Source of the DNA: Oceanotoga teriensis
Lineage (GTDB): Bacteria; Thermotogota; Thermotogae; Petrotogales; Petrotogaceae
Length of the DNA stretch: 48,234 bases
Direction: 5' to 3'
Assembly: GCF_003148465.1 (NCBI RefSeq)
Contig: NZ_QGGI01000018.1
Location: 1-48,234 of the forward strand
The position numbers were made by a program, and so were the translations under genes. The notes beneath the pieces were generated by a model. The model saw only the letters and a list, made by a program, of their open reading frames with translations. It was not told the DNA's origin and did not search any database. Positions 1 to 48,234 of the stretch are shown in pieces (position 1 is the first letter of the stretch; each line of letters begins with the position of its first letter).

Positions 1-121
1 AACAATTTAATTATAACCTATGGAGGTAAATATCCCTTTTAACATCGTTTAAAATTACTTTAAATAAACGTTTTTAGAATTTAGAAAGATACTATTTCAA
101 ACAATAAAGGAGGGTATTAAA

Positions 122-1060
122 ATGTCTTATGTTAATACAAGAGAAATACTCGATAAAGCTAGTAAAGAATATTATGGAGTAGCTGCATTTAATATCAACA
201 ATTTAGAATTTTTACAGGCAATACTTGCAGGTGCTGCAGAAAAAAAATCACCTGCTATAATAGAAACAAGTGAAGGTGCAATAAAATATGCAGGTATGGG
301 AGATTATTTTAAAGGTGCAAGAATATTTGTAAATATGGTAAAAGAATTTGCAAATGATTTAGATATTCCAGTTGCTTTACATTTAGATCATGGTAAAGAC
401 TTTAATATAATAATGGCTTGTATAAAAGCTGGATATTCTTCAGTCATGATAGATGCTTCACATTATGATTTCGAAGATAATTTGAGAATAACAAAAGATG
501 TTGCAAGAATTGCTCATGCTGCTGGAGTTTCTGTAGAAGCAGAATTAGGACAATTGGCTGGTATAGAAGATAATGTAGAAGCTGCTGAAAATGTACTCGT
601 AAATGTAGATCAGGCTGAAAAATTCTGTGCTGAATCTGAAATAGACTTTTTTGCTCCTGCAATAGGTACTTCTCATGGTGCATTTAAATTTAAAGGCGAA
701 GCAAAACTAGATTATGATAGATTGAAGAAAGTTAAGGAAATAACTGGTAAACCATTGGTACTTCATGGTGCATCAAGTGTTGTTCAAGAATATGTTAAAA
801 TAGCTGAAGAACACGGTGCCGATTTTGGTGGTTCAAAAGGTGTTCCTTCAGATGTATTAAAAGAAACTGTTAAATTTGGTATAAACAAAGTTAACACCGA
901 TACAGACCTAAGAATAGCTTATATAGCTGGATTGAGAGAATACTTAGATAATGATTCCAAACAATTTGACCCAAGAAAATATTATAAAGTTGCTATGGAC
1001 TATACCAAACAAGTTGTAATGGATAGAATAGATATTTTAGGATCTGCTGGAAAAATATAA
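122..1060 (+). CDS. fba: Class II fructose-1,6-bisphosphate aldolase
   Basis: Zinc-dependent aldolase of glycolysis and gluconeogenesis that interconverts fructose-1,6-bisphosphate with dihydroxyacetone phosphate and glyceraldehyde-3-phosphate in the cytoplasm. The 312-residue length is normal for the shorter class II branch found in Thermotoga. Visible motifs are HLDHGKDF at residues 87-94 (Asp89 general acid, His90 zinc ligand), ELGQLAG at 141-147, and the zinc/phosphate-loop histidines in TSHGAFKF (His185) and VLHGASS (His215). The ATG follows AAAGGAGGG at 106-114 with ideal spacing. No gene is visible in the 121 bases upstream, and I see no clear promoter there. It is followed by ackA after a 34-base palindrome. 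Family assignment is secure. Confidence 0.97.
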   Translation: MSYVNTREILDKASKEYYGVAAFNINNLEFLQAILAGAAEKKSPAIIETSEGAIKYAGMGDYFKGARIFVNMVKEFANDLDIPVALHLDHGKDFNIIMACIKAGYSSVMIDASHYDFEDNLRITKDVARIAHAAGVSVEAELGQLAGIEDNVEAAENVLVNVDQAEKFCAESEIDFFAPAIGTSHGAFKFKGEAKLDYDRLKKVKEITGKPLVLHGASSVVQEYVKIAEEHGADFGGSKGVPSDVLKETVKFGINKVNTDTDLRIAYIAGLREYLDNDSKQFDPRKYYKVAMDYTKQVVMDRIDILGSAGKI

Positions 1061-1080
1061 TAGATATAAATATATTCAAT

Positions 1081-1114
1081 ATTTCGATATCCCTCATATG
1101 AGGGATATCGAAAT
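1081..1114. repeat. Perfect 34-base palindrome between fba and ackA
   Basis: Two 17-base arms are exact reverse complements with no spacer (each arm contains TTCGATATCCCTCA or its complement). As RNA it folds into a strong hairpin. It is followed by a weak T-rich stretch (TTATATTT), so it could be a rho-independent terminator of fba. It could also be a dimeric repressor operator in front of ackA, whose ribosome-binding site begins only about 10 bases downstream. The sequence alone does not decide. Confidence 0.8.
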
Positions 1115-1138
1115 TTATATTTAGGTAGGAGGGATCAT

Positions 1139-2338
1139 ATGAAAATCTTAGTAATAAATACCGGAAGTTCTTCGCTAAAGTATCAAGTTTTAAATATGAA
1201 TGATGAAGAGTTATTATGCAAAGGTTTGGTAGAAAAAATAGGTCTTCCAGATTCAAAAATCAAACAAAAATGTGGAAATTTAAAGTTCGAAGAAGAACAT
1301 TATTTCGAGAATCATGAACAAGCTTTAAAAAGAGTTATAGAATTAGTAACAGATGAAAAAAAGGGTTGTTTAAAAAGCATGTCGGAAATAGACGCCATTG
1401 GTCATAGAGTTGTGCATGGCGGAGAAGATTTTTCGAAGTCTGTATTGATAACTGATGAGGTTATGAAAGCTTTGGAGGATAATATCAATCTTGCTCCATT
1501 ACATAATCCAGCAAATATCACAGGGATTAAAGCTGCTCAAAAGCTTTTACCAGAAGTTCCTCAAATTGGAGTTTTTGATACAGCTTTTCATCAAACAATG
1601 CCGCCTAAAGCTTTTATGTATGCATTACCATATGAACTTTATAAAAAATATAAAATCAGAAGATATGGTTTTCATGGAACTTCTCACAGATACGTAGCAA
1701 AAAGAGCTGCCGAATTACTTTGTTTGAGAAAAAGAGATATAAAAATCATAAGTGCTCATATAGGTAATGGAGGCTCAGTTGCAGCCATACAAAATGCAAA
1801 AGTTGTGGATACTTCTATGGGTTTTACCCCTCTTGAAGGACTTATAATGGGAACAAGATCTGGAGATATAGATCCAGCAATTCCTATTTATCTAATGAGA
1901 AATGGATATTCTATGGATGAAGTAGATGATATACTTAATAAAAAAAGTGGCGTTTATGGAATAAGTGATTATTTGAGTTCTGATATGAGAGATATAAGAG
2001 CTGCTAAAGATGATGGAAATGAAAAAGCGGCACTCGCTTTAGATGTTTATGTTTATAGACTTGCAAAGTATATAGGTAGTTATGCAACTGCAATGAAGGG
2101 TCTTGATGTATTGATATTTACTGCTGGTGTTGGTGAAAATACAATTGAATTCAGAGAAAAAGTCTGTGAATACCTTGAAATATTTGGTGTTGAATTAGAT
2201 AAAGAAAAAAATAAGACTTTAAATGGTAAAGAAGGAATCATTTCAACTGATTCTTCAAAAGTTAAAGTATTGATAATACCTACAGATGAAGAATTGATGA
2301 TTGCAAGAGATACCAAGAAAATTGTGGAAAATATGTGA
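1139..2338 (+). CDS. ackA: Acetate kinase
   Basis: Transfers phosphate between acetyl phosphate and ADP, giving acetate and ATP; this is the last step of acetate fermentation. The 399 residues are full length. Family motifs in order are NTGSSSLKY at residues 7-15, the RVVHGGE loop near residue 90, FDTAFHQTMP near 145 with the catalytic Asp, GFHGTSHRYV near 178, HIGNGGS near 205 and GFTPLEGLIMGTRSGDIDP near 227. The ATG is preceded by GGTAGGAGGG. It may be co-transcribed with fba unless the palindrome at 1081-1114 terminates. A clear terminator follows at 2357-2375. Confidence 0.98.
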   Translation: MKILVINTGSSSLKYQVLNMNDEELLCKGLVEKIGLPDSKIKQKCGNLKFEEEHYFENHEQALKRVIELVTDEKKGCLKSMSEIDAIGHRVVHGGEDFSKSVLITDEVMKALEDNINLAPLHNPANITGIKAAQKLLPEVPQIGVFDTAFHQTMPPKAFMYALPYELYKKYKIRRYGFHGTSHRYVAKRAAELLCLRKRDIKIISAHIGNGGSVAAIQNAKVVDTSMGFTPLEGLIMGTRSGDIDPAIPIYLMRNGYSMDEVDDILNKKSGVYGISDYLSSDMRDIRAAKDDGNEKAALALDVYVYRLAKYIGSYATAMKGLDVLIFTAGVGENTIEFREKVCEYLEIFGVELDKEKNKTLNGKEGIISTDSSKVKVLIIPTDEELMIARDTKKIVENM

Positions 2339-2356
2339 TTTTAATGTATAATATAT

Positions 2357-2375
2357 GGGGCTAATAGCCCCTTTT
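2357..2375 (+). terminator. Terminator after ackA
   Basis: GGGGC and GCCCC arms (2357-2361, 2367-2371) enclose TAATA and are followed by TTTTATTTT. It lies between the ackA stop and the ribosome-binding site of the radical SAM gene. Confidence 0.8.
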
Positions 2376-2400
2376 ATTTTATATTTCAGGAGGAATAAAA

Positions 2401-4215
2401 TTGAAAATAAGCGAATTTCTTTTTAATACAGGAATAATTCATCAAGTTCAAAAGCCTTCAAGATATTTAGGTGGAGAATATAATCAAATAAATAAAGAAA
2501 ATTCAAAAGTAAAAATAGGATTATGTTTTCCTGATATATATGATATAGGGATGTCTCATACTGGATTTCATATATTATATCAATTATTTAATGAAGATAA
2601 AGATATTTATGCTCAAAGAGTTTTTTTACCTTGGAAAGACATGATTGAAAAGATGGAAGAATATAAAATACCTTTATTTTCACTAGAAAAACTGGAACCT
2701 ATAAATAATTTTGATATGCTTGCAATAACTTTACAGTATGAATTGAGTTTTACAAATGTACTGAAATTATTAGATCTCGCAAATATTCCAATATATTCAC
2801 ATGAAAGAACAAATGAAGACCCAATAATAATGGCTGGTGGACCTTGTACAACAAATCCAGAACCTATTGCAGATTTTATAGATGTTTTTTTTATTGGTGA
2901 TGGAGAAACCGTTATAGATGATATAAATAAAATTTTAAAATCAAATAAAACAAGAGATGAAAAATTAATAGATTTCTCAAAAATTGAAGGATTTTATGTA
3001 CCAAAGTTTTATACTTTGAAAAATACTAAAAAAGATATTAAAATATCAGTACCAATATCAGATTCTTTTCCAAAAAGAGTTAAAGTAAAAAAAGTAAAAG
3101 ATTTTAAAGATCATGAAATACCAATAAATCAAATCGTACCAAATATAGATATAGTACATAAAAGAGCCGTAATAGAAATTATGCGAGGTTGTAATAGAGG
3201 TTGTAGATTTTGTCATGCAGGAATGTTTTATAGACCTTCAAGGGAAAGAGATTCTAAATATTTATCTGATAAAATCATAGAAGTTTTAGAAAATACTGGT
3301 TATAATGAAGTTTCTCTACTATCTTTAAGCACTCTCGATTATTCAAATTTAGATGATATAATCGATTCAATTTTACCTTATCTCGAAGAAAATAAAATAG
3401 GTATATCTTTACCTTCTTCAAGGGTTGATAAATTCGGTATAGATATAAGTTCAAAATTACAAACTGGAAGAAAATCAGGGCTTACATTTGCTCCAGAAGC
3501 TGGATCTCAAAGAATGAGAGATTTAATAAATAAAGGTATAGATGAAGATGAAATTTTAAATGTTGTGAGTATCGCAAAAGAAAATGGTTGGAATAATGTT
3601 AAGCTATATTTTATGATGGGGTTACCAGAAGAAAGTGATGATGATATAGAACAAATAGTACAAATTGCAAGAAAAATTAAAAATAAAAGTAAGATCAAAG
3701 ATATCACTGTAAATGTTTCAATATTTGTTCCAAAGTCTCATACACCTTTTCAATATGCACCTTTTTTAGATATGGAAAGTATAAAAAGAAGAATCAAAAT
3801 AATAAAAAAATTGAGAAAATATAAAATAAGATATAATATACATGAACCTTATGAAAGTTATCTCGAAGCGATCGTTGCAAGAGGTGATAGAGATATAGGA
3901 AAATTAATATATGATGTAACTTTTAATGAAAATGGTTATCTTCAACAAAATGAAGAAGAGTTCAATTTTAGAGCTTGGGCAAGATCTATGAATAGACTGG
4001 GTTTAAATTGTATAAAATATATAGAAGAATATGAAACAGATGATGAATTACCTTGGAATATAATAGATACTCTCATATCAGAAGAATTTTTAAAATCCGA
4101 ATGGAAAAAATCAAAAGAATTAATTTTAACTCCAGATTGTAGATGGGATAAATGTTCTTCATGCGGAGTTTGCATAAATACAGACTATAAAATAATAAAA
4201 AAAACCGGATCCTAA
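2401..4215 (+). CDS. TIGR03960-type B12-binding-domain radical SAM protein
   Basis: Uncharacterised radical SAM enzyme of 604 residues. The N-terminal 200 residues match the B12-binding-like domain of this family (FPDIYDIGMSHTG, then MAGGPCTTNPEPIADFID). Like other members it lacks the D-x-H-x-x-G cobalamin histidine. The [4Fe-4S] cluster motif is Cys264-x3-Cys268-x2-Cys271 within GCNRGCRFCHAGMFYRPSRER. The usual 'LTFAPEAGSQRMRD' segment follows. The C-terminal CRWDKCSSCGVC cysteines are also seen in relatives. The start is TTG at 2401 behind AGGAGG at 2388-2393. In many genomes the partner DUF2344 protein is fused or adjacent; it is absent here. The substrate is unknown; a role in RNA modification has been suggested from context elsewhere only. 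Confidence 0.88.
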   Translation: MKISEFLFNTGIIHQVQKPSRYLGGEYNQINKENSKVKIGLCFPDIYDIGMSHTGFHILYQLFNEDKDIYAQRVFLPWKDMIEKMEEYKIPLFSLEKLEPINNFDMLAITLQYELSFTNVLKLLDLANIPIYSHERTNEDPIIMAGGPCTTNPEPIADFIDVFFIGDGETVIDDINKILKSNKTRDEKLIDFSKIEGFYVPKFYTLKNTKKDIKISVPISDSFPKRVKVKKVKDFKDHEIPINQIVPNIDIVHKRAVIEIMRGCNRGCRFCHAGMFYRPSRERDSKYLSDKIIEVLENTGYNEVSLLSLSTLDYSNLDDIIDSILPYLEENKIGISLPSSRVDKFGIDISSKLQTGRKSGLTFAPEAGSQRMRDLINKGIDEDEILNVVSIAKENGWNNVKLYFMMGLPEESDDDIEQIVQIARKIKNKSKIKDITVNVSIFVPKSHTPFQYAPFLDMESIKRRIKIIKKLRKYKIRYNIHEPYESYLEAIVARGDRDIGKLIYDVTFNENGYLQQNEEEFNFRAWARSMNRLGLNCIKYIEEYETDDELPWNIIDTLISEEFLKSEWKKSKELILTPDCRWDKCSSCGVCINTDYKIIKKTGS

Positions 4216-4229
4216 TCGCTGGATCCGGT
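4204..4229 (+). terminator. Hairpin overlapping the radical SAM stop codon
   Basis: Arms ACCGGATCC (4204-4212) and GGATCCGGT (4221-4229) enclose an 8-base loop that contains the TAA stop. The stem is strong but the 3' side is AATAATGTT rather than a T-tract, so it may act as an inefficient terminator or as a 3'-end stabiliser. Confidence 0.55.
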
Positions 4230-4275
4230 AATAATGTTCTGGGTTTATCTCAGGGGGGATAGGGGGATCTATCTC

Positions 4276-4356
4276 TGATATAATATTACACTATTTTATG
4301 TTACTCTTCAATAGTCTTTAGTTACCTTTAAATGTAATAAAGTAACCAATTTTTTG
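4276..4356 (+). ncRNA. Candidate small RNA between convergent genes (weak)
   Basis: An extended -10 TGATATAAT sits at 4276-4284. About 37 bases later a hairpin has GTTACCTTTA (4321-4330) pairing with TAAAGTAAC (4338-4346), with one bulged C, and is followed by CAATTTTTT. Together they could make a roughly 65-base transcript antisense to nothing annotated, ending just beyond the chemotaxis-receptor stop. No good -35 box is present; the corresponding region is an unusual G-rich stretch at 4253-4267. This is inference from promoter-like and terminator-like patterns only. Confidence 0.25.
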
Positions 4357-4375
4357 AGCAATGTTAACGAAATTC

Positions 4376-6517
4376 CTATATTTTAAATTTGTTGGCAAAT
4401 TCATCCAATGAGTTTATAGATCTGTTTAAGGATACTGATAAATCTTTTAGATCGCTTATGGATTGTACCTGATGGTCTATTTTATCAAAAACATTATGTA
4501 TTTCTACTACCATATCTTGAATAGATCTATTTATCATACTTATAGCTTCTGTAACCTGCTCTATTGAGGCTCCTTGTTCTTGTGCACTTGCAGTTGTATT
4601 TTCTATCATACTTGAAATTTCAGATACAGAAGTTATGACTTCTTCAAGACTCATCGCAATATTTTTTATACTATTGGTAATCTGCGAAACATTATTTGTA
4701 ACTTTATCACTCTCTTTCGCAACTTTTGAAGAATCATTAACTAAAAAGTCTATATTACTTTCTATATCACCAGCCGCAATATTACTCTCTTCTGCAAGTT
4801 TTCTTATTTCATCGGCGACTACAGCAAAACCTTTTCCAGCTTCACCAGCACGTGCGGCTTCTATTGCAGCATTCAAAGCAAGTAAATTTGTTTGTTCAGC
4901 AATAGAATGTATAGATTCTGTTATATCTTTTATAGATACCGTTTTATCTGACAAACCTTGTATACTTTGATTATTTTCTCTCATAAGGATATCTATTTCA
5001 TCAACACTCATCAGCATAGAATTTATCTCTTTCTTTGATCCTTCTACTTTATCCATTATTGCATGTGTTTTATTTGAAAGGTCATTTGCAGAGCTTGAAA
5101 TTGATTTGGCACCAACAGCAACATCTTCAATACTAGCATTAGTTTCTTCAACCGATGCAGCAACACTTTCTGTATTTCTTTGAATCATTTCAACAGAATT
5201 TTTTATATCCATTATATTTTCCATATTTTTTACAGATCCTTCTTCGACTTTATCGGCATCTAAATTAATATCATGTGTGGCAGTTTTTACTTCATGTATT
5301 ATATTTTTAAAACTTCCTCTAACCTTCTCAAATAATTTTCCTATCAATCCAAACTCGTCTTTCCTTAAAATATCTATTTTATTCGATATATCACCTTTGG
5401 CAATTTTTTCTACATTATTTTGTATAATTTTTACAGGTTTTATTAGATATTTTGAAAACAGAGTGACCAAGACAAATATCGCAATTACTGTAACTGATAT
5501 AATTATTATATTCAGTTTATTAAGTTCATATACACTCTTATAAGCAATTTTTGTCGGTTTTTCTATCAATATGACCTTTTGATAGCCATAACGAGTATCG
5601 ATTTTTTTATACGAACCTATTACCTCATCCCCGGAGAAAGATTCATAAATAGCTGTTCCTGATTTGTTTTGCATTTCTTTTAAATCAATACTTTTATCAC
5701 TATTAAAGTTTAAAATTTTACCCTCATAGTCTGTCAAATATACTTCAGTATTACTTTGTTCATTTGAATTAACTATAGATATAAGAGTATCTATACTCTT
5801 AGATATTACAAGATATCCATCGATAGCATATTTTTTTAATGGTATTCCAAAAAAAATGAGTTCTTTATTTTTTGCATCATAATAAGAAAAATCATTTATT
5901 ACGGGATATGTTTCTTCCAATGTTTGTTCTTTCATCTTCAAGAACATATCTGTAATTTGATTATTTAAATCATTCACATTCCTTGCATAATCTTCACCTT
6001 TTTGAACTGTATAAACTATCCATCCATCTTTATCTATCAGATATATATCTTCGAGTTTTTCTACATCTTTAAAATCTTTCATAGAATCATGATACTTATT
6101 ATGAAAAAGATCATAATCCTCAAGATCATAAATACCATCACCAAAATCTTTTTCTATAGTATCTGATATATTTTGTGTTACTTTTTTCATCTCCGACCTG
6201 TCTTCGAACTCGTTTAAATCGACATAAGCAGTTCTAAATAATTCTGTGGGATTGTCCAAACTCTGAAAATATCCCGAAAGACTTTTTAAGTATGAATTTA
6301 TAAACTCTATCTTTGCAATTGAGTTTAAAGATCTCTCAAAATTCAAATAATAATCTTCTATCTTTTCAGAATAATTATCAGATAAAATCCCCATCTGATT
6401 CTTTGTTAGTTCTTCTATAGAATTTTTAGATGTGTTATAACTCAATCCCCAGAATAAAATCAGTGGCACAATAGAAAACAATATAACTATCAAAATAAAT
6501 TTTGCTGAAAACTTCAA
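4376..6517 (-). CDS. Methyl-accepting chemotaxis protein (dCACHE sensor)
   Basis: Transmembrane chemoreceptor that signals to CheA/CheW. With the start chosen here it is 713 residues. The first transmembrane helix is at about 8-26, a large extracytoplasmic double-CACHE-like domain (with [12 protein letters not shown]) at about 27-330, a second helix at about 335-355, HAMP at about 356-410, and the signalling domain runs to the end. The invariant tip ([19 protein letters not shown]) lies at about 541-559. The true start is probably TTG at 6515-6517, because GGAGGTG (complement of 6524-6530) is positioned for it. The in-frame ATG 12 codons upstream lies before that site. A good promoter lies at 6559-6587. 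It is monocistronic. The ligand is unknown; CACHE domains commonly bind small metabolites. Confidence 0.93.
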
Positions 6518-6558
6518 GCTATTCACCTCCAGATGATTAGCAAAACAAATCATAATTT

Positions 6559-6587
6559 ATTATATCATTGTTAAATATATTTTTCAA
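6559..6587 (-). promoter_or_regulatory. Promoter of the chemoreceptor gene
   Basis: Read on the minus strand: TTGAAA (6587-6582), a 17-base spacer ending in TGA, then TATAAT (6564-6559). It is a near-consensus housekeeping promoter with an extended -10, about 45 bases upstream of the TTG start. Confidence 0.8.
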
Positions 6588-6670
6588 TATTGAAATATAT
6601 ATCATTTTAACAAATTATTACCATTTACTTTAGAATATTAAAAAAAACTTTACTTAAGATTTAAAATTGA

Positions 6671-6696
6671 AAAAAGCCCTAAAAATAGGGCTTTTT
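6671..6696 (-). terminator. Terminator of the ldhA-DUF3783 unit
   Basis: Eleven-base arms AAAAAGCCCTA (6671-6681) and TAGGGCTTTTT (6686-6696) flank AAAA. The T-run on the minus strand follows the DUF3783 stop directly. It is symmetric enough to work in both directions. Confidence 0.85.
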
Positions 6697-6703
6697 AATC
6701 ATT

Positions 6704-6940
6704 TCAATCAATTTTTGTTTCTTTTAAACTTTTAGAAACTTTTTTCATTTCTATATCTTCTTGTTGCAATTCTTTCACTAAATCTTCTAATTTCCATTGA
6801 GAACTTGTAGGAGTAACTGTGGCAAATATCGTTTTAGGAAGTCCATCTATATCTTTAATCGCTCTCATTATCTTTAAAACTTGTTGATTAGTTAATCCAT
6901 TCATTATTATTGCAGGTATATCTTTTATTTCATCATACAT
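6704..6940 (-). CDS. DUF3783 family small protein
   Basis: A 78-residue protein of unknown function. The central part (GLTNQQVLKIMRAIKD, then IFATVTPTSSQWKLEDLVKEL) matches the DUF3783 pattern, in which a TPTN/TPTS-x-x-W-x-L stretch precedes a helix. It has no membrane segment or signal peptide. It begins 11 bases after the ldhA stop behind AAGGGGGA, so it is the second gene of an ldhA operon. Whether the link to lactate dehydrogenase is functional is unknown. Confidence 0.75.
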   Translation of the reverse strand: MYDEIKDIPAIIMNGLTNQQVLKIMRAIKDIDGLPKTIFATVTPTSSQWKLEDLVKELQQEDIEMKKVSKSLKETKID

Positions 6941-6951
6941 AAAAATCCCCC

Positions 6952-7953
6952 TTATTTACTTTTTATTTCATTAGTCAGTTCCAATCCTTTTTCATATTCT
7001 GAAATATTTTCAAGTGTTACATATGCTATATTATTCATTGCAGTATCAGTAAAAAATGCTTGATGACCAGTTACTATAACATTAGGAAATGTTAAAAGAA
7101 TACTCAAAAGATCATCTTCAACAACTTTATCAGAAAGATCTTCAAAAAATATATCACTTTCTTCTTCATATACATCCATTCCAACAGAACCTATTTTTCT
7201 GGATTTTATACCATCTATAACAGCTTGAGTATCAAACAACTCTCCTCTACTTGTATTTATTATCATTACACCATCTTTCATCAAAGATATGGCTCTTTTA
7301 TTTATTATATGATACGTTTCTGGAACAAGTGGACTATGTATAGTTATAATATCTGATTTTTCAAAAATAGAATCGAGATCTGTATATTCGACACAAAATT
7401 CTTCGCAATCAGGATTAGGATATTTATCATAAGCAATTATATTACAATCAAATCCTTTTAAAATTCTTGCAACATTCATGCCTATTTTACCAGTACCTAT
7501 TATTCCAACTGTTTTACCTTTCATGTCAAAACCCATAAGTCCTTTTAATGAAAAGTTCTTTTCTCTCGCCCTGTCATAAGCTCTATGAATTTTTCTGTTC
7601 AATGAAAGCATCATTGCAATAGTATATTCGGCAACTGCATTTGGTGAATATGCTGGAACTCTTACAGCTTTTATACCAAATTCCTTCAAAGCTTTTAAAT
7701 CAATGTTATTGTATCCAGCTGCCCTCTGAGCTATTAATTTAGTTTTTCCCCTAGATAATATTTCTATTGTTTCTCTACTTAAATCATCATTTACAAAAGC
7801 AGAAACAACTTCAAAATCATTAGCAAGCAATGCTGTTTCTTTATTCAATTTAGTCTCAAAAAATTTCAATTCATGCACATTCCCAAAATTTTCATTTGCT
7901 TTATTTAAAAATTCTATATCATATTCTTTTGTAGAAAAAATAGCTATTTTCAT
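6952..7953 (-). CDS. ldhA: NAD-dependent D-lactate dehydrogenase
   Basis: Reduces pyruvate to D-lactate with NADH during fermentation. The 333-residue product resembles enterobacterial LdhA along its whole length: the N-terminal IAIFSTKEYD, the RAAGYNNID loop, the Rossmann motif GIIGTGKIG near residue 150, NTSRGELFD with the catalytic Arg, GMDVYEEE with the catalytic Glu, and GHQAFFT with the catalytic His near residue 295. The FFEDLS and GHQAFFT segments separate it from glycerate or phosphoglycerate dehydrogenases. ATG at 7953 is chosen because AAGGAG is eight bases upstream; the GTG at 7962 overlaps that site. It is transcribed with the DUF3783 gene. It has its own extended -10 at 7988-7996. 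Confidence 0.95.
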   Translation of the reverse strand: MKIAIFSTKEYDIEFLNKANENFGNVHELKFFETKLNKETALLANDFEVVSAFVNDDLSRETIEILSRGKTKLIAQRAAGYNNIDLKALKEFGIKAVRVPAYSPNAVAEYTIAMMLSLNRKIHRAYDRAREKNFSLKGLMGFDMKGKTVGIIGTGKIGMNVARILKGFDCNIIAYDKYPNPDCEEFCVEYTDLDSIFEKSDIITIHSPLVPETYHIINKRAISLMKDGVMIINTSRGELFDTQAVIDGIKSRKIGSVGMDVYEEESDIFFEDLSDKVVEDDLLSILLTFPNVIVTGHQAFFTDTAMNNIAYVTLENISEYEKGLELTNEIKSK

Positions 7954-7987
7954 ATAATTCACTCCTTTTTTTGTTTTTTCATTTTGT

Positions 7988-7996
7988 ATTATATCA
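7988..7996 (-). promoter_or_regulatory. Extended -10 element upstream of ldhA
   Basis: TGATATAAT on the minus strand, about 35 bases before the ldhA start. No recognisable -35 box lies 16-18 bases upstream, so this would be an extended -10 promoter. Confidence 0.55.
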
Positions 7997-8079
7997 TAAT
8001 CCCGACCAAAAACATCATATTTAATACAAAATAAACAATTAAAGGAATATTTTATTACATTCGGAAATGATTTTTTAAC

Positions 8080-8496
8080 TTATTCTCCTATAATCTTTAC
8101 AAGAACTCTCTTTTTTCTCATACCATCAAATTCTCCATAAAAAATTTGTTCCCAAGGCCCAAAATCAAGTTTTCCATCTGTTATTGCTATTAAAACTTCT
8201 CTTCCCATTATCTGTCTTTTTAAATGTGCATCTGCATTATCTTCAAATCCATTATGTTGATATTGATCATATGGTTTTTCAGGTGCCAGTTTTTCAAGGA
8301 ATCTTTCAAAATCTTTATGCAATCCACTTTCATCATCATTTATAAATACACTGGCTGTTATATGCATTGCATTACAAAGTAATATACCTTCATTGATTCC
8401 AGATTCTTTTAAACATTTTTCAATTTCATCAGTAATATTTATAAACTCTCTTCTCTTTGAAGTATTAAACCATAGCTCTTTTCTAAAGGATTTCAT
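8080..8496 (-). CDS. YjbQ/UPF0047 family protein
   Basis: A 138-residue member of the secondary thiamine-phosphate-synthase-enzyme family (YjbQ, UPF0047). Members partly replace ThiE in vivo, but the true substrate is unsettled. Conserved blocks are [34 protein letters not shown] with the clustered acidic and histidine residues, and [13 protein letters not shown] near the C-terminus. The start is the ATG at 8496, behind GGAAGGTG; the in-frame GTG three codons earlier is part of that site. It follows the Crp-like gene by 19 bases, so the two are probably co-transcribed. Confidence 0.9.
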
Positions 8497-8515
8497 ATAA
8501 TTCACCTTCCAATAC

Positions 8516-9205
8516 TTAAAAATTAAATTTCATAGATTTTTTATCGATAATATTCACCCTATTTCCATTTTTACATATTATCCCTTCATTTTCAAGTTCA
8601 GAAAAAGCTCTCGATAAAGAAGGTCTTGCAACACCAAAAAGTTTTGAAAGTTCTTCTACCGTTATATTCATTTGTATAAATTTGTCATTATTTTGCTCAT
8701 TCATCTGTTGAATTAAAAAAAATATAATTTTTTCTCTTAAAGTCTTTAAAGAACTTAACCATAATTTTTGGGATAAAAAGTCAATTTTTTTGCTAATATT
8801 TTTTAAAAGATTCTCTAAAAAAGTCTTATTTTCAGTGGAAATTTTTATTAATTTATCTGAATTTATAGTCAAAATAATAGTTGGTTTTATAGAAATTATA
8901 TTAACAGGAAGTTTTCTTTCTGGAGAAAATAAAAAACCAGAAGCTAAAATAGCGGGAGCCTTGATTCTTTCTATTTGAATAGTTTTACCATTAAAGTCAT
9001 TCATTTCTGTCTTTATTTCTCCACTAAATAAAATTAGCATATCATTTAATTTACTACCTCTAAACCTTATTATACTATCTTTTTTATATTCTTCTTTATT
9101 GAACTCATCTTCCGAAAATATTTTTTTTAATTCTTCTTCATTTAAAGAATTAAAAAGATCTATTTTTGATATTTGTTTTATAAAATGATTAATATTTTTC
9201 ACCAC
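8516..9205 (-). CDS. Crp/Fnr family transcriptional regulator
   Basis: A 229-residue cytoplasmic regulator. Residues about 15-130 form a cyclic-nucleotide-binding-type beta barrel. The C-terminal winged helix has a recognisable helix-turn-helix ([22 protein letters not shown]) near 180-200. It has no N-terminal cysteine cluster, so an Fnr-type oxygen-sensing cluster is unlikely. The start is unclear: tandem GTG codons at 9205 and 9202 overlap the only ribosome-binding-like AGGTGG, and an ATT four codons in would have better spacing. It lies directly upstream of the YjbQ gene. The effector and targets are unknown. Confidence 0.88.
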
Positions 9206-9242
9206 CTAAAGACATATTTTAATAATTCCAACTAATTTAATT

Positions 9243-9304
9243 ATATATGAAAAACAAATAAAAATAGCGGAAAAATCCGCTATTTTTATTTGTTTTTCAT
9301 ATAT
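9243..9304 (-). terminator. Very long terminator hairpin overlapping the transaldolase 3' end
   Basis: Perfect 29-base arms (9243-9271 and 9276-9304) enclose AAAA. The core is ATAGCGGA/TCCGCTAT extended by A/T-rich sequence. The arm nearest the gene contains the transaldolase stop codon and its last five codons. On the minus strand the descending arm is T-rich, as expected for an intrinsic terminator. Confidence 0.85.
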
Positions 9305-9945
9305 TCTTGATATTTTTTCCAATCTTTTAAGAATCTTTCAAGTCCCAAGTCTGTCATAGGATGTTTAAACAATTTTTCTAATACATCGAAAGGAATTGTA
9401 ACAACATCCGCACCAGCCAAAGCAGCTTCTAAAACATGCTCTGAATGTCTAACACTTGCAACAAGAACTTCTGTTTCATATCCATAATTATCGAATATTT
9501 GGATTATTTCTTCTACTATGTCCATACCCGTATTACCTATATCATCCATTCTTCCTATGAATGGGCTTACATATGTAGCACCTGCTTTTGCGGCAAGATA
9601 TGCTTGAAGAGGAGAAAAAATTAAAGTTACATTCGTTTTTATACCTTCTTTTGATAAAGTTTTTACTGCTTTTATTCCTTCATGTGTCATAGGTATTTTA
9701 ACAACTACATGCTCACTCAATTTAATCAATTTATGAGCCTCTTCTATCATACCCTCATAATCAGTGGATACAACTTCGGCACTTACAGGACCTTTTACTG
9801 CATTACATATTTCAACTATTCTGTCCTCAAAAACTGTGTTTTCTTTGGCTACCAATGTAGGATTAGTAGTAACACCATCAACTATACCCCAATCGATACC
9901 TTTTTTAATTTCCTCAATATTAGCTGTGTCTAAAAAAATCTTCAT
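9286..9945 (-). CDS. tal: Transaldolase (short, TalC/Fsa-type)
   Basis: Class I aldolase that transfers dihydroxyacetone units between sugar phosphates in the non-oxidative pentose phosphate pathway. At 219 residues it belongs to the short TalC/MipB/fructose-6-phosphate aldolase group. Motifs are the N-terminal [27 protein letters not shown] with the Schiff-base lysine at residue 83, [20 protein letters not shown] and ASVRHSEHV. Sequence alone does not fully separate transaldolase from fructose-6-phosphate aldolase; transaldolase is the usual activity in Thermotogota. The ATG is preceded by TTAGGAGGG. It is monocistronic and terminated by the hairpin at 9243-9304. Confidence 0.94.
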
Positions 9946-10096
9946 GAATATCCCTCCTAATTAAAATATTTTTCATCACTACTTTAAAACGGGATACATG
10001 ATGCCTGGATAATATAATTATATCAGAAAATATAAATAATCAAAATAAATAAATGAAAATTTTTAACTCTTTGTTTTTAAAAAAATATAAATAATC

Positions 10097-10105
10097 TGTT
10101 ATAAT
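10097..10105 (+). promoter_or_regulatory. Extended -10 promoter of the pheST operon
   Basis: TGTTATAAT with only a poor -35 candidate (TTAAAA, 17 bases upstream). It would give a leader of roughly 175 bases that contains the 16-base-pair hairpin, leaving room for post-initiation control. Confidence 0.5.
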
Positions 10106-10185
10106 ATTAAATGCGGATGATTAAACAAAAAAAACTCTATTAATTTAATTATTTTGGATTAGAATCAAAAATCAAGGAAACTTAT

Positions 10186-10221
10186 CAATTATCTTGTACT
10201 AAATATAGTACAAGATAATTG
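10186..10221. repeat. Perfect 16-bp inverted repeat in the pheST operon leader
   Basis: CAATTATCTTGTACTA (10186-10201) and its exact complement (10206-10221) flank AATA. No T-tract follows in either direction, so it is not a typical terminator. It could be an operator, an RNase processing hairpin or part of an attenuator. No T-box sequence of the kind common upstream of pheST in Firmicutes is visible. Confidence 0.75.
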
Positions 10222-10286
10222 GAAAAACTTAAATTTACATGATACCCCTTTTTGGGAGTTTGCTGATGACGTAGAGGTGAAATAAA

Positions 10287-10907
10287 GTGATAAAAGAGTT
10301 TGAATCAAAAATGTCTGTCATAAAAATCAGTTCACCAAAGATAAATTTTCCTGAAATCTCTTTAGAAGCTGGTGAAAGTATAGGAATATATACAAATTCA
10401 CCATCAAAATATATAAAATATTTTTTTAAAATCATCACAGATCCTTCAAAAAATGCTGAAAAAGTTACAATAAACGAGATTGTAGCAAACACAACTCCAT
10501 GGGTTGGAAGAACTTTTACGCATATTGTGATACCAGAAGTATGGAATGATGATATTTTACAAATATTAAAAAACAAACCAGAAAGACGACATTTAATATT
10601 TATTGGTGCTAAAGATAATCAAATAAAGAAAGAAAAACTTCCTCAAATATCAGAACAAGTACATGAATATCTTAAAAAATGTGCCGTTTTAACTATCACA
10701 GATTCAACAGAATTAATAGAGGCTGTTTGTAAAAAAGTTATAGATACAAATGGCAATGAACTAATATTAACAGAAGAAAAAGTATGTATGGATAAAGATG
10801 GTAATATAGTATCTTTAGATGATGTTGATTGCAATATAAAAAATATAAATATAAAAAAATATAGATTTGTTGGAGAAAAAAACGATTATTTAGAAGATTT
10901 ATTTTAA
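10287..10907 (+). CDS. Uncharacterised cytoplasmic protein, possibly a degenerate ABC-ATPase-like fold
   Basis: A 206-residue protein that I do not recognise, starting at GTG behind AGAGGTG. The stretch SLEAGESIGIYTNSPSKYIKYFFKIIT (about residues 29-55) reads like the start of an ABC ATPase domain in which the Walker A loop has lost its Gly-Lys-Ser. The segments HLIFIGAKD and CAVLTITDSTELIEAVCKKV resemble the Walker B and H-loop regions without the catalytic Asp/Glu and His. If this is right it cannot hydrolyse ATP in the usual way. The resemblance is only by eye. It lies 22 bases before a membrane-protein gene, so the two may form a membrane-associated pair co-expressed with pheST. Confidence 0.6.
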   Translation: MIKEFESKMSVIKISSPKINFPEISLEAGESIGIYTNSPSKYIKYFFKIITDPSKNAEKVTINEIVANTTPWVGRTFTHIVIPEVWNDDILQILKNKPERRHLIFIGAKDNQIKKEKLPQISEQVHEYLKKCAVLTITDSTELIEAVCKKVIDTNGNELILTEEKVCMDKDGNIVSLDDVDCNIKNINIKKYRFVGEKNDYLEDLF

Positions 10908-10929
10908 AATTATATTTAGGGGGTAAAAA

Positions 10930-11760
10930 ATGCCAAAGTATCTTAGAACTATGGCTTATATTTTATTATTGTTTTTTGCCTTTATCATCTTAAATGAGTT
11001 TGCTTATAATAAGAAATTTGATTCCGAACCCTTTTTATTGAAGGGTTATGTTCCTTATGAACTTGAAAAAATAGAAAAAGTTGATGCTTTCCCAAACAAA
11101 GCAAAAGCTTTAATAGAATATAAAGAAAAAACACTTTTTATACACCTTCCAAAAAATGCCGATTATAAAAGTAAAATAATAGATGATATAAATTTATTAG
11201 AATTGAGAATTTCTAAACTCGAAAAAACATTAATTCCTTATTATATTATGATAGATGAAGGTTTAGAAACTCCAGATTTTGTAATATATAAAAATAAATT
11301 TAATATATTCATATATTTATTATCCTTCATGCTTTTTGGAGCTATTTTAGAATTATTTTCAGCAAAAAATTATTTTTTAATTAAATTTAAATACCATAAA
11401 CAAAATTTTAATAAAATAGTATCGATTGTAATATTTTTCTCAATAATGTATTTTATTAATTTTTTTAATATCATATATATAGAAAAATATAATAATTTAA
11501 TACTATTTGCACTTTCTTCAATACTTTTAATAAATTGTTTTGAAAACAAAATTTTTAAATATTCATTATCTATTGTATTGAGTATGATTCCTGTGTTTAT
11601 GAGTTTAAATGATTTAATGATTTTCCTTATAATTTCAATAATAATAAATATAATAATAAACTCAATAAAATTAAAAAAATTAACTTTCATAAAAAGTACT
11701 GGGGAGGTAAATGCAAATGGATTTGAACAAAGATCAGATAATGATGAATCTCAAGAATAA
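10930..11760 (+). CDS. Uncharacterised membrane protein upstream of pheS
   Basis: A 276-residue protein without a recognised family. One N-terminal membrane segment (about 8-25) is followed by a soluble, presumably extracytoplasmic part (about 26-118). Then come about five hydrophobic helices (about 119-245) and a short polar tail. The ATG at 10930 follows AGGGGGTAAAA. Its 3' end overlaps pheS by 44 bases in another frame, and the pheS ribosome-binding site lies inside it. Translation of the two is therefore probably coupled. The function is unknown; its tie to pheST may be only operon packing. Confidence 0.75.
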   Translation: MPKYLRTMAYILLLFFAFIILNEFAYNKKFDSEPFLLKGYVPYELEKIEKVDAFPNKAKALIEYKEKTLFIHLPKNADYKSKIIDDINLLELRISKLEKTLIPYYIMIDEGLETPDFVIYKNKFNIFIYLLSFMLFGAILELFSAKNYFLIKFKYHKQNFNKIVSIVIFFSIMYFINFFNIIYIEKYNNLILFALSSILLINCFENKIFKYSLSIVLSMIPVFMSLNDLMIFLIISIIINIIINSIKLKKLTFIKSTGEVNANGFEQRSDNDESQE

Positions 11761-12733
11761 AATAGATTCTGTAAAAAACCTTGAAGATTTCAAAGTACTC
11801 AAATCAGAGTTCCTTGGAAAAAAAGGTCAAGTAACTCAATTAATGAAAAATATTTCAAAAATTGATAAAGAAAAAAAGAAAGAATATGGTCAAAAAGTTA
11901 ATCAATTAAAATCTGAAATAGAAGATGTTTTAAATTCTTTTATGGAAGAATTAAATGAAAAAAAGAAAAAATCAGAAGAATTAAAAGACTGGGTTGATGT
12001 AACAGTTAGAGGTGCCAAAAATTCTTATGGTAAGGAACATTTAATAAATAAAACAATAAGAGAATCATTTGAAATATTTACAAATCTTGGATTTACAGTG
12101 GTTGAAGGAAATGAAATCGAAGAACCTTGGTTTAATTTTGATGCATTGAATACTCCTGAATGGCATCCTGCAAGAGACATGCAGGACACTTTTTATTTGA
12201 ATCTCGAAAAAACATTATTAAGAACTCATACATCTGGAGTACAAATAAGAACTATGACTAAAATGAATCCACCAATAGCGGTCGTTTCGTCTGGTAGAGT
12301 TTATAGAAAAGATGAAATAGATGCCACACATTCAGCTATGTTTTATCAATTAGAAGGACTTTTTATAGATAAAAAAGTAACTGTTGGAAATCTTAGAAAA
12401 TTTCTCGAAATATACACAAAAAAAATGTTTGGAGATTCTTTAAAGGTATTATTGAGACCAAGTTATTTTCCTTTCGTTGAACCTGGTTTTGAAGTTGATG
12501 TTAGCTGTATAAACTGTGGAGGAAAAGGTTGTAGTGTATGTAAAAATACTGGCTGGATAGAAGTTCTTGGAGCCGGACTTGTTCATCCAAATGTTTTGAA
12601 AAATGTTGGATTCGACCCAGATGAATGGCAAGGATTAGCTTTTGGTGTCGGTGTAGAAAGGATAGCCATGTTAAAATATGGAGTTTCAAATATGAGAGAA
12701 TTTTTCAAAAACGATATAAGATTTGTAGAGTGA
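11717..12733 (+). CDS. pheS: Phenylalanine-tRNA ligase alpha subunit
   Basis: Catalytic subunit of the alpha2-beta2 enzyme that charges tRNA-Phe. The 338 residues comprise an N-terminal coiled coil (about 1-75) and the class II catalytic core. Motif 2 is seen in GRVYRKDEIDATHSAMFYQLEGL and motif 3 in GLAFGVGVERIAMLKYG. The phenylalanine-binding FPFVEPGFEVDV is also present, with a short cysteine-bearing insert (CINCGGKGCSVCKNTGW) between motifs, as in many bacterial PheS proteins. ATG at 11717 is preferred over 11711 because GGGGAGG at 11701-11707 lies too close to the earlier codon. The stop is 13 bases before the pheT start. Confidence 0.97.
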   Translation: MDLNKDQIMMNLKNKIDSVKNLEDFKVLKSEFLGKKGQVTQLMKNISKIDKEKKKEYGQKVNQLKSEIEDVLNSFMEELNEKKKKSEELKDWVDVTVRGAKNSYGKEHLINKTIRESFEIFTNLGFTVVEGNEIEEPWFNFDALNTPEWHPARDMQDTFYLNLEKTLLRTHTSGVQIRTMTKMNPPIAVVSSGRVYRKDEIDATHSAMFYQLEGLFIDKKVTVGNLRKFLEIYTKKMFGDSLKVLLRPSYFPFVEPGFEVDVSCINCGGKGCSVCKNTGWIEVLGAGLVHPNVLKNVGFDPDEWQGLAFGVGVERIAMLKYGVSNMREFFKNDIRFVE

Positions 12734-12746
12734 GGTGCCTAAAAAA

Positions 12747-15107
12747 ATGAATATATCCTTAGAATGGTTAAAAGATTATGTTGATATAAATTTAAATACT
12801 GAAGAGATAGTAGATAGAATCAAATTACATTCAACAAATGTTGAAAAAACAGAGAAATTGGCTCAGGGTATTAAAAATATAGTTATAGGAAAGGTAGAAA
12901 GTGTAAAGGATCATCCAAATGCAGATAGACTTATAATTTGCGATGTAAATATAGGAAAAGAAAATATTCAAATCGTTACGGCTGATAAAAGTGTTAAAAA
13001 AAATCATTTAGTACCGGTAGCTTTAGATGGAGCAATTCTAAAAGATGGCTTTAAAATAAAATCGAGAAAAATGAGAGGCGAATTATCTCAAGGAATGTTT
13101 TGTTCCCTTGAAGAAGTAGATCTTGAAGAAAAATCAGATGAAGTTTATAAAATAAAAGAAGAAGTTCCACTTGGAGTGGATTTTGTAGAATATTTTAAAA
13201 TGAATGATGAAATAATAGAAATTGAAGTTTTTCCGAATAGACCTGATTTACTTTCTTATACTGGAATTGCAAAAGAACTTGAAATAATAGATACGGCTAA
13301 AAACTTTAAATTACCGAGTTTTAAAAAATTAAATAAAAATAATTCATTCGATATCGAAATAACTGATAATAATTGTAAAAGATATTCAGCTGCGATTATA
13401 AAAAATATAAAAGTAAATGCTTCTCCTTTATGGTTGGTAAGAAGACTTGCAACTGCAGGTATAAGGAGCATAAATAATATAGTGGATATAACTAATTATA
13501 TAATGTTAGAAACTGGACATCCAGTTCATGCATTTGATTTAAATTTGATAAAAGATAAAATTATAGTTAGAAAAGCTGTAAAGGGAGAAAAAATACTATT
13601 ACTCGATGAAAAAGAATATGAATTAATGGGAGAAGAAACGCTTATAACAGATAAAGAAAAGATACTTGCAATTGGTGGAGTTATGGGTGGTGAACTTTCA
13701 GGAATAAATGAAAACACGACAAATATTCTTTTAGAAGTAGCATATTTTGATCCCGTAAACACAAGAAAAGTTTCAAAGTATCATAAATTATCTACTGACG
13801 CTTCTTATAGATTTGAAAGAGGTATAGATCCAAATGATGGCGAATTTGTTATGGGAAGACTTGTAAAACTAATAGAAGAAATAGCTAATGGTGTATCTGA
13901 TGGAACAATTACAGACATATATCCAAACAAAATAAATCCAAAAGAAATAAATTTAAGATATACATATCTAAATGAAAAACTTGGGACAATAGTTCCTGAA
14001 GAAAAAGTTCAAAAAATAATAGAAAAATTTAATTTCAAAAAAGAAAAAAATACAGATGGCTGGAAAATATTTCCATCAACTAAAAGACCGGATCTTGAAA
14101 TAGAAGTAGATATGATAGAAGAAATAGGAAGAGTATTTGGATATCATAATATAGAGTCAAAACTTCCAGAAACTACTTTATTTCATGGAGATAAAAATAA
14201 TTTTTTCATGTTTAAATCTGAAATAGCTTCATTGATGATTGGAAACGGTTATAATGAATCTATAACTTTTTCTTTTATGAATATAAACAATATGTGGTTA
14301 GATAAATCAGATTTAAAAATATTGAATCCACTTTCTGCTGAATATGAATATATGAGACCACTTGTAAGTTATGGACTATTAGACTGTTTATCTTACAATT
14401 ACAGAAATCAAAATAGAGATGTAAAATTATTTGAAATTGCAAATATCTATAATACTACATCAGATGGAAAAACAAAAGAAGTTCCACATTTGGCATTTGT
14501 AGCAACAGGAAAAGAAAATCCAAATGATTATACAGATAAAAGAATGATAAATTACTACACTTTTAAAGGTGTATTAGATAATTTGATAGACTTTACAAAT
14601 ATAAAAAACTTAAAAATAAAACGATTGAAAAAAGAAGGATTTTCATATTCTCAAAGTGCTGAAATTTATATAAACGACGATTATATAGGATTTATAGGAT
14701 TATTAGACTCTCAATACGCTGATAAGATTTATGATATAAAAGATAAAGTATATATATGTGAAGTAAATCTTGAAAAAATATATGAATTTTCAAATCCAAT
14801 AAATAAAGAAAATAAAAATTTTGATTATCCGGCAATAAAAAGAGAATATTCTTTTACTGTGCCTATAAATAAAGAGTTTCAGGAAATAGAACAAATAATA
14901 AAAGATTCCGGTAATATAATAGAAAAAATAAATATCTTTGATGTATATAAAGGAAAAGGTATAGATGAAGACAAAATAAGTATAACAATAACAGTAGTTT
15001 ACAGATCTTATGAAAAAACTTTAACCGATGAAGAAATAAACCCTGTGGAAGAAAAATTCTTAAACAAATTAGATTCGATGAATATTAATTTAAGGCAAAA
15101 AGGTTAG
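12747..15107 (+). CDS. pheT: Phenylalanine-tRNA ligase beta subunit
   Basis: Partner of PheS, with editing and tRNA-binding roles. The 786 residues show the usual order: N-terminal MNISLEWLKDYVD, EMAP/tRNA-binding domain (about 38-150, with HPNADRLIICDVNIG), B3/B4 editing domain (about 205-370, with RRLATAGIRSINNIVDITNY and GHPVHAFDL), B5 domain (about 395-465), catalytic-like core, and an FDX-ACB anticodon-binding domain at the C-terminus (about 695-786, YPAIKREYSFTVP). The ATG at 12747 is chosen because GAGGTG is nine bases upstream; the GTG at 12735 lies in that site. Confidence 0.97.
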   Translation: MNISLEWLKDYVDINLNTEEIVDRIKLHSTNVEKTEKLAQGIKNIVIGKVESVKDHPNADRLIICDVNIGKENIQIVTADKSVKKNHLVPVALDGAILKDGFKIKSRKMRGELSQGMFCSLEEVDLEEKSDEVYKIKEEVPLGVDFVEYFKMNDEIIEIEVFPNRPDLLSYTGIAKELEIIDTAKNFKLPSFKKLNKNNSFDIEITDNNCKRYSAAIIKNIKVNASPLWLVRRLATAGIRSINNIVDITNYIMLETGHPVHAFDLNLIKDKIIVRKAVKGEKILLLDEKEYELMGEETLITDKEKILAIGGVMGGELSGINENTTNILLEVAYFDPVNTRKVSKYHKLSTDASYRFERGIDPNDGEFVMGRLVKLIEEIANGVSDGTITDIYPNKINPKEINLRYTYLNEKLGTIVPEEKVQKIIEKFNFKKEKNTDGWKIFPSTKRPDLEIEVDMIEEIGRVFGYHNIESKLPETTLFHGDKNNFFMFKSEIASLMIGNGYNESITFSFMNINNMWLDKSDLKILNPLSAEYEYMRPLVSYGLLDCLSYNYRNQNRDVKLFEIANIYNTTSDGKTKEVPHLAFVATGKENPNDYTDKRMINYYTFKGVLDNLIDFTNIKNLKIKRLKKEGFSYSQSAEIYINDDYIGFIGLLDSQYADKIYDIKDKVYICEVNLEKIYEFSNPINKENKNFDYPAIKREYSFTVPINKEFQEIEQIIKDSGNIIEKINIFDVYKGKGIDEDKISITITVVYRSYEKTLTDEEINPVEEKFLNKLDSMNINLRQKG

Positions 15108-15117
15108 GAGGTGTAAA

Positions 15118-15456
15118 ATGGCAAAAGTATTTGGTGAAAATACTGGTAAAGGTTTTATAAAAGAAGAATCCAATGAAATATTTGCCAAAGCAATGGAAAG
15201 TGCTATATTTAAAGCCCCTGTAAGAAATAAAGATAAAATATATATTTCTGATCTATGGTTTATAACTTCATTACCAAAAGATTTAATATGTGAAATAGTA
15301 AAAGAATTCGGTGAAAATTTAACTATTCCAGAAGATATAAATTTCATATATGATGATAAAAACAGAGAAACTCTTTGGGAAAGAAAAGAAAAAAATTCTG
15401 AAAAAGAAATAAATGATGATTTTAAAAATTCAGATGAAGATGAAATTGAAGAATAA
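15118..15456 (+). CDS. Small acidic protein of unknown function after pheT
   Basis: A 112-residue soluble protein that I do not recognise. Residues 1-80 look folded (SNEIFAKAMESAIFKAPVRN, ISDLWFITSLPKDLICEIVKEFG). The last 30 residues are strongly charged and end in DEDEIEE. The ATG follows AGGAGGTG, 10 bases after the pheT stop, so it is the last gene of the pheST operon before the terminator at 15462-15483. It is not ZapA, which often follows pheT in other bacteria; the cell-division signature and length do not match. Confidence 0.75.
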   Translation: MAKVFGENTGKGFIKEESNEIFAKAMESAIFKAPVRNKDKIYISDLWFITSLPKDLICEIVKEFGENLTIPEDINFIYDDKNRETLWERKEKNSEKEINDDFKNSDEDEIEE

Positions 15457-15461
15457 AAAAT

Positions 15462-15489
15462 AGAGCAGGATTATTCCTGCTCTTTCTTT
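15462..15489. terminator. Bidirectional terminator between the pheST operon and the MFS gene
   Basis: AGAGCAGGA (15462-15470) pairs with TCCTGCTCT (15475-15483), loop TTAT, followed by TTCTTT on the plus strand and TTTTTT on the minus strand. Confidence 0.85.
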
Positions 15490-16681
15490 AAGAGTTATTG
15501 CCATATAATTCCTCTAAGATCTTTCCCTTTTTTATAGGCTTAAATAACTTAAACAATACAATAAACGCAAAAAAATAAAATATTGAACTAATCAAAAACA
15601 GCCACGTGTATCCATTGGGGAGAGATACGATCAAACCAAACATAATGGCTGCAATTGATCTTGCAAAAAAATTAAAAGACTCTCTAAAAGAGTTAATTGT
15701 TGTAACTTTATTTTTAGGTAAAGAACTCAGCACAACCGTCATAGTAACTGGATTTGTCATATTCATAAAAGAGAATCTCAGAGCATAAAGAATTACAAAT
15801 AAATACGCACTTTTAACAAATCCAAGACTTATTATCAGTGGAACAACAAGACCAGATAAAACCATAACATACTTCATAGGCCCTATTTTTTTTGAAAATA
15901 CTGGTGAAAAAATAGATCCCATAGCTGCACCAAATTGAGCTATAGAAAGAGAAATACCTATTAAAGTTGGAGGCATATCGAACAAATCTTTAAATATTAA
16001 ATTCCCAAAATTTACAAAAAGACCTGCTCCAAAACTTATCATAAATGTTCTTATATAATAATACTTTAAAATATACAGTTCATCTTCTTTAAAATCTGAA
16101 ATGTTAAATATATCTTTAAATTTTGTGTTCTCGTTCTTATCACTCTCAGGTATATTATACAACAAAATATTAGAAATTATATAAGCAATTGCTGAAATAT
16201 ATAAAGTAATTTTAAATCCAATAAATTCTCCCAAAAAACCTCCAAGAAAATTCCCAAATAATCCACTTCCCATAGTAACCCCAAAATTAAAACCAAAAGC
16301 TTTTCCTCTAATTGAATTATCAGTTATATCTATTATATATGAATTCAATAACATCATTCTGGATGTCATAAAGCCACCAGAAAAAAAAGATAAAGTCAAA
16401 AGAAAAGTTTTAATTGGAAAGGTGACTCTTAAAAAAAGCAAAAGTCCAAATCCATAAGATGCAAAGTATAAAAGTTTTTTCTTACCAAATCTATCTCCAA
16501 GAACGCCTATTAAAATACCTAAAAAAGCAGATCCAATCATTTCAATAGAAGTTATAGTACCAATAAAATCATTTTCAAAACCTATATTCCTTAGATAAAG
16601 GTTAAAGACAACTTTATATATGGCCCAAAAAATACTGCTACAAAAAGAATACAATATTAAATTTTTTAAATTTTTAGACAT
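15488..16681 (-). CDS. Major facilitator superfamily transporter
   Basis: A 397-residue inner-membrane carrier with about 12 hydrophobic helices. The MFS loop signature GVLGDRFGKKKLLY lies between helices 2 and 3 (about residue 60). Helix 5 contains GVTMGSGLFGNFLGGFLGE, a glycine-rich stretch seen in antiporter-type MFS exporters. The ATG at 16681 follows GGAGGATGAG; an in-frame TTG four codons upstream lies inside that site. It is monocistronic. The substrate cannot be told; drug or sugar efflux are both possible. Confidence 0.88.
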   Translation of the reverse strand: MSKNLKNLILYSFCSSIFWAIYKVVFNLYLRNIGFENDFIGTITSIEMIGSAFLGILIGVLGDRFGKKKLLYFASYGFGLLLFLRVTFPIKTFLLTLSFFSGGFMTSRMMLLNSYIIDITDNSIRGKAFGFNFGVTMGSGLFGNFLGGFLGEFIGFKITLYISAIAYIISNILLYNIPESDKNENTKFKDIFNISDFKEDELYILKYYYIRTFMISFGAGLFVNFGNLIFKDLFDMPPTLIGISLSIAQFGAAMGSIFSPVFSKKIGPMKYVMVLSGLVVPLIISLGFVKSAYLFVILYALRFSFMNMTNPVTMTVVLSSLPKNKVTTINSFRESFNFFARSIAAIMFGLIVSLPNGYTWLFLISSIFYFFAFIVLFKLFKPIKKGKILEELYGNNS

Positions 16682-16943
16682 CTCATCCTCCAAAAAAGGT
16701 TTGTCTTACTAACTATATTATACCATCAACATGATATAATATTAATTTTTCAATATCAAATTAATTAAATTACAAATATATTAAATAAAACTAATACCAT
16801 CATAAAAAACGTAAAAAAGAAGTGTTATCATATATGTATAAACAAAAACAAAGATTATTTTAGCATTTAAATGATTTTTGTTTATAATCAAAAATATTTA
16901 TCTATAATTATTTATAAACACGGATAATCTGTTTTTTTAAAAC

Positions 16944-16972
16944 TTGATGAAATCCGATATAAATGATATTAT
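16944..16972 (+). promoter_or_regulatory. groES-groEL promoter
   Basis: TTGATG (16944-16949), a 17-base spacer ending in TGA, then TATTAT (16967-16972). This is a housekeeping-type promoter, with the CIRCE operator starting nine bases after the -10. Confidence 0.8.
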
Positions 16973-16980
16973 AAAAATAG

Positions 16981-17007
16981 TTAGCACTCAAACAAAGTAA
17001 GTGCTAA
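16981..17007. promoter_or_regulatory. CIRCE operator (HrcA binding site)
   Basis: TTAGCACTC, nine bases, then AAGTGCTAA. The consensus is TTAGCACTC-N9-GAGTGCTAA, so only one base differs. It sits at the transcription start of groES-groEL, which implies heat-shock control by an HrcA repressor encoded elsewhere. Confidence 0.95.
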
Positions 17008-17052
17008 AAAATATAAAAAAATACATCTAATAAATATAAGGAGGTATTACAA

Positions 17053-18973
<1,921 letters not shown>

Positions 18974-18989
18974 TAATAATTCCTTCTGA

Positions 18990-19022
18990 AATAGGTACGC
19001 AAATGCGTACCTATTTTTTTTT
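18990..19022 (+). terminator. Terminator after groEL
   Basis: AATAGGTACGCA (18990-19001) pairs with TGCGTACCTATT (19004-19015) and is followed by a run of T. Confidence 0.9.
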
Positions 19023-19043
19023 ATTAAATTTCACAATATATCA

Positions 19044-19052
19044 TGGTATAAT
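19044..19052 (+). promoter_or_regulatory. Extended -10 upstream of the ABC importer operon
   Basis: TGGTATAAT with a weak -35 (TTAAAT, 19024-19029, 14 bases before the TGG). The untranslated leader would be about 130 bases, all A/T-rich; no operator is evident in it. Confidence 0.5.
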
Positions 19053-19187
19053 ATTAATACAAAATTATCTTTTTATTTATATTTATAATACTATATTAAT
19101 TTTTATTAATAAAACAAAATATTTCTATAAAATATATAAAATAAGTCATAGTAAAATATTTGAAGATTAAATAAGGGGGTTTAAAAA

Positions 19188-20498
19188 ATGAAAAAACTTT
19201 TTATTGTTTTTATTGTTTTATTTTCTCTATCTATATTTGGAAAAACAACAGTGGATTTTTGGCATGCAATGAGTGGCGAAAGAATTCAAATTATTCAATC
19301 TATAGCTGATAGATTCATGGAAGAAAATCCAGATATAGAAGTCAAGACACAGTACACTGGAAGTTATAAAGAAACTTTAAACAAACTTATAGCTGGTGTA
19401 AAATCAGGTACAGCACCTCAAATAGTTCAAGTTTATGAAATAGGAACAAGATCTATGATCGATGGGGGAATAATAATTCCTATACAAGATATGATAGATA
19501 AAGATAAAACATTTGATGAAGCAGTTTTTCTCAACTCTGTATTAAATTATTATAGAGTAGATGGAAAACTTTATTCCATGCCTTTTAATTCATCAAATGC
19601 TGTTCTTTTTTATAATAAAACACTTTTTAAAGAAGCGGGATTAGATCCCAACAAACCTCCAAAAACCTTTGAAGAAGTTATGGAATATTCAAAAAAATTA
19701 TTAAAAAAAGATTCTAATGGAAATATAATTAGAACTGGATTAACTTGGCCTACACATTCATGGATATTCGAACAACTATTGGCAGCTCAGGATGCCCCTT
19801 TAGTTGATAATGATAATGGAAGATCTAAAAGAGCGGAAAAAGCTGTATTTAACAATGAAGAAGGTCAAAAAGTTTTCAAATTTTTTTATGATATGACAAA
19901 AAATGATTTGATGTTAAATACCAAAAAAGAAGATTGGTCAGCAGCGAGACAAATTTTTCTTTCTGGAAAGGCTGCAATGGTAATGTTCTCAACTTCAGAT
20001 GTGACTTCATTTACAAAAGAAGGAAAAGCAAATGGTTATGATATTGGTACTGCCTTTTTACCTACACCAGATGGCGCACCCGATGGTGGTGCAATAATAG
20101 GTGGCGCAAGTCTATGGCTTGTAGATGGTCATTCAAAAGAAAAAACTGATGCCGCTTGGAAATTCTTAAAATATTTAAATTCAACAGAGGAACAAATCAA
20201 ATGGCATTTAGATACAGGATATTTCCCTGTTAGAAAAGATGCTGTAGAAAATTTAATGTACGAAGGATTTTATTCAGAAAATCCTAATTATTTAACAACA
20301 ATTATGCAATTAGTTTTATCTAAACAAACTTATAACACCAATGGAGCTTTAATAGGAGTCTTTCCTGAAGCAAGAGATAAAATTGAAACTGCTATACAGA
20401 TGATGAATTCTGATGAAATGGATTATAAAAAGGCTTTAAAATGGGCCGAAGATGAAGTAACTAAATTAATAAAAGAGTACAATGAACTTTATTATTAA
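19188..20498 (+). CDS. ABC transporter extracellular binding protein, UgpB-like
   Basis: Solute-binding protein of a CUT1-type carbohydrate importer, 436 residues. A signal peptide (MKKLFIVFIVLFSLSIFG) is followed by VDFWHAMSGERIQIIQSIADRF and later APQIVQVYEIGTRSM. Both resemble UgpB, the sn-glycerol-3-phosphate binding protein, more than maltose-binding proteins. There is no lipobox cysteine after the signal. The ATG follows AAGGGGGT. It is the first gene of a binding protein-permease-permease operon, with an internal attenuating terminator. The substrate could be glycerol-3-phosphate, a glycerophosphodiester or an oligosaccharide; the sequence cannot decide. Confidence 0.88.
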   Translation: MKKLFIVFIVLFSLSIFGKTTVDFWHAMSGERIQIIQSIADRFMEENPDIEVKTQYTGSYKETLNKLIAGVKSGTAPQIVQVYEIGTRSMIDGGIIIPIQDMIDKDKTFDEAVFLNSVLNYYRVDGKLYSMPFNSSNAVLFYNKTLFKEAGLDPNKPPKTFEEVMEYSKKLLKKDSNGNIIRTGLTWPTHSWIFEQLLAAQDAPLVDNDNGRSKRAEKAVFNNEEGQKVFKFFYDMTKNDLMLNTKKEDWSAARQIFLSGKAAMVMFSTSDVTSFTKEGKANGYDIGTAFLPTPDGAPDGGAIIGGASLWLVDGHSKEKTDAAWKFLKYLNSTEEQIKWHLDTGYFPVRKDAVENLMYEGFYSENPNYLTTIMQLVLSKQTYNTNGALIGVFPEARDKIETAIQMMNSDEMDYKKALKWAEDEVTKLIKEYNELYY

Positions 20499-20511
20499 AC
20501 TTTAAATTTTA

Positions 20512-20537
20512 AGGGCGGTTAACCCCGCCCTATTTTT
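20512..20537 (+). terminator. Intra-operon terminator after the binding protein
   Basis: AGGGCGG (20512-20518) pairs with CCGCCCT (20525-20531) and is followed by ATTTTT. A partial terminator here would let the binding protein be made in excess over the permeases, as is common in such operons. Confidence 0.8.
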
Positions 20538-20552
20538 ACAGGGGGTATTAAA

Positions 20553-21419
20553 ATGAAAAAAATTATACCGTATATTTTACTATTTCCTACACTATTAATA
20601 ATAGGAATCTTCATATACTGGCCTGCAGGTCTTTCTTTTAAATTAAGTTTTTATAGACAATCTCCTTTTGGAAATAGAGAAATATTTGTTGGATTTAAAA
20701 ATTTTATAAGCCTTTTTACTAATCCAGAATACTTGAATGCCATGCTAATAACCTTAATATATGTTATTTTAACAGTCTTTTTTACAATCGTAATAGCTTT
20801 TCTTCTTTCTCAATTATTAAATCAAAAAATACCAGGAACTAAAATTTTTAGATTATTTATATTTGCACCTTATGCTATTTCACCAGCAATAGCTGGTACT
20901 TTATGGTCTTTTCTTTTAAATCCAGTAGTTGGACATTTAAATTATTTTTTTAATTCGATATTTGGCCTAAATATGGATTGGCTTACATCTTCTCCTTATG
21001 CACTAATAGCAGTTATAATGGGAAGTATTTGGAAAATGTTACCATTTAGCTTAATTTTTTATATCGCTGGGTTACAATCTATACCAGATTCAATAATAGA
21101 AAGTTCATTAATAGATGGAGCTAATCTTTGGAAACGAATGTGGAAAATTAAATTTCCTTTACTTTCTCCAATAACATTTTATCTCGTTATTATGACTATA
21201 ACATCTGCAATGTTTAACTCTTTCGGAATAATAGATGTCATGACAAAAGGTGGGCCAATAGGAGATACTACCACTCTAATATATAAATTATACTTAGATG
21301 CTTTTACTTATCAAAAAACAGGCCCTGCAGCAGCTCAAAGTATAATTATGTTTATAATAATGGGAGTTGTAACTTTCTTTTATTTCAAAAACGTTGAAAA
21401 TAAAGTCCATTATCAATAA
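20553..21419 (+). CDS. ABC sugar permease, UgpA-like
   Basis: Inner-membrane subunit of the importer, 288 residues with six predicted helices. The N-terminal region contains FYRQSPFGNREIFVGFKNF, close to UgpA. The cytoplasmic EAA loop that contacts the ATPase is ESSLIDGANLWKRMWKIKFP near residues 187-206. The ATG follows CAGGGGGT. It is 11 bases ahead of the second permease. Confidence 0.9.
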   Translation: MKKIIPYILLFPTLLIIGIFIYWPAGLSFKLSFYRQSPFGNREIFVGFKNFISLFTNPEYLNAMLITLIYVILTVFFTIVIAFLLSQLLNQKIPGTKIFRLFIFAPYAISPAIAGTLWSFLLNPVVGHLNYFFNSIFGLNMDWLTSSPYALIAVIMGSIWKMLPFSLIFYIAGLQSIPDSIIESSLIDGANLWKRMWKIKFPLLSPITFYLVIMTITSAMFNSFGIIDVMTKGGPIGDTTTLIYKLYLDAFTYQKTGPAAAQSIIMFIIMGVVTFFYFKNVENKVHYQ

Positions 21420-21430
21420 GGAGAGATTTT

Positions 21431-22270
21431 ATGAAAATAAGCACGAGAAAGAAAATGAATTTAATAGTATCAGAAATACTTTTAATATTGATTTCTATTT
21501 TAATAATGCTTCCAATTATTTTATCTTTTTCTATGAGTTTCATGAGTCCAAATGAAGTTTTTTCTTATCCACCAAAATTATTACCAGAAAAATTAAATTT
21601 TGATAATTATATAAAAGCATTAAAACTAGTAAAACTTGATAGATTATTATTAAATTCAGCTTTGATCGGTATTGCCGTAACCATAGGAAAGCTTATCACA
21701 GGAACCCTTGCTGGTTATGCATTTTCTAATTTTAATTTTAAAGGTAAAAAGATTTTATTTGGTATTTTATTCATAACTTTATTTTTACCTGCTGAAACCG
21801 TTATGATATTACCCTTATTCATGATAATGAATAAACTTGGATGGATAAACAGTTATTTAGCTTTAATAATTCCTTTTATAGCTTCAGCAACAAATGCTTT
21901 TTTATTTAGACAACATTTTATGACAATACCAAAAGAACTCGAAGATGCTGCCAAAATAGATGGTGCGAGCCCTATGCAATATTTTTTTAAAATATTAATT
22001 CCTCTTTCAAAACCAATGCTCGGTGGGGCAGCTTTGATAAATTTTGTCTATGCTTGGAATATGTATTTATGGCCTTTGATAGTAACTATGGATGATTCCA
22101 TGAAAACCGTTCAAATTGGTGTGAAAATGCTCATGGATGCCGAAGGATTAAATAATTGGGGTGTAATAATGGCGGGAACGAATTTAGCTTTAATTCCAAC
22201 ATTAATAATATTTTTTGCGATACAAAATCTTTTCGTAAAAAGTCTCGTGAGTTCTGGCTTAAAAGGTTAA
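21431..22270 (+). CDS. ABC sugar permease, UgpE-like
   Basis: Second inner-membrane subunit, 279 residues with six helices. The EAA loop is EDAAKIDGASPMQYFFKILIP near 175-195, and the C-terminal region has MKTVQIGVKMLM. It starts behind AAGGAGAG. No ATPase gene accompanies the operon; a shared MsmX/UgpC-type ATPase encoded elsewhere must energise it. The degenerate ATPase at 22300-23031 is on the other strand and is a poor candidate. Confidence 0.9.
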   Translation: MKISTRKKMNLIVSEILLILISILIMLPIILSFSMSFMSPNEVFSYPPKLLPEKLNFDNYIKALKLVKLDRLLLNSALIGIAVTIGKLITGTLAGYAFSNFNFKGKKILFGILFITLFLPAETVMILPLFMIMNKLGWINSYLALIIPFIASATNAFLFRQHFMTIPKELEDAAKIDGASPMQYFFKILIPLSKPMLGGAALINFVYAWNMYLWPLIVTMDDSMKTVQIGVKMLMDAEGLNNWGVIMAGTNLALIPTLIIFFAIQNLFVKSLVSSGLKG

Positions 22271-22305
22271 AAAAAGCTGTATTTATAAAATACAGCTTTT
22301 TATTT
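22271..22305. terminator. Bidirectional terminator between the importer operon and the ABC ATPase gene
   Basis: AAAAAGCTGTATTT (22271-22284) pairs perfectly with its complement at 22288-22301 across ATA, followed by T-rich sequence on both strands. It overlaps the 3' end of the minus-strand ATPase gene. Confidence 0.85.
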
Positions 22306-23031
22306 TGGATAATTAATTATAAAACTTTCTGTTTTTCCAGCAAAAGATATTTTGCCATCATCTAAAAAAACAACTCTTTCAGCTATATCAGAAAAAAGCG
22401 AAAAATTTCTTGTTGAAATTATAAGTGTTCTATCTTCTTTTATTCTATAAAGAATATCTTTAACATCTTCTAATAAAAAATCATCTAAATGGTCGAGTAT
22501 AGAATCAAATATAAAAACTTTTGGCCTTCTCGCCAATGATATAAAAGTTATTAAAGAGATTTTCTCACCTATTGACCAATTTTTTAAAGAGTTATACTCT
22601 TTGAGATTATCCAAATCAGAAAATATTTTAGATATGCCAAGTTTTTCAAGTATTGAAAAATATTCTTTTGAAATATCTTTTAGCTTTAAACCCAATGAAA
22701 GATTCAAAATCTCTTTTAAAGTTAAAAAATTGAGATTTTCAACAAAAGTTGGATCTGAATAAGTTATTTGAGATCTCAAATATTTTCTATCGAGATCAAA
22801 AACACTTTTACCAAGAAAATATATTCCACCAACGCCTTCGACATTATTATAAAGCTCTTCATTTAAATGTACAAAAGATCTCAGCAAAGAAGATTTACCT
22901 GAATTTCTTGGACCATAAAGAAGTATTATCTCTCCCGGATATATATCCAAGTCAAGATTTTTTAAAATCTTAGTATTTCCTATATTTAAAGAAAAATCTT
23001 CCAATTTTAAAATTGGATCTTCATAATACAT
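22300..23031 (-). CDS. Stand-alone ABC ATP-binding protein with degenerate catalytic motifs
   Basis: A 243-residue ABC-type nucleotide-binding protein. Walker A is intact (GPRNSGKS near residue 41). The later motifs are not: the signature reads WSIGE instead of LSGGQ/E, Walker B VFIFDS has Ser where the catalytic Glu belongs, and the H-loop reads ISTRN with Arg in place of His. It could bind but probably only slowly hydrolyse ATP. No permease gene is adjacent. It follows a 50-codon gene by nine bases on the same strand. Fold resemblance is to the phosphate/amino-acid importer ATPases, but the partner and role are unknown. Confidence 0.82.
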   Translation of the reverse strand: MYYEDPILKLEDFSLNIGNTKILKNLDLDIYPGEIILLYGPRNSGKSSLLRSFVHLNEELYNNVEGVGGIYFLGKSVFDLDRKYLRSQITYSDPTFVENLNFLTLKEILNLSLGLKLKDISKEYFSILEKLGISKIFSDLDNLKEYNSLKNWSIGEKISLITFISLARRPKVFIFDSILDHLDDFLLEDVKDILYRIKEDRTLIISTRNFSLFSDIAERVVFLDDGKISFAGKTESFIINYPK

Positions 23032-23040
23032 TTTATCAAC

Positions 23041-23193
23041 TCATTTGTTTTTTTCAACATTATCTTTAGTATTACCTCTTCTTATCTCAGCTATTTTCTT
23101 TATATACTGAGAGTCCTTCTCCATCTTCATAACTTTTATGAATTCATATTGTGATGACAGCTTGGGGTTAGAAAAATTGAGTTTATCTTTCAT
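23041..23193 (-). CDS. Small basic protein of unknown function (50 aa)
   Basis: A 50-residue Lys-rich soluble protein (MKDKLNFSNPKLSSQYEF..., ending NTKDNVEKNK). ATG at 23193 is preferred: AGAGGTG lies six bases upstream, whereas the ATG two codons earlier abuts it. It is immediately upstream of the degenerate ABC ATPase gene in the same direction, so the two are probably co-transcribed. No family is recognised. Confidence 0.6.
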   Translation of the reverse strand: MKDKLNFSNPKLSSQYEFIKVMKMEKDSQYIKKIAEIRRGNTKDNVEKNK

Positions 23194-23414
23194 TTGCATC
23201 ACCTCTAATAATAAATAATAAATCATAATAATTGTTTATATCACTTTTATGATACATATAAAATAATACAAAAATAATAAATTATATTACAAGTTTTTTA
23301 TATCTTAGATAATATATTTTATAAAAACGCCTTTTATTTAATAAAAGATTAATAAAAGTTATCTTAAATATTTAATTAAAATATTTTTCATATACTTTAA
23401 TAATATGACCTTTT

Positions 23415-23423
23415 ATGTTATAA
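23415..23423 (+). promoter_or_regulatory. Extended -10 upstream of ccdA
   Basis: TGTTATAAT, with TTTAAT 17 bases before the TATAAT as a weak -35. The rest of the 270-base divergent region (23194-23463) is A/T-rich without other recognisable elements. Confidence 0.5.
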
Positions 23424-23463
23424 TTGATACCACCACCAGGTATATTAAAGAGGAGGGAATTAT

Positions 23464-24144
23464 TTGAATAATTTTGGCCTACAACAAAATGTTACCTATT
23501 TGACAGCTTTTACTGGAGGTTTAATATCTTTTTTAAGCCCTTGTATAATACCTTTAATTCCTATTTTTTTTAGTATTTTAATAACTGATATTAAGAAACC
23601 TCGTATAGTTATAAAAAGAAGTATAGGATTTTTTTTAGGATTATCTTTATTTTTTTCTATTCTTGGGGTTATATCGGGAAGTATTTCTCTATTATTCGCA
23701 AAATATAAATGGTTAATAGATTTATTTGGAGGAATTTTGATAATTATATTTGGAATAATTTATATTTTAAAAATTCAAATTTTTAAAAATACAAATATTA
23801 ATCTATCAAAATTCAAAAATGATTCATTTGTTTCATCATTTATAATGGGTATAATAATATCTTTTGTTTGGATTCCTTGTTCTGGTCCAATATTAGCCGC
23901 TATTTTTACAATGGCCGCAACAAGCGAAAATGTTATTAAATCTTCAATAACTTTATTTTTATATTCGCTTGGAATATCTATTCCATTTTTATTTTTAAGT
24001 GGTTTTATAAGTAAACTTTTTTCAAAAATAAGTTTTGGAGAACCTAAATGGCAAAAACACCTCAGAATCATAGGCGGCTCTATTTTGATTATTGTTGGAA
24101 TTTTAATAAGTACAGGTTTTTTTAATATTTTACAGGGGGTATAA
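23464..24144 (+). CDS. ccdA: CcdA-type transmembrane thiol transporter
   Basis: A 226-residue membrane protein with six helices that passes reducing equivalents across the membrane to extracytoplasmic thioredoxin-like proteins (CcdA/DsbD-gamma family). The two essential cysteines are present in matching helices: SPCIIPLIP (Cys27) and WIPCSGPILA (Cys139). It starts at TTG behind GAGGAGGG. Its stop overlaps the start of the thioredoxin-like gene, so the two are translationally coupled and are likely electron donor and acceptor. No cytochrome c maturation genes are visible nearby, so general disulfide reduction is more likely than cytochrome assembly. Confidence 0.92.
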   Translation: MNNFGLQQNVTYLTAFTGGLISFLSPCIIPLIPIFFSILITDIKKPRIVIKRSIGFFLGLSLFFSILGVISGSISLLFAKYKWLIDLFGGILIIIFGIIYILKIQIFKNTNINLSKFKNDSFVSSFIMGIIISFVWIPCSGPILAAIFTMAATSENVIKSSITLFLYSLGISIPFLFLSGFISKLFSKISFGEPKWQKHLRIIGGSILIIVGILISTGFFNILQGV

Positions 24145-24815
24145 TGATGAATAAAAACTTTTTAATTTTTTTATCTTTCATATTTATATTTTTATTTTCT
24201 TTTTCAAATGATTCTTTAAAAGATTTTATGATAAATGATTTTAATAATGGTATAGAGATCTCAAAATTAATGGATAGAAATCTTATTTTGATGTTTTCAA
24301 CTAATAAATGTCCAGCATGTACGAAGTTTAAAAATGAAGTTTTAAAGAATGAAGAAGTACAAAAATGGCTAAAAACAGAATATATTTTTGTTGAAATTTT
24401 ACCAGATTCTTCAAAAAAAACTACTTATAAAAACTATAATTTAAATTATACACAATTATTTAGTGTTTTTAATGCAAGAAGTACTCCAACATTCATTTTT
24501 TTTGATGATAATGTTGAACCTATAGGTAGTTTAATTGGAGCTTATCCGTCAGAAATTTTTCTAAATCTATTAAAATTTTTAAAATATGATAATGATGAAA
24601 ATATTGAAATAAATGAATTCATGGAAAAGAATATACCAGTAAATATAAGAAAAAGAATTTTAAATTTAAAAGATGAAGAGATTGAAAAACTCTTAAAAAT
24701 AGATCCAAATACAAAAAAAGTATCTAAAAATTTAGATAAATATACTAATATTTATCTGGATGATGATTTAAATGATAATAATTACAATAATTTTATAATA
24801 TTAAAAAAAGAGTAG
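24144..24815 (+). CDS. Secreted thioredoxin-fold protein
   Basis: A 223-residue extracytoplasmic protein. A hydrophobic signal or anchor segment (about 5-21) is followed by a thioredoxin-like domain with the redox pair Cys56-Pro-Ala-Cys59 and a downstream RSTPTF cis-proline loop. It resembles the SoxW/thioredoxin_2 group. The last 60 residues are outside the core fold. Either ATG 24144 or 24147 could be used; the second is better spaced from the GGGGG site. It is coupled to ccdA, its probable electron source. Confidence 0.87.
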   Translation: MMNKNFLIFLSFIFIFLFSFSNDSLKDFMINDFNNGIEISKLMDRNLILMFSTNKCPACTKFKNEVLKNEEVQKWLKTEYIFVEILPDSSKKTTYKNYNLNYTQLFSVFNARSTPTFIFFDDNVEPIGSLIGAYPSEIFLNLLKFLKYDNDENIEINEFMEKNIPVNIRKRILNLKDEEIEKLLKIDPNTKKVSKNLDKYTNIYLDDDLNDNNYNNFIILKKE

Positions 24816-24831
24816 ATTTTTCTACTCTTTT
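24806..24831. terminator. Shared terminator between the thioredoxin and HD-GYP genes
   Basis: AAAAGAGTAGA (24806-24816) pairs with TCTACTCTTTT (24821-24831) around TTTT. It covers the stop codon of the thioredoxin-like gene and the last codons of the opposing HD-GYP gene, with T-runs on both sides. Confidence 0.85.
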
Positions 24832-26843
24832 TTATCATATAAATCTTTGTTTTTTTCTATTATATCAATAAACTTTTCTAAAATTTTTTTATCAAAATGT
24901 TCTGGTTTAGTCCTTTCATCACCATTAATGAGTATATCTATACTTTTTTCATGACTAAATGCTTCTTTATAAGGTCTTTTGGATCTTAAAGCATCGTATA
25001 CATCTACAACAGATACTATTCTGGCTTCAATAGGTATTTCTTCTCCCATCAATCCTATTGGATAACCTGTACCATCCATCTTTTCATGATGAAATAAAGC
25101 AATATTTTTAGCTATTTTTAACATTTCTGAATTACCTATTATATTCGCTCCATAAATTGTATGATTTTTTATAATTTCCCATTCATCAGAGTTCAACTTG
25201 CCATCCTTTCTTAAATAATCTATAGGTATTAATATTTTTCCTATATCATGATAAAATGAATATTCCCTTATCTTTTTACAAAATTCTTCTTCAAAATTCA
25301 TCTCTTTAGAAAGTTCATAACTCAAAAATGATATTCTTCCCATATGTTCAGAAGTTTCATAATCAAATTTTTCTGCTACTATGGTGAGTTTTTTTAGAGA
25401 ATATTTGTATGCTTGTAATGTCTGCTCCTCTCTCCTTTTTAAGTTTAAAAATATTTCTATAAACTTAGAAAAAATTTCAAGATATTCTTTGGAATCTTGT
25501 GAAAATTCTATATCTTCATTAGAATTTAAGGAAATAGAACCTATAAACTTATTATCATCTAAAAGATCTATGAAAATAGTAGATTTAATATCATAAGAGC
25601 CTATTTCTTTGAATATATTTTCAGTTTCTAAAGGTATGTTTTGACTATTATTATATCTTTTTAAATTATTAATTTGTTTAACATGATTGCTAACTTTTAC
25701 AGCTGATTCAATAGGCATCCAAGCTTCAAGTGCTCTATTTGGAAATCCACTGACGGCTTTTATCTTCCAAATATTATTTTTTATGAGGGCTATTGAACCT
25801 TTTTCAGCTTCAGGAACTAATTTAACCATTTCTTTTATAGAATAATCAAGTATGAGATCTATATTTTTTTTATAATCAAAATTATAAAAAATTTTATATA
25901 TATTTTTCAATCTTTCTGAGTATATATTCATTTGTTCTTTCAATTCTTTTTCTCTTATAAAGCTTTCTGTTATCACTTTATTTTTATTAAGTATTTTATT
26001 GTTTGTATTTTTTAATTTTATGAATAAAAGCACTAATATTATAATTATTACAGAAGTTATTATTAAAAATATAAAATAATACACTTTTACTTTTTCTTGT
26101 GTTTCCAAAGCCATCGAATAATCTATTCCAAGCCATTTTCTAAATATTTCATAATATTCTTCACTTTTTAAAATTTTTTTTAACTCTTGATCAAATATTT
26201 TTATTTTTTTATCTTTTCTACTCACAAAAGTAATAGGATATGTATTTAATTCTTCTAAATATCTAAGTTTATATCTATAATCGTTTTCTATAATATATTT
26301 TTCTATAGTCCTTTCATCTTCAATTGCACAAGCTCTAACTTTTTTTAATATTAAATACTCCAAAGCTTTTTCATTACTATTAACTTCAACAATATTTTTA
26401 AATCCTCTTTTTTTTAATTCTTCGTATAAAAAACTGTCTTTTATCACAGAAATTTTTTCATCTTTTAAATTTTCATAATCAATTTCATCATCATTTAAAG
26501 TCATTAAAAATGAAGTAATCGTATGAACAGGAGTATAAAAATCAAACATTTCTTTTCTATATTCATTTGGAACTATAAAACCTAAAACATCATATTTATC
26601 ATCTTCCATAAATTTTTTATAAGCTTCAATCCAATCATAACTTTCTATGTTGAATGTAAGTGATGTTTTATTTTCAATTTCATTTAAAAGATCTATTGCA
26701 AATCCAGTTCTATTTCCTTCAATATAAAAAACATCAGGATAATAATCTGATATTATAACATTATAATTCTCTGAAAATAAAATACTATAAAATATAATAA
26801 TAATGATTATAAATAAAGCTTTATTATATTTAGCCAAATACAT
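24822..26843 (-). CDS. HD-GYP phosphodiesterase with periplasmic solute-binding sensor and GAF domain
   Basis: Membrane-bound signalling protein of about 673 residues. Order: signal or anchor helix (about 8-24), an SBP_bac_3-type ligand-binding domain (about 27-245, GFAIDLLNEIENKTSLTF), a second helix (about 253-277), a GAF-like domain (about 320-465), and an HD-GYP domain (about 480-670). The HD pair is in YHDIGKI and the GYP motif is HHEKMDGTGYPIG. Known HD-GYP proteins degrade cyclic di-GMP. The start is uncertain: ATG at 26843 or TTG two codons later, with GGTGGTG upstream. The sensor domain suggests that an amino-acid-like ligand sets its activity. Confidence 0.92.
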   Translation of the reverse strand: MYLAKYNKALFIIIIIIFYSILFSENYNVIISDYYPDVFYIEGNRTGFAIDLLNEIENKTSLTFNIESYDWIEAYKKFMEDDKYDVLGFIVPNEYRKEMFDFYTPVHTITSFLMTLNDDEIDYENLKDEKISVIKDSFLYEELKKRGFKNIVEVNSNEKALEYLILKKVRACAIEDERTIEKYIIENDYRYKLRYLEELNTYPITFVSRKDKKIKIFDQELKKILKSEEYYEIFRKWLGIDYSMALETQEKVKVYYFIFLIITSVIIIILVLLFIKLKNTNNKILNKNKVITESFIREKELKEQMNIYSERLKNIYKIFYNFDYKKNIDLILDYSIKEMVKLVPEAEKGSIALIKNNIWKIKAVSGFPNRALEAWMPIESAVKVSNHVKQINNLKRYNNSQNIPLETENIFKEIGSYDIKSTIFIDLLDDNKFIGSISLNSNEDIEFSQDSKEYLEIFSKFIEIFLNLKRREEQTLQAYKYSLKKLTIVAEKFDYETSEHMGRISFLSYELSKEMNFEEEFCKKIREYSFYHDIGKILIPIDYLRKDGKLNSDEWEIIKNHTIYGANIIGNSEMLKIAKNIALFHHEKMDGTGYPIGLMGEEIPIEARIVSVVDVYDALRSKRPYKEAFSHEKSIDILINGDERTKPEHFDKKILEKFIDIIEKNKDLYDKKE

Positions 26844-26934
26844 CACCACCAAAAAAATATCATATTATAATATAGTTCTAAAATTAATTGTATCATAATC
26901 TTCATAATCTTCTTATATATATTTACAAATAAAA

Positions 26935-26959
26935 AAGGCATTACATAATGTAATGCCTT
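26935..26959 (-). terminator. Terminator after the DUF1292 gene
   Basis: AAGGCATTAC (26935-26944) pairs with GTAATGCCTT (26950-26959). On the minus strand the hairpin is followed by TTTTTTATTT. Confidence 0.85.
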
Positions 26960-26967
26960 CAAATAAT

Positions 26968-27300
26968 TTATTCTTCCTCTTTTTCTTCAACTTCGAGAAG
27001 ATCAAAATCTCCCTCTTCAAAGTCTATTTCTTCAATTTGTTTCTCCCAAATATTACATACTTTTTCATATTCTTCTTCATCTTCTATAGATTCAAGAACT
27101 GTATCTTCACCATCTGATTGTATTCTAAATACTACAGAATCACCTATAACTATTTCTTCACCATTTTCATCTGGAAAAGCTTCATCACATATCCAATAAT
27201 TTTTACCATCAACTTCAATAGTATCTATATACATGAAATGGTGTTCATTTCCTTCTTCATCATTTAATGTAAAAAAATCTATTTTGTCTACTTCTTTCAT
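26968..27300 (-). CDS. DUF1292 (YrzB-like) acidic protein
   Basis: A 110-residue, very acidic cytoplasmic protein. The first half (DFFTLNDEEGNEHHFMYIDTIEVDGKNYW) follows the DUF1292 pattern of Firmicutes YrzB, and the C-terminal third is Glu-rich (LLEVEEKEEE). The function is unknown. In Firmicutes it lies near yrrK/mltG or yrvM genes, which are absent here. The ATG follows AGGAGGG. It is monocistronic, with its own terminator. Confidence 0.85.
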   Translation of the reverse strand: MKEVDKIDFFTLNDEEGNEHHFMYIDTIEVDGKNYWICDEAFPDENGEEIVIGDSVVFRIQSDGEDTVLESIEDEEEYEKVCNIWEKQIEEIDFEEGDFDLLEVEEKEEE

Positions 27301-27392
27301 TTTATCCCTCCTAGTTTACGAATCGTATCATATAAGTCTACATAAAAATGATTAAAAATTCATATATATATTGTCAAATTTATATAAAAAAA

Positions 27393-27414
27393 TAAGGAGG
27401 TTTTCTCCTCCTTA
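27393..27414 (-). terminator. Terminator after the HU gene
   Basis: TAAGGAGG (27393-27400) pairs with CCTCCTTA (27407-27414). On the minus strand it is followed by TTTTTTTATA. Confidence 0.85.
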
Positions 27415-27424
27415 CCTTTATATA

Positions 27425-27697
27425 TTACTTTACTCTTTCTTTTAATTCATTACCTGGTCTAAACTTAGGTACTTTTCTTGCTGGAATTTCTATTGGTTTT
27501 TTTGTTTGAGGATTAACTCCCTTTCTTGCTTTTCTTTCAGATACAGAGAAAGTTCCAAAACCAACTAATTTAACTTCTTCTCCATTTTCTAAAGATTCAG
27601 ATACAATCTCTACAAATGAATCTAAATATGTTCCAGCGTCTTTTTTTGATACTCCAATTTTTTCAGCCAATGCGGAAATAAGTTCTTTCTTATTCAT
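27425..27697 (-). CDS. hup: HU family DNA-binding protein
   Basis: A 90-residue histone-like protein that bends and compacts DNA as a dimer. The N-terminal MNKKELISALAEKIGVSKKDA, the core GFGTFSVSERKARKGVNPQT (DNA-binding arm, about 46-65) and the C-terminal PARKVPKFRPGNELKERV are diagnostic. The start follows CTAGGGGGTGT. Its promoter at 27741-27769 is close to consensus, fitting an abundant protein. Confidence 0.97.
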   Translation of the reverse strand: MNKKELISALAEKIGVSKKDAGTYLDSFVEIVSESLENGEEVKLVGFGTFSVSERKARKGVNPQTKKPIEIPARKVPKFRPGNELKERVK

Positions 27698-27740
27698 TAA
27701 AACACCCCCTAGGAAATGTATATAAAAACTTTATATTGAA

Positions 27741-27769
27741 ATTTTATCATATTTAATCATTAAAATCAA
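27741..27769 (-). promoter_or_regulatory. Promoter of the HU gene
   Basis: On the minus strand: TTGATT (27769-27764), a 17-base spacer ending in TGA, then TAAAAT (27746-27741). Confidence 0.75.
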
Positions 27770-27884
27770 GCTTTAATCGGACTTATACAACTTTTGTAAG
27801 AAATAACAAATAAAACATAAAATAGTTAAAAATAGAATTCATATATATATAAATAAATAAAACAATTGGTTAATTTTTAAAATT

Positions 27885-28745
27885 TTAATACAATATTGCC
27901 GCTATACCAACAAGCCCATCTCCAGTATGTACCAATGCAACAGAAGATATATCTCCAACAAATACTTTATTTGGATTCATTTTATTTATTTCATCTATTA
28001 CTTGTTGAACATATTCATTCGTCTGATCCGAATTTCCTGATTTATATATTCCAACAGCATTTATTTTTTTATTTCCAACCCATTTTTGAAAAACTTCTAA
28101 AAGTTTTTCAACAGATCTTTTCATTCCCCTTGATTTTGCTACATCAAAATACATACCTTCTTTATTAACAGATATTATTGGTTTTATGTTTAAAAATGTT
28201 CCTATAGAAGCCGAAACTTTCCCTATTCTCCCATTTGCTTTCAAATACTTTAATGTTGGAACGAGAAAAAATACATTAGTTTTTTCTCCTACAATTTTCT
28301 CCATCTCATTTTGTATATATTCAAAGTCTTTTCCCATATCTATTAATTCAGAAATCCTATAAACTATTACTCCCGCTCCTATAGAAATATTTTTTGAATC
28401 TATGATCTTTATTTTAACAGAATACTTTTTTCTCATTTCTAATGCAATATTTTCAAATAAATTATATGTTCCACTTATTCCAGAAGATATTGTAACAGCA
28501 AAAATTTCTTCATACCCCTTTTTTATGAGATCTTCAAAGGCATCATAAGTATCTTTATAATTCGGTAAAGATGTTTTCGGAATGTCTGTTTCCATAAATT
28601 TAAGAACTTCTAATTGACTTATCTCCAAAACATCTCTATACTCTTTTTCTCCTAAGATCACTCTAAGAGATACCCATCTAACATAGTCCTTTTCAAGCAC
28701 TTCAAATGGAGTATCTGTAGCAGATTCACATATAAGTCCTATCAT
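27885..28745 (-). CDS. DegV family fatty-acid-binding protein
   Basis: A 286-residue member of the DegV/FakB family. Such proteins bind a fatty acid, and in Firmicutes they present it to the kinase FakA. Visible landmarks are CESATDTPFEV at the N-terminus, KTSLPNYKDTYDAFEDLIKKGYEEIFAVTISSGISGTYN with the fatty-acid carboxylate-binding serines, and KANGRIGKVSASIGTFLNIKPI. ATG at 28745 is preferred over the longer frame because AGGAGG lies seven bases upstream. It lies downstream of the SDR gene, separated by a small hairpin. Confidence 0.93.
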   Translation of the reverse strand: MIGLICESATDTPFEVLEKDYVRWVSLRVILGEKEYRDVLEISQLEVLKFMETDIPKTSLPNYKDTYDAFEDLIKKGYEEIFAVTISSGISGTYNLFENIALEMRKKYSVKIKIIDSKNISIGAGVIVYRISELIDMGKDFEYIQNEMEKIVGEKTNVFFLVPTLKYLKANGRIGKVSASIGTFLNIKPIISVNKEGMYFDVAKSRGMKRSVEKLLEVFQKWVGNKKINAVGIYKSGNSDQTNEYVQQVIDEINKMNPNKVFVGDISSVALVHTGDGLVGIAAILY

Positions 28746-28774
28746 TTTATAACCTCCTGCTTTTAAATAAGAAA

Positions 28775-28794
28775 AAGCCATTTATTAATGGCTT
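28775..28794 (-). terminator. Hairpin after the SDR gene
   Basis: AGCCATT (28775-28781) pairs with AATGGCT (28787-28793). On the minus strand it is followed by TTTTTC. It overlaps the SDR stop codon and may limit read-through to degV. Confidence 0.65.
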
Positions 28795-29552
28795 CATTGA
28801 AGAAAATCATTTATATGATATACTCCCCCATTTTCAAGTTCATCTTCTATTAAAAGTTCTACTATTTTTGAAGCTACCATTCCTGGTGTTAAAAGTATAC
28901 CATTATTTTTCAAATCTATAAACTTTTTTACATCTATAAAATCTTTTTCTCTAGAATTTCTTATTTTATGTTGCATAGAAGTATCTACAACTCCAGGTGC
29001 AAATGAAATTATTTTTGTATTCGTTCCTATTTTTTCCTGTTCTAAAGCTGAAACTTGAGAAAACATATTCAATCCAGATTTGGAGGAACAATATGCACCC
29101 CAACCATAAACTGGTTTTACAGCTGCTCCAGAAGATATGTTTAAAACAACTTTATTTATATATATTTCTTTTGTTTTTTTCAAAAATACATTTGTCATCA
29201 AAATAGGTGCTATCATATTGACTTTAACATTATCTATAATCTCTTCATTTTCTATCTTTCCCATAGGTTTTATAGGAACTATAACTCCTGCATTGTTTAT
29301 TAAATACAAATTTTCTGTTTTAGATATTTCTATTTTTTCAAATATCTCTTCAAATAACTCTTCTATTCTATAAATATCATTTAAATCAAAATCTATATAT
29401 TCAACACGCACATTTTTTTCATGTGCCAATTCTATTATATCTTTATTAACTGTTCGAGATATACATATTATTTCATTTTCATTTTTCATGAGATTTTTTA
29501 CTATTGATTCGCCTAACCCTCTTGATGCACCAGTTATTATAAAAACGTTCAT
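28794..29552 (-). CDS. Short-chain dehydrogenase/reductase (YueD/benzil-reductase-like)
   Basis: A 252-residue NADP(H)-dependent SDR. Cofactor motif TGASRGLG at residues 7-14, NNAG at 86-89, and the catalytic Ser140/141, Tyr154 and Lys158 in the Y-x-x-x-K arrangement (YCSSK). SRT after the second strand suggests NADPH preference. The spacing and the YGWGAYCSSKSG segment resemble Bacillus YueD, a carbonyl (benzil) reductase. The ATG follows AAGGAGG. The physiological substrate is unknown. Confidence 0.9.
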   Translation of the reverse strand: MNVFIITGASRGLGESIVKNLMKNENEIICISRTVNKDIIELAHEKNVRVEYIDFDLNDIYRIEELFEEIFEKIEISKTENLYLINNAGVIVPIKPMGKIENEEIIDNVKVNMIAPILMTNVFLKKTKEIYINKVVLNISSGAAVKPVYGWGAYCSSKSGLNMFSQVSALEQEKIGTNTKIISFAPGVVDTSMQHKIRNSREKDFIDVKKFIDLKNNGILLTPGMVASKIVELLIEDELENGGVYHINDFLQ

Positions 29553-29750
29553 TTTATCTCCTCCTTAATTTTGTATAAAATGAAATCGTTGTCGTATAAT
29601 TAATTTTTAAATTAAAAAATTCACTTCATAATTATGATATCATATTATTAATCCAAAACAATCTTTAAATATCTTTAATATTCTTTTTATATTGTGAAAT
29701 ATAATTATAATATAATAAAATTCTTAAAATTTCTAAAAAAGGTGATAATT

Positions 29751-30428
29751 ATGTTTGAAAATGAAATATTCGATTTGATAGAAAAAAGAAAATCAACCAG
29801 AAAATATTTGCAAAAACCCCTTAAAAAAGATGATACAATAAATATTGAAAAAATATTAGAAGGTATTCCAAATATAACTCCGTTTAAAAGTTTAAATTGG
29901 AATTATTCTAACAGTAATTTTTCAACTGGTAAAATTTTTTCAAAATGCAATTTGGAAGATTATGTATCTTACGGATTTTATGGTGAAATAATAATTTTAA
30001 GTCTTACAAAATATGGATATGACACTTTATGGAATGCTACAAAAAAAGAAGAAAATTCTCCAGCAACATTGTTTTTTGGAAAATCTGAGAATAAAAACCC
30101 AAAAATCTTGAATTTCTTTTTAAAATCTCAAAAAAGAAAAAGCATAAATGAAATAGCAAAAATAAAATCCATTCAAACTCCACAGATAATGAAAATAATC
30201 GAAGCTGGAAGATGGGCCCCTTCAGCAGTAAACAAACAGCCTTGGTACTTTGAAGTCTATACTCCAGATGAAATCAATATCAAATTTAATAAAAATAATA
30301 TAAGAAATATAAATTATATAGACTTAGGTATAGTTATAAGTCATATATATTTAGCCTCAATATATTTTTATCCAAATTCAAAAATTAAAAGTATAGATGA
30401 AAAATCTTATAAAATTATTTTAAAATAA
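29751..30428 (+). CDS. TM1586-type putative nitroreductase
   Basis: A 225-residue flavin-type oxidoreductase of the two-lobed TM1586 nitroreductase family. The N-terminal lobe starts EIFDLIEKRKSTRKYLQKPL. The second lobe contains AGRWAPSAVNKQPWYFEV, the flavin-contacting signature of nitroreductases, near residue 165. ATG at 29751 is chosen because AAAGGTG is eight bases upstream; the longer frame from 29694 has no site. It is monocistronic. The substrate is unknown. Confidence 0.85.
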   Translation: MFENEIFDLIEKRKSTRKYLQKPLKKDDTINIEKILEGIPNITPFKSLNWNYSNSNFSTGKIFSKCNLEDYVSYGFYGEIIILSLTKYGYDTLWNATKKEENSPATLFFGKSENKNPKILNFFLKSQKRKSINEIAKIKSIQTPQIMKIIEAGRWAPSAVNKQPWYFEVYTPDEINIKFNKNNIRNINYIDLGIVISHIYLASIYFYPNSKIKSIDEKSYKIILK

Positions 30429-30508
30429 GCAATAGAAATTAATGTTATATAAATATATATATAGTATAATATATTGGAAATAAAAATAAATTATATGGGG
30501 GGTTATAA

Positions 30509-32545
30509 ATGAAGAAAATACTTTTAATGGCAGTCATTTTAGTAATTTCTGTTATATCTTTTTCTATAACCACTAAGGGTGAGTTATTAAATACTGGAAA
30601 TTATTTTTTACAAAATGAGAAGTTTACAGTTGTAATAGGTGGAATAGACTCTGAACAACCTGGTTTCATAAAAAACTTCAGAGCCAATGCATCAGAAAAA
30701 GATCTATTCAATAATCATAATTACTTTATCTCAAAAAATGATCTTGAAATAAATAAGATCGAAAATGTAAAAGAAGGTATAAAAGTAATATCAAAAAATT
30801 CAACTTATTATACAGAAACTGTATACTACATGACAGATAGCGATTTATGGATTAAAACAAAAATAAAAAATATATCTAATAAGTCACAACTTTTAAAATT
30901 TACGGAAACTATAGATTATCAAAAAGAGATGCCATACTATACATCTTCGAGAATAAACGATGACTTAATTTTTATGATGCAAAATGGTGTTTATGCAATT
31001 GGATATTTTCCAGAAACAACTGGAGATATTAAAAAACTTGTTATAAACAATAATAGATTATTTTCATCTCCAGCATATAAAAAAATAAATCCTATGGAAG
31101 AATTTACTTTCACAAGATTTATAAGAGTAGAAAAAAATATTGCTGATATTCAAAAATTTTATTATGAAAAAAATAAAATTACTTATGACACTTATAAGGG
31201 CAAGATAAGTTTAAACACAGGTAAAAAAGCTGGACTCTTGCCTGTTTATTTGAGAGAAAACGAAATAGGGACTTTAATTTCTTTTGGATTCACTGATGAA
31301 AATGGGATTATAAATTTTTATACCGATAAAAACGAATATTTTACACAAGTTGAAATCGGAGAATTAAAATCTGATAAAGTAGCTTTAAAAAAATTTTTTG
31401 AAATAGATTTAAATTTATCAGAAAATAGATTTTTGTATCAACCTTATTTAACTAATCAAACAAAAGATGGAATAACTATAAACTTTAAAACTGAATTTCC
31501 TGCAAAATCACAATTAAATATCTATTCAAATAATAAAAAAATAAAAACATATGAAATAAATACGCCTAATCTAATAAATCATGTAGAAGTTAAAGATTTA
31601 GAGCCAAATCAAGAATATAACTATATAGTGAATATAAAAGATACTTTTACAAAAAATGAAATTTTTTCAGCTATAAAAACTTTTAAAACTAAACCATCAA
31701 TTATCTCAAACTATACTTTTATAGTATATGGAGACACACAAATATTTGATAAAAGACATGAATATGTTGTCAATAGCATAGTAAATTCTGGAATAAATCC
31801 AGAGTTTATAGTAAAGCCAGGGGATAATGTTGAAAAAGGTCATGATGAAAAGATGTGGCAAGGTTTTTTTAAAGCAGCCAATCCTTTAATATCAAAGATA
31901 CCTTATTATACAGCTTTGGGAAATCATGAATATAACGATCTTTTATATTATAAAGCTTTTTCACATCCCGAAGGTGGCGGTGATTATAAAAATCAATGGT
32001 ATTCATTTGATTATGGTAACTCACATTTTATAATATTGGATTCAAATGTAGTAGAAACAAATCCTAAATTTAAAGAGCAATTATCTTGGCTTGAAAATGA
32101 TTTAAAAACAAATAAAAATAAAGATTTTATATTTGTTGCATATCATCATCCTTTCTGGACTACCGGAACAGAATATGGACCTATGGAAGAAAATTTACCC
32201 GAAGGCCATTATAATAGAAAATATTGGGAGCCATTGTTCATAAAATATGGTGTTGATGCTGTATTCAATGGTCATTTACATGCTTATGAAAGACATTATA
32301 AAGATAATATAATGTATATAACCTCTGGAGGCGGTGGAGCAAAATTAAATCAAAAGCATAATGCAAAACCTCTTGATTGGCATGTAATGCATGAATTGAA
32401 GAAACTAAATTTTGTAGAAGTTAATGTATATCAAGATAGAATAGATTTTACAGTATATGCTGTTGGTAAAGTTGAAGATCCTTTATATCCTTATGAAATA
32501 ACTCCTATAAATGAAATCATAGATAAATTTTCTATAAAAAAATAA
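30509..32545 (+). CDS. Secreted purple-acid-phosphatase-like metallophosphoesterase
   Basis: A 678-residue exported protein. Signal peptide at residues 1-20. A beta-rich N-terminal region of about 300 residues has no recognised family. A fibronectin-III-like domain (about 300-395) ends in YNYIVNIKD and is followed by a calcineurin-type phosphoesterase (about 400-660). Metal-ligand motifs in order are YGDTQ (about 405), PGDNVEKG, GNHEY (about 470), HHPFW (about 545) and GHLHAYER (about 587). The GHxHxYER ending and the preceding fibronectin-like domain are typical of the purple acid phosphatase group. The metal-bridging Tyr of true purple enzymes is not in place. The ATG follows GGGGGG. It ends in a terminator just before the defence-like island. 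Confidence 0.9.
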   Translation: MKKILLMAVILVISVISFSITTKGELLNTGNYFLQNEKFTVVIGGIDSEQPGFIKNFRANASEKDLFNNHNYFISKNDLEINKIENVKEGIKVISKNSTYYTETVYYMTDSDLWIKTKIKNISNKSQLLKFTETIDYQKEMPYYTSSRINDDLIFMMQNGVYAIGYFPETTGDIKKLVINNNRLFSSPAYKKINPMEEFTFTRFIRVEKNIADIQKFYYEKNKITYDTYKGKISLNTGKKAGLLPVYLRENEIGTLISFGFTDENGIINFYTDKNEYFTQVEIGELKSDKVALKKFFEIDLNLSENRFLYQPYLTNQTKDGITINFKTEFPAKSQLNIYSNNKKIKTYEINTPNLINHVEVKDLEPNQEYNYIVNIKDTFTKNEIFSAIKTFKTKPSIISNYTFIVYGDTQIFDKRHEYVVNSIVNSGINPEFIVKPGDNVEKGHDEKMWQGFFKAANPLISKIPYYTALGNHEYNDLLYYKAFSHPEGGGDYKNQWYSFDYGNSHFIILDSNVVETNPKFKEQLSWLENDLKTNKNKDFIFVAYHHPFWTTGTEYGPMEENLPEGHYNRKYWEPLFIKYGVDAVFNGHLHAYERHYKDNIMYITSGGGGAKLNQKHNAKPLDWHVMHELKKLNFVEVNVYQDRIDFTVYAVGKVEDPLYPYEITPINEIIDKFSIKK

Positions 32546-32573
32546 ATCCGGCAGTATAATATGCCGGATTTTT
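32544..32573 (+). terminator. Terminator separating the phosphoesterase from the methyltransferase
   Basis: AAATCCGGCA (32544-32553) pairs with TGCCGGATTT (32562-32571). The loop contains TATAAT, so it may double as the -10 region of the methyltransferase gene, though no -35 box is evident. Confidence 0.8.
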
Positions 32574-32589
32574 AGTATCGGAGGAAATG

Positions 32590-35500
32590 ATGAGTTTAAA
32601 AATAAATAAACAAATAAACCAAATAAAAAATATATTAAAAAATGACATAGAACAAACTCTTTCGATATATGATGAGAAAATAAAAAGAAGAGAAAATTAT
32701 ATCAATGAATATACATTTACTCACACAAATATTATACTCTGTATAAAAATACTACAAGAAAAATTTATACTTGCAGAAGAATACTTAAAAAAAGATTCAA
32801 ATTATTATAATTTGATAAGAAAAGAAGATGATCAAAAATTTGAAGATATAGTCTTACAAGCTTATAAAGATGCCATAAAAGAATGTAATTTTATTTTTAA
32901 AGATATAGATAGTATTAATGAATACATTGAAATTTTACCCAGTGGATATGCCATAATAAAAATTTTAGATATACTTGAAACAATAACTTGTTGGAATGAA
33001 GATGATTTCCTTGGTTGGGCCTATCAATTTTATAATGATGAAATACGTGAAAATACTCTAAACAAAAATGATTTAAATTATATATCTTTAAATTCTCAAT
33101 TTTATACACCAAAGTGGATAATAAACTATTTAATAGAAAATACTTTATTAAAATATATACAAGAAAATAAAAATATGAGTTTAGAAAATATTAAAATTTA
33201 CGATCCAACATGTGGAAGTGGTCATTTTCTAATAAGAACTTATGAATATCTGAAAGAAATATACTTAGAAAACGGCTATTCTTTAAATGAAACTATAAAA
33301 AATATAGTAGAAAAAAACCTCTATGGTTTTGATATTGATGAAAGAGCGGTACAAATAGCTAATTTAATTATAAAAATAAAAACTTTTGAAGACGGATATA
33401 CAGAAGATATAACTCCAAACATACTCTCTCCAAATAAAATAAAGAATAAAAAACTAAAACTATTGGGTTCTTTATACACGGGAAAAAGTCTTAGTATATT
33501 GAATCAAAAATATGATATTATACTTTCGAATCCACCTTATACGGATTCATCAGAATATTCAGATGAATTAAAATATTTAATAAAAAATAACTATGCTAAA
33601 TTCAAGAAAAATTTATATAGTTGCTATATAGCAAAAAACATCGAAATGGTAAAAAACAATGGATATATTGGAATGATAACTCCTCAAACATTTATGTTTA
33701 TAAGTTCTTACAAAGATACGAGAGATCTTATAATAAAAAATACTCATATAGATAAATTTGTACATTTTGGTTTAGGTGGCGTATTTGATTATGCCCTTGT
33801 CGATACTGCCATGTATATATTAAAAAAATCAAAAAATGATAATTCACAATCAAAATTTATAAAGTTAACAGATGTTCAAAATAAAAAAGATGCCTTAAAA
33901 AAAGAAGATTTATATAGTTATATGATAAGCCAAAGTGATTTTAAACAAATACCAACATTATCTTTTGTATACTGGATAAGTAACAAATTCAGAAATATTT
34001 TTAAATTCAAACCTCTAAAAAATATATGTGATATAAGACAAGGAGTAGCAACTGGAAACAATAAAAAATTCTTGAGATATAATTGGGAAATTGCAAATTT
34101 AAATGATAAATGGGTAAATTACGTAAAAGGTGGCCCTCATAAAAAATGGTATGGAAATCTTTGGTGGCTAATATCTTATGATGAGAACAGTTATAGGGAA
34201 TTAAAATTAAATGGTAATCATCTTCCAAATGAAAAATACTATTTCAAAGAAGGTATTACATATTCAATGACAACATCTAAAGGCTCTACATTTAGATATC
34301 TTCCGAAAGGCAACATATTTGATTGTAAAGGAAGTAGTTTGTTTTTTAAAAATGAAGAAGATATATTCGTATTCTTAGCTTTGTTAAATTCAAAATTATC
34401 CTCTTATTTGTACAAATTCATAGCAGGAAGTGTTGATTTGGAAGTTGGAGACTTAAAAAATCTACCAATAAGTCCCCAATTATTAAAAAATACTGAAATC
34501 AGAGAAAAATTAATTTTATTATCAAAAATAAATATATTAATAATGAAACAAAATACAGAACATATTCCAATAGAATCTCATTATGATGATAAATATGATT
34601 TAAACCTTAAAAATAATGTCTATGAAGAACTTTCAACCTTTATAAATAAAAAAAATATTCTCGATTCTTATATGGCTTTAAGTGAATCTTTAATAGATGA
34701 AATAATATTCGAATCGTATAATCTTGATGAAAAAGATTTACAAAACATATATTCATCAGAAGGGTTCTCATACATTAAATATCCTGTAATAGATAATTTT
34801 AAACTACCAAAATTTAAAAATTATATAAATAAAAAATATTTGAATGAATTTAAAATACATGAAGATGATTTAGAAAAATTAGAAGATTTGATCCATAAAA
34901 ATATAAAATATGAAAATAAAAATTTTTCAAAAGACATTATAATTAAAAATTATGAAAAAAAATTTAGATCTGATTATATAAATTCTATAAAATATAGTGC
35001 AATAAAAAGTAAAACAAATCCGATAAATGTGTACAATATCATTTGCAAAAATCAAAAAAAATTATCAAAAAAATCTTTTGAAATAAAAAATTTATTATCT
35101 CTTGAAATAAATAAATTAATAATAAAATATTTAAAAAGTTTAAATTTTGGTTTTTGTAGTATTGAAAAAAACACAAAAGATATCGACTCCATTGAAAAAT
35201 ATATAATATCAAAAACATCTTTAAATAATGATTTATTCATAGATATTTTTGAAAAAAACTTGGTGAATTACTTAAAAACAGATTTTATGGTTTTTCATAA
35301 AAAATTATACAAAAAAAGACCTTTAATAATTCCCATAGGAAATAAAAATCTAGATATAACAATATTTTTATATTATTTTTCTTTTGAAAAAAATACTCTT
35401 TCTATGATAAATAAAATATATATAAATGAATCTATTGAAAAATTAAAAAATAAAGTTTCTATTACAAAAAAAGAAGAAGAATTGATATCTCAATATAATG

Positions 35501-35604
35501 AATTTAAAAAGAATATTGAAAAGATAAAAATAGATAATATAAATTTCGATGATGGAATAGAAAAAAATATTCAAAAAATAAATACAATAACTATTAATAT
35601 ATAA
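32590..35604 (+). CDS. PglX/Eco57I-type adenine-specific DNA methyltransferase
   Basis: Predicted N6-adenine methyltransferase of 1004 residues. A helical N-terminal part (about 1-165) precedes the catalytic core: QFYTPKWIINYLI, AdoMet motif I DPTCGSGHFL (about 205-214), GFDIDERAV, and catalytic motif IV NPPY (about 314-317) in DIILSNPPYTD. A target-recognition region follows (about 480-640, DIRQGVATGNNKKFL through LLNSKLSSYLYKFIAGSVDLEVGDLKNLPI), as in PglX of BREX and Eco57I-family enzymes. The last 350 residues are Lys/Ile/Asn-rich and unrecognised; no PD-(D/E)xK nuclease motif is apparent. ATG at 32590 fits GGAGG better than 32587. It sits 16 bases before the helicase gene, so the two form an operon. 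Shorter than typical PglX (about 1200). Confidence 0.9.
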   Translation: MSLKINKQINQIKNILKNDIEQTLSIYDEKIKRRENYINEYTFTHTNIILCIKILQEKFILAEEYLKKDSNYYNLIRKEDDQKFEDIVLQAYKDAIKECNFIFKDIDSINEYIEILPSGYAIIKILDILETITCWNEDDFLGWAYQFYNDEIRENTLNKNDLNYISLNSQFYTPKWIINYLIENTLLKYIQENKNMSLENIKIYDPTCGSGHFLIRTYEYLKEIYLENGYSLNETIKNIVEKNLYGFDIDERAVQIANLIIKIKTFEDGYTEDITPNILSPNKIKNKKLKLLGSLYTGKSLSILNQKYDIILSNPPYTDSSEYSDELKYLIKNNYAKFKKNLYSCYIAKNIEMVKNNGYIGMITPQTFMFISSYKDTRDLIIKNTHIDKFVHFGLGGVFDYALVDTAMYILKKSKNDNSQSKFIKLTDVQNKKDALKKEDLYSYMISQSDFKQIPTLSFVYWISNKFRNIFKFKPLKNICDIRQGVATGNNKKFLRYNWEIANLNDKWVNYVKGGPHKKWYGNLWWLISYDENSYRELKLNGNHLPNEKYYFKEGITYSMTTSKGSTFRYLPKGNIFDCKGSSLFFKNEEDIFVFLALLNSKLSSYLYKFIAGSVDLEVGDLKNLPISPQLLKNTEIREKLILLSKINILIMKQNTEHIPIESHYDDKYDLNLKNNVYEELSTFINKKNILDSYMALSESLIDEIIFESYNLDEKDLQNIYSSEGFSYIKYPVIDNFKLPKFKNYINKKYLNEFKIHEDDLEKLEDLIHKNIKYENKNFSKDIIIKNYEKKFRSDYINSIKYSAIKSKTNPINVYNIICKNQKKLSKKSFEIKNLLSLEINKLIIKYLKSLNFGFCSIEKNTKDIDSIEKYIISKTSLNNDLFIDIFEKNLVNYLKTDFMVFHKKLYKKRPLIIPIGNKNLDITIFLYYFSFEKNTLSMINKIYINESIEKLKNKVSITKKEEELISQYNEFKKNIEKIKIDNINFDDGIEKNIQKINTITINI

Positions 35605-35620
35605 AATGGGAGGTAAAACT

Positions 35621-37996
35621 TTGAAATTTAATAATAATATAGAAAATATGAATTTAAAAGAAAAGTTGATAAAATACTTTAATTTTGAAGATTTTAGAAG
35701 TTTTGAAATATACTCTGAAAATTTGAAAAAAGAAGAAATATCTCAGGAATATATAATTAAATTTGTTTTAAATGAACTTTTATATTCAGAAGAAACTCCA
35801 AGAGATATGATGTTCGTAGCTTCAACTGGTGGTGGTAAATCTTTAATATATCAAATGCTTGGAAGAATTCTTCATGATATGAATTTAATGACTATTATAA
35901 TAGACCCTTTAAAAACACTTATGAATGATCAGATAAAAACATTAAAATCAAATAAAGAATTTGGGGATATTGTGGAAAAAATAAATTCAGATACAACTTA
36001 TGAAGAAAGAAAGATAATATATGAAAATATTCAATCTGGAAAAACTTCTATAGTTTATGTATCACCAGAATTTTTAGCTAATAATCCAGTAAATGAAATA
36101 TTTAAAAACAGACAAATAGGACTATTCGTAATAGATGAAGCTCATGTCGTAAATTCTTGGGGAAATACATTTAGAGCAGATTATGGTTATTTAGGAGATT
36201 ATCTAGAAGATTTACAAGAACTTTCAAATCATAGATATGTTAAACTTGCTTTAACTGCAACTGCTATATATAAAGGCGAATTGGATACTGTAAATGAAAT
36301 TAAAGAATATTTAAATTTAAGAAATCCAGAAATTATAATAACAAATTATAGAAGAGATAATATAGATTTTAACATAATAAAAATAGATGATATAAAAGGA
36401 TCTTTCACTGAGTATCTTTATGAAAAAATAATACTAAGAATAAAAGATAATATAAAAAATAAAATAAAAACAATAGTTTATTGTCCATTCAAAAGTCATG
36501 TATATCAATTTAAAAGAAAGATTCAATATGAGCTACAAAAAGTTGGATATTTAACAGGCGATACTTCATCCAATGAAAGGAAGAATATTCAAGAAAGATT
36601 CAAATCTGGAAATCTTACAGTTGTAATAGCAACAAAAGCTTTTGGAATGGGTGTAGATGTACCTGATGTTAGAGAAGTAATACATTTCAAACTACCAAAC
36701 TCATTAATAGATTATATTCAAGAAATAGGTAGAAGTGGTAGAGATGGTGATAAATCAAAAGCAACTGTTTTTTACAATGAAAAATCAATAAAAGATTCTA
36801 ATAAACTTGAAAAATCAGCAATTCCAGCAAAATGGCAATTAGAACATACATATAAAGCTATAAAAAAAAGAGCAGAAGAAACAGAAAACAAACAATTCAG
36901 AATTTCTTCTGGAGATATATCTCATCTTTTTAATGGTGAATCAAGTTCATCATCCATACAAAAAAGTCGTTCAGCCCTTTTTATTGTAGAAAGGCAATTA
37001 GAAAGAAATTTCAACAAAAAAATCTTAAAAAAAATATTTGAAGGAAATCAAAAATTATATTTTGGAATTTTAAAATATGATGCAGATATTGTAGAAAAAA
37101 AAGTAAAAGAAATAAAGCATATACCAAATGAAACTTTTAAAAATGATTTTAACTATATGGGAAATGAAAAGAAAATTTTACAAAATTTTTACGAACTTGA
37201 TGTAAAGGAATTCCTAAAAAATAATTATCCGGATATATCTTATCAAAAGTTCATTTATAACTTTTTTTGGGGAAATAATGAAGATTTTTTTGGTAAAAAT
37301 GTTTCACCTAAAATATATTATAAACTAAAAATTTTTGATTATGAAAAATCAAAAGAAACCTTAGAAAAAGTTATAGATTTTTTTAATGCTTTCTTATTAG
37401 AAGATAGAGAAGATAATCTATTAAGTGGTCAAGTTAAACAACAAACAGTAGAAAATCATCTAAAAAAATATATAAGAGAAAATTATGATAAATTAGAATG
37501 GATAAATGAATCAAAAACCGAAATAACTTCAAAAATAACCAGAATATTCTCTTCATTTTTTATAGATAATAAAGAAAATGAAATGCCTTTTGCATACTTT
37601 AATAAAAATAATTTTCTCAATTTAAGATATAATAAAAATATAGCTCCTCATATAAGAGAGAATATATTAAAAATATTTGAAAATTCTTATTCAGAAAATA
37701 CACTTGAAAGAGATATGATAATAGATATTCAAAATGTAAATTCATCTCCATCTGTAATAATTGCCAGTATACTTGAAATGTTACATCAGGCTGAAATACA
37801 AACCGAAGGCGAACAAAATGGTATAATAATATATGAAAAAATGGATGAACTCCCAGAAGAACTTAAAATTACCAAAGCTAAAGAATTAAAAGAAAACATT
37901 GAAAAACAAAAAAATATAATGACAGAATTCTTTGAAACAGAAATGAATAATGAACAAAGATGGGATTATATTGAAAAATACTTTTTAAAAATATAA
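35621..37996 (+). CDS. RecQ-like superfamily 2 helicase
   Basis: A 791-residue predicted ATP-dependent DNA helicase. Walker A STGGGKS (68-74), DEAH box VIDEAH (about 170-175), motif III LTATA (about 211-215), motif V ATKAFGMGVDVPDV (about 337-350) and motif VI QEIGRSGRDG (367-376) match RecQ. It lacks the cysteine zinc-binding module and HRDC domain of housekeeping RecQ. About 400 C-terminal residues are unrecognised. The start is TTG at 35621 behind GGGAGG at 35608-35613. Its position 16 bases after the methyltransferase gene argues for a defence role rather than general repair. A terminator follows at 37995-38020. Confidence 0.88.
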   Translation: MKFNNNIENMNLKEKLIKYFNFEDFRSFEIYSENLKKEEISQEYIIKFVLNELLYSEETPRDMMFVASTGGGKSLIYQMLGRILHDMNLMTIIIDPLKTLMNDQIKTLKSNKEFGDIVEKINSDTTYEERKIIYENIQSGKTSIVYVSPEFLANNPVNEIFKNRQIGLFVIDEAHVVNSWGNTFRADYGYLGDYLEDLQELSNHRYVKLALTATAIYKGELDTVNEIKEYLNLRNPEIIITNYRRDNIDFNIIKIDDIKGSFTEYLYEKIILRIKDNIKNKIKTIVYCPFKSHVYQFKRKIQYELQKVGYLTGDTSSNERKNIQERFKSGNLTVVIATKAFGMGVDVPDVREVIHFKLPNSLIDYIQEIGRSGRDGDKSKATVFYNEKSIKDSNKLEKSAIPAKWQLEHTYKAIKKRAEETENKQFRISSGDISHLFNGESSSSSIQKSRSALFIVERQLERNFNKKILKKIFEGNQKLYFGILKYDADIVEKKVKEIKHIPNETFKNDFNYMGNEKKILQNFYELDVKEFLKNNYPDISYQKFIYNFFWGNNEDFFGKNVSPKIYYKLKIFDYEKSKETLEKVIDFFNAFLLEDREDNLLSGQVKQQTVENHLKKYIRENYDKLEWINESKTEITSKITRIFSSFFIDNKENEMPFAYFNKNNFLNLRYNKNIAPHIRENILKIFENSYSENTLERDMIIDIQNVNSSPSVIIASILEMLHQAEIQTEGEQNGIIIYEKMDELPEELKITKAKELKENIEKQKNIMTEFFETEMNNEQRWDYIEKYFLKI

Positions 37997-38020
37997 AACC
38001 CGGAATTTTCCGGGTTTTTT
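37995..38020 (+). terminator. Terminator between the helicase and the BrxC-like ATPase
   Basis: AAACCCGGAA (37996-38005) pairs with TTCCGGGTTT (38008-38017) and is followed by T. It would split the three-gene module into two transcripts unless it is leaky. Confidence 0.85.
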
Positions 38021-38063
38021 CCATATAAATATTAAAAACATATCAAAATATGCCCTGAAATAG

Positions 38064-38069
38064 TATAAT
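38064..38069 (+). promoter_or_regulatory. Possible -10 of the BrxC-like gene
   Basis: TATAAT 33 bases before the ATG, after the helicase terminator. The hexamer 17 bases upstream (TATCAA) is a poor -35. It would allow the ATPase to be expressed separately from the methyltransferase and helicase. Confidence 0.4.
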
Positions 38070-38101
38070 ATATCTGAAAAAATAAAATTAGGAGAGATAC
38101 G

Positions 38102-40684
38102 ATGCAAAAAATAAAGGACATATTAACTTATAATTTTAATAATAAAATTGAAACTATAATAAAACTTTCAGAAGAATATGATACAGAAAATTTAAAATCT
38201 TATATCTTTACTGAAAATATTGAAAATTCAATGATAAAAATTTTTGAAGGATTGAATTCAAATATTGTGGGAAATTGGATATATGGAAATTATGGTTCTG
38301 GAAAAACTCATTTTGCAAAAATAATTTCTTATATATTAGAATTTGGTTTAAATGTAGAATACAAAAATAATATAAAATCTAAAAAGCTAAAAAGTCTAAT
38401 AGATAAATCAAATAAAAACTTTATAGTTGTAAAAATAGATCTTTCTTTATACGCAAATTCAAAATTAAATTTAAGTCAAATAATAATAAATGAATTACTT
38501 CATACTTTAAATATAAAAAATAAATTTGATGATGTTTCCGATAATACAAGAAATTTAGATACTTTTATAAACTCTTTAATAAAAGACAATAAACTCTTAT
38601 TAATAATAGATGAAATAGAACAGTTTATAAAATCATCTAATTTAAATTCTTTAGAAATACAAGGAATCATACATCAATTTGAAATATCAAAAGATAAATA
38701 TATTATATTTATATCTCAATCAAACCCTTATAAAATAGAAAAAATTAAAAGTATTGCAGATAGAATTAAAAATATAATACATATAAAAGATGAAGATATT
38801 GAACAAGTAATAATAAAAAGACTTCTCAAGAAAAATATATCTATGAAAGGATTATATGAAAAATACAATTCAAATATAATAATTAATTCAGATTTAGAAA
38901 TCTTAAAAGATGAAATAAACTTAAATTTTTTTGAACAAATTCATCCTTTAAAACCCGAAATTTTAAAAATACTTCCAAATATAATTCAAAATATTTCTAA
39001 TAGAAGTCTCATCAATATAATTTATGAAACTTTAAAAAGATTTGAAAATGATATTTTAACGAGGCAAATATGTATATACGATTTTTTTGAAAGTATAAAA
39101 GATACAGATAAATATAAAAAAATTTTGAATAGAGATGATGAATTAGAAAAAAATATATTGAAAACTCTAATTCTATACAATAATAAATTAAATATAGATA
39201 CCCTAACTAAATTAACTATAAATAATATAACAAAAAAACTAATAGATCATAAAATTGATATAATGAAAAAACTAAAAAAAATTGAATCTGAAGAATTAAT
39301 TATATTAAAAGAAAAAGAAATTATTTTATTTGATGACTATGAACTAAAAATAAATAAAAAAATAAATAAAATAAATGATGAATATTTATTAATGAAAAAA
39401 AAGGAGAAAACTCTTTTAAAAAGTTATGAAAAAATATTTTCAAATTTATATTATACTTCAAAAAATGGTAAAAAAAAGAAATTAATCATAAACAATTCTC
39501 CAACAGCTTTAAACAAAAAAAAGAATATAATGATAACTATTTTAAATGATAAAAAACAATTAAATTATAAAGAAATTCTAGAAACAGATGATGAAATCTT
39601 TATAATTCTAAAAAAAGAAAAAAATATTGAAAAAGATTTGAACAAACTCACCAAAATTTTGATTTTTGAAGAAAAATCAAATATTGAAAAAGAAATTAAT
39701 TATATATCAAAAATAAAAGAATACTATGAAAATAAAATCGAAAAAAATCTTAAAAAACTTTTTGAATCATCTGAAATATATTATTATAAAGAAAAAAGTT
39801 TTTTTATAAAAAAAGATTTCGAACAAGAAATTCTAAATTTTATAAATAATTTAGTATATAAAACAGCCTATTCAAAAAGTCTTGATACTCAAAAAAAGAA
39901 AAAAGATATAATATATATAAAAAATCATGAAAATCAAACAATAATAAAGAATTATCCTGAATATTTTAAAAATGAATGTATAAATACAAATACCATAGAA
40001 TATAAAACTTTGAGATTATTTAATGAAAATACCTTATTTGATTTATTTGAAACATTAAAAAACAAACCTTATGATTGGACAATAAATGATATAATTTTCT
40101 ATATAATAATATTAATAAAATTCAAAAAAATTCAAAAAATTGATATAGAAAATTCTTTAAACAATACTAAAAAATTAAAAAATACAAAAATTAAATTTAT
40201 AAAAGATGAATTATCAGAACAGGACTTAAATGATGCAAAAAGAAAACTAATACATTTAAAATTAATGGATAAAAATGCAAAAAAGGAAGAAATCGAAGAC
40301 TGTATAAAAAAATTATATAATAATATAAATTTAGACCATTCAGAAAACTATATAAAAGATTTTATATACAATTTTTCTACAATAAAACAAAAATTAAGTA
40401 ATGAATTTAGAAGTCCTTTTATAAAATCATTGTATGAAGAAAAATATGGTTTGATTAAAGATAATAATATAAAAAGATTAATAGAAGAAATTCCCTTAAA
40501 AAGTGATATAGAACTTTGGGAAGAATATAAAAAAATTTTTAATGCTAAATTCGAAGAATTGAAAATATACAATGAGAACCTCAAAAATTTTAAATATAAT
40601 CCTGAAAAATATAATATATATTTTTTAAATTATTCTTATACTGGATTATTAACAGCTTTAGAGCTATTAAAAAATAAAAGATAG
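38102..40684 (+). CDS. BrxC-like P-loop ATPase
   Basis: An 860-residue predicted AAA-type ATPase. Walker A GNYGSGKTH at 62-70 is preceded by YIFTENIENSMIKIFEGL and followed by FAKIISYILEFGLNV. Walker B is LLLIIDE (165-171), continuing IEQFIKSSNLNSLEIQGIIHQFE, then a sensor-like FISQSNP. This order and the wording around each motif resemble BrxC/PglY of BREX systems (VDEVGQF and SGFFGSGKSH there). It is shorter than BrxC (about 1200), and the C-terminal half is Lys/Asn/Ile-rich and unrecognised. The ATG follows AGGAGA. It is the third gene of the island; its stop lies inside a strong terminator. In BREX the ATPase is needed for both methylation and exclusion. Confidence 0.8.
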   Translation: MQKIKDILTYNFNNKIETIIKLSEEYDTENLKSYIFTENIENSMIKIFEGLNSNIVGNWIYGNYGSGKTHFAKIISYILEFGLNVEYKNNIKSKKLKSLIDKSNKNFIVVKIDLSLYANSKLNLSQIIINELLHTLNIKNKFDDVSDNTRNLDTFINSLIKDNKLLLIIDEIEQFIKSSNLNSLEIQGIIHQFEISKDKYIIFISQSNPYKIEKIKSIADRIKNIIHIKDEDIEQVIIKRLLKKNISMKGLYEKYNSNIIINSDLEILKDEINLNFFEQIHPLKPEILKILPNIIQNISNRSLINIIYETLKRFENDILTRQICIYDFFESIKDTDKYKKILNRDDELEKNILKTLILYNNKLNIDTLTKLTINNITKKLIDHKIDIMKKLKKIESEELIILKEKEIILFDDYELKINKKINKINDEYLLMKKKEKTLLKSYEKIFSNLYYTSKNGKKKKLIINNSPTALNKKKNIMITILNDKKQLNYKEILETDDEIFIILKKEKNIEKDLNKLTKILIFEEKSNIEKEINYISKIKEYYENKIEKNLKKLFESSEIYYYKEKSFFIKKDFEQEILNFINNLVYKTAYSKSLDTQKKKKDIIYIKNHENQTIIKNYPEYFKNECINTNTIEYKTLRLFNENTLFDLFETLKNKPYDWTINDIIFYIIILIKFKKIQKIDIENSLNNTKKLKNTKIKFIKDELSEQDLNDAKRKLIHLKLMDKNAKKEEIEDCIKKLYNNINLDHSENYIKDFIYNFSTIKQKLSNEFRSPFIKSLYEEKYGLIKDNNIKRLIEEIPLKSDIELWEEYKKIFNAKFEELKIYNENLKNFKYNPEKYNIYFLNYSYTGLLTALELLKNKR

Positions 40685-40715
40685 TATTTCATTTTCTGAT
40701 GAAATACTATCTTTT
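40676..40715 (+). terminator. Terminator overlapping the BrxC-like stop codon
   Basis: Perfect 17-base arms (40676-40692, 40699-40715; core GATAGTATTTCAT) with loop TTTCTG. The stop codon and the codons before it are in the first arm. Followed by ATTAT rather than a long T-run, but the second arm itself ends TTTT. Confidence 0.8.
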
Positions 40716-40773
40716 ATTATGGAGTTAACTTCAAATGTTTCATAATATTTACATTTTTAAATTATTTTCAAGC

Positions 40774-40804
40774 TTGACAAAAAGATAACTTCATTATTTA
40801 TAAT
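40774..40804 (+). promoter_or_regulatory. Upstream promoter candidate for the micro-ORFs
   Basis: TTGACA (40774-40779), 19 bases, then TATAAT (40799-40804). The -35 is perfect but the spacing is long. The transcript would carry about 165 bases of A/T-rich leader before the first micro-ORF. Confidence 0.4.
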
Positions 40805-40911
40805 AATATTAAAATTATTTAGTTTTGTATTCTATTTTTTAATTTTTTTAAAATAAAAATTAAAAAAAATAAAGAATATTAAAAATAAAATAAATTATTT
40901 TAAATTTTAGC

Positions 40912-40940
40912 TTGACTTTATTTAAAAATATTGATATAAT
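40912..40940 (+). promoter_or_regulatory. Strong promoter of the micro-ORF pair
   Basis: TTGACT (40912-40917), 17-base spacer ending TGA, then TATAAT (40935-40940). This is among the best promoter matches in the window and lies 35 bases before the first ATG. Confidence 0.85.
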
Positions 40941-40975
40941 ACTTATGAAAGTTAAAAACAGAGGGAGGAATTGAT

Positions 40976-41062
40976 ATGAAAGAAAAAAGAAAAAACATCA
41001 GAGTATTGGATAGACTTGATATTAATAGAGAAATTGTTTGGGAATTCATAAGACACATCTAA
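40976..41062 (+). CDS. Micro-protein 1 (28 aa), unknown
   Basis: Predicted 28-residue basic peptide starting MKEKRKNIRVLDRLDINREI and ending WEFIRHI. It has an ideal ribosome-binding site (GAGGGAGG, 40961-40968) and a near-consensus promoter. It is 16 bases ahead of a second micro-ORF with the same kind of site. Both peptides have a basic start, an R-(L/I)-D core and an amphipathic, Arg-containing end (FIRHI versus MIRKI), so they may be related. No family is recognised. It could be a regulatory or leader peptide, or a small partner of the neighbouring module. Confidence 0.55.
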   Translation: MKEKRKNIRVLDRLDINREIVWEFIRHI

Positions 41063-41078
41063 GAGGGAGGTGTATCTC

Positions 41079-41186
41079 ATGTTAAAAAAAACCAGAAAAA
41101 GAATTGAATCATATGCAGAAGCTTTTGATAGAATAGATAAAGAAGATATGAGACATATATTTGAAGAGATGATAAGAAAAATATAA
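41079..41186 (+). CDS. Micro-protein 2 (35 aa), unknown
   Basis: Predicted 35-residue basic peptide (MLKKTRKRIESYAEAFDRID, ending MRHIFEEMIRKI), probably one amphipathic helix. Its site GAGGGAGG (41063-41070) begins straight after the first micro-ORF stop, and a terminator follows four bases after its own stop. The pair thus forms a self-contained short transcription unit between the BrxC-like gene and the antiporter gene. Function unknown. Confidence 0.55.
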   Translation: MLKKTRKRIESYAEAFDRIDKEDMRHIFEEMIRKI

Positions 41187-41189
41187 AAA

Positions 41190-41213
41190 AATAAGCCTTT
41201 TGGCTTATTTTTT
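41190..41213 (+). terminator. Terminator of the micro-ORF unit
   Basis: ATAAGCC (41191-41197) pairs with GGCTTAT (41202-41208) around TTTT, with a T-run behind. It closes a transcript of about 265 bases starting near 40947. Confidence 0.85.
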
Positions 41214-41299
41214 TATCATAATTTAATATTAAATGGTATTTAATTAATGAAATTACTGTATAATAAATTTAAATACTTTTTTATTAATGGAGGGATAAA

Positions 41300-42205
41300 T
41301 TGATACCTTTTATATTGCTAATCTTTGGTTTTATACTTTTAGTTTTTGGTGCCAATAAATTTGTAGATGGTTCTTCTTCATTAGCTTATTCATTTAAAAT
41401 ACCGCCTATAATAATAGGACTTACAATTGCAGCTATTGGTACAAGTGCTCCTGAAGCTTTTGTTAGTACTATAGCAGCAATTCAGGGGAACAGTGATATA
41501 GCTGCTTCTAATGTTCTTGGCAGTAATATCTTAAACATTCTATTAATACTTGGAATAACAGCTTTTATAAAACCATTAAATATAAAACAAAATACTATAA
41601 AAAAAGAAATTCCATTTTTGTTTTTAATATCTTTAGTAATGCTTTTAATGGGTATAGATGGAATAATATCAAGAACTGATGGTTTAATTCTTTTATTATT
41701 CATGATCATATTCATAAATTATTTATTTGAAATATCAAAAGAAGATAATAATCAAGAAGAAATAAAACAATATAGTATCATCAAAAGTCTAATTTTTACT
41801 ATTATAGGTTTAGTATGTATAATATTTGGAAGTAAATTTACAGTAGATAATGCGGTTATCATAGCAAAAAATATTGGAATATCTGAAAAAATTATAGGTT
41901 TGACAATAGTTTCTATAGGAACATCTCTTCCAGAACTGGTAACTTCTATAGTTGCAGCTCTAAAAGGTCAGAATGATATAGCTGTTGGAAATATACTGGG
42001 TAGTAATATCTTCAATATATTGTTTGTTCTTGGAATTGCTTCTTCAATTTCATCAGTAAATTTTAACTTGATATCAGATACAATAATCTCAATTGGTATA
42101 ACTTTTATTTTATTTATATTCTCAATAAATGATAAAAAAATTTCTAAAGTTGAAGGTTTTATATTCATATCCTTATATGCGATATATATTTTTTATATTT
42201 TATAA
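41300..42205 (+). CDS. CaCA family Na+(or H+)/Ca2+ antiporter, YrbG-like
   Basis: A 301-residue membrane exchanger with about ten helices. The two inverted alpha-repeats are clear: GLTIAAIGTSAPEAFVSTIAA (about 38-58) with ASNVLGSNILNILLILG, and GLTIVSIGTSLPELVTSIVAA (about 201-221) with VGNILGSNIFNILFVLG. The Glu of each (PEA, PEL) and the GSN motifs are the ion-coordinating residues of the family. It starts at TTG behind GGAGGG. It is monocistronic. Confidence 0.93.
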   Translation: MIPFILLIFGFILLVFGANKFVDGSSSLAYSFKIPPIIIGLTIAAIGTSAPEAFVSTIAAIQGNSDIAASNVLGSNILNILLILGITAFIKPLNIKQNTIKKEIPFLFLISLVMLLMGIDGIISRTDGLILLLFMIIFINYLFEISKEDNNQEEIKQYSIIKSLIFTIIGLVCIIFGSKFTVDNAVIIAKNIGISEKIIGLTIVSIGTSLPELVTSIVAALKGQNDIAVGNILGSNIFNILFVLGIASSISSVNFNLISDTIISIGITFILFIFSINDKKISKVEGFIFISLYAIYIFYIL

Positions 42206-42236
42206 AAAGAGTTTCCAAATTAATTGGAAACTCTTT
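42206..42236. terminator. Bidirectional terminator between the antiporter and PHP genes
   Basis: AAAGAGTTTCCAA (42206-42218) pairs with TTGGAAACTCTTT (42224-42236) around ATTAA, with A- and T-rich flanks on both sides. Confidence 0.9.
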
Positions 42237-42963
42237 ATTTTAAATTTAAATATTTTAAAAGTCTTTCTTTATTATTATTTAATATATTTTCTTCTTTTAT
42301 ACCAACTTTTTGAACAAGTTTCTCTAATCCCGATGTTCTACCTATTTCATCTATATAATGTGCATCAGAGTTTATAGAAATTTTTACATTGTATTTTTTT
42401 ATGGCTTGAAGATATTTCAAAGTTACTTCTTCAACACCTCTTCTACCAATTTTAAATTTATCAAAAGATCCTGCATTTAATTCAAGAATCACATTATTTT
42501 CATATGCCGCATGAGAAATTTCGTCAAAATCTACTGGAAACTTTGGATTATCTGGATGTGTAATCATTTTAACATAACTTTTGTTTATCGTAGCCAACAT
42601 AGATTTTGTTATATCTTTCTTTTCAGTTAAATCAAATTCAGCTTCTGGATGTATACCCGCCGCTACAAATTCAAGATTTTCAAGTCTATATTCTGGCAAA
42701 TCTAAACTTCCATCATTTAAAATATTTGCTTCACATCCTTTTAAAACTCTAACATCATATATATAATCTGGCAATATTAATAAGTTTCCAAAATAGTATT
42801 CATGCGATGCACCAGGCATTTGTGGTCCATGATCTGTAATTGCTATTACTTGTAATTTTTTTTCAGCCGACTTTTTTACCATTTCCATCAAAGTATTGTA
42901 TGCATGACCTGAGGCTAATGTATGCATGTGTAAATCTGCAATTAAATTCATTTTTTTCATCAT
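42235..42963 (-). CDS. PHP domain phosphatase, YcdX-like
   Basis: A 242-residue metal-dependent hydrolase of the polymerase-and-histidinol-phosphatase superfamily. The metal-binding histidines appear in order as DLHMHT (about 10-15), ITDHGP (about 42-47), the Glu in GCEANI, AAGIHPEAEF, MITHPDNPKF and NSDAHY near the C-terminus. The overall pattern matches E. coli YcdX, a trinuclear zinc phosphatase. The start is uncertain among three in-frame ATGs (42963, 42960, 42951); AAAGG lies at 42968-42964. Monocistronic; substrate unknown. Confidence 0.9.
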   Translation of the reverse strand: MMKKMNLIADLHMHTLASGHAYNTLMEMVKKSAEKKLQVIAITDHGPQMPGASHEYYFGNLLILPDYIYDVRVLKGCEANILNDGSLDLPEYRLENLEFVAAGIHPEAEFDLTEKKDITKSMLATINKSYVKMITHPDNPKFPVDFDEISHAAYENNVILELNAGSFDKFKIGRRGVEEVTLKYLQAIKKYNVKISINSDAHYIDEIGRTSGLEKLVQKVGIKEENILNNNKERLLKYLNLK

Positions 42964-43041
42964 CCTTTATACTATATTTTGTACATATAAATTTTAACAA
43001 ATTTGATTTAAGTGATGATTAATTTATATTTATTTATGTTA

Positions 43042-45198
43042 TCAAAGTAAATCATTTTTATGTCTCATGATATAATTATAAACATCATTTTTATTTTTTG
43101 AATTTAAAAGTTTTTTGATAAAATCATCATCATTCATACTTTTTATTAAATCGCCAAGTGCTTCTAAATGACTTATTTTATCCTTTGCTGCAAGCATTAT
43201 TAAAAAATATACAGGATCATATTTAGAATTAAATTTTACACCTTGCCTTGAAATTAAAAAAGAAAACCCCGTTTCTAATACTCCATCTTGTGGAGATGCA
43301 TGAATCAAAGCTATACCTGGTGATATGACTGAGTATGGTCCTTTTTCTTTTATTATATCTATAGATTTTTGTATATATTCTTTATTTATTTTATCATTTT
43401 TTAAAAGTATTTCACCGGCATATTTTATTGATTGTTCCCAAGAAAGTATTTTATTAGTTATTTTTATCGTATCTAAACTTATATAATGCTCAAGGCCAAA
43501 ATTCAAATTTTTTTCATTTTTTAATATTTTCTTTTTATTTATTTCATTGTCTATATCTTTTTTTATATTTTTTTCTAAGTCTTTATCGATATTAAAATAT
43601 TTTTTTATTATATTGATTATTTTTTTTGAATCTATTTTATTAAAATCATTTTTGTTCTTTAAAACTCTTTTTCTTTTATTTAATATGTTTTTTATCTCTA
43701 TTATTTCTTTTTCAGGTAGAAGAGGATTTACTTTTAGAATTTTTATGTTCTCTTCTTCTATTGAAATAGTTGTTATTATTAAATCTATGTCTACATCTTT
43801 TAAAAAATAGTTCGGTATATCAACATATGAAATAGTATCTAATACTTCTATATCTTCACCAAATATATTTTTTATTCTGCTTTTAAGAATATTTGTTGTT
43901 CCTATACCGCTTGAACAAACGAGCAACACTTTTAATTTATCGAAATTATATGTATAATTTCTTTCTATAGCAGCACCAAAATGAAGTGCAATATATCCAA
44001 TTTCATCATCCGCTATTTCATTTTCAAAATTGGTAAATATGACTTTCGAAGCAATTTCAGATGCTTTATAAATTTCTTCATATTTGGTTTTTATTTCATC
44101 AAGCAATGGATTATTCAATGGTAAGTTGTACTTAACTCTATTTATTGCCGCATCGAGATGAAGTGAAAGGCCATTTATTAGCTCTTGATCATTTATTAGA
44201 TCTATTTTAAAATAATCATCTATTATTTTACACATTTGTTCTGCCATAATTCTTGTGTTATCATAATCTGATATATATGTTTTCTTTATTTCTCTTTTTT
44301 TTGATCCCAAAAGATGAAAAGTTATAAACCCTATCTCAGATTCTGGAATATTTATATTAAAATCATATTCTAAATTTTTTGCAAGTATTCGGGCAATATT
44401 AAATTCTTTTTCTTTTATAAGATTTTTTAATTGATTTTCATCTATTATTATATCTTTACCTTCTTTTATTCTCATTATTGCGAGAGCTATATGTATCATA
44501 AGTGCTGCATAATCTGAATCAACCATTTTAAAATTCAAATCTTTTTGCATCTTTTTTATATTTTTTTCTATTTTAAACATATCAATATTTCCAATTAATT
44601 TATCAAATTCATTAAAAAAATTATTTTCATCAAATTTTTTACTTTGAATTTTATTTAAAAAAGATAATAAATCTCCTTCACTACTCGTTTCGTCGAGCAA
44701 TGATGTTATACCATGTCTAATATCTACTTCTTTTCCTTTTATTTTAATGCCAAAATTTCTTCTTCTTATTAATTTTAAATTTCTTTTATTCAACCATTTT
44801 TCTATTTCTTTAAGATCTTTTTTTATTGTAAAAGAACTTATCAATAATTCCTCTTCTAAATCTGAAATATTTATAGGTTCAGAACTTTGAAAAAGTTTGA
44901 AAAGAATTATTTGTTTTCTATCTTCTTTTGAAAAATAAAGTGTATCTTCTTCTTTTTCTTCTTTTCTATTTAAAAATTTTTCTTTTGTATCATTTTCAGA
45001 GATTATTTTTATTCCACTACCAGGTTTTGAATATATTTTAAAATCATATTTTTTTGCTAATTCTTCAGCCTTTTCTATATCATATCTAACAGTTCTCATA
45101 CTTATTTTGAAATGTTCAGATATTTCTTTTATAGTAGTATACTCTTCTTTATCAAACAAAAATTCTATAATATCATAAACTCTTTTTTTTATAATCAT
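43042..45198 (-). CDS. PTS-regulated transcriptional activator (BglG/MtlR family)
   Basis: A 718-residue regulator. N-terminal helix-turn-helix domains (about 5-60, TIKEISEHFKISMRTVRYDI, and a second at about 85-150) are followed by two PRD domains (about 185-395), an EIIB-like domain with Cys near 427 in LLVCSSGIGTTN, and an EIIA domain (about 575-718) with the phosphorylatable His near 632 in ALIHASP. PTS proteins control its activity by phosphorylation of the PRD and EII-like histidines and cysteine. It is the last gene of the minus-strand PTS cluster, after the terminator at 45216-45255, and very likely activates it. Confidence 0.92.
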   Translation of the reverse strand: MIIKKRVYDIIEFLFDKEEYTTIKEISEHFKISMRTVRYDIEKAEELAKKYDFKIYSKPGSGIKIISENDTKEKFLNRKEEKEEDTLYFSKEDRKQIILFKLFQSSEPINISDLEEELLISSFTIKKDLKEIEKWLNKRNLKLIRRRNFGIKIKGKEVDIRHGITSLLDETSSEGDLLSFLNKIQSKKFDENNFFNEFDKLIGNIDMFKIEKNIKKMQKDLNFKMVDSDYAALMIHIALAIMRIKEGKDIIIDENQLKNLIKEKEFNIARILAKNLEYDFNINIPESEIGFITFHLLGSKKREIKKTYISDYDNTRIMAEQMCKIIDDYFKIDLINDQELINGLSLHLDAAINRVKYNLPLNNPLLDEIKTKYEEIYKASEIASKVIFTNFENEIADDEIGYIALHFGAAIERNYTYNFDKLKVLLVCSSGIGTTNILKSRIKNIFGEDIEVLDTISYVDIPNYFLKDVDIDLIITTISIEEENIKILKVNPLLPEKEIIEIKNILNKRKRVLKNKNDFNKIDSKKIINIIKKYFNIDKDLEKNIKKDIDNEINKKKILKNEKNLNFGLEHYISLDTIKITNKILSWEQSIKYAGEILLKNDKINKEYIQKSIDIIKEKGPYSVISPGIALIHASPQDGVLETGFSFLISRQGVKFNSKYDPVYFLIMLAAKDKISHLEALGDLIKSMNDDDFIKKLLNSKNKNDVYNYIMRHKNDLL

Positions 45199-45215
45199 AA
45201 TATCACCCTAAAAAT

Positions 45216-45255
45216 AAAACTGTCCTACTAAGAGTTTAATTAGAAGGACAGTTTT
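45216..45255 (-). terminator. Hairpin between the SIS-domain and regulator genes
   Basis: AAAACTGTCCT (45216-45226) pairs with AGGACAGTTTT (45245-45255). On the minus strand it is followed by ATTTTTA. It would reduce regulator expression relative to the transport genes. Confidence 0.75.
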
Positions 45256-45273
45256 TTGTTTTATAGATAAATT

Positions 45274-46017
45274 TTATAAATAATGTATTTTATTTCCATA
45301 TTTTTCAAATATTCTTTTATTAAATTCATCTCCACCATCAACATTTGCACTGTGAAGAACAGGTGGTTCAACATCATTTTTTATAAGATCATTGACAGTT
45401 TCCAAAACTATTGAATTAACTATTAAAGCTCCTATAACAGTAGATGTAGGGCCTACTTTTTGTTCCAAACCTTCAACTTTCATGCTTGAATCTTCAAAAT
45501 CTCCACAATTATCTATAACTATATCGGCTAATTCATAAAGATTTTTACCACAAGAATGTCTTGAATTTACTTTAGAAGAATATTCTATATTTGTGAGTGC
45601 AATTACATTGGCTCCTATTTTTTTAGCTTCTATAGCCATTTCTATAGCAGTTGGATTTCTTCCAGAAACGGAGTGAATTAATATTGTGTCTCCCGCTTTT
45701 ATATTAGAACTTCTAAGTATTTCTGTTCCATATCCTTCAAGTCTCTCCATTTTAGAAGTTAAAGTAACAGGTCTTGTATTTAACATTATTGAAGAATTGA
45801 ATATAGGATTTATTAAAGCAAGACCGCCAGTTCTGTAGAACAATTCTTCTGCTATTATTCCTGCATGAGAAGCACCGAAAACATATAGAGTATTTCCATT
45901 CATTATTGTTTTACTAAATAATTTTGATACTTCTTTTATAGTATCTTTTTGTGTGTTTTCAACTTTATCTATTATTTCGCGTATATGATTCATATATAAA
46001 GAAATATAATCATTCAT
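45274..46017 (-). CDS. SIS-domain protein (UPF0309-like sugar isomerase domain)
   Basis: A 247-residue protein with a sugar-isomerase-type phosphosugar-binding domain (TLYVFGASHAGIIAEELFYRTGG near 40-62, ILIHSVSGRNPTAIEMAIEAKKIGANVIALTN near 105-137). The whole resembles the UPF0309/DUF2529-type proteins with a long insert rich in NSRHSCGKNLYELADIVIDN. The ATG at 46017 is chosen because AGGAGG lies eight bases upstream; the longer frame lacks a site. It directly follows the EIIC gene, so it probably isomerises or modifies the phosphorylated product of this PTS. Confidence 0.87.
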   Translation of the reverse strand: MNDYISLYMNHIREIIDKVENTQKDTIKEVSKLFSKTIMNGNTLYVFGASHAGIIAEELFYRTGGLALINPIFNSSIMLNTRPVTLTSKMERLEGYGTEILRSSNIKAGDTILIHSVSGRNPTAIEMAIEAKKIGANVIALTNIEYSSKVNSRHSCGKNLYELADIVIDNCGDFEDSSMKVEGLEQKVGPTSTVIGALIVNSIVLETVNDLIKNDVEPPVLHSANVDGGDEFNKRIFEKYGNKIHYL

Positions 46018-46036
46018 TAAAAAACCTCCTACAATA

Positions 46037-47314
46037 TTACATACCAAAAATCTTACCTATTCCACTAGAAATTAATGCCCATATGGAGAAATCATTACCT
46101 CCAAAGATTAATATCCATTCAGATATTGTATTTTTTAATATAGGAACAGAGAAACCTACTAAGAATATCATAATTATTCCAGCAACAGCTGAACCAATTA
46201 TAGCTCCTCTTTTACCACCAGTACCATTACCTATTACTGCAGCTGTACCTATTTCAAAGAAACAAGTTATTGTAAGCGGTAAAACAGCATAATTAAATAA
46301 ACCTGCTTTTCCAACTATAACAAGAGTTATTATAGATGTTATCATTGATACAACGAAACCTATTATTACAGCATTTGGAGCGTATGGAAATATTATTGGA
46401 CAGTCTAATGCTGGTACAGCATTAGGTATAACCTTATCAGATATTCCCTTAAATGCCGGTATTATTTCTGAAAGCATCATTCTTACACCCATTAAGAGAA
46501 CCGTTAATCCAGCACCAAATAATACTCCTTGCATAATAGCAAATATAACAAGACTTTTTTCAGCACCAAATACACTGGCTCTATCTGCCCCTATCATTAA
46601 TCCTACAACTATATAAACAAAAAACATTACTATAGAAGAAGTTATTGTGATCTCTTTTAAGAAATCCAATTGTTTTGGAAATTTTATATCTTCTGTAGAT
46701 TTACTCTTATCTCCAAATAATTTTCCAAGATATCCTGAAATCAATGATAATCCCACTGTTGGATGACCCAATGTAAATGAATCATCACCAGTAACATTCT
46801 TTACAAATGGTTTGATCAAAGCTGGAGTAACTATTATATATATCGCCGTCAAAATAGTTGAAAAAGCAGTTAATCCAGCACCTTTTAATCCTGATTCAAC
46901 GCCAACAGCGGTGAAAACAAATGGAAACCAAAAAAGCATATGTCCTGTTAAAAAAACATTCTTTAACTTTGTAAATCTTGCAACGATTAAATTGATTGCA
47001 AATGCTAATACCATTGCCAATCCTATTTGAGAACCATATGTTGATAAAAATTTATCTGTTCCCATAGGATTCATAGTTGCCGCACCATCTATTTTATACA
47101 ATACATTAAAAGCTTCTGATAAAGGTGAAATTGAATTTACAAGTATAGTTGTTCCTTGAGTTAATATTACCACACCTATTATCGTTTTCATAGTACCTTT
47201 AACTAGATCTGAAAATGATTTTTTTTGAATTAGCAAACCTACAAAAGATATAATCCCTAAAAATATAGCAGGTTCTCTAAAAATTTGATTAATTATAAAA
47301 TTTATAACAGCCAT
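46037..47314 (-). CDS. PTS ascorbate-family EIIC permease
   Basis: A 425-residue integral membrane transporter of the UlaA/SgaT family, with about 10-11 helices. The N-terminal LLIQKKSFSDLVKGTMKTIIGVVILTQG matches the conserved start of UlaA. Its neighbours encode separate EIIB and EIIA subunits of the same family. UlaA itself imports L-ascorbate, but this family also transports other substrates, so the sugar is not settled. It is third in the operon, 21 bases after the EIIB gene. Confidence 0.92.
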   Translation of the reverse strand: MAVINFIINQIFREPAIFLGIISFVGLLIQKKSFSDLVKGTMKTIIGVVILTQGTTILVNSISPLSEAFNVLYKIDGAATMNPMGTDKFLSTYGSQIGLAMVLAFAINLIVARFTKLKNVFLTGHMLFWFPFVFTAVGVESGLKGAGLTAFSTILTAIYIIVTPALIKPFVKNVTGDDSFTLGHPTVGLSLISGYLGKLFGDKSKSTEDIKFPKQLDFLKEITITSSIVMFFVYIVVGLMIGADRASVFGAEKSLVIFAIMQGVLFGAGLTVLLMGVRMMLSEIIPAFKGISDKVIPNAVPALDCPIIFPYAPNAVIIGFVVSMITSIITLVIVGKAGLFNYAVLPLTITCFFEIGTAAVIGNGTGGKRGAIIGSAVAGIIMIFLVGFSVPILKNTISEWILIFGGNDFSIWALISSGIGKIFGM

Positions 47315-47335
47315 AATCTTCTTCCTCCCCTATTT

Positions 47336-47626
47336 TTATTTAGAAAGTTCCTTCATTATTTCTAATCCCTTTTCTTCAACTTCTTTTTTATTTAAAAAAT
47401 TGTTTATTATTATAACTGGTACATTCATCTTTTCTTTTAAACTTTCTCCAAGTTCTTCAGATGTAAAAACTAAATCACATGTTGTAGAAGATGCACTACC
47501 AACATCAGAAGTAAAAACCTCCGCATCTATTCCATTACTTTTTGCAACTTCATCTATTTTCATCTTTAAAATCATTGAAGATCCAACTCCAAATCCACAA
47601 ACTGCCATAACTTTAATTCTTGACAT
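47336..47626 (-). CDS. PTS ascorbate-family EIIB subunit
   Basis: A 96-residue cytoplasmic phosphocarrier. The phosphorylated cysteine is Cys10 in VMAVCGFGVGSSMILKMK, the lactose/ascorbate-type EIIB P-loop. It passes phosphate from EIIA to the sugar at EIIC. It starts behind AAGGAGGA, 13 bases after the EIIA gene. Confidence 0.94.
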   Translation of the reverse strand: MSRIKVMAVCGFGVGSSMILKMKIDEVAKSNGIDAEVFTSDVGSASSTTCDLVFTSEELGESLKEKMNVPVIIINNFLNKKEVEEKGLEIMKELSK

Positions 47627-47639
47627 AAATTATTCCTCC

Positions 47640-48083
47640 TTAAATTTTATTTAATAAATTATATATTTCATTCTCATCAGAAGATTCAGATATTTCTTCT
47701 ACAAAACCTTCTTTTTCTAAAAGATCTGCTATTTTTGATAGGTTTTGTAAATGCCCTTCACTTTCCTTCGACGCAAAAGAAAATACGAGCTTAACAGGAT
47801 CATTTTTTTTATTTCCAAATTCTACAGGTTTTTTTAATGTTATAAGGCTTATATCAGACTTATATACTATTTTATTATCGGGTTTTGAATGGGCTATTGC
47901 TATTCCTGGTGCAATAACTATATATGGACCTAATTTTTTAACAGAATCAATCATATTTTCAACATATTTTTTACTTATACTCTTACTCTTAACCAATAAG
48001 TCTCCAGATACTCTAATCGCATCTTCCCAATTAGATACGTCTACATTAACCTTTATATTTTCTTTTTTTATTAATTCTTTCAA
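47640..48083 (-). CDS. PTS fructose/mannitol/ascorbate-type EIIA subunit
   Basis: A 147-residue cytoplasmic phosphocarrier of the EIIA type 2 family. The active-site His65 lies in APGIAIAHSKPDN, and the later ISLITLKKPVEFGNKKNDPVKLVFSFASKE is typical. It starts at TTG behind GGGAGGA and is the first gene of the operon EIIA-EIIB-EIIC-SIS-regulator. It needs general PTS proteins EI and HPr, which are not in this window. Confidence 0.93.
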   Translation of the reverse strand: MKELIKKENIKVNVDVSNWEDAIRVSGDLLVKSKSISKKYVENMIDSVKKLGPYIVIAPGIAIAHSKPDNKIVYKSDISLITLKKPVEFGNKKNDPVKLVFSFASKESEGHLQNLSKIADLLEKEGFVEEISESSDENEIYNLLNKI

Positions 48084-48234
48084 TTGATATCCTCCCTCTA
48101 TAAAATACGCTTAAGTGAATATTTCATGATAATTCATAGAAATTAAAAAAAACAAAAAAATATAAAAGATAATAAATAATGAAAGAAATTTTATTTATTA
48201 AAAAATTAATAAACATAAAATATGGTAGTAGTTA
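48084..48234. other. Right-edge upstream region of the PTS operon
   Basis: About 150 A/T-rich bases upstream of the EIIA gene. They should contain the PTS promoter and activator site, but I see no confident -10/-35 pair or operator palindrome. Confidence 0.4.

What the first reader, a model, noticed from the sequence alone, without database searches (positions are those of the whole stretch)
32590..40684. Compact BREX-like three-gene module without PglZ: PglX-type methyltransferase, RecQ-like helicase, BrxC-like ATPase
Seen: motif I DPTCGSGHFL and NPPY with a PglX-like recognition region, a RecQ-type helicase 16 bases downstream, and a P-loop ATPase whose Walker A and B surroundings read like BrxC. 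Known: BREX systems combine PglX and BrxC/PglY with PglZ, and most with BrxA/B or BrxL; some types carry a helicase. PglZ is the hallmark. Here the flanks are a secreted phosphoesterase and a cation antiporter, so PglZ, BrxA, BrxB and BrxL are missing from the locus. Inference: this is a minimal, possibly undescribed BREX relative in which a RecQ-like helicase takes the effector or processing role. All three proteins carry long unrecognised C-terminal parts.
Basis: partly seen in the sequence, partly recalled or inferred. Interest (0 to 1): 0.92.

Follow-up and report, generated by a model that had tools for sequence, protein, structure and literature searches.

The report
Stand-alone core methyltransferase derived from BREX
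The three genes are not a conserved mini-defence system: the first is a DNA-marking enzyme descended from the BREX phage-defence methyltransferase that a whole bacterial family (Petrotogaceae) keeps, mostly alone and with an apparently fixed DNA target, and the other two are later lineage-specific neighbours.

Summary
The three ORFs are real and PglZ and BrxB are absent from the whole genome, but the triplet is not a conserved module: no other of 103 Thermotogota genomes searched has it. The MTase is a family-core gene. Orthologs (35-53% identity) occur in all 21 genomes of the family (8 genera): intact in 19, interrupted in 2. Neighbourhoods differ by genus; 17 of the 21 genomes have no detectable PglZ or BrxC-like ATPase. 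Its history roughly follows RecA (Mantel r 0.81). Its target-recognition domain (TRD) is its most conserved part (mean identity 0.71 against 0.53 for the catalytic domain, higher in 171/171 pairs; dN/dS 0.01-0.08). Real BREX PglX proteins show the reverse (TRD 0.39, catalytic 0.52). Most likely this is a domesticated, PglX-derived solitary adenine methyltransferase with one fixed target, working without BrxB/PglZ. The BrxC-like ATPase is confined to one three-genus clade and adjacent to the MTase in two genera. The RecQ/DpdF-type helicase (PADLOC 'C3a193') sits here only in this genome; its relatives accompany other defence genes. Methylation, motif and the roles of ATPase and helicase are inferred, not shown. 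New variant of a known kind.

The parts
32587..35604 (+). PglX-derived adenine-specific DNA methyltransferase (1005 aa), family-core gene
33202..33222 (+). MTase motif I DPTCGSG (SAM binding), residues 206-212
   Evidence: mostly invariant in 19 orthologs
33529..33540 (+). MTase motif IV NPPY (N6-adenine type), residues 315-318
   Evidence: invariant in 19 orthologs
33946..34479 (+). Target-recognition domain, residues 454-631 (equivalent to E. coli BrxX 651-837): most conserved domain of the family
   Evidence: domain limits from PMC11842806
35606..37996 (+). RecQ/DpdF-like helicase of PADLOC family C3a193, lacking the ~210-residue N-terminal part of its relatives; translation may start at TTG 35621
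37995..38018 (.). Hairpin terminator-like site between helicase and ATPase
38102..40684 (+). BrxC-related AAA+ ATPase (860 aa), shorter than BrxC; relatives only in G001 and G004 within the family apart from true BREX BrxC
32544..32571 (.). Hairpin terminator-like site upstream of the MTase (end of the phosphoesterase gene)
40673..40718 (.). Hairpin terminator-like site at the end of the ATPase gene
30509..32545 (+). Secreted metallophosphoesterase; same neighbour upstream of the MTase in G004 (43% identity), marks the shared locus
28794..29552 (-). Short-chain dehydrogenase; same neighbour in G004 (51% identity)

Best explanation
The MTase is a solitary, chromosomal, adenine-specific DNA methyltransferase descended from BREX-1 PglX. 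It was fixed in the ancestor of this family (inferred Petrotogaceae) and kept since with one unchanged DNA target. It probably binds one short non-palindromic site through its TRD, flips out an adenine and makes N6-methyladenine on its own, without BrxB, PglZ and in most genera without any BrxC-like ATPase; BREX PglX has been shown not to do this alone. The mark then serves as a housekeeping or regulatory signal (as for CcrM, Dam, CamA) rather than as the self-mark of a BREX locus. In the clade of the window genome a stripped BrxC-like ATPase is kept, in two genera just downstream of the MTase, and may assist or regulate it. In the window genome alone, a defence-type RecQ/DpdF-like helicase sits between the two. 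Shown by sequence: presence across the family, phylogeny roughly following RecA, inverted domain conservation, intact catalytic motifs, absence of partners. Inferred: methylation activity, autonomy, regulatory role. Speculative: roles of ATPase and helicase.
For: Orthologs in all 21 family genomes, 8 genera; 19 intact. Genus-level groups agree between MTase and RecA trees; Mantel r 0.81, p<=0.0005. Different neighbours in different genera, no conserved nuclease neighbour. PglZ only in G004 and G020, both with real BREX loci; BrxC-like ATPase only in G000, G001, G004, G020. TRD identity 0.71 > catalytic 0.53 in 171/171 pairs; N- and C-terminal domains 0.28 and 0.34; in 13 BREX PglX the pattern is opposite (0.53/0.52/0.39/0.53 for N/catalytic/TRD/C). 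TRD dN/dS 0.011-0.077 in 8 pairs, lowest of the four domains in every pair. Positions equivalent to BrxX K681, D684, R751, Q784, N823 and V599, V766, L822 are invariant, or 18 of 19 identical, in 19 orthologs. Catalytic motifs intact; no conserved nuclease residues in N- or C-terminal parts. The N-terminal part and the stretch before NPPY are shorter than in BREX PglX. BREX PglX alone does not methylate and needs BrxB, BrxC and PglZ (PMC11842806, PMC13326643).
Against: No methylome is at hand, so activity and motif are unproven. A partner nuclease elsewhere in each genome was not excluded. Two of 21 copies are interrupted (G008 at an A9 run, G020 in several places; possibly assembly errors). 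RecA alone resolves deep branches poorly, and some long MTase branches group unsurely. Residue equivalence in the TRD rests on sequence alignment, weakest at R751. Other phyla could not be searched systematically, so restriction to this family is not shown.
Confidence: 0.72

Rival explanations
1. A PglZ-free, three-gene defence system specific to this lineage: the MTase marks self DNA, the BrxC-like ATPase assembles on unmarked DNA, and the RecQ/DpdF-like helicase unwinds or blocks it, resembling the three-gene BREX-Related (BR) systems.
For: Three adjacent same-strand genes whose kinds (AAA+ ATPase, adenine MTase, SF2 helicase) match BR systems (PMC12839542); helicase belongs to families found in defence loci.
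Against: Triplet absent from all other Thermotogota genomes searched; terminator-like site between helicase and ATPase; no nuclease domain; ATPase matches neither DUF499 nor DUF6079 in Pfam; MTase evolves as a core gene with fixed target.
Confidence: 0.15
2. Remnant of a decayed BREX locus: MTase and ATPase are leftovers of an ancestral BREX island whose other genes were lost, with the helicase as former accessory cargo, none under present selection as a system.
For: Clear PglX and BrxC ancestry; ATPases differ in length (656, 860, 943 aa) and are only 33% identical; extra genes including recQ are known to insert after pglX in Acinetobacter BREX loci (PMC10117892).
Against: MTase shows strong purifying selection and family-wide retention, which a decaying remnant would not. 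ATPase follows the MTase, whereas BrxC precedes PglX in the annotated BREX-1 loci seen here. The ATPase alone could still be a remnant.
Confidence: 0.1
3. A stand-alone restriction-modification enzyme (Type IIG/IIL-like), with nuclease and MTase in one chain, conserved for defence.
For: PADLOC Type IIG model PDLC03600 matches at 387.9 bits; BrxX catalytic and recognition domains are homologous to Type IIL enzymes (PMC11842806).
Against: No conserved nuclease residues: the N-terminal 165 residues have only four invariant positions (K14, W136, W144, Y146), the C-terminal part three (Y711, K909, P912). Strict conservation of one specificity across 8 genera is unlike restriction enzymes.
Confidence: 0.03

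Closest known systems
PglX/BrxX of Type 1 BREX (E. coli BrxX, PDB 9ewz; PglX, PDB 8c45)
   Same: Same domain order and catalytic motifs; best PDB matches (E 1e-64 to 1e-66) and best NCBIfam model.
   Different: No BrxB or PglZ in the genome; shorter N-terminal part and pre-NPPY stretch; TRD conserved instead of variable, N- and C-terminal domains variable instead of conserved.
Core orphan adenine methyltransferases (CcrM, Dam, CamA)
   Same: Solitary, chromosomal, retained across a lineage, fixed specificity inferred, no conserved nuclease neighbour.
   Different: Derived from the large BREX PglX family (about 1000 aa); spans a whole family with differing neighbourhoods; function unknown.
BREX-Related (BR) systems, Rakesh and Krishnan 2026 (PMC12839542)
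   Same: AAA+ ATPase of BrxC/DUF499 kind, adenine MTase and helicase.
   Different: BR helicases are Swi2/Snf2 type, ATPases DUF499, mostly with a nuclease or PglZ; here RecQ-like helicase, no nuclease, MTase of BREX-1 type.
PADLOC C3a193 ('poss. alt. Cas3') / DpdF / RecQ helicases
   Same: Full-length alignment of the helicase with C3a193.
   Different: Window copy lacks about 210 N-terminal residues; relatives in same-order genomes are next to a CARF_CYTH_HD-type protein, in G019 in a DISARM-like locus.
recQ/dprA/duf262 accessory genes inserted after pglX in Acinetobacter BREX (PMC10117892)
   Same: A RecQ-type helicase directly downstream of a PglX-type gene.
   Different: Those loci keep PglZ, BrxA, BrxB, BrxL; the helicases share only the RecQ core (29%).

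Membership tests
BREX (any type) | PglZ present | tested here: not met
   PF08665 absent from the whole genome; same search finds it in G004 and G020
BREX (any type) | BrxB present | tested here: not met
   PF08747 absent from the whole genome
BREX (any type) | PglX-type methyltransferase | tested here: met
   NF033452 420.9 bits, just under the curated 500; PDB BrxX/PglX best
BREX (any type) | BrxC/PglY ATPase of about 1200 residues | tested here: inconclusive
   Homologous AAA+ part but 860 aa and 102.6 bits against cut-off 400
BREX (any type) | Single linked operon recurring in genomes | tested here: not met
BREX-Related (BR) systems | DUF499 ATPase | tested here: not met
   No DUF499 or DUF6079 match in Pfam at E<=1
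BREX-Related (BR) systems | Swi2/Snf2 helicase, usually with nuclease or PglZ nearby | tested here: not met
   RecQ/DpdF-like helicase, no nuclease domain found
Core orphan DNA methyltransferase | Conserved across the lineage | tested here: met
   21/21 genomes, 8 genera; intact in 19
Core orphan DNA methyltransferase | No cognate restriction partner | tested here: inconclusive
   None conserved next to it; elsewhere in the genomes not tested
Core orphan DNA methyltransferase | Fixed target specificity | tested here: met
   TRD most conserved domain, base-reading positions conserved; sequence inference only
Core orphan DNA methyltransferase | Methylates DNA alone in vivo | not testable with these tools
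   Needs a methylome
Type IIG/IIL restriction-modification | Nuclease motif in the same chain | tested here: not met
   No conserved nuclease residues outside the MTase core
C3a193 / RecQ-type helicase | Helicase motifs and full-length profile match | tested here: met
   N-terminal ~210 residues missing

The most novel reading that the evidence does not exclude
In this genus the family-wide fixed methylation mark laid by the PglX-derived core enzyme has been adopted as the self-signal of a small PglZ-free defence layer: the BrxC-like ATPase and the RecQ/DpdF-like helicase sense and block DNA lacking the core mark. Defence would here be built on a pre-existing housekeeping epigenetic mark rather than brought in with its own methyltransferase.
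Probability: 0.12. Interest if true: 0.8.

Novelty: new variant of a known kind. Interest (0 to 1): 0.5.

Why it matters
In the BREX systems studied so far PglX methylates only together with BrxB, BrxC and PglZ, and why is open. A PglX-family enzyme that a whole bacterial family keeps without those partners, with the partner-facing ends variable and the recognition domain frozen, would be a natural experiment in how PglX becomes autonomous. It also gives a candidate core epigenetic mark for a family in which no such mark was found in the papers searched. It warns that a PglX hit alone should not be counted as BREX.

Tried and rejected
Single-sequence AlphaFold models of ATPase and helicase were useless (pLDDT 34 and 33), so no fold search was run. 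IMG/VR scan with the ATPase found no relative; scan with the helicase alignment found 13 loci, none with the MTase or ATPase nearby; scan with the MTase alignment gave only distant hits (31% for the best full-length one), and the three loci I opened (L159, L161, L162) show BREX-like gene order. Plasmid and phage searches gave mostly annotated BREX PglX on plasmids, all under 60% identity. One genome-contig scan with the helicase gave two RecQ-type hits, neither with the triplet. Other PglX-like hits in the phylum (G099, G051, G033, G032) are BREX, cut off by contig ends or unrelated MTases. Searching other phyla by the genome search was not possible. The idea that the window holds a replication-initiation-like gene matching the Petrotoga-type MTase neighbours was dropped: 8516-9205 is a CRP-type regulator.
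Full report
What is there. The three ORFs are as described: MTase 32587-35604 (1005 aa), helicase 35606-37996 (796 aa, likely start TTG 35621), ATPase 38102-40684 (860 aa). Terminator-like hairpins lie at 32544-32571, 37995-38018 and 40673-40718 (4 such sites in the region against 0.7 expected), so MTase+helicase look like one unit and the ATPase another. This is a consensus match, not a transcript map.

Host. The assembly has 2,793,031 bases in 45 contigs. A published table lists Oceanotoga teriensis DSM 24906 with 45 contigs, 2,792,290 bp, 25.9% GC (PMC11326445), so the window is probably from that strain (Petrotogaceae, Thermotogota). Genus names for other handles are inferences from genome sizes. 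That paper reports a software-predicted BREX in the related strain UFV_LIMV02 without naming genes. It may be this locus; I cannot tell.

Families. The MTase is nearest BREX-1 PglX: NCBIfam 420.9 bits with cut-off 500, PADLOC PglX 402.6, PDB PglX 8c45 and BrxX 9ewz. The ATPase is a distant BrxC relative (102.6 bits, cut-off 400); a profile of it and its two relatives finds solved BrxC at E 2e-31 to 4e-29, mostly over the AAA+ part. The helicase is RecQ/DpdF-like and aligns end to end with PADLOC C3a193, but lacks about 210 N-terminal residues present in relatives. PglZ and BrxB are absent from the genome.

The triplet does not recur. Among 103 Thermotogota genomes the MTase has close orthologs in all 21 genomes of the same family, 8 genera, intact in 19 by ORF inspection. 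G008 is split at an A9 run and G020 is broken in several places. G020's BREX genes are broken as well, so sequencing error is possible. The neighbours differ by genus: a potassium-channel TrkA protein, aldose epimerase, replication-loader-like ATPase and others. The ATPase has relatives in the family only in G001 (about 300 kb from the MTase) and G004 (about 12 bases after the MTase), apart from true BREX BrxC in G004 and G020. G000, G001 and G004 group together in the RecA tree (94/84). G004 and the window share dehydrogenase, phosphoesterase, MTase and ATPase, but G004 has no helicase there. So helicase insertion in the window lineage, or its loss in G004, separates the two. PglZ occurs in 2 of 21 genomes, both with other BREX loci. 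Seventeen of 21 therefore have neither PglZ nor a detectable BrxC-like ATPase.

Vertical history. MTase and RecA distances correlate (Mantel r 0.81, p<=0.0005; Spearman 0.39), and genus groups agree. The weaker rank correlation and open deep branches leave room for some transfer.

Fixed target. The domain limits and base-contacting residues come from the E. coli BrxX-DNA structure (PMC11842806), mapped by alignment. In the family the TRD is the most conserved domain: 0.71 mean pairwise identity against 0.53 for the catalytic domain, 0.28 and 0.34 for the ends, TRD above catalytic in 171/171 pairs. Thirteen BREX PglX proteins, seven of them from Acinetobacter plasmids, show the opposite: 0.39 TRD, 0.52 catalytic, 0.53 and 0.53 ends, and within Acinetobacter TRD 0.29-0.46 beside ends of 0.86-1.00. 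At matched catalytic identity (0.35-0.65) the TRD is 0.67 in the family and 0.40 in BREX. The BREX set was chosen for similarity to the window, and pairs are not independent. TRD dN/dS is 0.011-0.077 in eight pairs, lowest of the domains each time; several pairs have saturated dS. Eight contact positions are invariant or 18/19.

Reading. BREX PglX needs BrxB, BrxC and PglZ to methylate (PMC13326643, PMC11842806). An enzyme with intact catalytic motifs, strong selection and a frozen recognition domain, kept in genomes without these partners, most likely works alone. Its partner-facing ends are the variable parts and are shortened, which fits release from the BREX complex. No conserved nuclease residues were found. 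A housekeeping or regulatory role is inference by analogy with Dam, CcrM and CamA (own knowledge; CamA also PMC13395437).

ATPase and helicase. The ATPase may be a regulator or a relic. The helicase's relatives stand next to CARF proteins in G022, G029/G027 and G030, and in a DISARM-like locus in G019. RecQ genes also occur as cargo just after pglX in Acinetobacter BREX (PMC10117892), though of a different RecQ group (29%). I therefore read the helicase as accessory cargo of defence origin.

Novelty. No paper found describes a solitary PglX in Petrotogaceae; the library is open-access only. BR systems (PMC12839542) are the nearest three-gene arrangement but differ in helicase, ATPase and nuclease. 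I rate it a new variant of a known kind: a core orphan methyltransferase of unusual, BREX origin.

Noticed in passing
L057 (G019:C26), 1-12254: Helicase homolog (1009 aa, 41% to the window's) follows a DrmMI/Type IIG-like MTase (1231 aa), a DruE-like SNF2 protein (1672 aa) and a DrmD/DrmA-like fragment: a mixed DISARM/Druantia-like locus cut by the contig end.
   Followed up: partly
L053, L055, L056 (G029, G030, G022): C3a193 helicases are each next to a ~1050-1076 aa CARF_CYTH_HD/CARF_HEPN-like protein, suggesting a conserved helicase-CARF pair beside CRISPR-type genes.
   Followed up: partly
L092-L096 (g3 genomes), MTase and its two upstream genes: Frame-keeping repeat-peptide insertions (SLTAxKEDSLTA, TASRQIRKTAS types) in the MTase and both upstream genes; origin unknown.
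   Followed up: no
L093 6752-7997, L094 6291-7632: In g3 genomes the MTase follows, with overlap, a winged-helix protein and an IstB/DnaC-like AAA+ ATPase, hinting at a replication link.
   Followed up: partly
L086 (G008:C40) about 2696-2715: MTase split into two ORFs at an A9 run: phase variation, pseudogene or assembly error.
   Followed up: no
window 40912-41186: Strong promoter-like site (11 of 12, extended -10) before two similar tiny ORFs (28 aa at 40976, 35 aa at 41079) with good ribosome sites and a terminator-like hairpin.
   Followed up: no
L242 (NZ_CP090068.1 105000-128000): Acinetobacter plasmid BREX with recQ, dprA and DUF262 genes inserted between pglX and pglZ.
   Followed up: partly
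window 24822-26852: HD-domain protein with a solute-binding domain (SBP_bac_3 + HD), possibly a cyclic-di-GMP phosphodiesterase receptor.
   Followed up: no
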